From NCBI GenBank assembly GCA_030280995.1, contig JASXTE010000014.1:1170656-1234655 (forward strand): a stretch of DNA of 64,000 nt. The letters are read 5' to 3'. The stretch comes from Hemileia vastatrix (Eukaryota; Basidiomycota; Pucciniomycetes; Pucciniales; Zaghouaniaceae). This document shows positions 1-64,000 of this stretch, in pieces. Within the stretch, counting starts at the first letter, position 1. Every line of letters starts with the position of its first letter. Made by a program: the position numbers and the translations under genes. Below the pieces are notes generated by a model. The model was given only the letters and a program-made list of their open reading frames with translations, did not search any database and was not told where the DNA came from.

Positions 1-37
<37 letters not shown>

Positions 38-64
38 TTTTTTTGGGAGGGGGGGGAGGGGGCA
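1..64. repeat. TAA microsatellite followed by T- and G-runs
   Basis: The window opens in an uninterrupted (TAA)n tract of about 13 units, then a T-run and a G-rich run to about position 64. No gene is visible here. The start of the tract lies outside the window. Confidence 0.95.
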
Positions 65-137
65 GGCCAGGAAGAACAAGAGTTTACACTAAGGGTTCAT
101 AACTATATAGATGTTGAGGGAAAAAAAAAATTAGATT

Positions 138-365
138 CACCGTGCAATACAAGGGGTGAACTTGTTAGCAAGTCTGCAACCTTGGACTCAAATTCACCAC
201 ATATTGAAAACACATTGAGCTATTGAAAAACAAACCATACAATCAGGGATGAGCACCACTCAGCAGAACAGTTTTAGGTGGGTCTTCAAGTAGAGTTCAG
301 TATGAGTTCAGTCTGAGTTCAGGTTGGGGACTTGCTAGCAAGTCCACCCCCTATATTGCATAGTG
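138..365 (+). mobile_element. CACTA-like MITE, copy 1 (228 bp)
   Basis: Non-autonomous element with terminal inverted repeats. The left end starts CACCGTGCAATAC and the right end finishes ATTGCATAGTG. Each end carries a subterminal ACTTGYTAGCAAGT palindrome. It is flanked by ATT on both sides, a 3-bp target duplication. The interior holds repeated GAGTTCAG motifs. CAC...GTG termini plus 3-bp duplications are the hallmark of CACTA (En/Spm, CMC) elements, so the assignment to that superfamily is inference. There is no coding capacity. Other full copies lie at 45908-46135 (inverted) and 57675-57935. Confidence 0.8.
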
Positions 366-2100
366 ATTCATTATGAATTGAAAAAATGATTAATTAATTG
401 ATTGATAGATTGATGGATTGTGTCAGGCTGAAGAACTAATAAGTTCTCAGAAAGATTGTTGTCTAGAAGTATTAATGGTCCAGTATGAATATTAGTTGTC
501 CACCAATCCAATTTAAAGTAAAATATTATATCAACTCAAATATTAGTAACCTGTATATCAGATAATCTCACTAATATAAATATAAAAGGTGCTTGCAATT
601 GACAGAAAAATAGAATAGAAATTATATTTAAAAGGCTAATGATTGTAACCAGATAACTATATTATATATAATAAGATTGTGTTGTGCATTGTATAAAATA
701 ATTGAATTGAATTACTAAATATCCACCAAAATCCCCCTCTATATATACCCAACATCCCTGGAGTAAATTCCCCTGATTCCCAGACCCATTAAACTGCTAT
801 TCCCCGTCATTACAGCACTTTTAGGGCACTCATCTCCCCATGGCATCCACTTCAAGCAGTTTCACAGGCCCAGTTACCAAGAAAACTTCCTCCTCACAAA
901 AGAAGATACCAGTACACGTCATTATAACCCCAAAAGAAGGAATAAACACCAAATAAGAATTTCTGGTTCCCAAATCACTGATTGTGCATGACTACAAGTA
1001 AAGGAACCAAATAAAAGCCTCATTAAAGAATAACCATAAAAATTAATAATGGAACCAATATAACTAATTTCCCACACAAAGAATACCATTCCCATGGCCA
1101 ACCATTGACCCAATATCCAGATACAGAGACCAGAAGAGGCATGGTAAGTGCAGGGGTTTTTACCATAGCCTTGACAGGTGGTTGAAAGTGTGAATTCTTG
1201 ATTATTTAGGTGTATATATGCATTTAAGGTGTGATTGAGACCTTCTGGGTGCATATCTTGAGGTAATTGATACTGTCTGTGTATATAATAATGTTTTATG
1301 ATGTCACCATGTAATTAATACACTTATTAAGTGCAATCCACTTAATTATTCAGTTATCACATAAGGGATAATAACACATAAGGTAAGCATTTAGGCCGAA
1401 ATGACTAATTATGTTAATAATGCATATTAACATATGGGACTTATGCAGGCAGCATACTACCACTAAAAAATAGCCAATTTTAAGAGACAAAAACTTAATA
1501 TTGAAAAGTCATATTTTAAGACTTTTTAATAGCCTAATATATTGTCCTGATAGGGGGAAATGGAACTGTCCAAGCGCATTTTTGATACCTCAAAAAAATG
1601 CGCATATACCCAGCTTTTAGTATGAATTTGTAGCACATTTTGCTAGAAATTCATAATAAAGTACAATAAGCAAGTTAAGACCACTTAATAAGTTATATTA
1701 CCATATCTTAAAGTACTTAAAACTTATTGGTCTTACACTATACTTAAACTTAAGTACTTAAGAATTAATAAAAGTACTTCTTTGACCTTTCTAAGGTGTT
1801 TTATTATATTATATTGGAGCATTAAAGGTAATTACTTCAGGTATCATTTACTGTTACTTTTCCACATGTCTTAGACATGTGTTCAAAATATTTTGATTCT
1901 CCATTTACTCAGTCCTGGGGGAACCAAGGCTGACAGATTGATTGATTGATTTTTTTTTGACCCATTACCAAAAGATTGAAAATAGATGAGTGTGGAAGGT
2001 TAGTGACTATTTTCTATCAAAATATATGCATCTCAAAGTTAATTTGATCTGCAAGTGTGGATGCTCTTAATGACTATCCATAACATAATGATAATTTGAA
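366..2100. other. AT-rich interval without recognisable gene
   Basis: I find no supported gene. Short open frames (for example 922-1254 on the minus strand) have no recognisable domain and low-complexity composition. A GATT-rich stretch lies at 1940-1955. Confidence 0.6.
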
Positions 2101-3850
2101 CTCATGAATCTTCTAACCTTAACCCTCTCTCTCCTCTTTGTTGTTTACCAAGATTAAACTATGAACAAATGTAAGTGGTGTTAGTAGATTGAACTGGGTT
2201 CTGAATTCCTTAATGGAACTTTGTAACTTGGAAGTTGTAAGTGTGATGTACATACATATATACATACATACATACATACATACATAAATACATATACATA
2301 CAGTGTTTGGCAACAAGTTTTTTACCACCGCCACCACCAAGACCACCACTGAAAACCCCTGTAAGGATTTTAGAGATGTTGACTCAGGCCATTCCAAAAC
2401 TTTTTGAACCTTTTTATCATCCATGACTAAACCATCAGTGGTCAATGTAAAACCCAAAAAAAAGTCAATAGATTTTAAAAGTAATTTGTATTTAGTGTGC
2501 TTGGTGTAGAGACCTTGTTCTCAAAGTCAAATAAGAATCATTTTGATATGTTGGATATGCTTTTGAGGGTCTTTGAGAATATTAAAATGTCATCCAGATA
2601 GACAACAACAAAACTGTTTGATGATATCTTGGAAGATATCATTGACATAAGTTTGAAAAGTTGATGGTGCGTTGCACAATTCAAAGGGAATGACTAAATA
2701 TTCAAATTTACCAAATCTGGTATGCATTGCAGTTAAAAAGATTATGGCCTTCTGAAATAACTATAAGATTTTAAGCACCTCTGAGATAAATTTTAGAAAA
2801 GAAATTAGCACCATCAAACAAAGTAAGAAGTAATGACATAGTAGGAACTGGATAAGTGTTCTTCCTAGTCACTGTGTTGAGTTTTCTATAATAAAAACAT
2901 AAATCAAGACTTCCATCCTTTTTCTTAACAAAAAGAACTGGAGAGCCAGTTGGAGATTTACTTTCTTGAATGAAACCCTTTGCTACATTATATGCAATGT
3001 GGTCTCAAAGAACTTGATATTTATCTTTTGAATAAGAATAGACAGAACCTGCCAATGGTACTGGACCTATTAACTCTATCTGATGATCATAGGGTTGATG
3101 GGGTGGTAGTTTGTTGGCCTTAAATATTGAAAAAACATAAATGAAGTCATGGTAAACTTTGGGAAGAGTTAATTTAATGGCTTCAATATTGATTTGTTCA
3201 TCCTCTTCATCTTTGGAGAAGTCTTTCAATGGTAGACCTGTATTTAGAGAGAAAAAATTGATTACCTCAAGGCTATTGAAATCCTCTTTGAGTAAAGTAG
3301 TTGAGCTAGAATGGTTAGCCAGGTACTCATTTAAAGAAAGGTCAGATGCTTGAAATACATCTGGAAGAGAAGGGTCCTCTAGCAGGACTTGGTCAGATGG
3401 GTTTTTTAACTCCCTATTTACTTGCATTATTGAATCAGAAATATACTTAGAACAAGGGGCAATCAGAACCTATGATCAATAAATTTTAGGATTTCAATGC
3501 TGTAAAAAGTCATTGCCAAGAATGGTATTGTCTATCCTTGGGGCATCCAAGACTATTAATTCACACTCAAAGAAGGGAAAATTTGGAAAGTTAAAAACCT
3601 ATAAAAATTTCTTACTAACCCAATATTTGGGTCTCTCTGATTCAACCAGATAAATTGGTATTTGGTCACTATCTAAAAATTTCAGCTTAAGTTTCTTGGA
3701 AAAAGATAAACTGATAAATGAAATTTAATCTTTAGAGTCAATAAGACAAATGAAGGGAATATCCTCCTTAAAAAGAATTAGTCTCAAATGGTTTGAGGCA
3801 ACTCCAGTAATAGGACATGGCAATTTTGTGCACTGGGAGAGATAAAATAG
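2100..3850 (-). pseudogene. Gypsy-2 retrotransposon fragment (protease-RT region)
   Basis: Minus-strand remains of a Ty3/gypsy polyprotein, different from the Gypsy-1 family that dominates the window. Reading from about 3850 downwards there is a decayed protease-like region. Next comes the RT-proximal region at 3427-3005, with the typical LPPHQPYDHQIEL block. RT core motifs follow at about 3000-2820, including [15 protein letters not shown] and a degenerate LCFYYRKLN. The RT/RNase H connection is at 2457-2330, with a GLVMDDKKVQKVLEWP-type motif. Several stops and frameshifts interrupt it, and no LTRs are visible, so it is a dead fragment. The longest open piece is 140 codons. The class call is firm; the exact ends are not. 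Confidence 0.8.
2250..2300. repeat. TACA microsatellite
   Basis: About 12 units of TACA/CATA tetranucleotide repeat, lying at the decayed 3' end of the Gypsy-2 fragment. Confidence 0.9.
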
Positions 3851-4140
3851 TTTGCTTTGCACACAAGTAAATATTCACTATTTGATTTATACAATAAAAT
3901 ACTTATATTTCAAATTATGAACAACAATAATAATATAATATATACATTAAGTACACTTAATTTATAAGTAACAAAAAAATAAATTACTAACTAACTAACT
4001 ACATACGTCTACTCCTTCCTTCTTATATAGTTTTACACTCAAACATCTATGAGCATGATGTTGTGCTTTTAATTTAATACATTTCATTACACAACAAGAT
4101 AACATGACTATCGGATCTTTAATCATGACATTTTCTCCTC

Positions 4141-4780
4141 TTAACCTTTTGCTTTCTCTCTTACCTTACCAAAATTTAGCGCTTTTCTCTTAAGTAGTCT
4201 TTCCCCTCTAAATACCCATCTGATACATATGTTATCTTTAAAATGTAGATACCTTCTTTCAAACTTTTCCCTTCTCTTCTTCTGATAGTTCCTAATGGCT
4301 TTGTGTAATATATAATGTTTTCCATTTATTCTTCCACAAGACTTTATCCCTTTTACATTTTTATCAATTATTTTTTCTATTTTCTCAATTAGTCTTTCTC
4401 TTTTAATTTGATTATCTTTGCTTTTCATTTCTTTGTGATTATTAGTAATGCAACTGAATTCTGTTATTTTGTCATTGTGAGATGCTGTGTAGATACAAGT
4501 GAGGTTTACCATTGCAATGTTAACAGAACCTTCTTTTGAAGAAATCTCTATCACCTCTGTTTCTTTTAGTAATACCCTTGCCCCCTTGCCTTCAACTTGA
4601 TGCAGTTTCATTTTCAGATTCTACAGCTTTTTCCACCTCCTCTAATCCAGGATACATGTAATTCCCATCCTATTTTTAACTAATTTTCCTTCATTATCTA
4701 GATGCCTCGCTTTCCGGTCCTCTACTTCCAGTGATAATGTTGGCCAGTTGTCTAGAAGAAGGGAAGAGAAGGGAGAAGGA
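4141..4780 (-). pseudogene. Gypsy-1 gag fragment fused to an unrelated open frame
   Basis: On the minus strand, 4770-4530 reads as part of a Gypsy-1 gag. The block MKLHQVEGKGARVLLKETEV matches the gag block MKLHQVEPQAARVYLEEVEV of the decayed Gypsy-1 at about 7513-7580, and upstream codons match its LDNKGKLV/GDYKYPG stretch. The frame then runs on without a stop for about 130 lysine-rich codons (to 4141) that do not match gag and that I do not recognise. The 156-codon frame is therefore probably an accidental fusion of a gag scrap to flanking DNA rather than a gene. The AT-rich, A-biased codons of the second half support chance openness. Confidence 0.6.
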
Positions 4781-6340
4781 AAAGAGGAGGAAAGGGAAAT
4801 AGGAAATAAAGGTTTTTAGGAAGTAAAGGTAATAAAGAATTAATTTATTTAAAGTGAGGCAACGACAACTTATTTGAGGGATGACACAAAATGAGGTTTT
4901 ATTTAATAATAATATTATTTAAATTAAGGGTTCTGCACGGCAACCACTGTAATTACTATCAGACTTAAAGCAACCTGTATATAGTTATATAAAATTTAAA
5001 TTAGAATTTTAATGCTAATAAAAATAATAATAAAACATATTAATTGACAGTTTGTTGTGATGAGGCTACAGGGGATTATCCAAAGCCCTTTTATAGGAAA
5101 TGGGTCCTCTGAAGCGCCACTATATTTGTAAATACAAGAATCATAATAAGATGAAACAATAATATAAAAGAATAAGTGAAACATAACAATGTAGAGAAAA
5201 ATATGAAACAAATAATTAAAACCCCAAATAAGAATCAAATTTTCCCACAATTAATTCCCAATTCAGTAAGTAAAAATAGTGAATAACTAAACAAGCCTGG
5301 GACATAGGAACTATGAGAAAAATAATTCAAAACAGATGGTACAGTCTGATTTAAGGATTTTTAAGTGAAACAGGAAAAAATATTTTGACGCAACAAAATA
5401 TGTAATCAATTTCAATTTATTATAAAGAAATTAATTAATTGTTCCAACTATGTAATTAAATAATTAATTTAAATGAAACAAGTAATTAATTTATTACTAA
5501 ATTAAGTTGATAAATTTAATACTATTTTTTAAAATAAGTATTATAATTTAATTTTTTTATTGACACAATTAAGGGTCCAAAAAACAGCGGCAATAATTAT
5601 GGATAATAGTATATGAAAAGGTATATTTTAATAATTAAATTTAATTAATTAAAGTAATTACAATATAAGATAAACACTTGAATATAATTATCTTATAAGT
5701 TTTTAATTAATTAATTTATAATTATTAAATAAACAATGTGCCCTTTGTTATGGAATTAGATGCTTTTAAATTATTTTATAATAAAATTAAAATAATATTT
5801 ACTTTATTTATATAAATAAAATATTAATATAAATTTATTATGTTATATAATATTAATTTTAAATGCATACTCTGTAATTATTATGTCTTTATTTAACTCT
5901 AATAAATTGTATGTTTATTTACTGGGCTTCTGGGACAGCCTGGCTGACAGATAAAGCCTCACAGAACCAAAGTAACAAGGCATTAACATTCCCAAAATCA
6001 TCATTACTGACCAAGTACTGCACTATCTGGTCAAATTATTCTCTTAAATGTTAAAACTCCTTGGAATTTCAAACACACCCTCTATCTTTAGCCTTGTTTA
6101 ATATGGCATCTAAATTTTAAATCATGAACCTTCTTTCCTCCCTAATTTTGGGCCATTGTTTAAGCATTTGTGCCTTCAGTGCCAAACAGTCTTGAGTCTC
6201 ATGACCCTCTAGCTCCTCAAGGTAGTCTTTACACTCAGCTTCCAAAAAAAATAAAACTTGGAATACCAAATCCTATTCAGTAGCCTCATGAACTTCTTCC
6301 ACTTGCTCAACTCTTTGTAAACACTTTTTCATATTTTTAT
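4780..6340. other. AT-rich interval, no gene seen
   Basis: Very AT-rich, particularly 5340-5900 with TTAATTAA-type runs. No open frame longer than about 85 codons and no recognisable domain. It ends at the left LTR of the decayed Gypsy-1. Confidence 0.6.
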
Positions 6341-6650
6341 TGCTACAGTAAGGTTAGTATTGAATAGAGCGCTTCAAGAGGGAGTGACTGAGAATACCAG
6401 TGCTTAATGAGAATAAATATAGCCAACAAGTTGATTACTTATATTAAAATATTTTACTCTTTCTCAAATCTCTACAAAGTTATTCTATTTTCTTTTCCAC
6501 AAGTATATATAACCACACTTAAAATATGTGCCTTCACTGTTTTTAAAATCAGAGTGAAAGGCGCTTCTTTTTAAATTAGTTTTATGAGGAGAACCAACAC
6601 ATCTTGGATTGTGTGTATAGCTTAGTATTATAGAACTTTTTCTTTCTACA
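6341..6650 (+). repeat. Left LTR of decayed Gypsy-1 copy
   Basis: About 310 bp, beginning TGCTACAGTAAGG and ending TTTCTTTCTACA. It is repeated at 16068-16360 with many substitutions and small indels. The next bases resemble a primer-binding site, TTGGTGTCCCAACAGTGGC at 6652-6670, which resembles the site in the younger copy (TGGCACCCAACGTGGGG at 33690). No target duplication was found, as expected for an old copy. Confidence 0.75.
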
Positions 6651-6873
6651 ATTGGTGTCCCAACAGTGGCAGCCACATTGTAAGTTTGGTTATTATTTTT
6701 TTTTCAGGGTTTTCTCAAGGAGGATGTAATCAAGTCGGCACTTCAAAGAAGAGTCGTAGGATCTACAACCAGTGAATTAAACCATTATCAGAGGATAGTA
6801 TAGGGCTGTATTGAAAGAATATAGTTGGTATAAATTTTTTTACTTTTTTTTCTTTTCTTCTTGAATAGTTAGT

Positions 6874-9800
6874 ATGGAAACTACAGAAACTACCTCTAGA
6901 GTCACTCAGAAAAGGGTAAAATTTCCCAATTCTACAGCGTTGATACTGACTAGGGTTTTGACAATTATTATGTGCAAGGATGAAATCTTGCGATTTACTG
7001 GAATCAACACTCAAAAGTTTTTGAGGAGGTTTGAGCAAGCATCAAAAGTAAATTGAGTATCAGATTATGATATGGTGTGTCAAGTGTTATTTTTTGTTGC
7101 AAATGAATGTAAAGAAAATCTAGAGGAACTGGATGGTCACAAGAAATGCAACTGGACAGCGTTAAAAGTGCAGATGTTGAAAAGATGGCCTAAACTTACT
7201 GAGGAGACAAGGTATACAATCAAAGACCTAGATGTTTTGGTAAACAGGGTAAAGGCTTGAGGGGGTATAAAAGACCCTAAAAATTTTAAAATTTTTAATA
7301 AGAATTTGATCAGGTAGTAGATTATTTGGTCAGTAACAAAGATTTTAGTGATACTAGTGCATTTTTACCTTGGTTTTGTGAGGCACTAGTGCTTGAGATT
7401 GAAGATTGGGTGAAGAGGTGCCTTGATAACAAAGGAAAATTGGTTGGAAAGAAGAATGGGGATTATAAGTATCCAGGGTTGAAGGAATTTGAAATGGCTG
7501 TGGAATCAGAAATGAAGTTGCATCAGGTAGAGCCCCAAGCAGCTAGGGTTTATTTAGAGGAAGTAGAGGTGATAGAGGGTTTGCCTTGTACTGGATCACC
7601 TTCTTCAGCTTCAGCTTCAAAAGCTAAGGAAATGTCATAGGATTCAAACTCGGTGATGGCAAGTATTAAATATTTGGAGAAGAAGTTGAGGGAAGCAGCT
7701 AAACCTAAACCTAGATTTACTCCTCATCCATTGCCATTTTTGTCTATGGTATGTTATTATTGTAATAAGGAAGGGCATAAAAGGAAAAGGTTTAATGCGC
7801 TTTATAAGGAGAAAGATGACAAAGGTGTTTTTGGAGAAGGTTCAGTGCTAATGTTAGAAGAGGGTAAAAAACTTGTTATGGATAAAGATTGAGGGATGCA
7901 AGCTAAAGTCATTTTTCATATTAACAAAAGGCTATGGAAGTGAAGACTAGTAAGGACAAGTAGTCTGCAGATAAAAACCCAAAGTAAGTTAATTTTTCAT
8001 TAACTTTTGAAGTATTTGATTTTAAGGTTAAAGAAGGAGTGGTTGCAGCGCCACTCACTAAGGTGTGGTTGGAGATGTTTGCAGAAAAGCATAAGAAGAT
8101 GGCTCCACCATTTGTTAGAAGGCCAAGGAGTGCTGGCGCTAAGTATGCAAATTCTGAGGATATTGAGGAAGTAGGGTATACTACAAGATAAAATACACCA
8201 GTAACACTTGAGGATGTGGAAATGGAGGATGAATCTGGGAATAAAATGGATTATGATATTAATCAGCATATTAAAGAACAACCATTAGAAGAGTCAGAAG
8301 TAGTACAATGGAGAGCAATACCGGTGGAAGAAATTCCAGGAGCCAAACATAATACTCCAAAGAACCCTCCAGGTAAGTCCAAAACTAGAGAAAAGGTGTC
8401 TCAACCAAAATGGAGGATGCAGCACTCAGTTCATGCAGAATATTCTAGGGCAGCAGAGGATTTAATTACAGAATGTCTCAAGACAACAGTATCAGTACCA
8501 TTGGGGGCTTTAAAAGCAGTAGCGCCAGACATAGTGAATGGAATAGTAAACAAATGTAGGAAGAAAAGAGTTGCAAATTGTGTTGAATATGATGTGACAG
8601 AACATTCATTTCCACCAGTTGTGGAACTATTGAGGGTACCACATTATGCAGGGCCATTAGGGTATTTAATGGTTACAATTAATGGGAAGCAGATTAGAGC
8701 GCCAGTAGATACTTGTTCTCAGATCAATTTAGTTTCAGCAGAGGATGCTGTGGATTTAAGTTTGCCAGTAAAATATGGCAAGGGAGCTGTGGCAGGTATT
8801 GGAGGTTGTAGGTTACCAGTTATAGGGGTATCTGAATATGTAAAGACACAAATTTCAGGAGAGTCAAGTGATCTACACTTTTATTTTCCTATGGGTGTAG
8901 TGAAACCAGTTTTGGGAACACCATTTTTTGATGGATTATTCAGCAACAATAGATTATTGTTTGAATAAGAATGTAGGAATCAGGATTATGGGTGATGATG
9001 GTATTCTAGTAACAGCAGTTCTAGTAGTTCCCAAGGATGGTGGCTGGGAAACCAAGTACACTGAATCTGTGAGTCTAGAGAAGGAAAGAGAGTTTTATGA
9101 GGATGAAGATAATGGAGGACCTCCAGGGTGGCTCCAATCTTTTCTTTAGGGGCTGGCATTCTAGGTATTAATATCTCCCAAGATGAAAGGAACCCAGATA
9201 GTGATCAGTCAGTCCAATAAGGAATAAGTAAAGTGGGGCTTCACAGGTGTCTTGGTAATACTACTATAGAGTGTATTGTTCCTGTACTTTTTAATTTATT
9301 TTATTCTGGATTTTATTATGCTTATATTAGGAAAAAAAGACAAAAATATGATGAAGGTACAACTCAGAGTTATATTAGAAAAGGTCTAATATAAAGTAAT
9401 AAAGGAAGCAGATGGTGCTGTCTAGCATCAAATTATACACCAGTAAATGTACCAATGCTGGATTTTAACCCTCCTTTTCAGAGGCTGACACTATCAAGAA
9501 ATCCTCATGACACACCTTTAACAAAGTTTCTGCCCAAATTCAAGCCCACTAATAGGATAACTCCAGAAAAAATTCAAATGGCTAATTTTGGCCCAGAGGA
9601 TTGGTTTTTGCATGTGGAAATAAATTTCCTGTTACATGTTATGATGTTTAAGTAAAAAGCTATTGCATTTTCAGAAGAAGAGAGAGGTTTATTAAGGAAC
9701 TCTTATGGGAAACCTTATATTGTTCCAGTTATACATCATGCACCCTGGAAAAAAAAGGATTTCCTATACCAGCAGCTATAAGAGAAGGATATTACAGAAT

Positions 9801-11901
9801 TAATTAGGGAAAGTTTGAGGTCTGGCTTTTATGAACAATCAATGTCTTGCTACTCAAGTCCAGTTTTTTGTGTTGTCAAGCATAATGGCAAGTTAAGGGT
9901 TTTTCATGATTTAAAAGAGATGAAAAAGGTTATGGTTAAGGATGCAGGATTAAAACCAAATCCCGAGGAGTTTGTGGAATATTTTTCAGGACGAGCATGT
10001 TATGGATTAGGAGATATGATGGGAGGATAAACTGAGCTCATTTTAGATATGTCGTCAAGACCAATGACTATGTCTGAAACTACATTGGGGCACTTTAGGT
10101 TAACAAGTATACTTCAGGGGGCTACAAACTCAGTGGCAGTGTATCAGGTGCATATTAACTTATTTTCTTTTGATTTAGTTCATAAACTATGAAACTCTTT
10201 CACAATGCCAGATTCTTTATCCAGAAGGCCATTGTGTGAAAAGGATTCTGAGGCAGAAGAATTTGAAGAAGGTAAAAGGTGGATAAATGGGATAGATTAT
10301 TGTTATCAGAGGCTTAGAAATTTTAAAAGGTCATCTGCAAAGATGTAAAACTAATGAAAAATGTCCGCAAAGATGTAAAACTAATAAACAGTGTCTGGGA
10401 AGAGGTTATACTATCACCATTTTCTAGGAGCAATGCAAGGCCATAAAAGTAAGATAATTTAGTGAAGATGTTCATGAAAGAGATGATCATGAGGAGATAA
10501 ACACACAAGAATGGAATGTAGAAGCTAAAGTAATAATGAGAGGAGTGCCAGATGAAGTGACTCAGGATTTAGACAAAGAGGATGACTTGAGCAGCAGTTG
10601 AGAAAGTAATACACAGTCAGAAGGTGGAGATTTAATCAAGGATTCAACAGAGCAGGTAGATTGGTTGAAAGCATATCTAGAAGGAAATAGTCAAATGGAA
10701 AACTGTGATGAAGGCACATGGCACAAGATAGAGAAAGGCACTAAGGATTTTTTTATTAAAGACAGAAGGGTATGGAGAGAATTCTCTTCTGTGCCACAAT
10801 TAGTTATATCAGATATAGGCAGAAAAGAAAATATTCTTAGAGAATTACAAAAAAATTTGGGACATAGGGGACAGGATGAGACTTATAGGAGAGTCAAGGA
10901 GTGGTTCTGGTGGCCTATTATGAAAGCAGAGGTCAAGGATTGGGTCCAATCTTGTCTGAAATGTCAGTGCAGATGCTACACAAAGCCTAAAAAAAAAAGG
11001 AAAGGCAACAGGTGAAGATACTATTTTTGGGAGGATTAGCTTAGATGTGGTTCATATTAAAGAAGGTTGCTTTAAGTACTTGGTAGTAGCCAGGGATGAT
11101 CTGTCAGGATGGGTCAAGGCAGCGCCTTTGGAAAATCTTAAGGCAAGTAATGTAGCTGAGTTTTTAAAGAAGGAATGAGTATAAATACAGGGTAATGAAA
11201 ATGATAACTGTGGATGGAGGTGCTGAATTTGATGGGGAATTTCAAGAATTTGTTAAAGTGATTGGTTACAAAATTTGAGTTGCAACAAAGTACTATCCAG
11301 AGGCAGAAGGTATGATTGAGAGAGGGAATCAAGTAATTATAGATGCACTAGTTAAACTATGTGGAACTAATGGGGCAAAATAGAAATGTTATTTTCCTTT
11401 AGTATTATTTGAAGATAGGATTTCAGTGAAAAGGACAATGGGGTTTTCACCTTATGAGAATATGTTTGGTCAGAGGGAAGTATTACCTATTGATCTGGAA
11501 GCTGGATACTTTCTAGGATGTGTTTGGGATCAGGTACGCTCAACTGAGTAAGTAATTCCAGAAAGAGTGGCACAGCTTTAAAGAAAGGATGAATTTGTGG
11601 AAAAGGCATATGAAAGAATGATGCAGATTAGGGAAAGTCAGTGAAATATTGGGATGAGCACTTAGTGCCCAGATTAAGGGAACCATTGAAACCAGGGGAC
11701 TTGGTATTAGTATGTAATAGAAGTCTTGAAATTCAATGGGGAAAAATGTTTGTGGATAAATGCAATGGATTTTATAGGTCCAGGAAACAAATAACTGGAG
11801 AATCTTACTTACTGGAGGAATTGAATGGTACTGAATGGAAACAACATATAGCGGCCAATCACCTCAAAAGATTCTTCCCAAGAGGGATACCAGTAACATA
11901 A
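6874..11901 (+). pseudogene. Decayed Gypsy-1 gag-protease-pol
   Basis: Remains of a Ty3/gypsy polyprotein, colinear with the fuller copy at 33777-40320. Gag pieces start at 6874. A CCHC knuckle at about 7750-7795 reads CYYCNKEGHKRKRF, so the last Cys is lost. The protease block at about 8697-8735 reads VDTCSQINLVS, where the family motif is DTGS. RT begins near 9815 (SSPVFCVVKHNGKLRV, YGLGDMMGG). At about 10147 the frame jumps from the RT block VAVYQ straight to the end of RNase H (FSFDLVHK, TMPDSLSRRP), an internal deletion of roughly 0.8 kb. Integrase follows at 10850-11340 with a zinc-binding block (ETYRRV...WWPIMK...C..C) and LDVVHIKEG, then a basic C-terminal domain to 11901. Many stops and frameshifts make it non-functional. 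Confidence 0.85.
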
Positions 11902-13903
11902 GAATTACCACCCAGATGAGTTTAAACTAAAAATAAATTTTTTTAAACTCCCAGATTAGTACAAACTATCATCAGTATGTTTGTTAAGATTTTAAGTAGG
12001 CTATGACACAACTGTTACGGTTAGGGCACTAGCAATGGCAAAGCGACTATGGCTGAAAAAGTATTTGGCATTAGCGCTTGAGTTAAATTTTGTGTAATAA
12101 ATGTTTTTTGAGGAGATATGAAGAAGCCGGTAGACTGGATAGAGGAATGGCTGCCTGGGAAAATCAGAAAGCTACTGTACGCTTAGCAGAAGGCAGGAAA
12201 CTTAGTTGAAGAAGATTGGCAGATAGTGCACCCTATTCAAGGATCTGGATTTGCAAATCTCAGTATTAATGAATAATTATGGAGGTTAAGAACTATATAA
12301 AGATAGTAGAGGGAGGACAGGAGGTGCTCTCTGGGATTTTTTTAGTGAAGTCAAGTGTGTTTCAAAGCACTACATGCTTTGTTTATGATTTTTTATAAAA
12401 GTTATGATGTATGATAATTGAGAAGGTCAAGAATAGTTTAAAAGGAGCTATGTACAGGTGTTAAGAAGAAGAGCACTAATCAAATTTAGATAAAAGGAAA
12501 TTTATGATTAATCAGAGTCTTCTTAAAAACTGGCAGGGAATTCTTTCCACTCCTTGGGCATGATGAAATTATTGGGATTGGCAGGAAAGCCAGGGATAGA
12601 TGTAGAACAGATTTCATTCATCAATTTATCAATAATTTCAATGTGATGGTAGTGGGAGTTTAGTTCATCATTAGAAAATTCAGGAGCACAGTTTTATAAA
12701 GATTACATGGCATCATAAATAAGGCCAAGGCCCAAGAAGATTTGCATCAAATGTATAAGCAAAAGAGGTTGGGGAACTCATCCTAAGCAAATAGATTTGT
12801 TAAAACCTTTAAAGATATTAAAATTATAAAAGATTGTGTTAAAGTTAGGGTGATGGACTCACAAGCTAACAGATTTGTAGGATGCGCAGATGGGGATGGA
12901 GATCTCAAAGAGTTTGGAGCCTGTGAAGAGATAGGTTTTAAGGCCACATTTTGGTCAAAAATGAATGAGATTATGCCTTGGGCTGGATGGAGATTTCTTT
13001 CCAATGGTATGTAGGGAGAGATGTACTTTCAGAAGACAAGGTTTCAGAGGAAGGATGAGTAGCACTACTGGGACTAGCTACTATATTAGGAGTGCTAGAA
13101 GTAACTCCAGAAGGGAACTGTATATTGTCATTAGGAGAATTAGGAAATTCATAAGAAAAGGTTCAAATCTTATGAAATTTGAAGCATTTATCACAAGCAG
13201 GTCTAAAAGAAGAATAAACACAAGGCTTGGAGAAAGTACAGTTAAAGTCTTCACAATGACAAAAAGCAAAAGACTGATCTCTAGGTAAATTATGGTATAT
13301 GGTCATGGCTAATTAGAACTTGTGAAGTGTAATGGACTGGATAAGGTAGAAGAGTGGATTACAGGCCTATTTATGATATTCAGGCACTGTGAGGAAACAA
13401 AAAAAAGGAAGCTCTGAATAGTATCCAGGTGGGGACACTAATCAGCAGAAGAATATAGTGTAACAAAGTTTATGGGAAAAGAAGGCTAGAACTAAGGAGC
13501 ACAAGATCTTGAGAAGATCTGAACTTAATTCAAGAATATGAGGATTAGGAAGATGAAGTGATAACAAGTTAAGTTAGGAAGGGAGAAATTTTTATTGTCT
13601 CAGGGTATTCCAGAAGGAGTCAAGGAGGAGTTTTCAGGAGTAATTTTATTTTCTTTAAGAATTTATAGGATTCTATCACTCTCACAGGAAAGTAATGGAC
13701 AATATTTGGCAATGGAAATTTTTTGGGGAAAATAAATTTTTATTATAATAAGGGAAATAATAATTACTAAATACAATTTTTTTAAAGAGGAGTACAAATT
13801 AGAGAATCAGGAAAGTATAAAAAGAAACACTGAGGGGAATGAAGAAATGGAAGAGAAGTTAGTATTTTGGGAAAGGATAAAGGAAAGGATGGGACTTACT
13901 TTA

Positions 13904-14850
13904 TCACCTATCAAGAAAAGTGTTCTCCCATTTGTTGTAGATATTATTGTAAGTCAAATTATGGGTTTCAACTAGGGAAACACGGTTTTGAAAATCCTTC
14001 TTGTTGAGAGATGGAGTGTTTTCAAGATAGGTGAATACTGCATCAAAGGCAATATTGACTTGGTCAATTTTCTGGTAGTAAGGGGTGGCAACAACTTGAT
14101 TGAGGACTTGCCAGTCTTCAGGGCAAGGGAGGTAGATGCAAGGAGCTTCTTCTTCAAATGTAAAGGCCAACTTAGGATGTGTTGAAAACCAGTTTTTGAG
14201 AGTGAATGGTGGAGGAGTGGCCTCTTGTTCAGACCAGGCAATAGTATTTTCAACAGCAGTTGAAAAGATGGTGCCAGAGGTGGCAGCCCAGAAGGGGTCT
14301 TCTACAAGGCCCATGATGATGATTTCAATGCATGGAGCAGGAGGTGTCACAGCATAGGGAATTTTAGGGATGTCTTAATTAAGAAAATAAGAAAGAGAAG
14401 AAAAATTTATTAAAAAATATAAAAGAGAAGAGCAACTTACAGTATGAATTGACTCTTCAGTGAAGAGTGAATGAAGCATTGTGTTTGATGCAGTTCTCAG
14501 ATTTGGAAAGCAATGGGTTTGTTTAGCTCTCTTAGGAGCAGGAGCAGGGTTCTTGATGGACAGATTTCTCATCAAGTTTGATGTTTATTTGTTTGGATTG
14601 AAGGTGATAGTAGCGGAAGGTTCAGTAATGGTAGGGGGACCATTGAGACTGTATTTCTTTTTGCCACTTTTGCAGAAGTTGCAAGAATAACAAAAAGGAA
14701 AAAAAAGGGGATAAGTGCTGAATATTTAAGAAGAAAAGAGAAGGAAAAAGCATCTTACGGTGAACAAGCCTTTGCCATGGCAAGCTTTTCAGAAGCAACA
14801 TGGGGTAATACCTTTCTTGATACAGCACTGACAACTCTTTTCTCCAGTCA
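13904..14850 (-). pseudogene. Antisense accessory gene of decayed Gypsy-1 (cysteine motif, introns)
   Basis: Encoded opposite to gag-pol. Exon a (about 14850-14759) encodes CQCCIKKGITPCCF, a TGA, then KACHGKG, and ends at a GTAAG donor (14758). Exon b (about 14690-14441) encodes a second cysteine block, CNFCKSGKKKYS, then a Pro/Lys-rich stretch, and ends at GTAAGT. An intron of 67 bp (14374-14440) ends in TTAAG. Exon c (14373-13904) is open for about 150 codons with an acidic, aromatic-rich sequence starting PYAVTPPAPCIEI. The exon order and the TPPxP block after the last intron match the antisense gene at 41544-43120 of the fuller copy. One nonsense codon, a missing acceptor AG before exon b and an apparent phase mismatch at the last intron mark it as decayed. 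Function unknown; the Cys pattern suggests metal or nucleic-acid binding. Confidence 0.55.
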
Positions 14851-15062
14851 AGACTGATTAGATGGTAGGTGTGTTAGCAACAAAAGTTTTTTAAGTTTTG
14901 ACAAATTGTTGGATAGCGTTGAAGATTTTGTTGTTGGTGTTCATAATAGAGATGAAGATATGAAGAGAAACTAGAATAAGATAGAAGAGATATGAAGATA
15001 AACAAGAATATGATAGAAGAGAAAAAGGAGGAATGAAGAAAAATTGTGAAATATGCACCTGG

Positions 15063-15072
15063 TTTTATAGTG
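15063..15072 (-). promoter_or_regulatory. Candidate TATA box of the antisense accessory gene
   Basis: On the minus strand the sequence reads CTATAAAACC, about 230 bp upstream of the cysteine exon. A CATAAAATAG element lies at a comparable place upstream of the homologous antisense gene in the fuller Gypsy-1 copy (about 43250-43265). Position and recurrence are the only support. Confidence 0.4.
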
Positions 15073-16067
15073 CCTGGGGAAAGTCGCAAGTAGAGGGAGA
15101 CTGTGGTACACATTTCACAGTAATGCAGAAATGATGCAGTTTGCAGCAAGTGCAAAAAAATGGGTTTCCAGGTAGAATGGTTATGGAAGTGCAACAAAAG
15201 GGTTTTCAGAAATGCAGAAAAATTAAACTCCCTGCATACAATTTTTTAGGGGAAGTATGGATATACAAGCAGTGATGATTGGATAGAAGGCAAAATTACA
15301 TAATATACTATAGGACAAGAAAATATGGTATGTACTTGCAGAGTCAGGGACAGCACTAGACACATAATATGGACATAGGAAGCAGCAACAAGCAATGATA
15401 CAAGAAAAATCAAGCTTAGATAAGGGAAATGTCTTTTAAGTAAAGCTGTGTCTGCCTATTGAGATGAACAACACATCAAAGAAAGAAGGTAGCACTAGGA
15501 AGACAAATAGGTTGCAAGTAGCGCTCAAAAAAGGGGATAAGCAAGTAAGATCTGAAATAGGAAATTCATTCTCTTAGTGCGTAGGGTTTCACCTTTAGTA
15601 GGGACTCATGTGGTGAGCTTGGGTTATACAATATGTATGAAGGCAGTACAGTACCTATTATTAAGTAAGGAATCTCAAGAAATGTAGGGTATGTACCGGA
15701 AATTTGAGCATCAGGTGCTAATAGTTGTTCTTGTCTAAATTTTTCAGGCACTGTTAGAAACAAGACTTATGCTAAAAAATGTACATAGCTTATTGAGATG
15801 CTTAGTTACCATTTTATATTTTGTATTAGTGCTAAACTTATGTAGGAAATCCAGTAGGGGAAAAGAGCACAGGGGTAGGGCGCTGAGCATACAGGTATAT
15901 AAAAACAGCACTCATCATTTAAAAAGTGTTTGTAAGGGGGTGTGAAGAAATAGAAGTAGATATTTTTGATTTACATAAAATAGAAATAGATATGTATATA
16001 TATATATATTACTTTTTTGTACATAATGGGTGTGCATAGCAGAAGTAGCACTGTAGAGTTAATTTAT

Positions 16068-16360
16068 TACTACAGTAAGAATAGTATTGATTAGAGCACT
16101 TTAAGAGTGTGTGTCTGAGAATAGATTTAGTCAAAAGATTTATTACTTATATTAAAAATACATCACTCTTTCTCAAACCTCTACAAAGTTATTCTATTTT
16201 CGTCTCCTCAAATATAGATAACCACACTTACAATACGTTCTTTCACTGTCTTTAAAATTTGAGTGGTAGGCCCTTCTTTTTAAATTAGTTTTATTAAGGA
16301 GAACCAGCCCATCTCAGATTGTGTCTATAGCTTAGTATTATAGAACTTTTTCTTTCTACA
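16068..16360 (+). repeat. Right LTR of decayed Gypsy-1 copy
   Basis: About 293 bp, ending TTTCTTTCTACA like the left LTR (6341-6650). Blocks such as CTCTACAAAGTTATTCTATT and TAGCTTAGTATTATAGAAC are shared. Divergence is clearly higher than between the 1073-bp LTR pair of the fuller copy. The flanking bases do not give a target duplication. Confidence 0.75.
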
Positions 16361-16363
16361 ACC

Positions 16364-16570
16364 AAACCCTTTTCTAAACTGGTATTCTTAAATTTATATA
16401 CAATCCTAAAGGCAGCTCTCATTGATGGGCCTAACTTTAATCAAAAAACAACATGTCTTCCTGGAAGAAATCACACCTTGTCTCCAAGAACCAAGTTTAG
16501 GTCAGTGTAATAATTTTATTACCCCAATTTTAAAAGAGATTCAACAGTTGTGGAAAGGATAATTTTTTTC
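16364..16570 (-). pseudogene. Possible Gypsy-2 integrase C-terminal scrap
   Basis: The minus strand reads NLVLGDKV, a stop, FLPGRHVVF, another stop, then KLGPSMRAAFRIVYKF. This resembles the GDKVWL...R....KL..R..GPF.V block after the gypsy integrase core. It directly abuts the Gypsy-1 right LTR, so the Gypsy-1 copy may have inserted into an older gypsy element. The reading is short and broken. Confidence 0.4.
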
Positions 16571-19500
16571 AAAGACATTTTGTCACCCTGAAGGCCAGTT
16601 AATACATGCTGCAATATTTCCATTGATTAGAAACCTTCCTGCTGTCCAAAAGATTTCTGAATTTTCTAGTTATATTTTAAATATCTCCTGCTCTTTTTTT
16701 TTCATCTGAAAATTAGAAATGGAAGCTTGGAATCATTGTTCTAAAATTCCATAATGGACTGCTTCTCATCACCAAATGCAAGATTTAAAGTGGAAAAATG
16801 CTTCCAGTGCTCAAGATGGGAAGAATACTTTTGATAGTGAAGGTGTTTAATAATCTTCCCTACTTGAGAATCCATATTGGAAACCTGTTTCAATTACCAG
16901 ATTTTAGTTGATACACTTGTTTCTTCTTGGAATGTCCATGGACTTTGTCAAAACATATCTTCAGATAAATTTGTCTGGTGAATTAATTAAAAAAAAGAAA
17001 AACTCTTCAAAAAGGGGCTTTCAAAATTTTAAATCATCTTCTTCCCAATCAAGTTTCCTCTCATTTTCTTGCTCCCCCAATAATCTTTCTTTATTTAATT
17101 ATTTAATGAAAAAAATTATGGAAGTCCCCATTATTCACCCCATATCCTTCTTCTCAAGCCTCAAAAAAATATTGATAAAATAAGAAGTTCTTTTAAAGTG
17201 ATTATTCCACCTCTCAATAGAGGTCAAAAGTGAAAACAATCACATGAAGAAAAAGGTCATAAGCAGGAAAAATTAAACTGTAAAACAACTGCATCTTCAA
17301 AAATTTCCAGATGTCAGGTTGACTTCAGTTCAGATAAAAATAAGTTAAGCTCAAGTTTTAGTGGCTATGGAAAGTTTTATTCATTTATAATTAGATAAAA
17401 AATTTTCTGAAACACCTTTTTCAGATAATGCATTTCAAGAGTCTTCTTTATCTTTTAGACCTAAAATTAGTTTGAATCAGCCAAAACTCCATTTTATCTC
17501 ACTTTCAATCTGTCTCTTTGACAAAGCAACCTGAAAATTGTTCAAACCATTATTGAGATTAAAATGCTCCCTTTTTGCTCACAGGTGTTTCACACAGTGT
17601 TGGGGATCCTGGTACAAATCTCAAGGAAGCATAATGGCTTGTGTTGTACAAAATTTATTATGTGGTGGCTTTTATACCAGTTTGGGTTATTGAAAATTCA
17701 GAAAACCAAGATAAGAAATTGATAGAGTCTCTTTCTCTTTTGGTATCAATAATCAACCTCTTGACATCCTTTTAAAAAAATGAATATTAACTTTCATCTC
17801 TTCAAGAATGATTGAAAAAGTATATGAAGTGTCTTAAAGAATTTTGGCCCAACTTTGACATCAAGCCAAGTGTCAGCCTAGGTATCCCCATGACTGAGTA
17901 ATTCTTATGTTTAAAATATGATAACCTTAATTAAATTAAGCTTATAACTTAAAAATAAGGTTAAAATACTTATATATATGGTTATAATACATATATATAT
18001 AATTATTACACTATTATATGACTTATAGTAGTTTAAATAGCTTATCCATAGCCTACAAATACTTATTAAGGTGTTAATGGAGTCATAATATACTTATCTT
18101 AAGTGATTTTAAGTAATTATAGACATACATAAGCTTATATGTATACATAAACCTCATATTCAGTGAAATATGTAGTTATATTATGTACCTTTAGGTCTAT
18201 AAGTGGGTTTTAACCTCTTAATAGCCTATAAACTTTATTTTTCTGCTTACTTTAGGTCATATGGACGCATTCAGTAAACTCACAATGCCTAAACAAGCAT
18301 ATACACCTTTTTTAGGTGCATATATCCAGTTTGGACAACTTAATCTGCTTCTTTGATGGATTTTCACGTATTTATGGGTTGGGATATGATCACTGGGTTA
18401 ATATGGATGCTTGGAAAGTTAATTTGGTTACTTTATATGCTTTGGGTTTCATTATATACTCTTTGGATAAGTTATTTTACCTGTTTCTTTATGGTATCCG
18501 CATTTATCTGTTTATTCTATTTATGTTATGGGTCTGTGGTATCATTAATTGTGATGGAAGGTCCTTACTGAAGGTCTGGGTGTTTAAACTGCTTGATTTG
18601 GACGCCATGGGGAGGTTATGGGCCCTCACAGTGCTGTAGTTGCTGGGGATAGCAGTGACATCATCTGGATTGAAGGTCTGTGCACTCCAGTGGATTTTGG
18701 TATAAGTAAGGGAGGATTTGATGGGTTATTAGACATCACTTACTTACTACACATCAAATAAACAATATTAAACAATTATTATAATGTATAAATATATTAT
18801 AAAGAATTTATAAATTGATATTATCTTTATATAAGCTATAAATATATTTTATTTATCTCTTTTCCACCACTAGCACACATAAAAATTCAAGTATTGTGAT
18901 TTTATATTGAGAATAACTATTTTATTAGTCTTCCCCTGAGGTTTAATCACTAAATCATTTAACAATAAGTAATAGAACTATTAATATTTACTATTAAATA
19001 ATACTTAGATACTAGCACACACTGACACCAAGTGTCCACTTGGCGCAAAAGTTTCCTGAAGTTCTCAAAATATTTGGGCCAGCACCATCAATTGCAGCTT
19101 GGGCTCATGAATGTATAAATGAGATGTAGGGATCAATTTCAAATAAAAAGGTGAAAAGTAATTATATATATATATATCTTTACACTAGCCAACTTCAACT
19201 TTTTTTTACCATTTTTGGATGAAATGGACAAAACAATCATGAAATAATTCTTCTTAACTGGACAGCTAAAATTTCTTATAGAGAGGAGTGATGATTACTT
19301 TGATAACAAAATCAAAAAGGTCTATGGTTTATAAAAAAGCAAAAAAATATTAAAATCATCTCAAAGGTGTTGTGAATATTATAGTTTATGGATCAAATAT
19401 GTGAACAAGATGGATGAATAAAATATTTCTCCAATTTTTTTGAACAAGATGAGTCACCTAGTTTATCAGAATTTCTGAAAAATAAAATTTTTTATATAAA

Positions 19501-21640
19501 AAACTTAATTCTGGATGGTGAAACTTTCTCATTATACTCTAGGCACATGGGTAATGGTAATATTGAAATGAAACTGTCTACTGGAAAAAAGGCAGGATTT
19601 ATCTTAAAAATGTGGCAGTCAACCACATTTTCAGGACAAAACTTAATTTTCTTTGGTTAATATGACATTGTGGAGGACAAATTTGAAAATAATTTTTTAA
19701 AATCTGGATTTAGTGTTTTTTGGTGTTATGTTAGATGGTCAAAAATTTTCTGTTATCACTGATAAAGAAATTGTATGAAATATTTCAAAAACAATGATTA
19801 AAAATGGTTTCGGTAAGGTTTTTCCAATACTGTCTGTATGTTGTCATCAAAAAGTATAGCTGGTGCCTATGATTATGATATTTAATGTTTTTTTGGTGAA
19901 TATTATACTCTTTGCTGACAGTCAAAAATATATTGTTTTCTGTTAATTCAGATTACCAGATTAAGTTCTTCATGAAGTATCTAAATTGGACTCCCTGAAT
20001 CATTTTATGACCACATTTCCTAAAGTAAGGGCCACTGGAATCACTACTGATGTTACTCTGGGGGTTGTCTGAGTGAAAAAATAAACAACTTGCCTACCAG
20101 TTGTCTTTTTTTTTTACTCTGTGGGTCCTTCACAGGTTATTTCCCATGTTACTTTAAGGTACCTGATAAACCACTTGAATGCAAGTTGTCTTCTCTTGAT
20201 CTGGTGGTTGAGTATGAGTTCAGTCTTATCACCATCCAAGTTCAATCTAAATTCAAGCTTATTCTTGCTAGATTTTTTTTTGTGGAAAGGATAGTAATTA
20301 GGGATAAAATTATAATAAGAGTCATGGAATTTATGCAATGAGATAATAATTTGATGATGAAGCTGGTGATGAGAGTAAGAGTGAACACAGTCTACCTCCA
20401 CTGCTAATGATGTGAGGGGTAATTATCTTGACTTAAAGTTTATGTCACTGGGAAATAATTTCAGATCTCAAGTTTACTGGTGATGATGGTTAGTAACAAG
20501 GATAGAAAAAAAAGAATAAATATTTTGTTACTTTCATGCTTGTCTATCATCACTAAGTCTCTTTGATTTAGACAGACTTGGGCTTAAATAAGTGAATGTG
20601 GTGCATAAATAAATAGGTAATAATATTTATATATGTGTATATGCTTTCTTAATATAATGAGTGATGTGTGATTTTAAAATTAAGTTCTCTGAAAGTATGT
20701 AGAACTGGAAAAGGAGAAGTTTTCATGAGAATGGGAAAACAATAGTTATGCAAATGAAAGAAGGAGAAAAAAAAATCCATAATTCTGACACCCTTATTAA
20801 CATCCTTAAACTTGATGCATGAATTTTAAAGCTCAGGATAGCTTCTATTGAATATTTCAAGCTTGTTATTTTGATTTTTTTTTGATTTTTTTTCTGTCAA
20901 AGATTGGCTGGAATAATTTTTAAAAAATAATTTATCAAGCAATTATAAGGGGCTAAAAATTTGAGAAATTTGACTTGTTTTTTCAATCTGTTTTCTTTAA
21001 CTTAAATAAAGAGCCTGAAAACCAACTTGTCAATAATAAGGGGTGTCAAGGTTTGAAAATCAACACTTTAAAATCTGAAAAATAATTATTAACTCAGCAC
21101 TTAATTAATTTTCTATTGGTAACCCACAACGGCACCACCACTGATGGAATTGAAAAACCAAAATGTCATGCTGTTTTTATTCAAAACACGCTTTCTTCAC
21201 AAAAAAAAGTGCTTCCATTATCTTCAAAATACTCAACTTATTTCAAAATCTAGAGGTTGGTATGCCATGGCTGATTTTGGTGATTTGCTAAATTTCACAC
21301 CTCCTATCAGGAAGATGCATCATCCAAACTTGGAGAATGGTGTGCACTCTCATCACTATATGGTCCCCTTACAAATTCACTCTAAATTTTATCTTATATT
21401 CCATTCTTTTTTTTTATTTTTATAATATCAAATAACTATCTGGAAACTAATTAGCATGACCTTATCATAAAGATTCTTATGACTGACACCTTGTATAGTA
21501 TTTAGCATAAAGGCTTAACACAACAGAAAGGCAATCCACTCTAAAGCATCAGGTAGACTATCTAGTTTCATTTTTGCTTTAAAGTTTTTTGTAATGTTTT
21601 TCACACCCTCGGGAGTCTTCATAAACATCCCTTATTGAAG
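16571..21640. other. AT-rich unassigned interval
   Basis: No gene supported on either strand. Open frames such as 16908-17183, 18316-18639 and 20090-20341 are short, low-complexity and without recognisable motifs. The tracts at 17970-18000 and 19160-19178 are TA dinucleotide runs. The interval is probably a graveyard of old repeats. Confidence 0.5.
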
Positions 21641-21857
21641 TACATCATTTTTTCATTTTTTCATTTTTTAGTTTTACCTTATTTTTCCCAAATGAGTGTT
21701 CCACGCAAAAAAACTTCGGATCCCGGTATCAGTTACTTATCATCAAATTTCAATCAATCGAGTTCTAATTCAGCGCAAAGCTTCTGTAAAAGCCACACAT
21801 TTAGCATTGATAATTTCAGTTGCAGAGTTCAATGCTGTATCAATTTTTTGTTTGGGT

Positions 21858-22009
21858 TCAATTAGTAATAAAGTACAGGCGAGGTACATACCAATTTAAG
21901 CAAAACATATTGTCAATTTTTTTTGAAGCTTTGTATTTTCTTGATTTCACTTTGCTTAAGAGTCTGGAAATGAGCATATATTTGAATTTCAGTGACTTTA
22001 TGTTCTCAA
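21858..22009 (-). pseudogene. 3' part of host gene separated by the copia insertion
   Basis: About 50 codons ending in TGA at 21858-21860. In the uninterrupted locus they would have continued the last exon of the gene at 27366-29399. When the copia element and one ATCTT duplicate are ignored, the minus-strand frame passes from ...KPFASSR directly into FENIKSLKFKYM... without a shift. The tail is basic (Lys/Arg-rich). In the present genome this piece can be read only as the end of a chimeric frame running out of the copia LTR (22538 down to 21858). Confidence 0.8.
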
Positions 22010-22014
22010 ATCTT

Positions 22015-22610
22015 TGATAGACAAGAATAGCAGGTAAGTTATATAATAAAGGACAAGATGGACTAGGGACAGAAGGGACTCGGGACTGGAGCGGACAGAG
22101 GAAAGGAAGAATTACCTGATAGACAAGAATAGCAGGTAAGTTATATAATAAAGGACAAGATGGACTAGGGACAGAAGGGACTCGGGACTGGAGCGGACAG
22201 AGGAAAGGACTTGAGGAGGAGAGTGGACACATAAGATAAATAAATAAAGAAATGGACAAAAATAAAATAGAGGGAGAAAATGGATTCATTGCTGTAGCAG
22301 AGCATACGTACAGAATTACCTGATAGACAAGAATAGCAGGTAAGTTATATAATAAAGGACAAGATGGACTAGGGACAGAAGGGACTCGGGACTGGAGCGG
22401 ACAGAGGAAAGGACTTGAGGAGGAGAGTGGACACGTAAGATAAATAAATAAAGAAATGGACAAAAATAAAATAGAGGGAGAAAATGGATGCCGAATCAGA
22501 GAGGACTCGCGCATCCATACATAATGCTTAGCTATCATACTATTAGGTTAAAGATTAGGTTAAAAGTAAGTAATAATAGCAACTGTAAGTAAAATAGATC
22601 TATTTTGACA
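22015..22610 (-). repeat. Copia 3' LTR (sense orientation) with internal repeats
   Basis: 596 bp. It contains three tandem copies (plus-strand starts 22015, 22118 and 22321) of a block of about 93 bp beginning TGATAGACAAGAATAGCAGG. The second and third copies share a longer unit of about 190 bp. Each block contains a TATATAA, so the LTR has three TATA-like elements. Because the block starts with the LTR terminus itself, the terminus is present three times per LTR. Confidence 0.95.
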
Positions 22611-22619
22611 CTCCCCCGT
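22611..22619 (-). other. Copia polypurine tract
   Basis: The minus strand reads ACGGGGGAG immediately before the 3' LTR start (TGTCAAAATA). This is the expected position and composition for the plus-strand primer in LTR retrotransposons. Confidence 0.75.
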
Positions 22620-22621
22620 GC

Positions 22622-25600
22622 TCAAGACAGCAATGGTTTTAAGTCTAAGTACTTTAAGAATTGATGATGCTTAGGTCTAGATAAGGATTTAGTAAGAATA
22701 TCAGCTAACATTTGATCAGTAGGAGTATATCTAATTTTAAATTCATTATTGTTTACTTGTTCTCGTAACCAACATACTTTAGTATTTATGTGTTGAGTTC
22801 TATGTTGATAAAGTGGATTGAGTGCCAGATTTATCCCACCTTGGTTGTCACCAATTAGAGAGGAAGAAATGAGAGATACGTTGAAATCATTGAATAGTTC
22901 TTTTGTCCAAATTAAGTCTTGTCCACATTCAGTCATTGCGTAGTATTCAGATTCAGAGGTTGAAAGTGCAACAGATTGTTGTTTTGATGATCTCCAGCTA
23001 ATGAGTCCAAGATGAAAAACAAGGGTTCCAGAGGTAGATTTGGAGTCTTCAGCTTTATTGTAGTCTGCATCAGCATAGCCAGTGAGATAACCTAATTTAC
23101 TTTCACCAACATTGCCCAAAGTTAAGCAGTAGTGTTTTGTGAGTTGGAGATATCTTAATACGTGAAAGAAGGCATTAATTTGATCATCAGATGGGTCATT
23201 GAGATATTGAGCTAATGAGCTGGCAGCGAATGATAAGTCAGGACGGGTGCATAATACTAGGTAATTGAGTAACCCTATAGCACGGCGATAGTTCACTAGA
23301 TGAGTAATTTTATTGGAAGAACTTTGAGTGAGATGAGTATTAGGAACTAGTGGAGTTGATACTGGACGACAATTCAAGTGATTGAACTCATTAAGAATTT
23401 TTTCGACATAAAGAGATTGGGATAAAGATACAGTTTTGTCTTTTCGGTTTCGATCGACCTTCATTCCTAGTACCCACTTCAGTTCCCCTTGATCATCCAT
23501 ATCGAAGACTTGAGAAATTTTGTCTTTGAAATCTTTAACGGAGGGACCGCCAATGATAAGATCGTCGACATGAATGTAGACGTAGCATGGACTACCAGTA
23601 TCATTATTAAAGAACAGGCAAGGATCGGCTTTACTTGCCTTGAAACCGATGTCAGCAAAGAAAGTACTCAATTTGTGATACCAGCACCTGGGACTTTGTT
23701 TGAGACCGTAGAGTGACTTTTTTAAATGTAGGCAACATTTGGTATTATTAGGATAGTAACCACTAGGGTATCGTAAGTAGAGATCTTCTTCAGGTTCTCC
23801 ATGTAAAAAGGCCGATTTGACATCCATTTGATGAAGCTCCCAATCTTTAAAGGCAGCAATGCCAAGGAGAAATCGAAGAGTTGTTAATCGGCCAGTGGGA
23901 GCGTAAGTTTCATTGTACTCTATTCCTTTGATTTGGGAGAAACCCTGCACACATAGCCTGGCTTTGTATTTAACTATGTTACCTTCGGAATCAGTTTTCT
24001 TTTTGAATGTCCAGGTGGTGCCTAGGAGATGATTGTGGTCCGGGATAGGTACCTCTTCCCAGACTTGATGTTTTGATATACTTGCTAGCTCAGATTGAAT
24101 AGCTCGTAACCACTCATCACTTTCGGGGGAATTGACCGCTACATAATAGTTTTTCGGAGTGTCCCATGGAGTGACTGCTAAACAAAGGGGATTACCTCGT
24201 CGTTTTGTTTGAAGAATATTAGCTGGATCGATGTCCGACGAAATTTCTTTTGAAGGTCTGAGATCTTTTTCAACATAAGCATAATTTTTTGGTGCGGGTG
24301 GAGAAATTTCTTCAAATCTTTCAGAATCAGGAATGTCAGTGTTTAGTTCAACATTGGACTGATCTTCAAGAGAGTGGATTTCGAGGGAGGATGTGTTGTC
24401 ATGATTGAAGGTGTTATTTGGAATTGATTCAAAGAAAGATGAATTAGAGAAATCAGTGTGTGTAAAGTCAAGGTCCGGAAAAACTAAGGTTTCGACAGGA
24501 CTCCCTTTATTAATTTTGGGAGCGAGATTGAAAGAGTTGAGAAATTTGACATTATGAGTAATAATAATGGCATCAGAATTTGGAGAGTAAATACGGTAAT
24601 TTATATGGCCCTCACAATATCCCAAAAATATTCCTTCGATTCCACTGCTGTCAAATTTTCCATTTCGATACTGCTTCTGTTGATAGTAGATAACGTCGGA
24701 GCCAAAGGGGTGGAGTTTTCTTGGTATATTATCTGAATCACCATGCCACAGTTCCCATGGTGTTTGATGATTTTTGTGAGCAGATGAGGGTAGAATGTTA
24801 AGAAGGAAAGTGGCTGTATTGATGGCCTCAGCCCACCAGTAAGAATCGAGTCCAGATTCAAGAAGTAGGCATCTGGCTTTTTCGACTAGGGATCGATTGC
24901 CTCTTTCCGCTATAGGATTTTGTTGTGGCGAATATGGAGCAGTAAGTAGGTGTTTGATACCTTTATTTTTAAGGTGATTTTTGAAATTATTGCTGGTAAA
25001 CTCCCCTTCATTGTCTGACACTATGGCTTTGACAGTTCGACCTAATTGATTTTCGACTAGCTTTTCATACTCCTTATATTTTTCAAAAGTTTCTGACTTG
25101 AGCTGCAAAAAGTATACATGCCGAAAGCGAGAGTGACCATCTGCAATTTGGAAAAAGTATGATTTTCCGCCTTTAGATTCTGGGGTAACCGGACCACATA
25201 AATCCATATGAAGAACATCAAGGGGTGATTTAGGCGTAGGAAAAGAACCGGAAAAGGGCAGAATGTGAGCTTTTGAAAGAGCGCAAGTTTTACAACTGAA
25301 TTGAGAGAAATTAAAACCTGGGAAAATCAATTCCATAGTTTGATTACTTGGGTGACCAAAATTATGATGAAGTAATTTGAGGTCCGGTTTGTTAGGTGAG
25401 GTTAGATTAATGTATAAAATCGGATATCTCAACAAGGGGAAACTTATAATTCTACCCTTATTTGAGAATTCAATAAGAGTCGTCCCATTCTCTTTAATTT
25501 TGAAAGTCCCATTGTCATTTTCTAGGCATCGACCATTTTTGAGAAGATCAACAATTGCAATAAGGGTTATACTAATTGAAGGTACATAGAGAGCACAATT

Positions 25601-26656
25601 GATATCAAAATTCTGACCGGATGATGAGGTGAAGGAAACTTTGCCTTGTCCAAGGGCAAGAATTTCATCCCCATTTGCCAGAGTTAATGAAATTTTGGTA
25701 TCTTCAAACTGAGTAAACAAGTTCCGATTATTGAAGATTGAATAAGAAGCGCCACTGTCCAGGATGGCGTGATTAAGTGGAAGATCGGAAAAAACAGATA
25801 ATACTTTGTATTGTGCGTCATTTCCCTTCATCTCTCGCTCTTTCCTTCGTTTTAAAAATTCTTCTCGCTTTTCTGGATGAAGTTGAAAGCATGAGGCTTC
25901 CGAGTGAGGTGCAAGTGGGTTGTGCTTCCCTTTTGAGCAGAAGGCTTTTGTTTTGGTGTCCACAGCCAAAACAGTCCCGGCAGAATTACTTGTGAGGTTA
26001 AGAGTTTTGCGTCGAGTAACTTCAGCTTCAACATCAGCGAATATTGACTCAATGGTAGGCCTCTGGTTGGTGATGTCGTACTTGCTCAGAATAATGGTGG
26101 CGGCCGTTTGATATGATTCAGGGAGCAAGTTGAGTACGTAATTTGCCATGATGTAAGATAGAATATTTTCTTTAAATAAGTCAGGTGCAACATCTCGTAA
26201 TAATTTGATAGTCCCCCTGAATTCGTCCATTGCTTCCAGAATATTGCTCTCCGTAAATTTAATCTTGAACAATTTACTGATTACGTAGGAGCAGTTTTGA
26301 CTGGATTTAGAGGCATAATGATTCTTGATTCGAGTCCACAACTCAGCAGGTTCGACGGCGTCATCATCTAAAATGAACTTGTGTTGATTGGCCCGGTCCA
26401 TAAACATTTTGATGATTGTGTTTGCTTGCCTTTGTTTGATTTTGAAAAGAGAGTGAAGTTCAGGATCAGATGGAATAGGGTTGTCCTCAACAAGGAATTG
26501 GTCCAGGTTACGAATTGTGAGGGCATATTTCATGTCAGTTTTCCAGGTACTGTAGTTTTTGTCATTCAACTTTTCGATGCCCTTAATTTCAGAGTAATTC
26601 GATCCATCTTGAAGATACGTGAAATCTGGAAGTGGTGAGGATGAGGGTTCAGCCAT
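22622..26656 (-). CDS. Copia gag-pol polyprotein (1344 aa, intact)
   Basis: Encodes the copia capsid and enzymes for reverse transcription and integration. Order along the protein: gag (about 1-290), with an N-terminal NYSTWKTDMKYAL block and a variant zinc knuckle C240-x4-H245-x5-H251-x4-C256. Aspartic protease has LDSGAS with D300. The integrase zinc domain has HHNFGH (430-435) and C455/C458. The integrase core has D485 (HMDLCG), D548 (SDNEGEF) and E584 (AERG), a D,D35E spacing. RT has QMDVKSAF (D945) and the catalytic YIHVDD (D1031/D1032). RNase H has GYADADYN and the STSESEYYA block. Domain order PR-IN-RT-RH is diagnostic of Ty1/copia. There is no frameshift or stop between gag and pol, as in one-frame copia elements. 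The ATG at 26656 is about 95 nt after the primer-binding site. Confidence 0.97.
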   Translation of the reverse strand: MAEPSSSPLPDFTYLQDGSNYSEIKGIEKLNDKNYSTWKTDMKYALTIRNLDQFLVEDNPIPSDPELHSLFKIKQRQANTIIKMFMDRANQHKFILDDDAVEPAELWTRIKNHYASKSSQNCSYVISKLFKIKFTESNILEAMDEFRGTIKLLRDVAPDLFKENILSYIMANYVLNLLPESYQTAATIILSKYDITNQRPTIESIFADVEAEVTRRKTLNLTSNSAGTVLAVDTKTKAFCSKGKHNPLAPHSEASCFQLHPEKREEFLKRRKEREMKGNDAQYKVLSVFSDLPLNHAILDSGASYSIFNNRNLFTQFEDTKISLTLANGDEILALGQGKVSFTSSSGQNFDINCALYVPSISITLIAIVDLLKNGRCLENDNGTFKIKENGTTLIEFSNKGRIISFPLLRYPILYINLTSPNKPDLKLLHHNFGHPSNQTMELIFPGFNFSQFSCKTCALSKAHILPFSGSFPTPKSPLDVLHMDLCGPVTPESKGGKSYFFQIADGHSRFRHVYFLQLKSETFEKYKEYEKLVENQLGRTVKAIVSDNEGEFTSNNFKNHLKNKGIKHLLTAPYSPQQNPIAERGNRSLVEKARCLLLESGLDSYWWAEAINTATFLLNILPSSAHKNHQTPWELWHGDSDNIPRKLHPFGSDVIYYQQKQYRNGKFDSSGIEGIFLGYCEGHINYRIYSPNSDAIIITHNVKFLNSFNLAPKINKGSPVETLVFPDLDFTHTDFSNSSFFESIPNNTFNHDNTSSLEIHSLEDQSNVELNTDIPDSERFEEISPPAPKNYAYVEKDLRPSKEISSDIDPANILQTKRRGNPLCLAVTPWDTPKNYYVAVNSPESDEWLRAIQSELASISKHQVWEEVPIPDHNHLLGTTWTFKKKTDSEGNIVKYKARLCVQGFSQIKGIEYNETYAPTGRLTTLRFLLGIAAFKDWELHQMDVKSAFLHGEPEEDLYLRYPSGYYPNNTKCCLHLKKSLYGLKQSPRCWYHKLSTFFADIGFKASKADPCLFFNNDTGSPCYVYIHVDDLIIGGPSVKDFKDKISQVFDMDDQGELKWVLGMKVDRNRKDKTVSLSQSLYVEKILNEFNHLNCRPVSTPLVPNTHLTQSSSNKITHLVNYRRAIGLLNYLVLCTRPDLSFAASSLAQYLNDPSDDQINAFFHVLRYLQLTKHYCLTLGNVGESKLGYLTGYADADYNKAEDSKSTSGTLVFHLGLISWRSSKQQSVALSTSESEYYAMTECGQDLIWTKELFNDFNVSLISSSLIGDNQGGINLALNPLYQHRTQHINTKVCWLREQVNNNEFKIRYTPTDQMLADILTKSLSRPKHHQFLKYLDLKPLLS

Positions 26657-26751
26657 GGCGGTGTAGGTAGAGGAGGAAGAATTTCCTGGAGAACCGGATG
26701 AGGTGGTTGTTGATTCAGGAGTCGCCAGATTTGATTAAATAAATAGCTGGG

Positions 26752-26769
26752 GTGCTGGGCCCATAACCC
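26752..26769 (-). other. Copia primer-binding site, half-tRNA (initiator Met) type
   Basis: The plus strand reads GTGCTGGGCCCATAACCC, identical to the anticodon-arm segment of eukaryotic initiator tRNA-Met as I remember it. It lies directly beside the 5' LTR, so the element RNA carries the complement. Priming from a cleaved half-tRNA-iMet is established for Drosophila copia; extending it to this element is inference from the 18-nt match. Confidence 0.8.
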
Positions 26770-27365
26770 TGATAGACAAGAATAGCAGGTAAGTTATATA
26801 ATAAAGGACAAGATGGACTAGGGACAGAAGGGACTCGGGACTGGAGCGGACAGAGGAAAGGAAGAATTACCTGATAGACAAGAATAGCAGGTAAGTTATA
26901 TAATAAAGGACAAGATGGACTAGGGACAGAAGGGACTCGGGACTGGAGCGGACAGAGGAAAGGACTTGAGGAGGAGAGTGGACACATAAGATAAATAAAT
27001 AAAGAAATGGACAAAAATAAAATAGAGGGAGAAAATGGATTCATTGCTGTAGCAGAGCATACGTACAGAATTACCTGATAGACAAGAATAGCAGGTAAGT
27101 TATATAATAAAGGACAAGATGGACTAGGGACAGAAGGGACTCAGGACTGGAGCGGACAGAGGAAAGGACTTGAGGAGGAGAGTGGACACGTAAGATAAAT
27201 AAATAAAGAAATGGACAAAAATAAAATAGAGGGAGAAAATGGATGCCGAATCAGAGAGGACTCGCGCATCCATACATAATGCTTAGCTATCATACTATTA
27301 GGTTAAAGATTAGGTTAAAAGTAAGTAATAATAGCAACTGTAAGTAAAATAGATCTATTTTGACA
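26770..27365 (-). repeat. Copia 5' LTR (sense orientation)
   Basis: 596 bp, identical to the other LTR except one G/A difference (near 27143). It has the same three internal blocks. It should carry the promoter for the copia transcript, which is read to the left. Its end supplies a stop codon (TAG at 27355-27357) to the disrupted host gene. Confidence 0.95.
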
Positions 27366-29399
27366 ATCTTGAACTAGCAAAAGGTTTAATTTTTAAATTC
27401 ATAATAGTAGATCTTATCTTTATTAATTCGACATTATGATATGCATAAAGTTGTTTTGAGAACAAAGTTTTAAAATCATGCTCTATGAAGCTTTTTTCTT
27501 GTGAACCAGTATCGACTATCTTCCATTTCAAAATTTTTTGGCGAATATTACGTATAAGCGGCTCAAAACTTTTCATTACGCCAGACACCCTTTTTTTATT
27601 ACGCAATCTGTTGCTAATGAATAGGAGAAAAGTTCTTCTTTGCCGCTCTTTTCTATCAATTTCTGCTTGAAGAAATGGATGGGAACCAAAGGATTTTTTT
27701 GTCTTAGAAAGAACATCCTTCACCTCTTTGCTGTTACTTTTTTCCAGCCAATTTTCAATTGCAAAAATGATTTCTTGTAATATTATTTCTATATGATTCA
27801 CAGTAAGATCTTGGCGCATCATGTTTTTTTCTATTATGTATTCTAAAAGACGATTTAAGAATAAGAAGCACCGATGAAGGACAGAGATATGCACTCCCTC
27901 TTCCAAAAGTTTAAGGAATTTGATGAACAGCATAAATTCGGTGGCCTTTTCAATTCTTTCTTCTCTCCTCATATGTAGAAGTAGATAATAAATTTCTTGT
28001 ACATTACGGAAGATGACTAATTGTGACAATTTAAATTTTTCTTTATTTAGCGTGCTTTCGAGTGTTGTGAGATAGTCCTCAAGTCCATCAATATAAATTT
28101 GGTAAATCCAAGTAGGCCCTTTTTCTAAATATATTCTTGAGCTTAAAGGACCATTTTGTTTTCCAAGAATGGTTTTATCCGAAATTGAGTAAAGAACTTG
28201 GATATCTTCTAGATATTCTCTAAAGCTGGGGTTTTTATAAGTAACACGGGGATAGTTTTGTTCTTCTGAAAAATGTGCCAGTATTTCTCGCCGTTTTTTG
28301 GATTTGGGGCGTAACAATGGCTCAATGGAAAACCAAGTGAAGGTGACAAAATTGCCAGCACTACTTAAGACATTGGAGTTTTCTTCAACGGATTGATCTT
28401 TTTTACTTTTATCCATTTAAAAAAATTTATTTCATGTATTTTCAATCAGGAAAAGTAGAGTCACACCCTTGAAAATATCTTACCTGTAAGTCATTAGTCT
28501 CACATTTTTGGGCTGTGGTAAGTTGAAGGAGGAAGTCGCATGTTGAGTTTGATTAGCATAATATATTGATCCCCCTGCTTCTTTCCTCCCTATTGATGGA
28601 GAAAATAAGTTTAATATTTTCCAGAAAAAATCAAAAGCGAAAAAATATCTTAGCAATAAAGCTTTTCTTCTTTCAAATTGGAGGAAGATTCTATTTCTGT
28701 TTTTTCAGCTTACCCCTCTCGTTGTGAGCAGAATAGGAGGAACGTGCCACTTCCATTACATCTGAAGTGTCGTTTAAATTTAAATCAGCACAATCGTTTT
28801 GTGGTTGATTTGGAGTAAACGTTTGGTTTTCAGGGACTCGGCCTGCACAATTAGAGAAAGGCTCATTGGGAACACAATTGGGAAAGGGCTCATTGAAGCT
28901 CTCATCTACGTTCATATCGACTCCCTACATATTCAAATACAAAATTTTAACTTTTTTGAGTGAAGTCTCAACTATCGCAATGACCAATATCTCCCGAAAA
29001 AAAAAACTAACGAACAACCTAATTTTACACTTTTGTTTATCATCCCTGGTCCCTGGGGATCTAAGATTGCTGCAAGACTAGTTTAAATCACGTTGGAAGA
29101 TGAAATAAGTCAGGAAAATTTAGGGGGTCCTATTAAACTCGACTAACTGGGTTTATATTAAAATTGAGTATTTGTGTCTTCAAAAAAGACTCTTTGTCTG
29201 TGTATCTTTCATCGTTGGAGTTTCTTGTTTCTACTAATCTAGCTGAGATTGTAGTAGCATTGTGCTTCAAAGGTCCTTCTACTAAGGGAATAGTTGGGTT
29301 GTTTACGAAGTGACAGGAAATATCATCACACAGAGGCCGTGGATTTCCACACTGGAGTTTTATATATGCAAACAGAGCAATCTTGAGAGTTTTAAGCAT
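27366..29399 (-). pseudogene. Host multi-exon gene truncated by copia insertion
   Basis: Proposed four-exon model, minus strand. Exon 1: 29399-29148 (84 codons, N-terminal MLKTLKIALFAYI, a short hydrophobic stretch that might be a signal peptide). Exon 2: 29077-29012. Exon 3: 28924-28714. Exon 4: 28397-27366, continuing at 22009-21858 before the insertion. Introns of 70 and 87 bp use GTTAGT donors and TAG acceptors; the third (316 bp) uses GTAAGC. All junction phases agree, giving about 470 residues. Exon 4 encodes a long charged, helical region with no family that I recognise. The present frame stops 4 codons into the copia LTR, removing about 50 C-terminal residues. The exon 4 acceptor is A-rich and weakly supported. 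Exon 1 has one Asn-x-Thr site. A secreted protein is possible but not shown. Confidence 0.6.
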
Positions 29400-29510
29400 G
29401 ATTAAAAAGAAGATAAAAAAGAAAGCGTTTTTTAAAAATATCTGAGACTGGAAGAGGAAAAATTATTAAATTCCGACACAATATCCTGATATAACGTCAG
29501 GATACCAGAC

Positions 29511-29678
29511 ACTGCAACAAATGTTGGTTGCTTCTTGGGGCGCAAAAATGGCGCAACAATTACGCGACAGTTATGCAACAATTGTTTTTAGCACTTAACG
29601 GCGGACTTAAGTGGTTCTTAAGTGCAAAAAACAATTGTTTCGTAAGTGTTGCACAACTGTTGCGTAATTGTTGCGCCA
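29511..29678. repeat. Long hairpin repeat, unit 1
   Basis: An imperfect inverted repeat of about 50-60 bp arms (29549-29678). The left arm begins TGGCGCAACAATTACGC and the right arm ends GCGTAATTGTTGCGCCA, with GCACTTAA near the loop. It is preceded by CACTGCAACAAATG and TTCTTGGGGCGCAA, also found before unit 2. No coding potential. It could be a foldback-type mobile element or a hairpin RNA source. Confidence 0.85.
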
Positions 29679-29710
29679 CGTTTTTTTCTTCTTACAATCT
29701 TACCCGGCTG

Positions 29711-29856
29711 GCACTGCAATAAATGATCGTTTGGTCTTGGGGCGCAACAGTTATGTAGCAATTGTTTTTAGCACTTAAAAGTCTTAGGTGAGTCTTAAGT
29801 GCAAAAAACACTTGTTTCGTAACTGTTGCACAACTGTTGCATAATTGTTGCGCTCC
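29711..29856. repeat. Long hairpin repeat, unit 2
   Basis: A second diverged copy of the same inverted repeat. The left arm starts GGCGCAACAGTTATG and the right arm ends CATAATTGTTGCGC, with the same TTTTTAGCACTTAA core. The segment just after it (GTTGCGCTCCATGG...) recurs at 30513-30545 beside the LINE fragment, so parts of this repeat are dispersed. Confidence 0.85.
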
Positions 29857-30033
29857 ATGGCGAAAGGAAAATATGTCGCAGTGTAGGGACATGAAGGAAA
29901 TAGAGAATAATGCAGAGTAAACAACACAAAAGAGTAGCAGATAATGAGGGAACAGTAGATAATGCAATAAAAGTAGAAAGGTTGTGATGGATATAAAAGG
30001 AGAGAAAACAGATACTAAGGACCTTATTATGAT

Positions 30034-30555
30034 CTAAGGATTACAAGATAGAGTGAGATAGTTTTTGAATCTACCCGTATTAGTTAAGTATAATTCTACG
30101 TCATAGATAATAGATGAGAGAGAGAGATGAGATGAGGTGGAAAAAGGGACTTTTTGGGATTTGGCCAACTTCATGAGGAGTGCGCGCAGAGCTGAATAGG
30201 CGAAGCAGAGGGGTAGGAGATGTTCCGGGGTGTCTTTGCATGAGGAGTTGCAGCAAGTGCACCAAAGAGCATCTACAGCCCGGGACCTGAATAAGTAGTT
30301 ATTGAGGGGGCAGTGACCTGAGCGCACTTGCGAGAAAGAAGTGGCTTTGCCTCTGGGGAGGAGGGAGAGCTGATTGAACATTTTGAGAGGGTCAATGTGA
30401 CTACACAGTTTTCTCAAGGCTTCGTGGCTGGGGGGGGGAGGTTGGATGAGTAGAAGGGAACGAGAGTGTGACTTAATAATTGATTTGAGTGAGGATGAGG
30501 AGGGAGAATAATGTTGCGCCCCATGGTGAAGCAAAAATGTGTCATAGTGAGACAT
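30034..30555 (-). pseudogene. LINE (non-LTR retrotransposon) 3' fragment
   Basis: A 173-codon minus-strand frame whose C-terminal half has the layout of the end of many fungal and animal LINE ORF2 proteins: an RSGHCPLNNYLFR block, then C-T-C-C ... PEHLLPLC, a Cys/His knuckle, and finally TNTGRFKNY. These correspond to the family pattern RTGH..LN.YL.R......C..C....E....H.L..C...T.RF. The N-terminal half is Ser/Pro-rich. No RT catalytic region is present upstream, so this is a 5'-truncated or decayed copy, as LINE copies usually are. The exact clade is not determined. Confidence 0.7.
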
Positions 30556-30559
30556 AAAA

Positions 30560-31226
30560 CGTAACGTGAAGGAACAAGAAATGAATATAGCTAAGTATAT
30601 TAGAAATGGTTGGTGCAGTTTTTCGAAAAAACTTAAATCATTTTGACAAAAACATTGACATTTGACAGTGAAACTTGCAAATTTTGTACATATAGGATAT
30701 CTTTACTGCCAAACGTTAATGTTCATGTTCAAAGGTTTTGCAAAAAGAATCAAGACATTTAGACAGAATCTCGGCGAAAAAAAAGTAGTTTGCCCGCAGA
30801 CATACCGGTTCTGACATACCGGTTACATTTTTTCCCTATGCATAAAATTGTATTCAACTTTGAGTTTCATCACGATTTAACACTGTAAATCAGGTGATTT
30901 GCCTACTTAATAGATTGCAATAAGTCCATATTCTGACACAAGTGATTTAATTAATCAAGGGGCTTGATACATGCATGATGTATATTGATTTTAAACCCCC
31001 TCCTCCTATCATTGCCCTGTTCTTCCTTACTTTCAGTGTCTTTGTCAGCCAGGCAATACTGAGAGTCAAGTAAAATCTTATGTTAAACTACAATAAGAGA
31101 AAAATTGGATTTAAATATATACCAATTAAATATTATTTTAAAATAAAATTATATAATGATTTTTTTTAATAAATTGTTATATTAATTTTATTATTATATA
31201 TACTGTATATACATTTAAATACAATA
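30560..31226. other. Interval without recognisable gene
   Basis: No supported gene. A short direct repeat (CATACCGGTT, twice near 30803-30825) is the only local structure noted. Confidence 0.5.
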
Positions 31227-31414
31227 GGGGGTATCAAAGTTAAAAATTTGTAATTATTTAAAAGGTATTTCCAACAAAAAAGGAAAGCCACAAAATTGAC
31301 ATTAATTCTCAGTAAAAAGGTGTTTTGGGAGCACAATATGGCATATTTTAAAAAATAATCAAAGTTGATTTGGGGGACAAATTAGATATTTTAAAATGGA
31401 AGATTTTTAACTTT
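31227..31414. mobile_element. Truncated GGGGGTATCAA-type MITE
   Basis: It begins GGGGGTATCAAAGTTAAAAAT after a TA and aligns, inverted, with the complete MITE at 58442-58639. Shared blocks include AAAGCCACAAA, TTGACATTA and AAAAAGGTGT. The right end breaks off in TTTTTAACTTT, where CACCATGCAATATGG of a CACTA-like TIR begins. The two elements are therefore fused and the last bases of the MITE are missing. Confidence 0.75.
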
Positions 31415-31475
31415 CACCATGCAATATGGGGGGTGGACTTGCTAGCAAGTCCAGCAACCTTGAACCCTAATTCAT
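31415..31475 (+). mobile_element. Left end of a CACTA-like element
   Basis: Carries the family TIR (CACCATGCAATATGGGG) and the GGACTTGCTAGCAAGTCC subterminal palindrome, followed by AGCAACCTTGAACCC as in the MITE copies. The interior then diverges and no matching right end could be assigned, so it is either a solo end or the end of a larger element. Confidence 0.65.
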
Positions 31476-31689
31476 ATCTTTTTCAGAACACACTGAGGTG
31501 GTGATGAAACAATCATGAAGAAATATTGAATTTACTTTGAAAACACTTTGAAACTGTTTTGAAACTTCATTGAACCACAGTTGATTAATAGTTCAAAAAA
31601 TATTCAGAGCAGGAAAAAAGTGTGTACTAGACATCTAGTGCTTTTTTTGCTTCCTGAAATAATTCCTGGTAGAATTCCAAGTGGGACTT

Positions 31690-32612
31690 CCATCTGATAC
31701 CTCCCTCCCGTAATTCTCCCTTATCTTCAATCTGCCTTCCTATCCTACCCCCCTTATCTTGTTGCTAACCTTGCCATCTGCTTACCCTTTCTACCCTATC
31801 CCTTCCCTTCACAGTGAGAAAACAACTCTCCTCTCCTTCCACCCCTCTCCCTTCTCTTCTCTTTATTTCTCACACCTCCCCCAGAACCTCACTCACCTTT
31901 CCCAGCCCACTTTCATTATTTAGTTTTACTTCACTTTGTATTTTTTTCTTTTTTCATGTTTCTTCCCTGCAAATATCTTCCTTTCTCAACACTTGGCCAC
32001 ATTTTTTGGTAAACACAAGCAACTCAAATTCTGAAATATGTATTTAGTTACATTATTTACCACTTGGAATGGTTTGTAATTCCTCAAGATTTTATTCCTT
32101 TTTATTTCTAATTTATACATATTAATTATTCTCAAGTTTATCAAAACTTGGCTACTTCCCAAGCACTTGCATGCCTCCCCAGCACTTTTTTCACCTCTCC
32201 CATCTCATCGCTCACCTCACCTGGGAAAAATTGAGGTACTGGGGAAGGCTGGGGAAGGTGAGAGAGGGGCTTTACAGGGCTGGGAGAGGTTATAAAAGCC
32301 CATAATCCACTCTGGGAAGGCTGGCAAAGGTGAGGGAGGGTCTTTAAAGGGATAGGAGAGGTGATAAAAGCCTCTCACCTACTACTCCCAGCCCTACTTA
32401 GTCTTTACAGCACCTTGCTCACATCTCCAGCCAAATTAAGGGATTGGGGAGGCTGGGGGAGGTGATAAAAGCCTCTCACTCACTTCTCCCAGCCCTCCTT
32501 AGTCTTTACAGCACCTCACTCACATCTCCAGCCAATGTAAGGGACTGGGGGAGGTGAGTGAAGGGCTGGAAAGGGCTTTGGAAGGTGAGAAAGGGCTAGG
32601 GGAGGTAAGTGA
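31690..32612. repeat. Pyrimidine-rich tract and GGGAGGTGA-type tandem repeats
   Basis: 31690-31930 is strongly pyrimidine-rich on the plus strand. 32215-32612 holds degenerate tandem repeats of about 110-120 bp. Two clear units share AGCCTCTCAC, CCCAGCCCT, TTAGTCTTTACAGCACCT and CACATCTCCAGCCAA. Purine-rich GGGGAGGTGAG motifs continue on the far side of the Gypsy-1 element (45525-45700), showing that Gypsy-1 inserted into this repeat. Open frames here (31814-32047, 32516-32788) are low-complexity artefacts. Confidence 0.7.
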
Positions 32613-33685
32613 TGTGGTCTTCCAACATTGGCAGGGGCCTTTGTTGAGTGATTTGGCGCTGTTTGTGCATGTCTTAATTGACATCTGTTGAGGAATTGGG
32701 TATTTTTCTGGTTTAATTCCGTGGATATTGGGTCTGCGGGTATGTGGGTACTACCATTGGATAGCCCCGGGTTTTCTCTATATTTCATGTCTTGTAGACA
32801 TTTTTCATATTCTAAGTTTTAAGGGGTCATTTCTTCATTTTTCATTTAAAATGATAGCTGTTTAATTTTGTTTTTTGTGTTTTACGGGCTAACCTTAAGT
32901 CTTAGGGTTAAGTACTTAGTACCATTGGATAGGGCTAATTTAGCTCTATATTTCATGTCTCAATGTTGTTATAGTGAAATTCCACGTTTTAAAGGTTTTT
33001 GTAGTTGTAGCTAATTTTTCTAAGTAGATTAGGTGTTTTTATTGGTTTTCTGGCTTCAGGGAGGCTGGGCTGCTTCAGGCCGCCCTCCCACCTCTGTTTT
33101 AGAAGGTTGGGGAGCGCTTCTGGAGGGTTTTTATTCAATTTGGCGGGTACAGGCGCCAAATTTGTGGGTGTGCATGGGCTCTTAGATAGTGGTCTGTGTG
33201 TACATAGTGAATAAGACAGTTTGGGGCAACTTTAATTATCATACAACCATCTGGAGGTGATATCATTGTTCCTCACTCAGTTTTCACTGTTTTTTGGCCC
33301 TAATTGGCTGTGTTTTTTGCAAGGTTAGTTCTTCATTTAACTCAACTTTGGCAACTGTTTTCTCTGTTATAGTCTTGCAAGCTATAGCAAGTATTATTGC
33401 TGTCTCTGGTATGGATTTGCAACCTACATCAAGTATCATTGCTTTCTCTGGTGTGGACACTGGTCTACATTTCAGTTCTTTGGTCTAGTAGTCTGTCTGT
33501 GGACTACTTTCTTGGCTCATCAAGCAGTCAAGTGTGTTGAAAAGGGGATTTAGAAAACAGGAACCAACTTACTTTAGCAAGTAAAACTCACTCTATTTTT
33601 CTAAAGGGACAGGGGATTTTCTCTCTGGTTTTTTCTCCAACTCCCTTGGTCAAGGCCTATAGCTAGTACTATAGGATTGTCTACA
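32613..33685 (+). repeat. Gypsy-1 5' LTR
   Basis: 1073 bp, starts TGTGGTCTTCC and ends GGATTGTCTACA. By eye it differs from the 3' LTR at roughly 35-40 positions (about 3-4%), many of them C/T or G/A transitions. The insertion is therefore clearly older than the copia insertion. It includes a GC-richer segment near 33060-33170. Confidence 0.95.
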
Positions 33686-33689
33686 TTTC

Positions 33690-33706
33690 TGGCACCCAAC
33701 GTGGGG
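33690..33706 (+). other. Gypsy-1 primer-binding site
   Basis: TGGCACCCAACGTGGGG begins 4 nt after the LTR, with the TGG expected from a tRNA CCA end. The decayed copy has a related site at 6652-6670. I do not assign the tRNA. Confidence 0.8.
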
Positions 33707-33776
33707 TAGAACTTGCTAGTTCTTTGGAATCTCTGTTTTCTTTGGTTGGCTCTTTTTGGTGTTTTGGACTGGAAGA

Positions 33777-36156
33777 ATGGCTTCTGGTTCTGCTATTCCT
33801 GTGGTGACTGTCAGTGGGGGGGATGGTCCTCCTGCTGTGATGGTTAGGGAGTGTGTTAGGATTAAAACTTGGGATGGTACCAAGTTTAATGGGGAAGATG
33901 TGAAGTGGTTTCTGGAGAAGCATGAAACTGCTGCTGGTGTGAATGGTGCTTCTTACCTGGACATGGTGAAGCAGATTATTTTCTTCATTGGTGATAGGGC
34001 GGTGGAGAAGGAGGTTGTGGCCATGCCTGGCTACAAGAAGAGGGATTGGAAATTGTTGTGTAGGGAGATGGTGGATAGATGGGGTGTCAGGTTCGCTATG
34101 GTGGATCTGAACAAGGTTGTCAGTGAATGGCAATCTTATGGTGGTGTTGGTAACTTGCATAGTTACAGGAAGTTTCTGCTACAGTTTGATCCTGTGGTGG
34201 AATACTTTGTGGAAGTGGAGGAGCTGGCACATGAAAATGCTGCCAAGGATGTTTTTTGGTCTGCCCTGGCTAGAGATGTCAGGATGGATGTGTTGAAGGA
34301 GCTGTCAAGGAAGAATTTATGAAGACTCTTTCTAATGGGGACCAGAAGTTGCCTGCCTTGGATAAGGTGAAGGAGGCTGTTGAGGCCCATTTGAATTATT
34401 GGCTGTGGACACCTATCAGGAGGGGTGTGCCAAGTATGTCAGCAAATTCAGTGAGGCTTTGGCGGAAGAGGAGGTTAGAGTGAAGAAGGAGGAGAAGAAT
34501 ATGGTGCAGGTTCCCAAACAGGAGAGGGACCCAGTGGTGGAGCAGTTGGCTGATCTCACAAAGCAGCTACATATTTTTGTTCAGGAGGCTAAGAAGATCA
34601 ATAAGGCACCTTCTCAGCCTAGAGATTTTGATAGGAGGGCTGGTAGGAGTGATCCTTGGGTCTGCTCTTATTGCAGCAGGAGGGGGAACAGGTCCAATTA
34701 TTGTTGGGCATTGAACAGGGATGTGTCTGAAGGAAAGGTGGAATTTGATGGCAGGGTTTTCAAGTTCCCTGACGGTTCATTTGTAAAGCCCAGTGAGGGG
34801 CAGGCTCCTGTTGATTTGGTCAGGAGAAGGGGTGGTTTCAATCAAAGGAAGCCAAGGTTTGAGGAGATTCCTGATCAGGGGAAGTCTTCTGGTAAGGAAG
34901 ATGATGATGTCAAGGGAAATGGGAAGGAGGTTAATAAGGTCTCTTTTTCTACTTCCTTTGGTGGCTTAGAGTTGTATTCTTGTGGTGGACAGTCAAGTGG
35001 TGAATGCTTGGCTGGTGTTTATGATGTGGAAGCAGAAAAGGTGGGAAGGCCTAAGAGCAGTTCTCAGGCACAACCAAAGCCTAAGGCTTCAAAGGTGGAT
35101 CTTAAGCTGAGTGCAGCTAGGAAGAAGTACAGCAAAGAGGAGCTGTACAAGATGCAGAAGGGTATGGCTGACATGGGCCCCCCAAGTTTTGGTGCATTGG
35201 ACATGAATGGTGAGCCAATGTCAATGGAGGTTGATTCTGACTCTGAGGAGGATGTCCCTTTGGCTTCATTTCCAAAGCCTGCTGGAGCTAGAGGTTCTGG
35301 TGAGGGATCTGGTTTGGTTCCTGTTAATGGTAAATCTGTTGGTCGTGCTGGTCCTCAAGAAGCTTCTAGGACCAAGGTAGTGAAGCAAAGAGCTCACTTT
35401 GAGAGGCCAGTAGTTTCTGGTCAAGTTAATGTTATGGACTCTGTCCTGGAAAGGATGAATCAGGGTCAGGTTTCCCTATCTTATGGGGAGTTGTATGCTA
35501 TCAGTCCAGGGTTGAATGATAGGCAGAAAAAGTTGCTGACCAAGAGAAGAGTTTCTTCTGGGGAGGTGGAATACATCTGTGATTCTGCTGAAAAGTTTGG
35601 TGAGGGGTTGGAAACTCATTTTTCTGCTCCTCTGGGATATGTCAATGTCACTCTGAATGGCAGGGAGGCAAGGGCATTGGTTAATTCAGGTTCTCAGATA
35701 AACCTGATTTCTTTGTTTGAGGCAACTCATTTGGGCCTCCCCATCAAAACTGGTATTAGTGGGAATTTGAGAGGGATTGGGGGGCATGTCACTGAATTGG
35801 TTGGAACTTCAGAGTTTGTGAAGTTAGATGTTGGCAGAGCCTCAGGAAAGGTTCATTTTTACATTGCTAAAGGTAATGTAAAAGCAGTTTTGGGTGGGCC
35901 ATTCTTGATGGATTTTCAGGCAAGAATTGGTTATCAATTTGATTTGGGAATCAGCTTGGAGTTGACTGGTGAAGACGAAAGGAGGCTTCACATGAGGTTA
36001 TTATCCCCCAGAGAGGATGGTTGGGAGACCAGGCCTGGTTTATCTTCATTGTGCCAGTGCATGGATTGTTGCAGGAGAAGGAAAGAAGTTGGTGCCGCCT
36101 CTGTTTTTCTGGAGTGTAGCTCAGGCTCTATTGAGAGTCTGTCTTTTTTAGAATAA
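33777..36156 (+). pseudogene. Gypsy-1 gag-protease, two frameshifts
   Basis: Capsid protein and aspartic protease of the retrotransposon. The ATG at 33777 (MASGSAIPV) is preferred over 33756 because the gag-like sequence begins there. Capsid region 33777-34310 includes KTWDGTKFNGEDVKWFLEKH. A first frameshift lies near 34315, and the true frame can be followed (FMKTLSNGDQ...) to a second shift near 34395. After that 34399-36156 is open. A zinc knuckle at about 34662-34703 reads CSYCSRRGNRSNYC, with Asn where CCHC has His. The protease block at about 35678-35710 reads ALVNSGSQINLIS, so the catalytic DTGS has become NSGS. Both changes suggest loss of function. Confidence 0.88.
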
Positions 36157-36397
36157 TGAGGGCTGATCACCCTAGTGCTACAACCTCTCCCCAAGATGAG
36201 GAAATCCCAGGTTGTAGTAGGTCAGCTCCCTTGGAGATATACCAAGTGGATTTTCAAACTTCTCTTTTTAATGTTTCTCTTCTCTGCAAGTATTCTTCAA
36301 GTTTTTTATCAAGTCTCTGTTCTCTCTCAAGATTCAAAATTATTTTTAATTCAAGCTCAAGGAAGAAGATTGGTTATATATCTTTATTGAAAGATAT

Positions 36398-36965
36398 GCG
36401 GAAAAGTTTTGGAGTGGTGAGATTGGGGTCTAAAAGTAAGTCCACCCTATTGTTCACCGCTAGGGTTTCTTCTACACCTTTCAAAAACATTACCTTGGCC
36501 ACACATGTGAGCATTGGGGAAACCCCTGGTTATTTTTGTAGGACAGAAGAAAACTCAAGAAGAGAAGATAAAAATTTAAAGATAATTCAAGAAAATCAAG
36601 AAAAAAAATCTGAAGATAATGAAGAAAAAAGATCATCAAGATCAATTTTTGGGCCTCCAGCATGAGGTTAAACTTCAGAAAATTATGAAGAAAGAAGATC
36701 ATCAAGATCAATTTTTGGGACTCCAGCATGAGGATTAACTGCACAATTTTAAAAGAGTTGATTCTGAAGATGAATCAAGATTTGAAGATTTGGAAGACGG
36801 AAGTGAAGATGAAGATTTGGTATTGCGGAAAAGTTTTGGAGTGGTGAGATTGGGGTCTAGAAGTAAGTCCTCCAAATTGTGCACCGCTAGGGTTTCTTCT
36901 ACACCTTTCAAAAACATTACCTTGGCCACACATGTGAGCAATGGGGAAACCCTTGGTTTTTGTTC
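36398..36965 (+). repeat. Duplicated coding segment between Gypsy-1 protease and RT
   Basis: A segment of about 143 bp encoding RKSFGVVRLGS...TARVSSTPFKNITLATHVS occurs twice, at 36398-36540 and 36825-36965 (offset 427 bp). Between the copies, the block GATCATCAAGATCAATTTTT also occurs twice (36631 and 36697, offset 66 bp). The intervening sequence is purine-rich. The duplication adds stops between protease and RT. Confidence 0.9.
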
Positions 36966-39900
36966 CAGGTCTGGTGGTGAAGATTTCCTGAAGATCCCTC
37001 AAGTTGAAGGTGGAGCAGCAAAGTATAAGAAGGTAGCGCAGAAGATTAGGCCTGTTAATGAGCCTATGCCTGTGGGTTTGAATCCGCCCTTGAAGAGACC
37101 TCCTTTTTCAAGAGATCTGTACTGCACTCCTTTGGTGAAGAATCCTCCAGAATTTTTAGAGGCGGCTAGGGTGACTGTGGAAAGGTTTAAATTTGTTAAT
37201 TTTGGTCCTGATGGGTGGTTATCTGAAGAAGAAAAGAAGTTGTTGTTGCACATTATTGTGCTAAGGGAAAAAGCTGTGGCTTTTGTTGAGGAGGAAAGGG
37301 GTGTGTTGAAGCACTCTTATTGTGAACCTTACTTGATTCCTGTGGTTTGTCATGAACCTTGGCAAATCAAACCTATTCCAATTACAGCTGCTATCAGAGA
37401 GGATTTTGTGGAAATTGTTAGGGAAAGAGTCAGGACTGGGTTATATGAACAATCCACATCCAGTTACTCAAGTCCGGTTTTCTGTGTAAAGAAGCAGAAT
37501 GGAAAGTTGAGGGTGGTTCATGATCTTAGAGCCTTGAATAGAGTCACTATCAAGGACGCTGGTATGCCACCAAGTGCAGAGGATTTTGTTGAAGCTTTTG
37601 CTGGAAGGGTGTGTTATGGTTTGGGTGACATTATGGGTGGCTATGATGAGAGGGAACTTCATACAGATTCAAGGCCTCTCACAACTTTTGAGACTCCTTT
37701 GGGAAGATTTCAACTCACTAGGTTGCCTCAAGGAGCAACTAATTCAGTGGCGGTATATCAAGCACAGATGGCTTGGATTTTGCAGGATGAGGTTCCTACT
37801 CATGCTGGTATTTTTATTGATGATGGTGGAATTAAAGGACCATCCACTGATTATGATAATGAGGTGTTAGCGGAGAACCCTGGCATAAGGAGGTTTGTTT
37901 GGGAATATGCAATAACTCTAGAGAGAGTGTTATTTAGGATTGAAGAGGCTGGTTTGACCATTTAAGGGTCAAAATTCTGTTGTTGTGTTCCTGCTTTGGA
38001 AATTCTGGGTCATGTGGTATGTAAAGAGGGAAGGATTATGGCGAAGAAGAAGATTAATAAAATCCAGTCATGGCTGAGGCCTAAAAATACTACTGAAGTC
38101 AGGGGATTTTTGGGTGTATATGTATATTTCGGGATTTTTATTAAGGATTTTTCTTTGTTGGCTTCACCTTTAAGGAAGTTGACCAGGAAAGATGCAGATT
38201 GGGAATGGACTGAAGAGTGTGAAGAAGCTTTTGAGAAGTTGAAAAGGGTTGTTGGTGAGGATATTGTTCTTCATAAATTGGATTATGGCGTTTGTGCTGG
38301 AAAAATTTATCTGGCAGTGGACTCAAGCTATATTGCTGCTGGTGCTGTTTTGCCTCAGGAGGATAAGACTGGGAGGGTCAGGCCAGTAAGATATGAGTCT
38401 GTGGTGTTTAATGAGGTGGAATCTAGGTATTCTCAACCTAAATTGGAATTGTGTGGTGTAGCAAAAATTTTAAAGAAGCTACAGACTGTTTTGTGGGGGC
38501 AGGATTTTGAGCTGCAGGTGGATGCAAAATCTTTAGTTCAGATGATCAATACACCTAGTCTTCCAAATGCTCCAATGACTAGGTGGGTGGCATTTATTCA
38601 ACATTTTTCTTTTGACCTGGTACACAAACCAGGCAAAACTTTTACAATGCCTGATGGATTATCAAGGAGGCCACCTACAGATGAAGATTCTGAGGCTGAA
38701 GAGTTTGATGAAGATGTTCCAGTGGTTAGGGCCAGCACTGAGGGTGCTGAAGATTTTTCTGACCTCCCCCAAGAGGCTAAGCTGGCTGGATCTGATCTTG
38801 ATTCTGGTGATCAGGATGTTTTTGTTGATGAAGATGGAGTTGTTTTTTGGGACAGCTCAAATTTGGAAAAGGGTGTTTTTGTCAGTGAACTGGATTCTCA
38901 CAAGGTTCAGTGGAAAGAGATGGACGTGCCAAAATTTAAGGATTGGTGTCCTGTTTGGGCTGGTCAATTGGCTCATGTTCACACTGGTGATTTTGATGAA
39001 AGAGTTGTACCCTTGGATGTTGTTTTGTTGGATTTTGAAGATGAGACCTGGGGTCAGTCTGGGTTTTATTTTATTTTGGTGGAATATCTGTTGACCTCGG
39101 AGAGGCCAGATAGTTGTGATGATGATACTTGGTTGGCAATTAAGAAGAAGAGTCCTGGATTTTATCTGTCAGGAAGAAGGTTGATGAGGAGAAGGCATCC
39201 TAATCCTCAAGTTGTGGTGACTCAGAAAAAGGGTCAAGAAGTTATGTTGAATTCTTTGCATGAAGACCTTGGTCATAGAGGCTTTGGGGAGACTTATAGA
39301 AGAGTAGCTGACAGATTTTGGTGGCCAGGTATGAATTTGGCTGTGCAGGGTTGGGTTCAATCTTGTGAAGAATGTCAAAGAAGAAGTCACTTGAAACCTA
39401 AAGAGGTCGGCCATGCTACTGGTGAAACAACTGTTTTTGGAAGGGTCAGTCTGGATGCTGTCCATATCAAAGAGGGCAGGTACAAATACTTAATTGTTTC
39501 CAGGGATGATTTGTCTGGTTGGGTTGAGGCAGTGCATCTGGTTAATTTGACTGCCAAGAATGTGGCAGAGTTTTTGAAGAAGGAGTGGATCTATAGGTAT
39601 GGGTTGATGAAGTTGGTGACTGTTGATGGTGGGCCAGAGTTTGGTGCCGAATTTAAAGAAGCTGTGGCTAGTGTTGGTTCTAAAGTTAGAGTGGCTACAC
39701 CTTATTATCCTGAAGCTGAAGGCATGGTTTAAAGAGGCCATCAAGTTATCAAGAATGCTTTGGTAAAGATGTGTGGGGATAGTGCTGAAAATTGGAGGCA
39801 TTATTTACCCTTGGTTTTATTTGCTGACAGGGTCACTGTGAAGAGGACAACTGTCTATTCTCCTTACAAGTTAATTTTTGGTCAGAAAGCTGTTCTACCA

Positions 39901-40320
39901 GTGAACTTGGAAGCTGTCTCTTATCTTGGAATTGATTGGGATGATGTGCACTCAATTGAAGAATTGCTCTGTGCCAGGATTCAACAGTTGGAATGTAGAG
40001 AGGAATGTCAAGAGAAGGAATACTCTAGAATGATGAAGATTAGGAATCAATCAGTCAGATACTGGGACAAGAAGTTGGCTCATAGACTCAGGAATCCCTT
40101 GAAACCTAGTTGTTTGGTCTTGGTGTATAATAGAAGTTTGGAGAGTCAGTGGGGAAAAATGTTTTCTGACAGATGGAATGGACCTTACAGAGTCAGATCT
40201 CAGGCGTCTGGAGGTTCTTATGTTTTGGAAGAGTTGGATGGTGCAGTTTTAAAAAAGAGAGTGTCTGCAGACCAGGTGAAGAGGTTCTATCCCAGAGGCA
40301 CTAGGCATGAAGAAGATTGA
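36790..40320 (+). pseudogene. Gypsy-1 RT-RNase H-integrase, two nonsense codons
   Basis: RT blocks: SSPVFCVKKQNGKLRVVHDL (about 37468-37530), GDIMGGYDE (about 37626), LPQGATNSVAVYQAQM (about 37725) and the catalytic FIDD (about 37811-37822). TAA at 37963-37965 replaces the Ser of LTISGSK, which is kept in the fragment at 60.15 kb. RNase H starts near 38300 (LAVDSS, SQPKLEL) and ends in FSFDLVHKPGKTFTMPDGLSRR. The integrase zinc domain (HEDLGHRG...C..C) is at 39258-39375; core Asp residues lie in LDAVHIKEG (about 39451) and TVDGGPEF (about 39620). TAA at 39730-39732 replaces the catalytic Glu codon of the GMIERGN block. The basic C-terminal domain ends at 40320. Confidence 0.92.
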
Positions 40321-41543
40321 CTCTGCAATGAGGATAAACTATGGAACATTCTTTGAATTTTGGAATTTTTGGTGTTGCAGAGCAACTGTTGTGTTGGAAA
40401 CTTTTTGTTAAAAGGTACCCATGGGTGGGGCTTCTAGATTTGATCTTGGCAAGTGTAGGGGTAACTGATGGGCTGGCTGCTCTATCAACAGTTACCCCAG
40501 ATTGTCTGTTTCCAACCCTTTCTCTTAATTTGGTTGAACCCTAGTATTGGTTTCTTTTCACAGGTTTTAGTCCTCTATGACTTTAAAATGGAAATTGCTT
40601 CGCTCTTTAAGTGCCGGACTCTTCACTCTTATTGGTTTTGGTTTATTGTGTTGGATGTTGTGTTTTTGTTAGAAGGCACCCAGGGGGGCTTCTAGATTTT
40701 ATTTTGGCAAGTGTGGGGGTAACTGATGAGCTGGCTTCTCTGTAGAACAGTTACCCCAGAATGTCTGTCTCAAGTCTTTTGTTTGTCCCAGTTGAATTCT
40801 AGTTCTGTTGTTTATTATTCAGGTTTCAAGTCCACTATGAATTTAAACTGGTTTGGGACTGGCTTCTTTATCTTTGGTTCTTTCAGATTGGTGGTAGATC
40901 ACTGGTGGTGTCCCATCATTTTTACTTATTGGAGGGAGCCCACCCAGTGATCATTTCTATGGACCAGACTTTTCTCTTACTGGACCATCTATGAAGCTGG
41001 ACTGTCTTTGATTTTGTAGTTATGTTTTTGCTAGATATTATTTTCAGATTATTTTCTTTTAATTTTTTTATGGGGGATGTTAAAAGTATAAAATTAAAAA
41101 AATAGGGTGTTACCACATCAGGGTCACCTGGATGTGGGCAAGCATTGGTGGGGAAAGGCTCATCAATTGGCCGGGCAACGCTATTTTATCATTTTAGTTT
41201 ATTTTATTTTTTTATTTTCATTAATTTCATTTTTTATTTTTTTATTCTCATTATTACCCTTAATTTATGTTTCTTATTTCAAATTATTTAAATTTTTTAA
41301 GGTGTATCCACATCAAGGTGCACTTGGATGTTGGCAAGGTATCAGGGGATCATCTCATCAATTGGCTGGGGGATACCATTTGTATTATTCTTTATCTATT
41401 ATTTTATTTCATTTATTTTATTTATCAATTTTTAATTTTAGTATATTAGTAGATTAAAAAAAAAAAGAAAAAAAAGAAAAAAAAAGAAAAAAAAATTAAT
41501 TAGAATTTATAGTTATTGATTGTTTTTTATTATTTATTTATTA

Positions 41544-43120
41544 TTATGTTTCTAATCTTTTTGCAGGAGCCCATTGTCTGGATGATGAAGCTTCTGGAGG
41601 CTGGTCTGGATTATGATGTCGTTTTTGTTTTTTGTTGGGGTTGTGGGAAGCACTGTGTTCTTTGAAGTGCATCCTGCTGGAGAGATTATAGGGATTATAA
41701 TGGGCAGGAATGGGTTTAGATGGAAGTTCAGAAGAAGAAGAAGAAGAGGCAGGAATGGATTGTTGGAAGGTGTGCTTAATGATCCTAGACATCTTCAAGT
41801 GGTTGTCCAATAGTTGTTTCCTCAAGGTTTTCTCAAAGTCATTTAATGGTCAATGGAGGGCAAAGGCTTTTAGCACATTTGAACACATGGTGCTGAGGTG
41901 TTGTTTCATGTCTCCATAATCCAGCATCAAAGAAGTTTCTAGAGGTTGGCCAACTCCAATAGTCGATTCAGGAGGAGGGGTGCCAACTAGACATGAAGAA
42001 TTGGATCAGTAATTATTTTTGTTGAAGAAATTGGATGAATTAATGTGGTACTTACAGATTGGAAGCTCATCAAATTTGTAAGCAGCCGGAATTTGGACTT
42101 CTGAAGATTTTGGAATGGTCATAGTAGGTTGATCAATCAGGGAAAGATATGGATTCTCTTGGTCTTCCTCTGAAAGGTTTTGAGAAGGTGAACTAGGAGA
42201 CTGATTTTCCTGGGGCCTAGTTGGAGCAGCAGGTCTGTTGTTGCTGTTATTAATATTTCTGCTTGATTCAGTTGGATGAGGTGCTGGTGATGGAGTACCA
42301 GGATTGTTATAAGATGGAGCAGGAGAGGGTGATTTGGAAGCAGATTGATCTCTTCTGGATGGAGCTTTTGAGGGAATGGAACTGTCAGAAGAATAGTTGG
42401 CTGACAGAGGAGAGGTGTAGTTTTGTTGTCTTAACTGGGGACGAAGTTGTTGCTTTGGTGCAGTGTTGGGTGCTCTGGTTTCTTCCTGGGGTCCTCTGGC
42501 AGGTCTCCTAGAAGTTTGGGAAATTTTGGAGTTTTTGGACCTTGGAAGGGTTGGCTGCATTGCTCTGGGAGCAGTGGGAAGTAATTGTGTGGAGTTGTTT
42601 TCGTTGATTGGATGAATTTGGCTGTTTTCTGGTTGTTTTTGGAGGTTTTGAGCCTGATTTTCACTGTCTAGTGAGGCGGGCGGGCCACCTGGACGCGGTC
42701 AAGAAGCCTAGGAGCTTATTTTGAAGCTTTTGGAGCTAATTTAGCAGAGATAAAAGCTGTTTCTTGGGAAGCTAAGGCTGGTCTTTTGGGAAGAGTTCTG
42801 GAAGCTGAGTTCCTGGATCTTCTGGATGGTGCTGAGGATAAAGAGGAAGAGGCTGGGCCAAGCTCTGGGGATCTGGTAGGGGATCTGGAGAGGTATTTAT
42901 GAGATGGTGAAGGAAGAGGAATAGGGTAGTTGGCATCTCTGTCACATTTCTTCTTTTTGGAGTAGCAAGAATCACAAGCCCTGTTGTAGAATTTGGCTTC
43001 AGGATTTGGAAGAGTGAATGTGCAAGGTCTGCACATGTGGATGCACTGTTTTCAAAAATAGTACTTGGAAGCAGTGAAGCAAGGAAGAGTAGAGGGGTCA
43101 ACATCAGGGGCTCCAGCCAT
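41544..43120 (-). pseudogene. Gypsy-1 antisense accessory gene B (Cys motif, spliced)
   Basis: Opposite strand to gag-pol. It starts ATG 43120-43118 (MAGAPDVD). A cysteine region follows: CFTASKYYF, TGA, KQCIHMCRPCTF, then CDSCYSKKKKCD. It continues as a Ser/Pro-rich stretch to 42719. After a frame disruption near 42700, a Ser/Pro/Gln-rich region is open from about 42690 to 42056. It ends at a GTAAGT donor, with a 69-bp intron (41987-42055, CTAG acceptor), and resumes in frame as FGTPPPESTIGVGQPLE. The C-terminal exon runs to 41544 with one TGA. The CxxCx6C motif recalls half of a fungal Zn2Cys6 cluster but is not one. Homologous to the antisense gene at 13904-14850. Function unknown; DNA or RNA binding is a guess. 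Confidence 0.6.
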
Positions 43121-43244
43121 GATCTGTGGTGAGAAAAGATGATGGAAAGAGATGAGAAGGAGATTTTTGTCAGTGATGGGTGGATGATGAAGTGAAGGTG
43201 GAAGTTCAGCAGTTTGGCTGTAGGTGTGTTCTGTATGAAATTGG

Positions 43245-43270
43245 CTGCGTCTATTTTATGCAAAACTCTG
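43245..43270 (-). promoter_or_regulatory. Candidate TATA element of antisense gene B
   Basis: The minus strand reads GCATAAAATAGACG about 135 bp upstream of the gene B ATG. It is comparable in place to CTATAAAACC upstream of the homologous antisense gene at 15063-15072. Weak support from position only. Confidence 0.35.
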
Positions 43271-43794
43271 CAAGTCCTCCAAGACTTTAAACTGGCTGGT
43301 TTCAAGACTTTATCAAGATTAGTCCGTCAAGACTTTAAACTGAACACTGTGTTAGTCCCCCAAGACTTTAAACTGAGGATTGTTTGATGGTGTAGTCCCC
43401 CAAGACTATAAACTGAGGAATGATTTTTGTTGTTGGAATAGTTTTAAAGATTGGCAGAGGGTATCCACAGGTGGAGCCTCTGAATTTAGCAAAGGCAAGT
43501 TTGGGGGTAATGGATGGGCTGGCAGCTCTATTCACAATTACCCCAGAATTTTAGTTTTTTTCTCTGTGTCTTAATGTGGTTGATCTCTGGTTCTGGGTTT
43601 ATGATTTAGGTTTTTGAGTCCCCCAAGACTTTAAACTGAGGGTTTTTGAGTCCCCCAAGACTATAAAATGAGGATGGTCCCCCAAGACTTAAAACTGAGG
43701 GTTGTTTGTGGTTACATCCTATAGAGGGTGTGGTCAATTTTTCTTTGCTGAATCAAACTCAAGTACTAGTGGAATTACAGAGGGAATCAAGAGA

Positions 43795-44399
43795 TTAAAT
43801 GAAGTGTTCAGAATTAGCCTTGAACTGGTGAATGAGGTGTCTTCTGTTCTCAATGTCCTGTGGATCTCTAGCAGGAGTGGATTGGAAGTAGTTTAGCAGA
43901 AGGTGTTTCTGTTGAGATGTGTGTTGTTGGAACTTAGCCTTAATTGCGGGCAAGTGGTTTGGTGTTGTTGGTTCAATGGATCCTACATTGTTATCATCAC
44001 TGTCAGAAGATGGAGGAACTGAGAAGTCATCAGTTTTATAGAGTGGAAAGAAGGAATGGAAGTTTTTACCATCAGATGGACCAGGGATGGTGGAACTTGT
44101 TGTTTTATGGGTTGTGGCACTCTTCTGGGAAGGGTGAAGTTTTTGGTTAATCTGGGTATTAGGATGGATGGCCTAGATCTTTTGGTGCTGGTAGAAGATG
44201 GACCAGGTTGAGGTGGAGGTGAAGCTGTTGAAGAAGATAATGGATCAGGTCTGTAGCAGGACTTCTTTCTAGATTGGCAGACATTGCAGGATGTTCTGTA
44301 TGGATGGACAGGAGGTGTGATGGTGCAGATTAGATTATTGTCAATGCAGTATTGGAAAGGACCCATTTCAGAGGCAGATTTGGGAAGAAGGTTGAACAT
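43795..44399 (-). pseudogene. Gypsy-1 antisense accessory gene A (Cys motif)
   Basis: About 200 codons from ATG 44399-44397 (MFNLLPKSASEMG) to TAA 43797-43795, with one frameshift near 44140. The N-terminal cysteine region reads QYCIDNNLIC then CNVCQSRKKSC, the same C..C...CxxCx6C layout as gene B. Next comes a Ser/Pro/Thr-rich linker, then in the second frame an acidic PPSSDSDDNN patch and a helical C-terminus (IKAKFQQHTSQQKHLLLNYF). Both halves are open and of coherent composition, so a single recent indel is the simplest explanation. The start is only about 50 bp inside the 3' LTR border, so its promoter may lie within the LTR in reverse. Confidence 0.55.
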
Positions 44400-44435
44400 G
44401 GTGGTTTGATGAAGAAAGAATGTGGACATTCTTAA

Positions 44436-44447
44436 TTGAAGGGAGGA
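44436..44447 (+). other. Gypsy-1 polypurine tract
   Basis: GAAGGGAGGA runs directly into the 3' LTR start (TGTGGTC), the expected site of plus-strand priming. Confidence 0.75.
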
Positions 44448-45520
44448 TGTGGTCTTCCAACATTGGCAGGGGCTTTTGTTGTGTGATTTGGCGCTGTGTG
44501 TGCATGTCTTAATTGACATCTGTTGAGGAATTGGGTATTTTTATGGTTTAATTCCGTGGATATTAGGTCTGTGGGTATGTGGGTACTATCATTGGATAGC
44601 CCTGGTTTTTCTCTATATTTTATGTCTTGTAGACATTTTTCATATTCTAAGTTTTAAGGGGTCATTTCCTCATTTTTCATTTAAAAAGATAGCTGTTTAA
44701 TTTTGTTTTTTGTGTTTTACAGGCTAACCTTAAGTCTTAGGGTTAAGTACTTAGTACCATTGGATAGGGCTAATTTAGCTCCATATTTCATGTCTCAATG
44801 TTGCTATAGTGAAATTCCGTGTTTTAAAGGTTTTTGTAGTTGTAGCTAATTTTTCTAAGTAGATTAGGTGTTTTTATTGGCTTTCTGGCTTCAGGGAGGC
44901 TGGGCCGCTTCAGGCGGCCCTCCCGCCTCTGTTTTAGAAGGTTGGGGAGCGCTTCTGGAGGGTTTTTATTCAATTTGGCAGGTACAGGCGCCAAATTTGT
45001 GGGTGTGCATGGGCTCTTAGATAGTGGTCTGTGTGTACATATTGAATAAGACAGTTTGGGGCAACTTTAATTATCATACAACCATCCGGAGGTGATATCA
45101 TTGTTCCTCACTCCGTTTTCACTGTTTTTTGGCCACAATTGGCTGTGTTTGTTGCAAGGTTAGTTCTTCATTTAACTCAACTTTGGCAACTGTTTTCTCT
45201 GTTATAGTCTTACAAGCTATAGCAAGTATTATTGCTGTCTCTGGTGTGGATTTGCAACCTACATCAAGTATCATTGCTTTCTCTGGTGTGGACACTGGTC
45301 TACATTTCAGTTCTTTGGTCTGGTAGTCTGTCTGTGGACTACATTCTTGGCTCATCAAGAAGTCAAGTGTGTTGAAAAGGGGCTTTAGCAAACAGGAACC
45401 AACTTACTTTAGCAAGTAAATCTCACTCTATTTTTCTTAAGGGACAGGGGATTTTCTCTCTGGTTTTTTCTCCAACTCCCTTGGTCAAGGCCTATAGCTA
45501 GTACTATAGGATTGTCTACA
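44448..45520 (+). repeat. Gypsy-1 3' LTR
   Basis: 1073 bp, same length and ends as the 5' LTR. Its open frames (for example 45119-45391 minus) are matched in the other LTR and have no recognisable domain. Confidence 0.95.
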
Positions 45521-45907
45521 GCAAGAGCTGGGGGATGTGGAAAATAGACTGGGGAGGTGAGTAATAGTTTAAGAATGTGAGAGAAAGGCTGGTGAGAGCT
45601 AATGGAGGTGAATGGGGTGAGTGAGGGGAATGGGAGGTGAGTGAGAGGTTTCAAAAGGGGTGGAGTTGTGTTAAAAGTGAAAATAGAGTGGAGGGCTTAA
45701 ACTTAGATTTTGAAGCTTAAAGGGTGTAGAAAATGTATCAGGAGGGCAATAAAAGGGTGGGGAGTGGTAATAGAATTAACAGAAATGACAAAGCAGAAAA
45801 ATTTGTGTGGAGAGATTGAGAGGTTGTCCATTGAGGCAGTGAAAAATGGAGAGTGAACTTTGTTCTTTGGGTGAACATCAGAGTCCACCCCCACAATCTA
45901 CAGCTCT
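45521..45907. repeat. Purine-rich right flank of Gypsy-1
   Basis: GGGGAGGTGAG-like repeats continue the repeat seen at 32215-32612 and then pass into purine-rich DNA. No gene. Confidence 0.6.
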
Positions 45908-46135
45908 CACTACCCAATATAGGGTGTGGACTTGCTAGCAAGTCCTGAACCTGAACTCATACTGAACCCATTCTGAACTCTACTTGAACACCCACCTAAA
46001 ACTGTTCTGCTGAGTTGTGTTCATCCCTGATTGTATGGTTCCTTTATCAATAGCTCAATGTCTGTTCAATCTGTGGTGAGTTTGGGTCCAAGGTTGCAGA
46101 ATCACTAGCAATTCTGCCCCCCATATTGTGTGGTG
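45908..46135 (-). mobile_element. CACTA-like MITE, copy 2 (inverted, 228 bp)
   Basis: Same family and same length as 138-365, in opposite orientation. It starts CACTACCCAATATAG and ends CATATTGTGTGGTG. It is flanked by TCT on both sides (45905-45907, 46136-46138), a 3-bp target duplication. The GGACTTGCTAGCAAGTCC palindrome is intact at one end and mutated at the other. Confidence 0.85.
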
Positions 46136-46854
46136 TCTATTCTACCAATATGGAAAACGATTAATAATTATTTTTTATTGATATTTTTGAACTTAAACCT
46201 ATAGTTTATATGTCTTTGTTTTATATTTTTGATTTAAAATGCACTTAAAGACTAAGAAAGTAATATAGTAAAATAATTGGTAATGAAATACTGTTTCCCT
46301 TTTTTACACAAGAATTCACAGAATGCTTCTGATAACTATACATGATATAAATAAATAATATAGTAGGAAAATTGTAGCAAAAATTTGAAAACTAGAACAA
46401 ACCATTTAAAGAAATTTTAAACTATTGAACTTATGTATTTTATGAGTTTATTGTATTTATTTTTAAATGTAATAGTAAAATATGTTGGTTATATTTCATA
46501 ATCAGAAATAATAAAAATACAAAAAAAAAAATCAGGTAATACGGTTTAAATTAAAAAATAAAAGCTTCAAATTCTTGGTTAAAAGGAGTTATAAATAAAA
46601 AGAACCACTGATCTTATTTTATATTTTTTTTAAAAAAAATAGAATAAAATCATTAGAGAGGTTAAAAGTGATGTTTTTGAGATAAATAGTATAATTTTCA
46701 GTCTTTTTAATGATAAAGTGAAATTCAAAATGAAAATGAAAATAAGTTTTATGAAACAATTTCCATGAATGGATCAGATTATTAATCTTCCCTTGTTATT
46801 ATATCTATAAATTATTCATTAAAATTTCACTATTATTCCAGCACAGACTCATCT

Positions 46855-46984
46855 GTTTTTGGTTAAGAGCTCAAGATGAGTTCAAAGTAAAGTTCAGCCT
46901 GGGTTCAGTCTGAGTCCAGTCTGAGTTCCATCTGACTTCAAGTTGCGGACTTGCTAGCAAGGCCGCCCCCCATATTGCGTGGTG
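46855..46984 (+). mobile_element. Right half of a CACTA-like MITE
   Basis: GAGTTCAG/GAGTCCAG repeats, then CGGACTTGCTAGCAAGG and CATATTGCGTGGTG. The left half is not identifiable. It abuts the Gypsy-1 fragment beginning at 46985 and interrupts that integrase frame. AT-rich DNA at 46140-46850 between it and copy 2 has no gene. Confidence 0.7.
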
Positions 46985-48130
46985 ATACACTCAATTTTTC
47001 AGTAAAATATCTTCCACATTCCTGGCATTCAAATTAATAAGAGGCTCTGCCTCTACCCAAACAGATAAATAATCTCTGGCTACAATTAGATATTTATATC
47101 TTCCCTCCTTAATATGAAAAGCATTCAAACTAACCCTACCAAAAAGAATTTTTTCACCAATTGCATGTATAGGCTCCTTTGGCCTCAAATAACTCCTCCT
47201 TTGACATTCTTCACATGAAAAAACTCATTTTTTTACAGTAAGCTTCATTCCTGGCCACCAAAATCTATCTGAAATTTGTCTATAGGTTTCACCAACTCCT
47301 CTATCCCCAAGATCTTCATGCAATGATTTCATAACCAATTCTTGCTCATTCTTTTGACTTATAACTTCTTAAGGATTTGAATACCTCCTCCTCATTAATA
47401 TTCTTCTGGAGAGATAAAATACTGGTGACTTCATTTTGATAGCCACCCACTAATCATTATCACTTTTATCTGGTCTTTCTAGCATTAATAATTATTTAAC
47501 TACTTTATAATAAACATCTTGAAAATCCATTAATATTATATCTACGGGCACTTCCCTATCTCCTAGATCACCTGCACATGAATGAGCCAATAATTTTAAT
47601 CCCAGACTTTGCCTTTTTATCATTAAAGATTTTGAATTTCCCATCTTTGAACCTTCCAACCTTTTATCAACCACATTTTCTTCTTTTTCTCTTTTACCCT
47701 TTTTAGCATCATCATCATCATCTTTGTCCAACCTACTTTTTACTAAATTTTTATAAACACCCAACCTCTCTTTAACCAAATTTTCTAAAACTCCAACATA
47801 TACACCATTCTACAAATTTTTACTATCCCACACAATTTAACCATCCTTATTCATATACACAACATCTTCAATATCTTTTTTACCAAATTTATCTACACCA
47901 TCATCAAACTCCCCAAGCACATAGTTTATCATATTTTTATTATTTTCCAGTTTATCCTCATTGTGGAGGTAATCATCCACTTTACTATCTACACATATTA
48001 ATCCTTCCAGTTAACCTAATTGGAGAGGTAAGGAAAGTCTTCAGCACCTTATGTACTGGCCTTTATTACAGGTATATCTTCATCAAATTCCTCCAAGTCA
48101 GAATCATCATAAAATGAAATTTTATTAGAA
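46985..48130 (-). pseudogene. Gypsy-1 fragment: RNase H tail to integrase
   Basis: Minus-strand remnant matching 38690-39590 of the full Gypsy-1. Order from 48130 down: SDLEEFDEDIPVIKAS (tail after RNase H), an acidic linker, VPVDIILMDFQD, then HEDLGDRGVGETYRQ...WWPGMK...SCEECQRR (integrase zinc domain) and FGRVSLNAFHIKEGRYKYL (core, with Asp of LDAVHI now Asn). Several stops interrupt it, and it breaks off at 46985 against a MITE end. It is the same orientation as the RT/RNase H fragment at 59728-60540 and lies downstream of it in the element, so both may come from one split copy. Confidence 0.85.
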
Positions 48131-48240
48131 TGAATAGTATAAAAATGGTTTGTTTAATTTCTATTTGTTTTTCTAAGATGATTCCATTCCTTTCTACATG
48201 CTATATAACATATTTCATATGTTTTATTATAATTTTATTA

Positions 48241-48335
48241 GGGGGTATCAATGTTCAGGGATCAGCAATTAAATTAATTGCGGATAAAAATCCTTATACC
48301 CCAATTATCTTCCGCAATTATTTTTGCTAATAATT
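48241..48335. repeat. Harbinger left TIR and subterminal inverted repeats
   Basis: The TIR (48241-48271) is followed by AATTGCGGATA ... TTCCGCAATTA, an inverted repeat of about 10 bp arms, and two CCCAATTAT/ATAATTGGG motifs. The CCGCAATTA motif also occurs in the right end (about 55579-55590). Subterminal repeats are the usual binding sites for the Myb-like partner of Harbinger transposases; applying that here is inference. Confidence 0.75.
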
Positions 48336-48605
48336 GGGTTATTAGACACTTTACGTGTCAATGTTCACCTCTTATCCGACATTTTTTTACTCAATTTTTC
48401 ATAACCAAATCTTGGACAACCTTCTGTCATAACCACATCTTGACCTACTTTCTGCCATAACCACATCTTGGACTACTCCCTGGATATGCCTTCTACCTTT
48501 CTGCGCACTTCCATTCTCATCCCATCCTGTTCATTCTATCCGCTCAGAGCCCCTCACCATCTCATCTGCTTGTTTCTGCTCCTTTTCATCTTCATTTATA
48601 ATAAC

Positions 48606-49955
48606 ATGCCTTGTCATCCTAGATCTTCTCAAAGGCAGCCATCACCCAGTTGTTCTTCAATTCCCACTACTTCCTCTTTCCCCCGCTTGGCCAAGAAATC
48701 AAAGACCGTTCAATTAAAAAAAGATGACCATCTCATTCTTATCAACTGGCTGAAAACCAAATCTAGCTATGATTCTTATTTTGGTACTGAGTATGCCACT
48801 AAAGTAGGATGGCCCCCCACATCAAAAGTTAATGGCTATCTTCTAATGGCAAATGAATTACGCAATAAGACCAATGGAAGGATTGATCTTTTGCCTATAC
48901 AGATGTCTGAATGCTTCAAGCATTACCGAGAAAAATACAAGAAGGCAAAGGCTCTTTCATCTTCCACTGGTTTTGGGATTACCAAAAACAATATAACTAA
49001 GGGCATAAAATCCATAGACGATAAACTTGATTCTTTATGTCCTTACTTTAAAGAGAAGGATTAAATTTTTGGAGAGCGAGCCAATTTTAATCCTGTAAAC
49101 ATGTTGGATGGTGAAGATCCTATATCTGAACATGATGTTGAAGCAAATCTTTTCCCATCTTCTTCCTCCACTCAAGCCTCCCCTCATTTGAATGAGACAT
49201 ATCTAGATAGCTTTTATGTAGATCCTATAGGTGATTTAACCCAACCAAATATAACTCAGGTCTGTTTCTTTTTTCTTTTATCTTATCATTTCTATTTTTT
49301 ATTTACTTATCTTTTTCTTATTTCTTAAAAGGCTGATGAACAAACCCAGGATCCTCAATCAACTGAGTCTGAAGCTAGTGACAATGATGAGGAGGAAAAT
49401 GCTACGTTGAACAAAAAGCAAAGGGCTTCAAGTAGTCTAAATTTCCTCTCCCAAAGAAGACGAAAAAGTGATACTTCATCACAAACACCTTTTTCTTCGA
49501 TGGAACAGTTTTTAGAGAAAGGTGATGCTGGTAAGTGATACCATACCTCTTATTACTTTACTCTACTTTTCTTCCACTTTATATTAATTTTTATTATCAC
49601 TCTAGAACAAGTGGAAATTTCTAAAGAGACTCTAAGCTTTGAAAAGAAGAAATACAAGCTCTCTTTAAGGAGGGATGACAGAGTACAAGATTTGGAAGAG
49701 AGGAAGTACAAGCTCTCCTTACGGAAGGATGATCAGGTCCAAGATTTGGAGGAGAAGAAGTTTGAGTTAACTCTTAGTATTGAAAAATCTAAAAAAGAGG
49801 AAAAAACACTCGAGCATCAAAACTTAATGGAACAGATGAAGTATAAGCATGATCTTCAAGAAAGTTCTAAAAAGAATGATTTCTTGATCAAATGCATTAA
49901 AGCAAACAAATCTGTTGAAGAAATAGAACATTTAATGAAATTTTTTGTTGACTAG
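48606..49955 (+). pseudogene. Harbinger Myb/SANT-like DNA-binding protein gene (one nonsense codon)
   Basis: Partner protein of a Harbinger transposase, expected to bind the element ends. Exons 48606-49259, 49332-49530 and 49606-49955; introns of 72 bp (GTCTGT...AAAAG) and 75 bp (GTAAGT...CTCTAG), both phase-compatible. I prefer the ATG at 48606 (MPCHPRSSQ) to 48468 because the added 46 residues are hydrophobic and lack similarity to such proteins. The Myb/trihelix-like domain lies at about residues 38-125 (KKDDHLILINWLK...SECFKHYREKYKKAK). A SIDDKLDSLCPYF...FGERANFNP block follows, then an acidic/Ser region and a C-terminal coiled coil with two near-identical YKLSLRxDDxVQDLEE repeats. TAA at 49062-49064 falls between KEKD and IFGERANF and would truncate it. 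Confidence 0.75.
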
Positions 49956-50099
49956 TTTCTTTTATTTATTTCACACTTCATGTGTTCATATTTATTTGTA
50001 CATAAATTTTACAATTATTTTCTGTATTTCTTGAAATTTCGTATTTTAATTTTAAATATTCTTTTTTTAAATAAAATTTTTAAGTCTCATTTGAAAATT

Positions 50100-50530
50100 T
50101 GACAATCTCCCACCCCTGGATTTTTTTGAAGTAAGGGGTGGGTATCACAAAAATTCTTTCATGTCATGAATCTTGAAAGTCTTATATGAAAATTTGGCTT
50201 TACTACCCCCTGCATTTTACCGGTATCCCCAAAATTCTTACAAGTCAAGAATTTCACAAGTCTTATAAGAAATTTTGGCAATACCCCCCCTGGATTTTAT
50301 TGAAGTAAGGGACGGGTATCACCAAAAAAATTTCACCAAAATATTTACAAGTCAAAAAAATTCTATATCTGTTTTAAAAAATTGGCAATACTCTCCCCTG
50401 GATTTTATTGAAGTAAGGGACGGGTATCACCAAAAAAATTTCACCAAAATATTTACAAGTCAAAAAATTTCTATATCTGTTTTAAAAAATTGGCAATACC
50501 CCCCCTGCATTTTATTGAAGTAAGGGGTGG
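50100..50530. repeat. Tandem repeat, ~108-bp unit, between convergent Harbinger genes
   Basis: About 3.5 units. Clear unit starts TTGGCAATAC are at 50275, 50382 and 50490, each followed by CCCCTGGATTTTATTGAAGT and GGGTATCACC. An older unit lies upstream. It sits in the 3' intergenic space between the Myb-like gene and the oxygenase gene and has no gene of its own; the 82-codon frame here is just the repeat. Confidence 0.9.
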
Positions 50531-50830
50531 AAGTCATCTAAATCTAATATAATTACATAAATTATTAAATAAATATCTAATATATATCAATTTCCCTAGT
50601 TTAAAGTAATGAAAATTCCTCAAGCCAAAATGCAGACCAAGTCAAGAAACAAAAGTTTGGGACTTTCCACAGGTATAGGCAAGAGGAACCCCATGAAAAA
50701 AATAAATGTTATCATGATTACCTGTTATACAACACAAGGTCGTTGGCCCATTACTTTAGTTGAGGAAATTGATATATAAAAAATATTTATTAAAAAGTTA
50801 TGAAAAAATATTAAATTTTTGATGACAACT

Positions 50831-52078
50831 CTAATCCCCATACTTTTTGGATCTAGATAAAGTTTTTTTAAATTGATTAACTTTACCTTCTTTCTTTACC
50901 TTGTTGATTCTTTGAATCAACTTTTGACTTATTTGAAAAGAACAACCAAAATGAGTGAAATCTTGACAGGACTCCAAACCAGGAGGAGCTTTGGTCGTTT
51001 GATGATTATCCTTAGAAGAATTCCAAATAGTTTCAATGATACCATTTCCCAAACCAAAATCAATGATGCACCGGTGGTCTAGAAAATATAAACCATGTCC
51101 TTTGATTTTAGCTGGAGATGGTATTGGTTGCCCAGTAATCGGTTTGATATATGAGAATATACCAAAAGTAAGAAAATTGGCATCATTGGTGTTGGTGTGA
51201 ATTTTATTGTGAAATCCAGAATGAGTGATAATAAAATTAGAAAATAAAAGATATTCGTGGCTGATATCTTCCCATTCAGAGTCACACCAATTCGGTATTC
51301 CAACTTTGGTTGCAAGTTCATGATTTTTTTCAAATGCTTTATTACAGAGCTTTTTGAGTCAAAGAGCAAGAAAAGAATTAAAGGAAGGTAGAGTGTCCCA
51401 TAAGCGAAAATCTTCATCTGTTTGTGCTTTAGTGATATTCTTGACCAATGAATATATGCCTATATAATTGAAATAAGTGAAATGATATTAAGAATGAAAC
51501 AAAAATTATTAGACATACCAAGAGAATATCCTTTGACAAAACCAGGTCTCCAACCAAAACCAATCATGATACCACCCAACAAATTCTTATTCCTTATAGG
51601 TAACCAAACCAAAGCCATTTGATAAAGAGTTGTGATAAGATTGGATAGTTGATTTAAAGCTTCATCTTTTACACCATTGAATGAATGAACTTCCAAAATG
51701 AATTGAGGCTTAAAAGTATTGCTGATAACTGCAACAACTCGATCATCACCAAATTCTGTTAGATATTTGATATCTTCTGGTAATTTTTTCAGATATTGAT
51801 TTTTTTTATCTACTTTAGTTTTATAAAAAAGATATTTGGGATATGCCTAAAATAACTTTCGCAGAGAATCTTTTTTTTAAATATCTTTTCTTCTGATGAG
51901 ACTGATTATCATTAATATTTTTTGATGATTTAGAAGATGATTGTATGGAAGTTGATTTCAAAGAAGATGATAGAGTTGATTTCAAAGAAGATGATAGAGA
52001 TGATAAAGATGAATATGATAAAGAAGATAAAGATGAAGATGAGAGAGAAGTAAGGGGTGAATCTGAAGAAGAAGACAT
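50831..52078 (-). pseudogene. Tet-like 2OG-Fe(II) oxygenase gene inside the Harbinger element
   Basis: Exon 1 runs 52078-51519 (MSSSSDSPLTS start; Ser-rich and basic N-terminus; one frameshift near 51838). An intron lies at 51460-51518 (59 bp, GTATGT...TATAG, phase 1). Exon 2 runs 51459-50831 with a single TGA at 51359-51361. Exon 2 shows the layout of the fungal Tet/JBP-like family: GFHNKIHTNTNDANFLTFGIF (metal-site region), then GLYFLDHRCIIDFG, GIIETIWNSS, DNHQTT (second His) and a THFGCSFQIS end block. The family oxidises 5-methylcytosine in its best-known members; substrate here is unknown. The usual HxD appears as HTN, so iron binding may be impaired or my alignment may be off by residues. 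Fungal Tet-like genes are known to ride on KDZ transposons; finding one between Harbinger TIRs is unusual. Confidence 0.7.
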
Positions 52079-52129
52079 TTTTTTGATCTGAAGAAAAATT
52101 AATTGTCTATAAAATTTCAACTCAATTTT

Positions 52130-52690
52130 TTTAAAAAAAAATTCCTACCTAATAATAAAAAAAGCTGTTTTTTTATTTGAAAAAAAAAATTGAAAAAAAA
52201 ACACCCAAAAAATCAGTAAAAATTTTTCCAAAAAAAAAATTTATAAAAAAGAAAAACCTGAGGTTTTATTTTAAAAAAAACAATAAAAGCAAAATCCTAT
52301 AAAAAAAATTAATAATTAAATTCATTCAAAAAAGAAAATTTCAGTAAAAATTAAATTAAAAGTGAACCTGAAGATTGGTTATTGAAAACCTTCTCACAAG
52401 ATCCTGAAAAAAAAAAAAAAAATACAGTAAAATCAAAATCAAAATCAAAAAAATTATTAAAATAAAAAAAAACCGAAAAATTATTTACTTGAAAAATTAA
52501 TTTTTAATTTAAAAACCTTTTTTTATTTGGAAATAAGAGGGACAGTCCTTAACAGAAAGAAATTTTTTTTTATTTCTATAATACTGCCAGCCAAAAAAAT
52601 TAAAAAATTAATCAAATTTACAAAAAAAAATTTGTTAGTATATTTATTTGAAAGTAGGTAACCCCTCTTTATCTTCCATAAATTTCCCCT
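52130..52690. other. A/T-run-rich spacer upstream of the oxygenase gene
   Basis: Dense runs of A and T (6-15 nt). Presumably the 5' flank and promoter region of the oxygenase gene. No open frame of note and no motif that I can single out. Confidence 0.5.
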
Positions 52691-52709
52691 ATTCCACTCC
52701 TTTATTTAT

Positions 52710-53560
52710 GTGAAATCCCCTTACAAATCCCTCCCTCCTTGCCTCAATAGTCCCCTCAAATCCTCTCCTTTCCTGCATCAAAAACCCCCTGAATACCCCT
52801 GCTTAATTCTCTCAAAACCCCCCAAAATTCCCCCCCAAATCCCCTCCCTTAGTTACCTTAATCCCCCCCTTTACCCTTCTTTATATATCCCAACCACCCC
52901 CCTTCACCTTTCTTTAGCCTCCTCAACCCCCCCCCCCCCCATTCCCCTCTCTTTAGCTGCCTCAAACCCCCCTTTCCCCCCCCTTCCACTCCCCTTACCC
53001 CTACCCACACCCTTACCTCCTCCTCTACCCCCCCCCCCCCCCTCGTTCTTAATGAACGATTGTTAGCGATTGTTCATTAAGAACGAGGGGAGGGGGGTAG
53101 AGGAGGAGGTAAGGGAGTGTGTAGGGGGGTAAAGTGAGTAGAAGGGGGGGAAGGGGGGGTGTTTGAGGAGCCTAAAGAGAGGGAAAGGGGGGGGTTTGAG
53201 GTGGGTAAAGAGAGGTGAAGGGGGGGATTTGAGGCAGCAAAAGAGAGGTGAAGGGGGAGGTTTGAGGCGGCAAAACAGAGGTGAAGGGGGGGGGTTGAGG
53301 GACATAAAAAGAGGGGAAGGGGCGAGTATTGAAGCACCTAAAAAGAGGGGAAGGGGGGGTGATGAGGGACCTAAAGAGGGGGGGAAGGGGGGGTGATGAG
53401 GGACCTAAAGAGGGGGGAAAGGGGGATTTGAGGCAGCTAAAAAGGGGGTAAAAAGGGGGTATTGAGACAGGTAAATAGAGGGAAAAAGGGGGGCCTTGAG
53501 GATGATAAAGAGAGGTGAAGGAGAGAAAAAAAAAACAAAAAAAAAGAGAAAAAAGAGAAA
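52710..53560. repeat. Pyrimidine/purine mirror arms forming a long hairpin
   Basis: 52710-53043 is almost pure pyrimidine-rich on the plus strand (long C-runs) and 53086-53530 almost pure purine. At the centre a near-perfect inverted repeat (arms about 50-60 bp, TTACCTCCTCCTCTACCCC...CGTTCTTAATGAAC) flanks a loop of about 14 nt (53061-53075). The purine arm is a minisatellite of about 36-40 bp (GGTTTGAGGCGGCAAAAGAG). Translated frames here are Pro/Leu or Gly/Arg repeats and not genes. Confidence 0.9.
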
Positions 53561-53580
53561 AAAACAAAACAAAAATTAGT

Positions 53581-53937
53581 TTACCCTAGAACAAAAATAA
53601 ATGAAGCACTTACAAAAAAAACAAAAAAATCAAAAAAATCATGATTAGCAAATAAAAAACCAAGAAAAAAGAAAAAAAATGACCTACCTGGTGAGTTGAG
53701 TTGAGAAAATAAATGCAACCAAAAAAACTGAGTGATGTTTGAGGAGAGGATGAAAAGGATATGAGTGATGAAAGAAAAAAAAATCACTGACAAAATATGC
53801 GATTTCATGTTGAGGAGGTGAAAGAAAACCAATGAGCCATCCAAAAAAAAGATATTCACCGTAAATTCAAAAAAAAAAATGAATATGCAACAAACCAAAA
53901 TACAAAACCAAGTGAATAACGTACACAAAGAGGACAT
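53581..53937 (-). other. T-rich 3' flank of the transposase gene, not a gene
   Basis: The 118-codon minus frame is almost entirely Phe/Leu/Ile from T-runs. I treat it as the downstream flank of the transposase gene. Confidence 0.6.
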
Positions 53938-53968
53938 TTGGAAAGTATGAAAACATAAAAATTAAAAA

Positions 53969-55282
53969 TTAAAAGGGTGGTGAAGAGAAATGTTGGAGAG
54001 TAATTGGCATTATAATGGGGTGTATGCCGGTTGATTGAATGATTTGTGAATCAAGGGAGGGGAGTGCCAGTGGTGGTTCAGGATCCTCTTCTTCATAAAG
54101 ATCATTCCACTCATCCTTTAAATCAGCTAGAATATTGTGGAGTATTACGCAAGTAAAGATCCAATGATTTGCAGTTTTGATCTCCAATTTTTTTTGAAAT
54201 TGGATTCTGAGCTCCCGAAGACTAGAAAATCGTCCCTTTAAAATACCTATAGCATGTTTGATTCGTACTCTTGATTGTGCAAGGTGATAATTAAAGGCAG
54301 TTTTGGGGTCATTTTCTGAAGTTGCACCACGGAAAGCAGGTATAATGTACTTTCCACTTGCATATGCTGAGTCTGCAAGGAGGTACTGAGATTCGTCAAA
54401 GTATGAGTCAGGGGATTGATAAATCCTCATTCTTTGGAAGACGGAAGAGTCATGACATGATCCAGGGAAGCCACTGTAAAAAGCAATACATTTTTTATTG
54501 ACGTCGCATACAAGTTGAACGGCAATAGAGTATCTAGAAAGAAGATAAAAAGTTAGATTGTGAAAGATGAGAGCTTGGAGAAGATTTTGAAGAAACCTTT
54601 TTTTGCAATCAAAATAATGGTTGCCATCATGAGCAGGCTTTTGACTCAAAGGGATCGTTGTGCCATCAACAAAACCTATACAACCAGGGAAACCTTCAGC
54701 TTTCATTACTTGAGAGGATTCAAGTTGCTGTTCTGGAGTTGGCCAAGCAAGAGTTTGAGACTTGAGGGAAAGGATAGCAATCATAGAGCGCTTGGTGTAT
54801 AATATCACGGTACCATATCCTATGTTAAAGAGATTATCTAAACGTCTTATGGCAGCACCATTTCCATTTAAGCCAAAGTGACATAGAGAAACAGAAAGTT
54901 GGATGGCAGGATTATGCTGTTTGTTATGAGAATTGTTATGGAAGATAGGATGTTCAGAAATGAGTTGATAAAGTTTGAAAAAAGAATCGGGAGAAGTTCT
55001 AAAAAGTTGGGTGAAATTTAAATGAGGGATGTTGAGAATGGAGGCCAGATCATATCGGGGATCATGATAAAGATTTGGCCCCCTGGTGATGATGTAACGC
55101 TTTTTGGAAAGAAAACACATATAAGCTAAAGCATCTTCCAAATCAGAGTCAGATTTATAGTAAAGAACTAAAAGAAAAGTGATAGCATTCATTGTTGAGT
55201 GAAGCAGCTTCCTAGTAGAGAGGTGTTTCATTGTTTCCAGTGGAAGGGTTATGTGATGAGGGAAGTGGGAATTAACCGCCAA
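53969..55282 (-). CDS. PIF/Harbinger DDE transposase
   Basis: Endonuclease that would excise and insert the element. 437 codons as one frame, but codons 229-249 look like an in-frame 63-bp intron (54534-54596, GTTTCT...CTAAC...CTAG). Splicing it joins CKK to RYSIAVQLVCD, restoring the family block, and gives about 416 residues. An N-terminal helical region (about 80-170) with LCHFGLNGNGAAIRRLDNLF resembles the HTH part of fungal Harbinger proteins. Catalytic blocks: GFVDGTTIPL (D206), GFPGSCHDSSVF (D278) and LADSAY (D304). The RVRIKHAIGILKGRF block has Lys342 where the family has the catalytic Glu (codon AAA at 54257-54259). That substitution probably inactivates this copy. No other break. 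Confidence 0.9.
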   Translation of the reverse strand: MAVNSHFPHHITLPLETMKHLSTRKLLHSTMNAITFLLVLYYKSDSDLEDALAYMCFLSKKRYIITRGPNLYHDPRYDLASILNIPHLNFTQLFRTSPDSFFKLYQLISEHPIFHNNSHNKQHNPAIQLSVSLCHFGLNGNGAAIRRLDNLFNIGYGTVILYTKRSMIAILSLKSQTLAWPTPEQQLESSQVMKAEGFPGCIGFVDGTTIPLSQKPAHDGNHYFDCKKRFLQNLLQALIFHNLTFYLLSRYSIAVQLVCDVNKKCIAFYSGFPGSCHDSSVFQRMRIYQSPDSYFDESQYLLADSAYASGKYIIPAFRGATSENDPKTAFNYHLAQSRVRIKHAIGILKGRFSSLRELRIQFQKKLEIKTANHWIFTCVILHNILADLKDEWNDLYEEEDPEPPLALPSLDSQIIQSTGIHPIIMPITLQHFSSPPF

Positions 55283-55496
55283 ATGTGCAGTTAGGGTGTG
55301 TAGATAGAAAAAAAACTTAAGTGTTTGCCACCAAAATTAAGTAGCATAGAGTGAGGAAAGACTTAAGGATGGCATCAGCAATTATGAGTCATGTGACTTT
55401 CTTGCAAATCCATCATGGATGAGATGAGTTTGGGATCAGGAATTAGGAATGGAAATTGGGGTATAAGAGGCGGGATAATGCATTATCGTGGATTCC

Positions 55497-55526
55497 TTAT
55501 CCACTAGCCCCGGGGCTAGTGGATAA
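55497..55526. repeat. 30-bp perfect palindrome near Harbinger right end
   Basis: TTATCCACTAGCCCC followed by its exact reverse complement. A second palindrome, GATAATGCATTATC, lies at 55474-55487. Both are about 85-135 bp inside the right TIR end and have no counterpart at the left end. They may be binding sites for the transposition proteins or a hairpin in RNA. Confidence 0.9.
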
Positions 55527-55579
55527 GAATCTTCTGCAATTAATAATGTCTGATCTTGGGAAAAAAAATTACTGATCCC

Positions 55580-55610
55580 TAATTGCGGATCCCTGAACAT
55601 TGATACCCCC
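55580..55610. repeat. Harbinger right TIR
   Basis: TAATTGCGGATCC...ACATTGATACCCCC, the inverted copy of the left TIR with one mismatch. Confidence 0.9.
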
Positions 55611-57674
55611 TATTTTGTATAACACTATTACTTACCTCTCCATTCCTACCTTCTGTCTTACATAAAAAAATTATAATCAATATTATTCCCCTGTTAAAAA
55701 TTTCTTTTCTTTTCTGTCAACACAATTATTTCCATGATTTTAAACCCTTTATTCTGCTATCAAATGCTCTCTGACCCTTTAAAAGTGTCCCTACCCCTTT
55801 CCACTTCTTCCCATCCCTATTTATCACTTCCCCAGACCTTCATGCCTGTTATAGCTCATAGAAACCAAGAGCATTTTTTGAGAAGGAAATGAAAAGGGAT
55901 TGATGACAGGTTAAGTGTAGAAAAAGACAAAGAGTGATGATAAAAATTGGAGATATGGGTTGAAAAAAATGGTTAGAGAGGGAAGTAAAATGGGTTTAAA
56001 GAAGCTGTCAATTTAATAGAAGAGAGAAAAAGAGATTAGAATTGGTTTGATTTCTGATTGAAGGGTATTGGAAGTAGTGGGGCGAAATTTTAATGGGAAA
56101 AGAAACAGGTTAAGATTTGTGCAATAGGGAGTGAAAGAAAAAGGATGAGAGAAAAGTGAAAGGTGAAAGGAAGGTAGAAAAACATTTTTTGAGCAAATAT
56201 GATCACATATAAGGTGCTAGTAAGAGTTAGAAAATTAGAAAAAGTGTTTGAGAAAAATCAAAATAAGAGGGTGGATGCTATTTTATCACCAAAAATCAGA
56301 ATTCACCTTCATCTTATATTTCTTACTACAGAGGCAGCTTTATCTCAATCATATGAGTACTGAGTTATGGCCTTAAATTCTTCACCCTGCTATAATAAAG
56401 TGGAGAACTCCATTTTAAATTTAACGAAAATTAAATTCTAGTTTTAGGCTTTTTATATATCTTCAGTAATTCAAGATACATAATTTTTTACTACTTATAT
56501 AAATAATTTAATTGAAAAAATCAAAAGTAATTAAATATTGAAATTAATCAATACATAGTAATACATTCCTTCTTTCAAATAATTTCATTTTATGAAAATA
56601 ATAATTATTCATATCTTAGAAAAATCAGTCAAATTTCATTATCTATAAAATATTTTGAGAAAAAAAAACCTACAATAAAACTCAAAAATATCAAAGATAT
56701 TAGTAACAATTAAAAAATGCATTTACATTAAATAAAATCTATGATTAAAAATTATTCCACAGATTTAAACCTAAGTTTTGGGATGAAGTTATTGAATTTT
56801 AATCTCCTATAGTGTGCTGATTGTCAGTTACAGATGTTGTTTTAAATCTCCATAGAATTCCACTTGAAATTTCATACAAGACCTTTTTGCATGTTTTAAA
56901 TTTGAGATTCAACTTTTAATTTGTATATAATCACCTACAAAAAATTAATTCAATTTATTTTCAGTAAATTCAAATACTTTTTTAAATATAATATTTTAAT
57001 GTTCATCCTTCTATTGTCTGAGTAATTTTTTTTTCAAAAAAAATATAGTTTATAGAATCATATCTTTATAAATTTTTTAATATCTTATCACAAGGTTTTT
57101 CTCAGTCTTTATGGATCTCTGATTGAACTCCCAATGCAAGTCTCATCCTGAGGATTCTTAAAATTAACTTAAACATTAAACATATTTAACATCTTTTAAT
57201 TTTTTAAAAAAGCTTTATCAATGAATAAAATGGTATATGCTGTAAATTATAAGCCTTCAATTTAAGTAAATAGGTATCTGGGAATAATAAGACCTGTTAA
57301 ACTCATTTGTAATCAGTTTTTTTAAATGAGAGCTATAAGAGCCCCATTCATGATAAAGTATTTTGTTTACCCCAATATATATTGATAAAAAGCTTATCAG
57401 GCTTCAAGCTCTGTCAGTAGTTTATATTTAATGCGTTGGTATTTCTATATTCCTTCAACTACATTGAAAAAACCTAGCTCATGAAAAAATTTAATTTTTT
57501 TGTTAATGTTTCTTAATGAGTTAAAAATTTTCTTTAATTTTTATGATGCCTTTTAAAAAAATATTTACTTTACTTCATTTAATTTATTTGATCTGATTTT
57601 GGTTTATTTTATTCTATCATACTATATAATACTGTATTATATTATATTATATTTCATTTCATTTCACTTACTAT
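55611..57674. other. AT-rich interval, no gene seen
   Basis: Purine-rich stretch 55860-56230, otherwise AT-rich. No supported gene. Confidence 0.5.
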
Positions 57675-57935
57675 CACCACACAATATGGGGGGCGGACTT
57701 GCTAGCGAGTCCGCAACCTTGGACCCAAACTCACCACAGATTTAACACACATTGAGCTATTGATAAAGGAACCATACAATCAGGAATGAACACCACTCAG
57801 CAGAACAGTTTTAGGTGGGTGTTCAAGTAGAGTTCAGTTTGGGTTCAGTATGAGTTCAGTCTGAGTTCCATCTGAGTTCCATCTCAGTTCAGGTTGAGGA
57901 CTTGCTAGCAAGTCCACCCCCTATATTGCGTAGTG
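57675..57935 (+). mobile_element. CACTA-like MITE, copy 3 (261 bp)
   Basis: Starts CACCACACAATATGGGG and ends ATATTGCGTAGTG. It is flanked by TAT on both sides (57672-57674 and 57936-57938), a 3-bp target duplication. It is longer than copies 1 and 2 because the GAGTTCAG/GAGTTCCA tract is expanded. Confidence 0.85.
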
Positions 57936-58087
57936 TATTATTCTATTTAATTTAATTTAATTTAATTTTGTTTTGATTTATTTTAGTATTTTTTATTGCC
58001 TTACATAATAATTTAATTTTTATTATCTTATTTTATTTCAATAGGTGATATTAAAAGTGCAAATAACAGTCTTTGAATTCTCAAAAT

Positions 58088-58350
58088 GAGCTGGTGAACT
58101 CTGATGTAAACCCATAGATCAGAGCTCACAACCCAACTTCATGCATGTGGTACTCTGATCTACGGCTGTAGATCAGATTACCACATTCAATTTTAAGCAT
58201 GTGACCTCTGATCTACAGCTTTACACCAGAGTTCACCAACCACTTTTATGCATGTGTACTCTGATCTATGGCCATACAACAGAGTACCACATCCAATTTT
58301 TTACCTGTGAGATCTGATCTAAGCCCATACATAAGAGCTCACCAGCCAAT
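58088..58350. repeat. Tandem repeat with hairpin-forming units
   Basis: Four to five units of about 55-60 bp built on ACTCTGATCTA...TAGATCAGAG followed by CATGTG. Each unit contains an imperfect dyad (CTGATCTACGGCTGTAGATCAG at its best). No coding potential. Confidence 0.85.
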
Positions 58351-58441
58351 TTAAACCAAGTTTAAGCTTCTACATGGCTATAAATTAGCATCCATCAAAT
58401 TTAATAAAATGAATTAAATCACATTAAGAGCTATTATAGTA

Positions 58442-58639
58442 GGGGGTATCAAAGTTAGAAATCTTCCATTTCAAAATACCTCTTTATACCACCAAATCAG
58501 CCATAATTATTTTTAAACATATTCTATATTGTGCCCTCAAGACACCTTTTTCCTGAGAAATAATGTCAACTTTGTGGCTTTCTCTTTTTGTTGTGAAGTG
58601 CCTTCTAAATAACTACAAATTTCTAACTTTGATATCCCC
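58442..58639. mobile_element. GGGGGTATCAA-type MITE (198 bp)
   Basis: Its TIRs read GGGGGTATCAAAGTTAGAAAT and the complement, flanked by TA on each side (58440-58441, 58640-58641). The first nine or ten bases equal the Harbinger TIR at 48241 (GGGGGTATCAA), so it may be mobilised by that family. A truncated inverted relative is at 31227-31414. Confidence 0.8.
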
Positions 58640-59560
58640 TAATGTAATTAAATATAAAAAAGACAGATAGATGAGTATAGTACCTAGAATTAAAAAAAAG
58701 ATAAATACAAATGGTATAAAATGAGACAAAACAAAATAAATTTTTATTATATATTTTTAAAAGGAATACAATAAAGTGAAATAAAATAAAATAAAATTAT
58801 ATAATGCATAACCAAATACAACTCAGTAAAAAAAATACAACAAAATACAATAAAATTTAATTTGAGACAATGAATTCAATAAAATTAGTGTATTAAAATA
58901 TAATAAAATAAAATCAATTTAAATAATTACATAATATAGCATAAAATCAATTTATACTGAATTTTTTTTTCAATATTTTATTTAAAATAAATTTTAATAT
59001 TTACAAGAAATTTAATTTTTTGTATGCATATTCATTATTTCATTGCATATAAATATTCAATATGAATTTTTCATATGCTTATTCAATATAAATTTTTATG
59101 CATATTTTTTTGGATGAATATTCAAAGTTATTTTCATTATATATATGAATTATCATTTTACATTTACATACTGAATACCACTCAGCAAGTGAAAATTTAA
59201 TTTCACATTTTGTGACTAAAAATAATGTTACATGACTAAAAAATATCAAAAAGTGAATAAAAAAAATTCAATTTATAATAGTTCTCTGTAATGCATATTT
59301 TTGAAAATTCTGGTAATTTTTTCAGAAAATATTAAATATTTAAATATGATTTTAATTTGTTTCAATCTATTTTAAATAATTAATACAGTAGAGAAAAAAT
59401 ATCACTTTAAAAAATGAAAGTTTTAAATGAGTTTTCAGTTCCATCTTAAATTATAATTTAAAATACTGAGTCAAAATTATGTGCTTTAAGTTTACAGTGT
59501 TTGGAATGATTACCGAAATTTTTTTCATTCAAAATTTCAGATGAGTTCATTTCACTTTCA
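58640..59560. other. AT-rich interval, no gene seen
   Basis: Runs of ATAAAATAAAAT type and no open frame of interest. Confidence 0.5.
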
Positions 59561-59599
59561 TTATGATACCACAAAATATTCAGCTAGTTTTTGAATCAT

Positions 59600-59727
59600 A
59601 GTTCAAGTTGGTTTTCAAGAAAATTTCAGTAAGAGTTCCATAAAAGTTCAGTCTGTGTTCCATCTTAGTTCCACCTGACTTCAAGTTGAGGACTTTCTAG
59701 CAAGTCCCCCCCAAATATTTCATGGTG
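59600..59727 (+). mobile_element. Right half of a CACTA-like MITE
   Basis: GAGTTCCA repeats, GGACTTTCTAGCAAGTCC and a degraded TTTCATGGTG terminus. It abuts and interrupts the Gypsy-1 fragment that starts at 59728. Confidence 0.65.
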
Positions 59728-60545
59728 ACATATTCATACCTGACTGGTCTTTTATAACCAGCTTTATCTATTTGAGACAGAGCCGCCCCAGAAGCAATCT
59801 GACTTGAATCCAATGATAAATAAATCTGGCCAGCATCTTTCTCATAATCTAGCTTGTGCAGGATAATATCTTCTTCAACTACCTCCATCAAGCTAAAAAA
59901 AGCATCTTAACACTCTTCATTCAACTCACAGTCAGCATCCTTCCTAGTCAACCCTCTCAAAGGAGCAGCCAATGAAGAAAAGTCCTTGATAAACATTCTG
60001 ACATAAACATACACTCCTAAAACCCTCTGACTTTGGTTGTATTCTTGGGTCTTGGCCAGGACTTAATTCTATTTACCTTCTTCTTCAACATAATCCTACC
60101 CTCTCTACATACCACATGACCTAAAATTTTTAAATCTGACACACAAAAAGAAAATTTGGAGCCTGAAATAGTTAAACAAGCCTCTTTAATCCTAAACAAA
60201 ATCCTCTCTAATATATAAGTATATTCCCAGATAAATTTTCTTATCCTTGGATTGTTCTTCAATACTTCATTACCATAATTTGTTGAAGTTCCTTTTATTC
60301 CACCATCATAAATAATTATACCAGCATATTGTTTAATTTTTTCTTGTAGAATCTAAGCCATCTGAGCTTGATATGTAGCAACTGGATATGTTTCTCCTTG
60401 AAGTAATCTTATTAGCTGTAATCGTCCAAGTGGAGTATCAAAATTTGTGAGAGTTCTAGAGTCCGGTTGCAACTCTCTTTTGTCATATCCTCCCATTATA
60501 TCATCCAAACCATAATTGTCAGCCAGGCTACTAGACTTAACCAGT
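59728..60545 (-). pseudogene. Gypsy-1 fragment: RT to RNase H
   Basis: Minus-strand remnant matching about 37620-38400 of the full copy. Order from 60540 down: DDIMGGYDKRELQPDSRTL, RLLQGETYPVATYQAQMA, a degraded active site (IIIYDGG for FIDDGG, so the first catalytic Asp is Tyr), LTISGSKFSFCVSDLKILGHV, then KKVNRIKSWPRPKNTTKVRGF and LSLDSSQIASGA (RNase H start). It ends at PVRYEYV against a MITE end. It preserves the Ser codon that is TAA in the full copy. It carries stops and is non-functional. Confidence 0.88.
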
Positions 60546-61007
60546 GAAATAATTAATTATTTACTGGATGAAGCCGCACCTTATCATTTTAATTATTTAA
60601 TTATAAATTAGTTACATTAAAATTACTTATAATAAATTAAATAATTACAGAATGATAAAATTAAATATAAAATTGTCCCTTATATTTTTCTCTAACACCG
60701 TGCTCATTTGACAGGTTGGAAGAAATGAAGATTTATATTAGAAAATAAATTTTAAATTAAAATAAGATTTTAATATTCAAATAATATTAAATATATACAA
60801 AAACTCAAATTTCTTATTTAGAATTGACTTCTACAGTAAATATTAAATAAATTGATGTATTTCTGACATACTCTGTAAATACATCTTTTTGATGCCTTCT
60901 TTTTAGAACAACTTTATTATTTGAAAATACTCCTTCTGGAATATTCTTTTTCTCTCTCTCTCATACTACTTTTTTCAGAATTTGATTGCCGTGCTTTGTC
61001 CCTCCTT

Positions 61008-61022
61008 TGCCTATATAAGGCC
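61008..61022 (+). promoter_or_regulatory. Candidate TATA box of right-edge LTR element
   Basis: GCCTATATAAGGCC in otherwise AT-rich DNA, 1.3 kb upstream of the gag start at 62353. It could be the LTR promoter of that element, but I could not define the LTR ends because the second LTR is outside the window. Confidence 0.4.
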
Positions 61023-61434
61023 TCTCTTTTGGTTGTTTTTTATTCATTCCTTTACCAACTTACTTTATTATTACTATTTACAACACAATACTTATTTTTA
61101 TATCTTATCTCATTAGTAGTTACAAGAGCGTAATTCTAATCAATAACTTATAACAATATTTAAACCCTACCTCTTATATTTGAGTAATAAATCACTTAGA
61201 TTAAGAAATATGTACCAAATTTTTGAGAGTTTATTTAAAATCCTTAAAATACTCATAGAAACTTCATACCAAATCTTCTAGACCAAAAGCATACCTTGAC
61301 AATTGAGGGCTTTCCAAATTATCAACAGCGCAACGATATTTGAGGCATAATTGAGGGGACCATCGGTGTGCGAAGTACCTGTAAAGAACGAGAAAGCGAG
61401 AAAACGACGAACATCATACGTCATGTGACAAAAA

Positions 61435-61505
61435 TTTTTGCTGCAAACGGGAATCAAACCGCGCTCCAAAAATTAAGTTCATATACTGACTAAACGTCGT
61501 ATATA
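61435..61505 (-). other. tRNA-like remnant
   Basis: The minus strand reads TTTAGTCAGTATATG (A-box-like, one base short) then GCGGTTTGATTCCCG (B-box-like, GGTTTGATTCC against GGTTCGANTCC) and GCAGCA. The stems do not pair properly, so this is not a functional tRNA. It may be a tRNA-derived (SINE-like) relic or, on the plus strand, an extended primer-binding region. Confidence 0.3.
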
Positions 61506-61606
61506 TTGTGGTAATTATTGTAATTACTATTTGTGGGTTACTCTTCACTCTTCATTTGCTACGTATTTCCTTTTACTCAGCACTCTGTAAAGTGGCATTA
61601 ATTTGC

Positions 61607-62345
61607 TCATTTTTCAGGGGGAGGTGTCTGGTAATTGGACTTTATTTTTATTATTATATTTTTTTTTATTTTTCCTGGTAGACCATAATAGAGCAATAAG
61701 TGTTCTTAGTCCCAGAGGTAATGAATTAATTATATTTTAATATTATTTATAATTTCTCAGTTGACATTTTTCCTGATTAATTTAATTGTTCCAGTTGACA
61801 AATTGTCCTGACAATAATATTTTTAATTAATATATAATTAATATTTAATTACTTCAGTTAACTTTGAGTCCTGGTAATTCAATAAATATTTTAATTAATA
61901 AAACTCACATTTAATTATTTCAGTTGACATTAAGTCCTGGTAATTAAGTGATCAAGCTTAATAAAATTTTAAAATAAAAATTTATATTTAATTACTTCAG
62001 TTGACATTAAGTCCTGGTAGTTAAGTTATCAGTTTAATAAAATTTTGTTAAATTAAAAAAGTTTCATATTTGATTACTTCAGTTGACAATAAGTCCTGGT
62101 AATAAATTAGTTGATTTAAATCCTGAAAATAAATAATTAAAAATTATTAATAAAAACTCTAATTTATTTCTACAGTTGATTATATTATAATCCTGGTTTT
62201 AAATTTTTTTTTCTATTAATAAATTAATTTTATTTAAGTTGATTTTTATCCTGAAAAAGATTTTTTTTTATTTATTTTATTTTTTTTAAAAATCAAAAAT
62301 AAAGACTAATTAATCTTATTGTCTCTTTTCTTCATTTCAGTAGAA
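61607..62345 (+). repeat. Array of splice-site-like repeats upstream of gag
   Basis: About ten degenerate units, period about 70-90 bp. The core is TTGACATTAAGTCCTG. In the best four or five units the core is preceded by an acceptor-like ATTACTTCAG or ATTATTTCAG and followed by a donor-like GTAATT or GTAGTT. The array ends in a strong acceptor, CTCTTTTCTTCATTTCAG (about 62323-62340), 12 nt before the gag ATG. It behaves like a string of 16-nt mini-exons separated by short AT-rich introns. Confidence 0.8.
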
Positions 62346-62352
62346 TCTTAAA

Positions 62353-64000
62353 ATGACTGACAAAAGTGGTTCTGCTGCACGTGAAGAAGAACTAGACTTA
62401 ATTGATTATGATGAGCCTACTTCTGTAAGTTCTCCTTTAACAAGAAGAATTTCTCAAACTAATAAATCCTTGCCCCAAACAGGATGTAGAGATGGAAGAA
62501 GTAGAAATCCTAGTGGACACAACTCAGGATCAGAAGCCTATGATAAACCCACCAGAAGAGCTTCCAAAAGGCTTCAGGATAAAAAAGATGCCATTGTCTC
62601 AGCAGGTAAAGAATCTGTCTACTCACATAAAGGAGTTAAGGACAGAAAGCTTGAGACTAAAGGTAAGGGTAGATGCTTTGGAAGAAAAGGTGAGAAGAAC
62701 AGATACTTTTCTCCAAGAGAAGAAGAAACCTCTTCCTCCCAGGGATCAACAACAATTGGCTCCCCAGTCCCAAGAGAAGGTGGAAGTGTCCAAGTGGCAG
62801 TGGGACTGGCTAAACACTCAGTGGGACTACCTGGCTCAAAACCAGCATCAGTTACCTCAGGCAGGTCCATCAAGGCCCAACCAGGTCAACCCCACTCCTC
62901 CCCACCCTTATCAAGGAGGTAAAAGAAGAAGAAAGCCCAATATGGTGATACCCAGAAAACCCTGGTACGTCCCTCTATTGATTCTCAAGTGCCTTTTCTT
63001 GTGGCTGACTCTGTTCCTTCAGGTAAATCAGGAAGGGAGGATGAAACTTTGAGACCTATAGAGGCTGGGAGTAGTAGACAAATCACTCATGTATCAATTC
63101 CTTTACTTTTAATTGCTACCTCAATGATTAATCCTGATATGGCTGTGATTGATGAAACTCTTGACCCTGAGTTCTATGAGAGTCTGGAAAGTTACTCAGT
63201 TTCCTTATTGAGAAACACTCCAGATGTAGCAAGAATTAATGATGAGCACTTGAGAGATATTATTGCCAAGCAAAATCATATAATGAACAATATGCAATTG
63301 ACTCAGAGATATAATAGTTTGTTAACTGATCAGGGTTATCAAGCATTAAGAAGTGAATCACAGAGAGTCTCTGATGAATTTTCTCATTACAAAGCAACCC
63401 ATGAAAAGAAAGTTGCTTTATGGCAAAATATAAAAAATGATTTGTCTAAACTAAAAGATACTGTATCTGCCTGTTGCCAGGAGGTAGAGATAGATAAGAT
63501 AAATCTGAAAAGATTGAATGACCATTTGTCATCTTTTCAAAATAAAAATCAATTATCGTTTGCAACTATCAATGAGAGTTTATCTAGTCTTCCAAGAATG
63601 AAAACAAGACTAACAACCATTGAAGAAAAATTGAACTCATTGTTAAATGAACAAAGATATTCTGAAATTTCTGTGAAGGAACATATAGTGCAGGATGCTC
63701 AAATAGTACCTGTGGCTAGTTCATCTAAAGTAAAAATAGATCCAGAAATACCTGTTGATAACACTGAGTTTCCATCAAAAACTGATGATGCACCAGGATC
63801 TGCAACAGAAGGATTAAACAATGAGATTTCAGCACAATTAGAGAAATTACAGCTGCTTCTTACTCAGAAACAAGCTAGTACTAAGGAGACTCCTTCAAAT
63901 CAAAAGAATTGGCCAAAACTTGACCAGTACCCAACATTTGATGGTGATTCTTCCTCCGATTGGCAACAATTTATTTGCAGAATTGATAACTTAAAAAATT
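62353..64000 (+). pseudogene. LTR-retrotransposon gag (third family), cut by window edge
   Basis: Starts at ATG 62353 (MTDKSGSAAREEELDLIDYD). A frameshift near 62485 moves the coherent reading to the frame of EMEEVEILVDTTQDQK..., with a coiled coil at 62590-62720 (LSTHIKELRTESLRLKVRVDALEEKV). A second shift near 62960 leads into a frame open to the window end (LVRPSIDSQVPFLVADS...). That frame has another long coiled coil (about 63400-63660) and at its end WPKLDQYPTFDGDSSSDWQQFICRI, which resembles the start of a gypsy capsid domain (P.F.G.....W...). The 189-codon frame 62353-62922 is therefore only partly real. Related in kind to gypsy but not to Gypsy-1. Confidence 0.65.

What the first reader, a model, noticed from the sequence alone, without database searches (positions are those of the whole stretch)
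48241..55610. Harbinger transposon carrying a Tet/JBP-like dioxygenase between its TIRs
Near-perfect TIRs bracket the standard Harbinger pair (Myb/SANT-like gene and DDE transposase) plus a third, intron-containing gene. That gene's C-terminal exon has the conserved blocks of fungal Tet-like 2OG-Fe(II) oxygenases (THSGFHNKIHTN, CIIDFG, GIIETIW, DNHQTT, THFGCSFQI). Established: fungal Tet/JBP families expanded together with KDZ transposons. Inference: a Harbinger lineage independently captured one, perhaps to oxidise methylcytosine and escape silencing. The oxygenase lies in the middle, beside the transposase and on the same strand, as cargo would.
Basis: partly seen in the sequence, partly recalled or inferred. 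Interest (0 to 1): 0.87.

Follow-up and report, generated by a model that had tools for sequence, protein, structure and literature searches.

The report
Harbinger transposon carrying a TET gene
This is a broken copy of a jumping gene, probably from a rust fungus, that carries a gene for a TET-like enzyme predicted to undo DNA methylation; the arrangement is already published for rusts, but in this genome a nearly identical form that lacks the enzyme gene has likely multiplied recently.

Summary
Observation confirmed. 48241-55610 is a TIR element flanked by TA, with a DDE_Tnp_4 transposase, a third gene and a Tet-like 2OG-Fe(II) oxygenase (PF20515, E 2.2e-36 with X at its stop). The kind is published: Kojima 2025 (PMC12730594) describes TET+ Harbinger elements with TA duplications ('PHISTA') in rusts. 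This copy looks dead: TGA and HxN in the oxygenase, Lys at the transposase's catalytic Glu, a stop in the third gene. Of 20 sibling copies fetched from the 747.6-Mb genome, 16 hold the oxygenase exon; the other four stop matching before that region. The exon is constrained about like the transposase (dN/dS 0.42, 0.48). Copies show 11-fold excess transitions at CpG. New here: full, truncated and oxygenase-free forms coexist. One oxygenase-free element was read in full; its marker stretch matches at least 40 places, 21 identically over 301 bases, so it likely spread recently. That weakens a strict need for the enzyme in cis. Whether young oxygenase carriers are equally common was asked but did not complete. 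The third protein, said in print to lack Myb/SANT, has weak, recurrent Myb_DNA-bind_4 matches (8 of 10).

The parts
48239..48240 (.). left flanking TA (target site duplication)
   Evidence: left flank ends in TA in 19 of 20 siblings
48241..48271 (+). left terminal inverted repeat
48606..49955 (+). third gene (exons about 48606-49259, 49332-49530, 49606-49955); in-frame TAA at 49062-49064; possibly Myb/SANT-like
   Evidence: exon borders by reading; stop; sibling proteins match Myb_DNA-bind_4 below cut-off
50532..50824 (.). conserved non-coding segment with AT-rich inverted arms, directly 3' of the oxygenase
50831..51459 (-). oxygenase C-terminal exon; in-frame TGA at 51359-51361, HTN at the HxD site
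   Evidence: PF20515 E 2.3e-23
51460..51518 (-). oxygenase intron (GTATGT...AG)
51519..51846 (-). oxygenase middle exon
   Evidence: with the C-terminal exon PF20515 E 2.2e-36 over 8-211
51821..52078 (-). Ser-rich N-terminal reading frame of the oxygenase, in another frame than the middle exon here
   Evidence: frames also differ in most other copies checked; one frame in L031
52860..53530 (.). C/G-rich inverted-repeat array
53972..55225 (-). transposase (DDE_Tnp_4), Lys at the catalytic Glu column; a 63-nt insertion against relatives is read as an intron
55580..55610 (-). right terminal inverted repeat
55611..55612 (.). right flanking TA
   Evidence: TA also follows the right TIR in the 9 of 20 siblings where that TIR was found

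Best explanation
48241-55610 is a decayed copy of a TA-flanked Harbinger-type (PHISTA-like) transposon that carries a Tet-like oxygenase gene between its inverted repeats, and intact relatives of that enzyme would likely oxidise methylated cytosines and so loosen methylation-based silencing. Shown here: the parts, the TA flanks, a multi-copy family, constraint on the oxygenase exon, an excess of CpG mutations, and siblings that lack part or all of the gene. Inferred: the activity on 5-methylcytosine, the benefit to the element, and that forms without the gene manage because enzyme made by other elements works in trans. The window copy itself is predicted to be inert.
For: TIRs and TA flanks; Pfam matches for transposase and oxygenase; oxygenase exon in the same order and strand in 16 of 20 fetched siblings; HxD kept in 11 of 17 rows, 2 HTN, 1 HIH, 1 YID, 2 with gaps there; dN/dS 0.42 (0.25-0.69) for the exon, like the transposase 0.48 (0.34-0.70); CpG transitions 197 of 1,573 against 235 of 21,653 at other C/G sites; CpG observed/expected 0.22 left of the element; 150 of 150 scored PF20515 matches in the genome over the cut-off, 10,849 candidates; six such loci chosen by me each lie near at least one other PHISTA-type gene.
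Against: An oxygenase-free form is abundant and nearly identical between copies, so the gene is not needed in cis. Form B lacks the start of the domain and its exon's dN/dS is 0.63 (0.36-1.13), constraint not shown. Carriers were CpG-mutated in spite of the enzyme. No activity was tested. The oxygenase structure model failed.
Confidence: 0.65

Rival explanations
1. The oxygenase is a passenger: it brings the element no benefit, and forms without it spread because they are shorter.
For: The oxygenase-free form is 4,988 bp against about 7.4 kb and is nearly identical between copies; truncated form B is common (8 of 16 copies with the exon).
Against: dN/dS of the exon below 1 (0.42, 0.25-0.69; form A against form B 0.38, 0.23-0.68); the gene is kept in divergent families of the same genome and in other rusts (PMC12730594).
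Confidence: 0.2
2. The window's family was at first without the gene and gained the oxygenase block from another PHISTA family; the oxygenase-free form is then the ancestor and not a loss.
For: Against L030/L031 the oxygenase block (element 2099-3784) is 77.6-77.8% identical, the transposase 67.5-68.0%, the third gene 65-66% over about 230 nt; against L032 oxygenase and transposase are alike.
Against: Synonymous sites are saturated in oxygenase and transposase, so the contrast may be constraint; the trees resolve few branches among the forms.
Confidence: 0.2
3. Chance nesting: the oxygenase belongs to another transposon that landed inside this one.
For: Nesting is seen nearby in the genome (L034 cluster).
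Against: Same order, strand and relative place in 16 of 20 siblings and in L030, L031 and L033.
Confidence: 0.02

Closest known systems
TET+ PHISTA, Harbinger with TA duplications (Kojima 2025, PMC12730594)
   Same: Harbinger-type DDE transposase, TA duplication, Tet/JBP oxygenase and a third gene in one TIR element; rust hosts.
   Different: Full, truncated and oxygenase-free forms found side by side in one family; the third protein shows weak Myb/SANT-like matches, which the paper reports as absent.
KDZ and other TET+ fungal transposons (Dileera, Kyakuja, Zisupton, hAT7, IS3EU; PMC12730594)
   Same: DNA transposons that carry a Tet/JBP oxygenase.
   Different: Other transposase families and longer duplications (6 to 8 bp in that paper).
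Nuwa / canonical Harbinger (as described in PMC12730594)
   Same: DDE transposase plus a second, possibly Myb/SANT-like, protein.
   Different: 3-bp duplications, and two proteins for Nuwa, without oxygenase.

Membership tests
PHISTA (TET+ Harbinger) | Harbinger-type DDE transposase | tested here: met
   DDE_Tnp_4 E 1e-24; nearest proteins from rusts. Placement in the published tree was not tested.
PHISTA (TET+ Harbinger) | TA target site duplication | tested here: met
   TA at both ends of the window element; left TA in 19 of 20 siblings, right TA in the 9 of 20 where the right TIR was found. No empty site was searched.
PHISTA (TET+ Harbinger) | Tet/JBP oxygenase inside the TIRs | tested here: met
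   16 of 20 siblings
PHISTA (TET+ Harbinger) | third protein without a Myb/SANT domain (as the paper states) | tested here: inconclusive
   window protein: no match; Myb_DNA-bind_4 below cut-off in 8 of 10 sibling or related proteins, E 0.0014-0.027
Tet/JBP 2OG-Fe(II) oxygenase | Tet-like oxygenase domain | tested here: met
   PF20515 E 2.2e-36, 126.3 bits, cut-off 27
Tet/JBP 2OG-Fe(II) oxygenase | HxD iron-binding motif | tested here: not met
   HTN in the window copy and in L010; HxD in 11 of 17 rows and in L029-L033
Tet/JBP 2OG-Fe(II) oxygenase | oxidation of 5-methylcytosine | not testable with these tools
   no assay
Canonical Harbinger | 3-bp target site duplication | tested here: not met
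   flanks agree over TA only in the window copy

The most novel reading that the evidence does not exclude
Within one genome a TET-bearing Harbinger family has spun off freeloaders: compact copies without the oxygenase that are now the ones spreading, living off demethylation provided in trans by the many TET-bearing relatives. Transposon-made TET would then be a shared good of the transposon community, open to cheating, and not a private shield of each element.
Probability: 0.35. Interest if true: 0.75.

Novelty: new member of a known kind. Interest (0 to 1): 0.5.

Why it matters
Whether transposon-borne TET enzymes really help transposons is open; the published view is that each enzyme serves its own family (PMC12730594). 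A genome in which full, truncated and oxygenase-free versions of one family sit side by side in many copies would let that be tested by comparing methylation, expression and copy number of the three forms.

Tried and rejected
Structure prediction of the third protein (one sequence, pLDDT 38.9) and of the oxygenase exon (three sequences, pLDDT 36.8) failed, so no fold search was run. The window's third protein found no homologue (22 candidates) and nothing credible in the PDB, alone or as a profile; NCBIfam gave nothing relevant. A genome-wide Myb_DNA-bind_4 search gave two matches, on contigs C470 and C177, whose surroundings I did not look at. Viral contigs held no relative of the transposase. 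A 56-codon frame in the conserved non-coding segment was rejected because several other copies have it broken. Exchange of the oxygenase between families looked strong and was downgraded because synonymous sites are saturated; one row of that call (F1_WIN against L031, 27 codons) was misframed and is not used. The L034 cluster is nested, so its genes were not used as a linked set. I first read the N-terminal frame break as a frameshift of this copy; in most other copies the frames also differ, so I state only that they differ. Rfam matches in the element are microRNA-like hits of the C/G hairpin at 52999-53126, all below their cut-offs. The search for young oxygenase carriers (exon of L033) did not complete, and the empty site was not searched.
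Full report
What is there. The element runs from 48241 to 55610. Its TIRs, counted with the TA flank, are 33 nt and 97% complementary; the TIR core is found nowhere else in the window, 0 expected. On the plus strand lies a third gene; on the minus strand an oxygenase and a transposase, with a C/G-rich inverted array between them. Pfam names the transposase DDE_Tnp_4 (E 1e-24) and the oxygenase 2OG-FeII_Oxy_6, 'Tet-like 2OG-Fe(II) oxygenase superfamily' (E 2.3e-23 for the last exon; E 2.2e-36 for middle plus last exon with X at the stop).

Host. GC is 35%. The nearest transposases in the protein search (80 matches among 2,519 candidates) are from Puccinia coronata, P. striiformis and Austropuccinia psidii at 45-50% identity, so the host is likely a rust fungus, but this is inference.

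Known kind. Kojima 2025 (PMC12730594) reports 15 TET+ Harbinger families with TA duplications in six Pucciniales species, names the lineage PHISTA, and suggests escape from silencing and from C-to-T mutation. I read its abstract, methods, the PHISTA section, the phylogeny section, the first of two parts of the discussion, the figure legends and found passages, not the supplement. Text searches showed me no second paper on PHISTA transposons; that is no proof of absence.

This copy looks dead. Oxygenase: in-frame TGA, and HTN in place of HxD. Transposase: open, but Lys at the catalytic Glu column. Among 13 rows of the family, window included, 11 have Glu there, L010 a stop and the window Lys. 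In the 18-row alignment with proteins of other genomes, 6 rust proteins also have Lys, 1 has Arg and 10 have Glu, so Lys alone may not be fatal evidence. Third gene: a stop in the first exon; 11 of 21 rows have at least one stop in the stretch compared.

Siblings. The first 460 bases match 39 other places at 94-98% identity over nearly the full length; only 40 of 3,792 candidates were scored. I fetched 20 of the 39. Sixteen hold the oxygenase exon; L009, L021, L024 and L028 lose similarity to the element before it. Of the 16, seven also hold the middle exon (with the window eight: form A; 7.3-7.4 kb where both ends were found), eight have that part replaced by other sequence of about 0.9 kb (form B; 5.9-6.1 kb where both ends were found, but L018 is 7.6 kb), and L019 could not be assigned. 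Form B keeps the iron-site exon but lacks the start of the domain. Five of 17 rows have no stop in the oxygenase exon, one of them with many codons missing.

Constraint and decay. With CpG-prone codons masked, dN/dS among copies is 0.42 (0.25-0.69) for the oxygenase exon, 0.48 (0.34-0.70) for the transposase, 0.64 (0.33-1.49) for the middle exon and 0.88 (0.49-1.68) for the third gene; so constraint is shown for the first two only, and pairs of copies are not independent. Within form B the exon gives 0.63 (0.36-1.13). Copies differ from the majority of the others by a transition at 197 of 1,573 CpG positions, against 235 of 21,653 other C/G positions. CpG is depleted in the window (observed/expected 0.22 left of the element, 0.28 in it). 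A survey found DNMT1 and DNMT5 in all 12 Pucciniomycotina genomes it studied (PMC12210899, passages only). Methylated CpG, the expected substrate, therefore probably exists in the host; and carriers were mutated in spite of the enzyme.

Expansion. A PF20515 search of the genome scored 150 of 10,849 candidates and all 150 passed the cut-off; 88 of 150 have no stop inside the match by my reading of the table. Six loci, chosen by me among stop-free rows and so not a random sample, each lie near at least one other PHISTA-type gene: L033 belongs to the window's family (exon 94% identical); L029, L030 and L031 are one other family (exon 82-84%, transposase 57-58% where found, third gene 41-55%); L032 has oxygenase and transposase (50-52% over most of it) but no third gene found; L029 has no transposase in the stretches read (also L037); L034 is a nested cluster.

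The oxygenase-free form. The transposase search scored 100 of 20,456 candidates; the 99 besides the window are 94-95% identical to it, 90 of 99 without a stop by my reading. One was fetched: L039 holds a complete element of 4,988 bp with TIRs (left core 3 of 22 bases different), TA flanks, third gene and transposase (Glu present) and no oxygenase; window element positions 1789-4857 are not matched, and about 660 nt of other sequence stands there. A 301-base stretch across that border matches 40 scored places of 1,450 candidates: L039 itself and 39 others, 21 of the 40 identical over all 301 bases and the rest listed at 100% after rounding. At 21 of the 40 a transposase lies in the matching orientation, 20 at the compact spacing and one farther away. 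So the form is numerous and, by its near-identity, likely young. Only one such copy was read in full. The search that would show whether young carriers are as numerous was sent many times and not answered, so I cannot rank the two forms by age.

How it likely works. Transposase and third protein would move the element by its TIRs; the oxygenase, where intact, would likely oxidise 5mC and relieve silencing. The oxygenase-free form fits an enzyme that acts in trans, or one that is dispensable. I prefer the first because the exon is constrained; this is inference. Whether that form lost the gene or descends from elements that never had it is not resolved by the trees.

Exchange between families. 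Between the window's family and L030/L031 the oxygenase block (element 2099-3784) is 77.6-77.8% identical while the transposase is 67.5-68.0%. This would fit exchange of the block, but synonymous sites are saturated, so it stays a lead.

Third protein. In 5 of 6 siblings and 3 of 4 other loci the best Pfam match is Myb_DNA-bind_4, over much the same stretch, E 0.0014-0.027, below the cut-off; it is the only match in 7 of these 8. L016 and L034 did not match it. The paper's statement that these proteins lack Myb/SANT may reflect divergence; this is not settled.

Noticed in passing
window 50532-50824; L029, L030, L031, L036: A non-coding segment of about 290 nt directly 3' of the oxygenase, AT-rich inverted arms around a core, is 85-87% identical to L029-L031 and 80% to L036, more than the oxygenase coding sequence beside it, and is not an open frame in most of the rows shown.
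   Followed up: partly
window 22625-26734 and 33720-40317: Two retrotransposon-like stretches (by my reading of the frames, no domain search) differ strongly in CpG: observed/expected 0.66 in the long open frame of 1,370 codons and 0.10 in the other, as expected of a young and an old copy in a methylated genome.
   Followed up: no
P0013, P0042 (Orobanche), P0030 (Phytophthora megakarya), P0055, P0069 (Peronosclerospora sorghi): Relatives of the transposase are listed from a parasitic plant and from oomycetes, some on contigs of many megabases; transfer or contamination was not examined.
   Followed up: no
window 52860-53530: C/G-rich array of 33-34-nt units with a strong inverted repeat between oxygenase and transposase; similar C/G-rich inverted arrays lie in L030, L031, L033 and L034.
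   Followed up: no
C121:12436700-12455500 (L035, L034, L036): A pile of nested PHISTA pieces with three oxygenase pieces and two third genes within 19 kb.
   Followed up: partly
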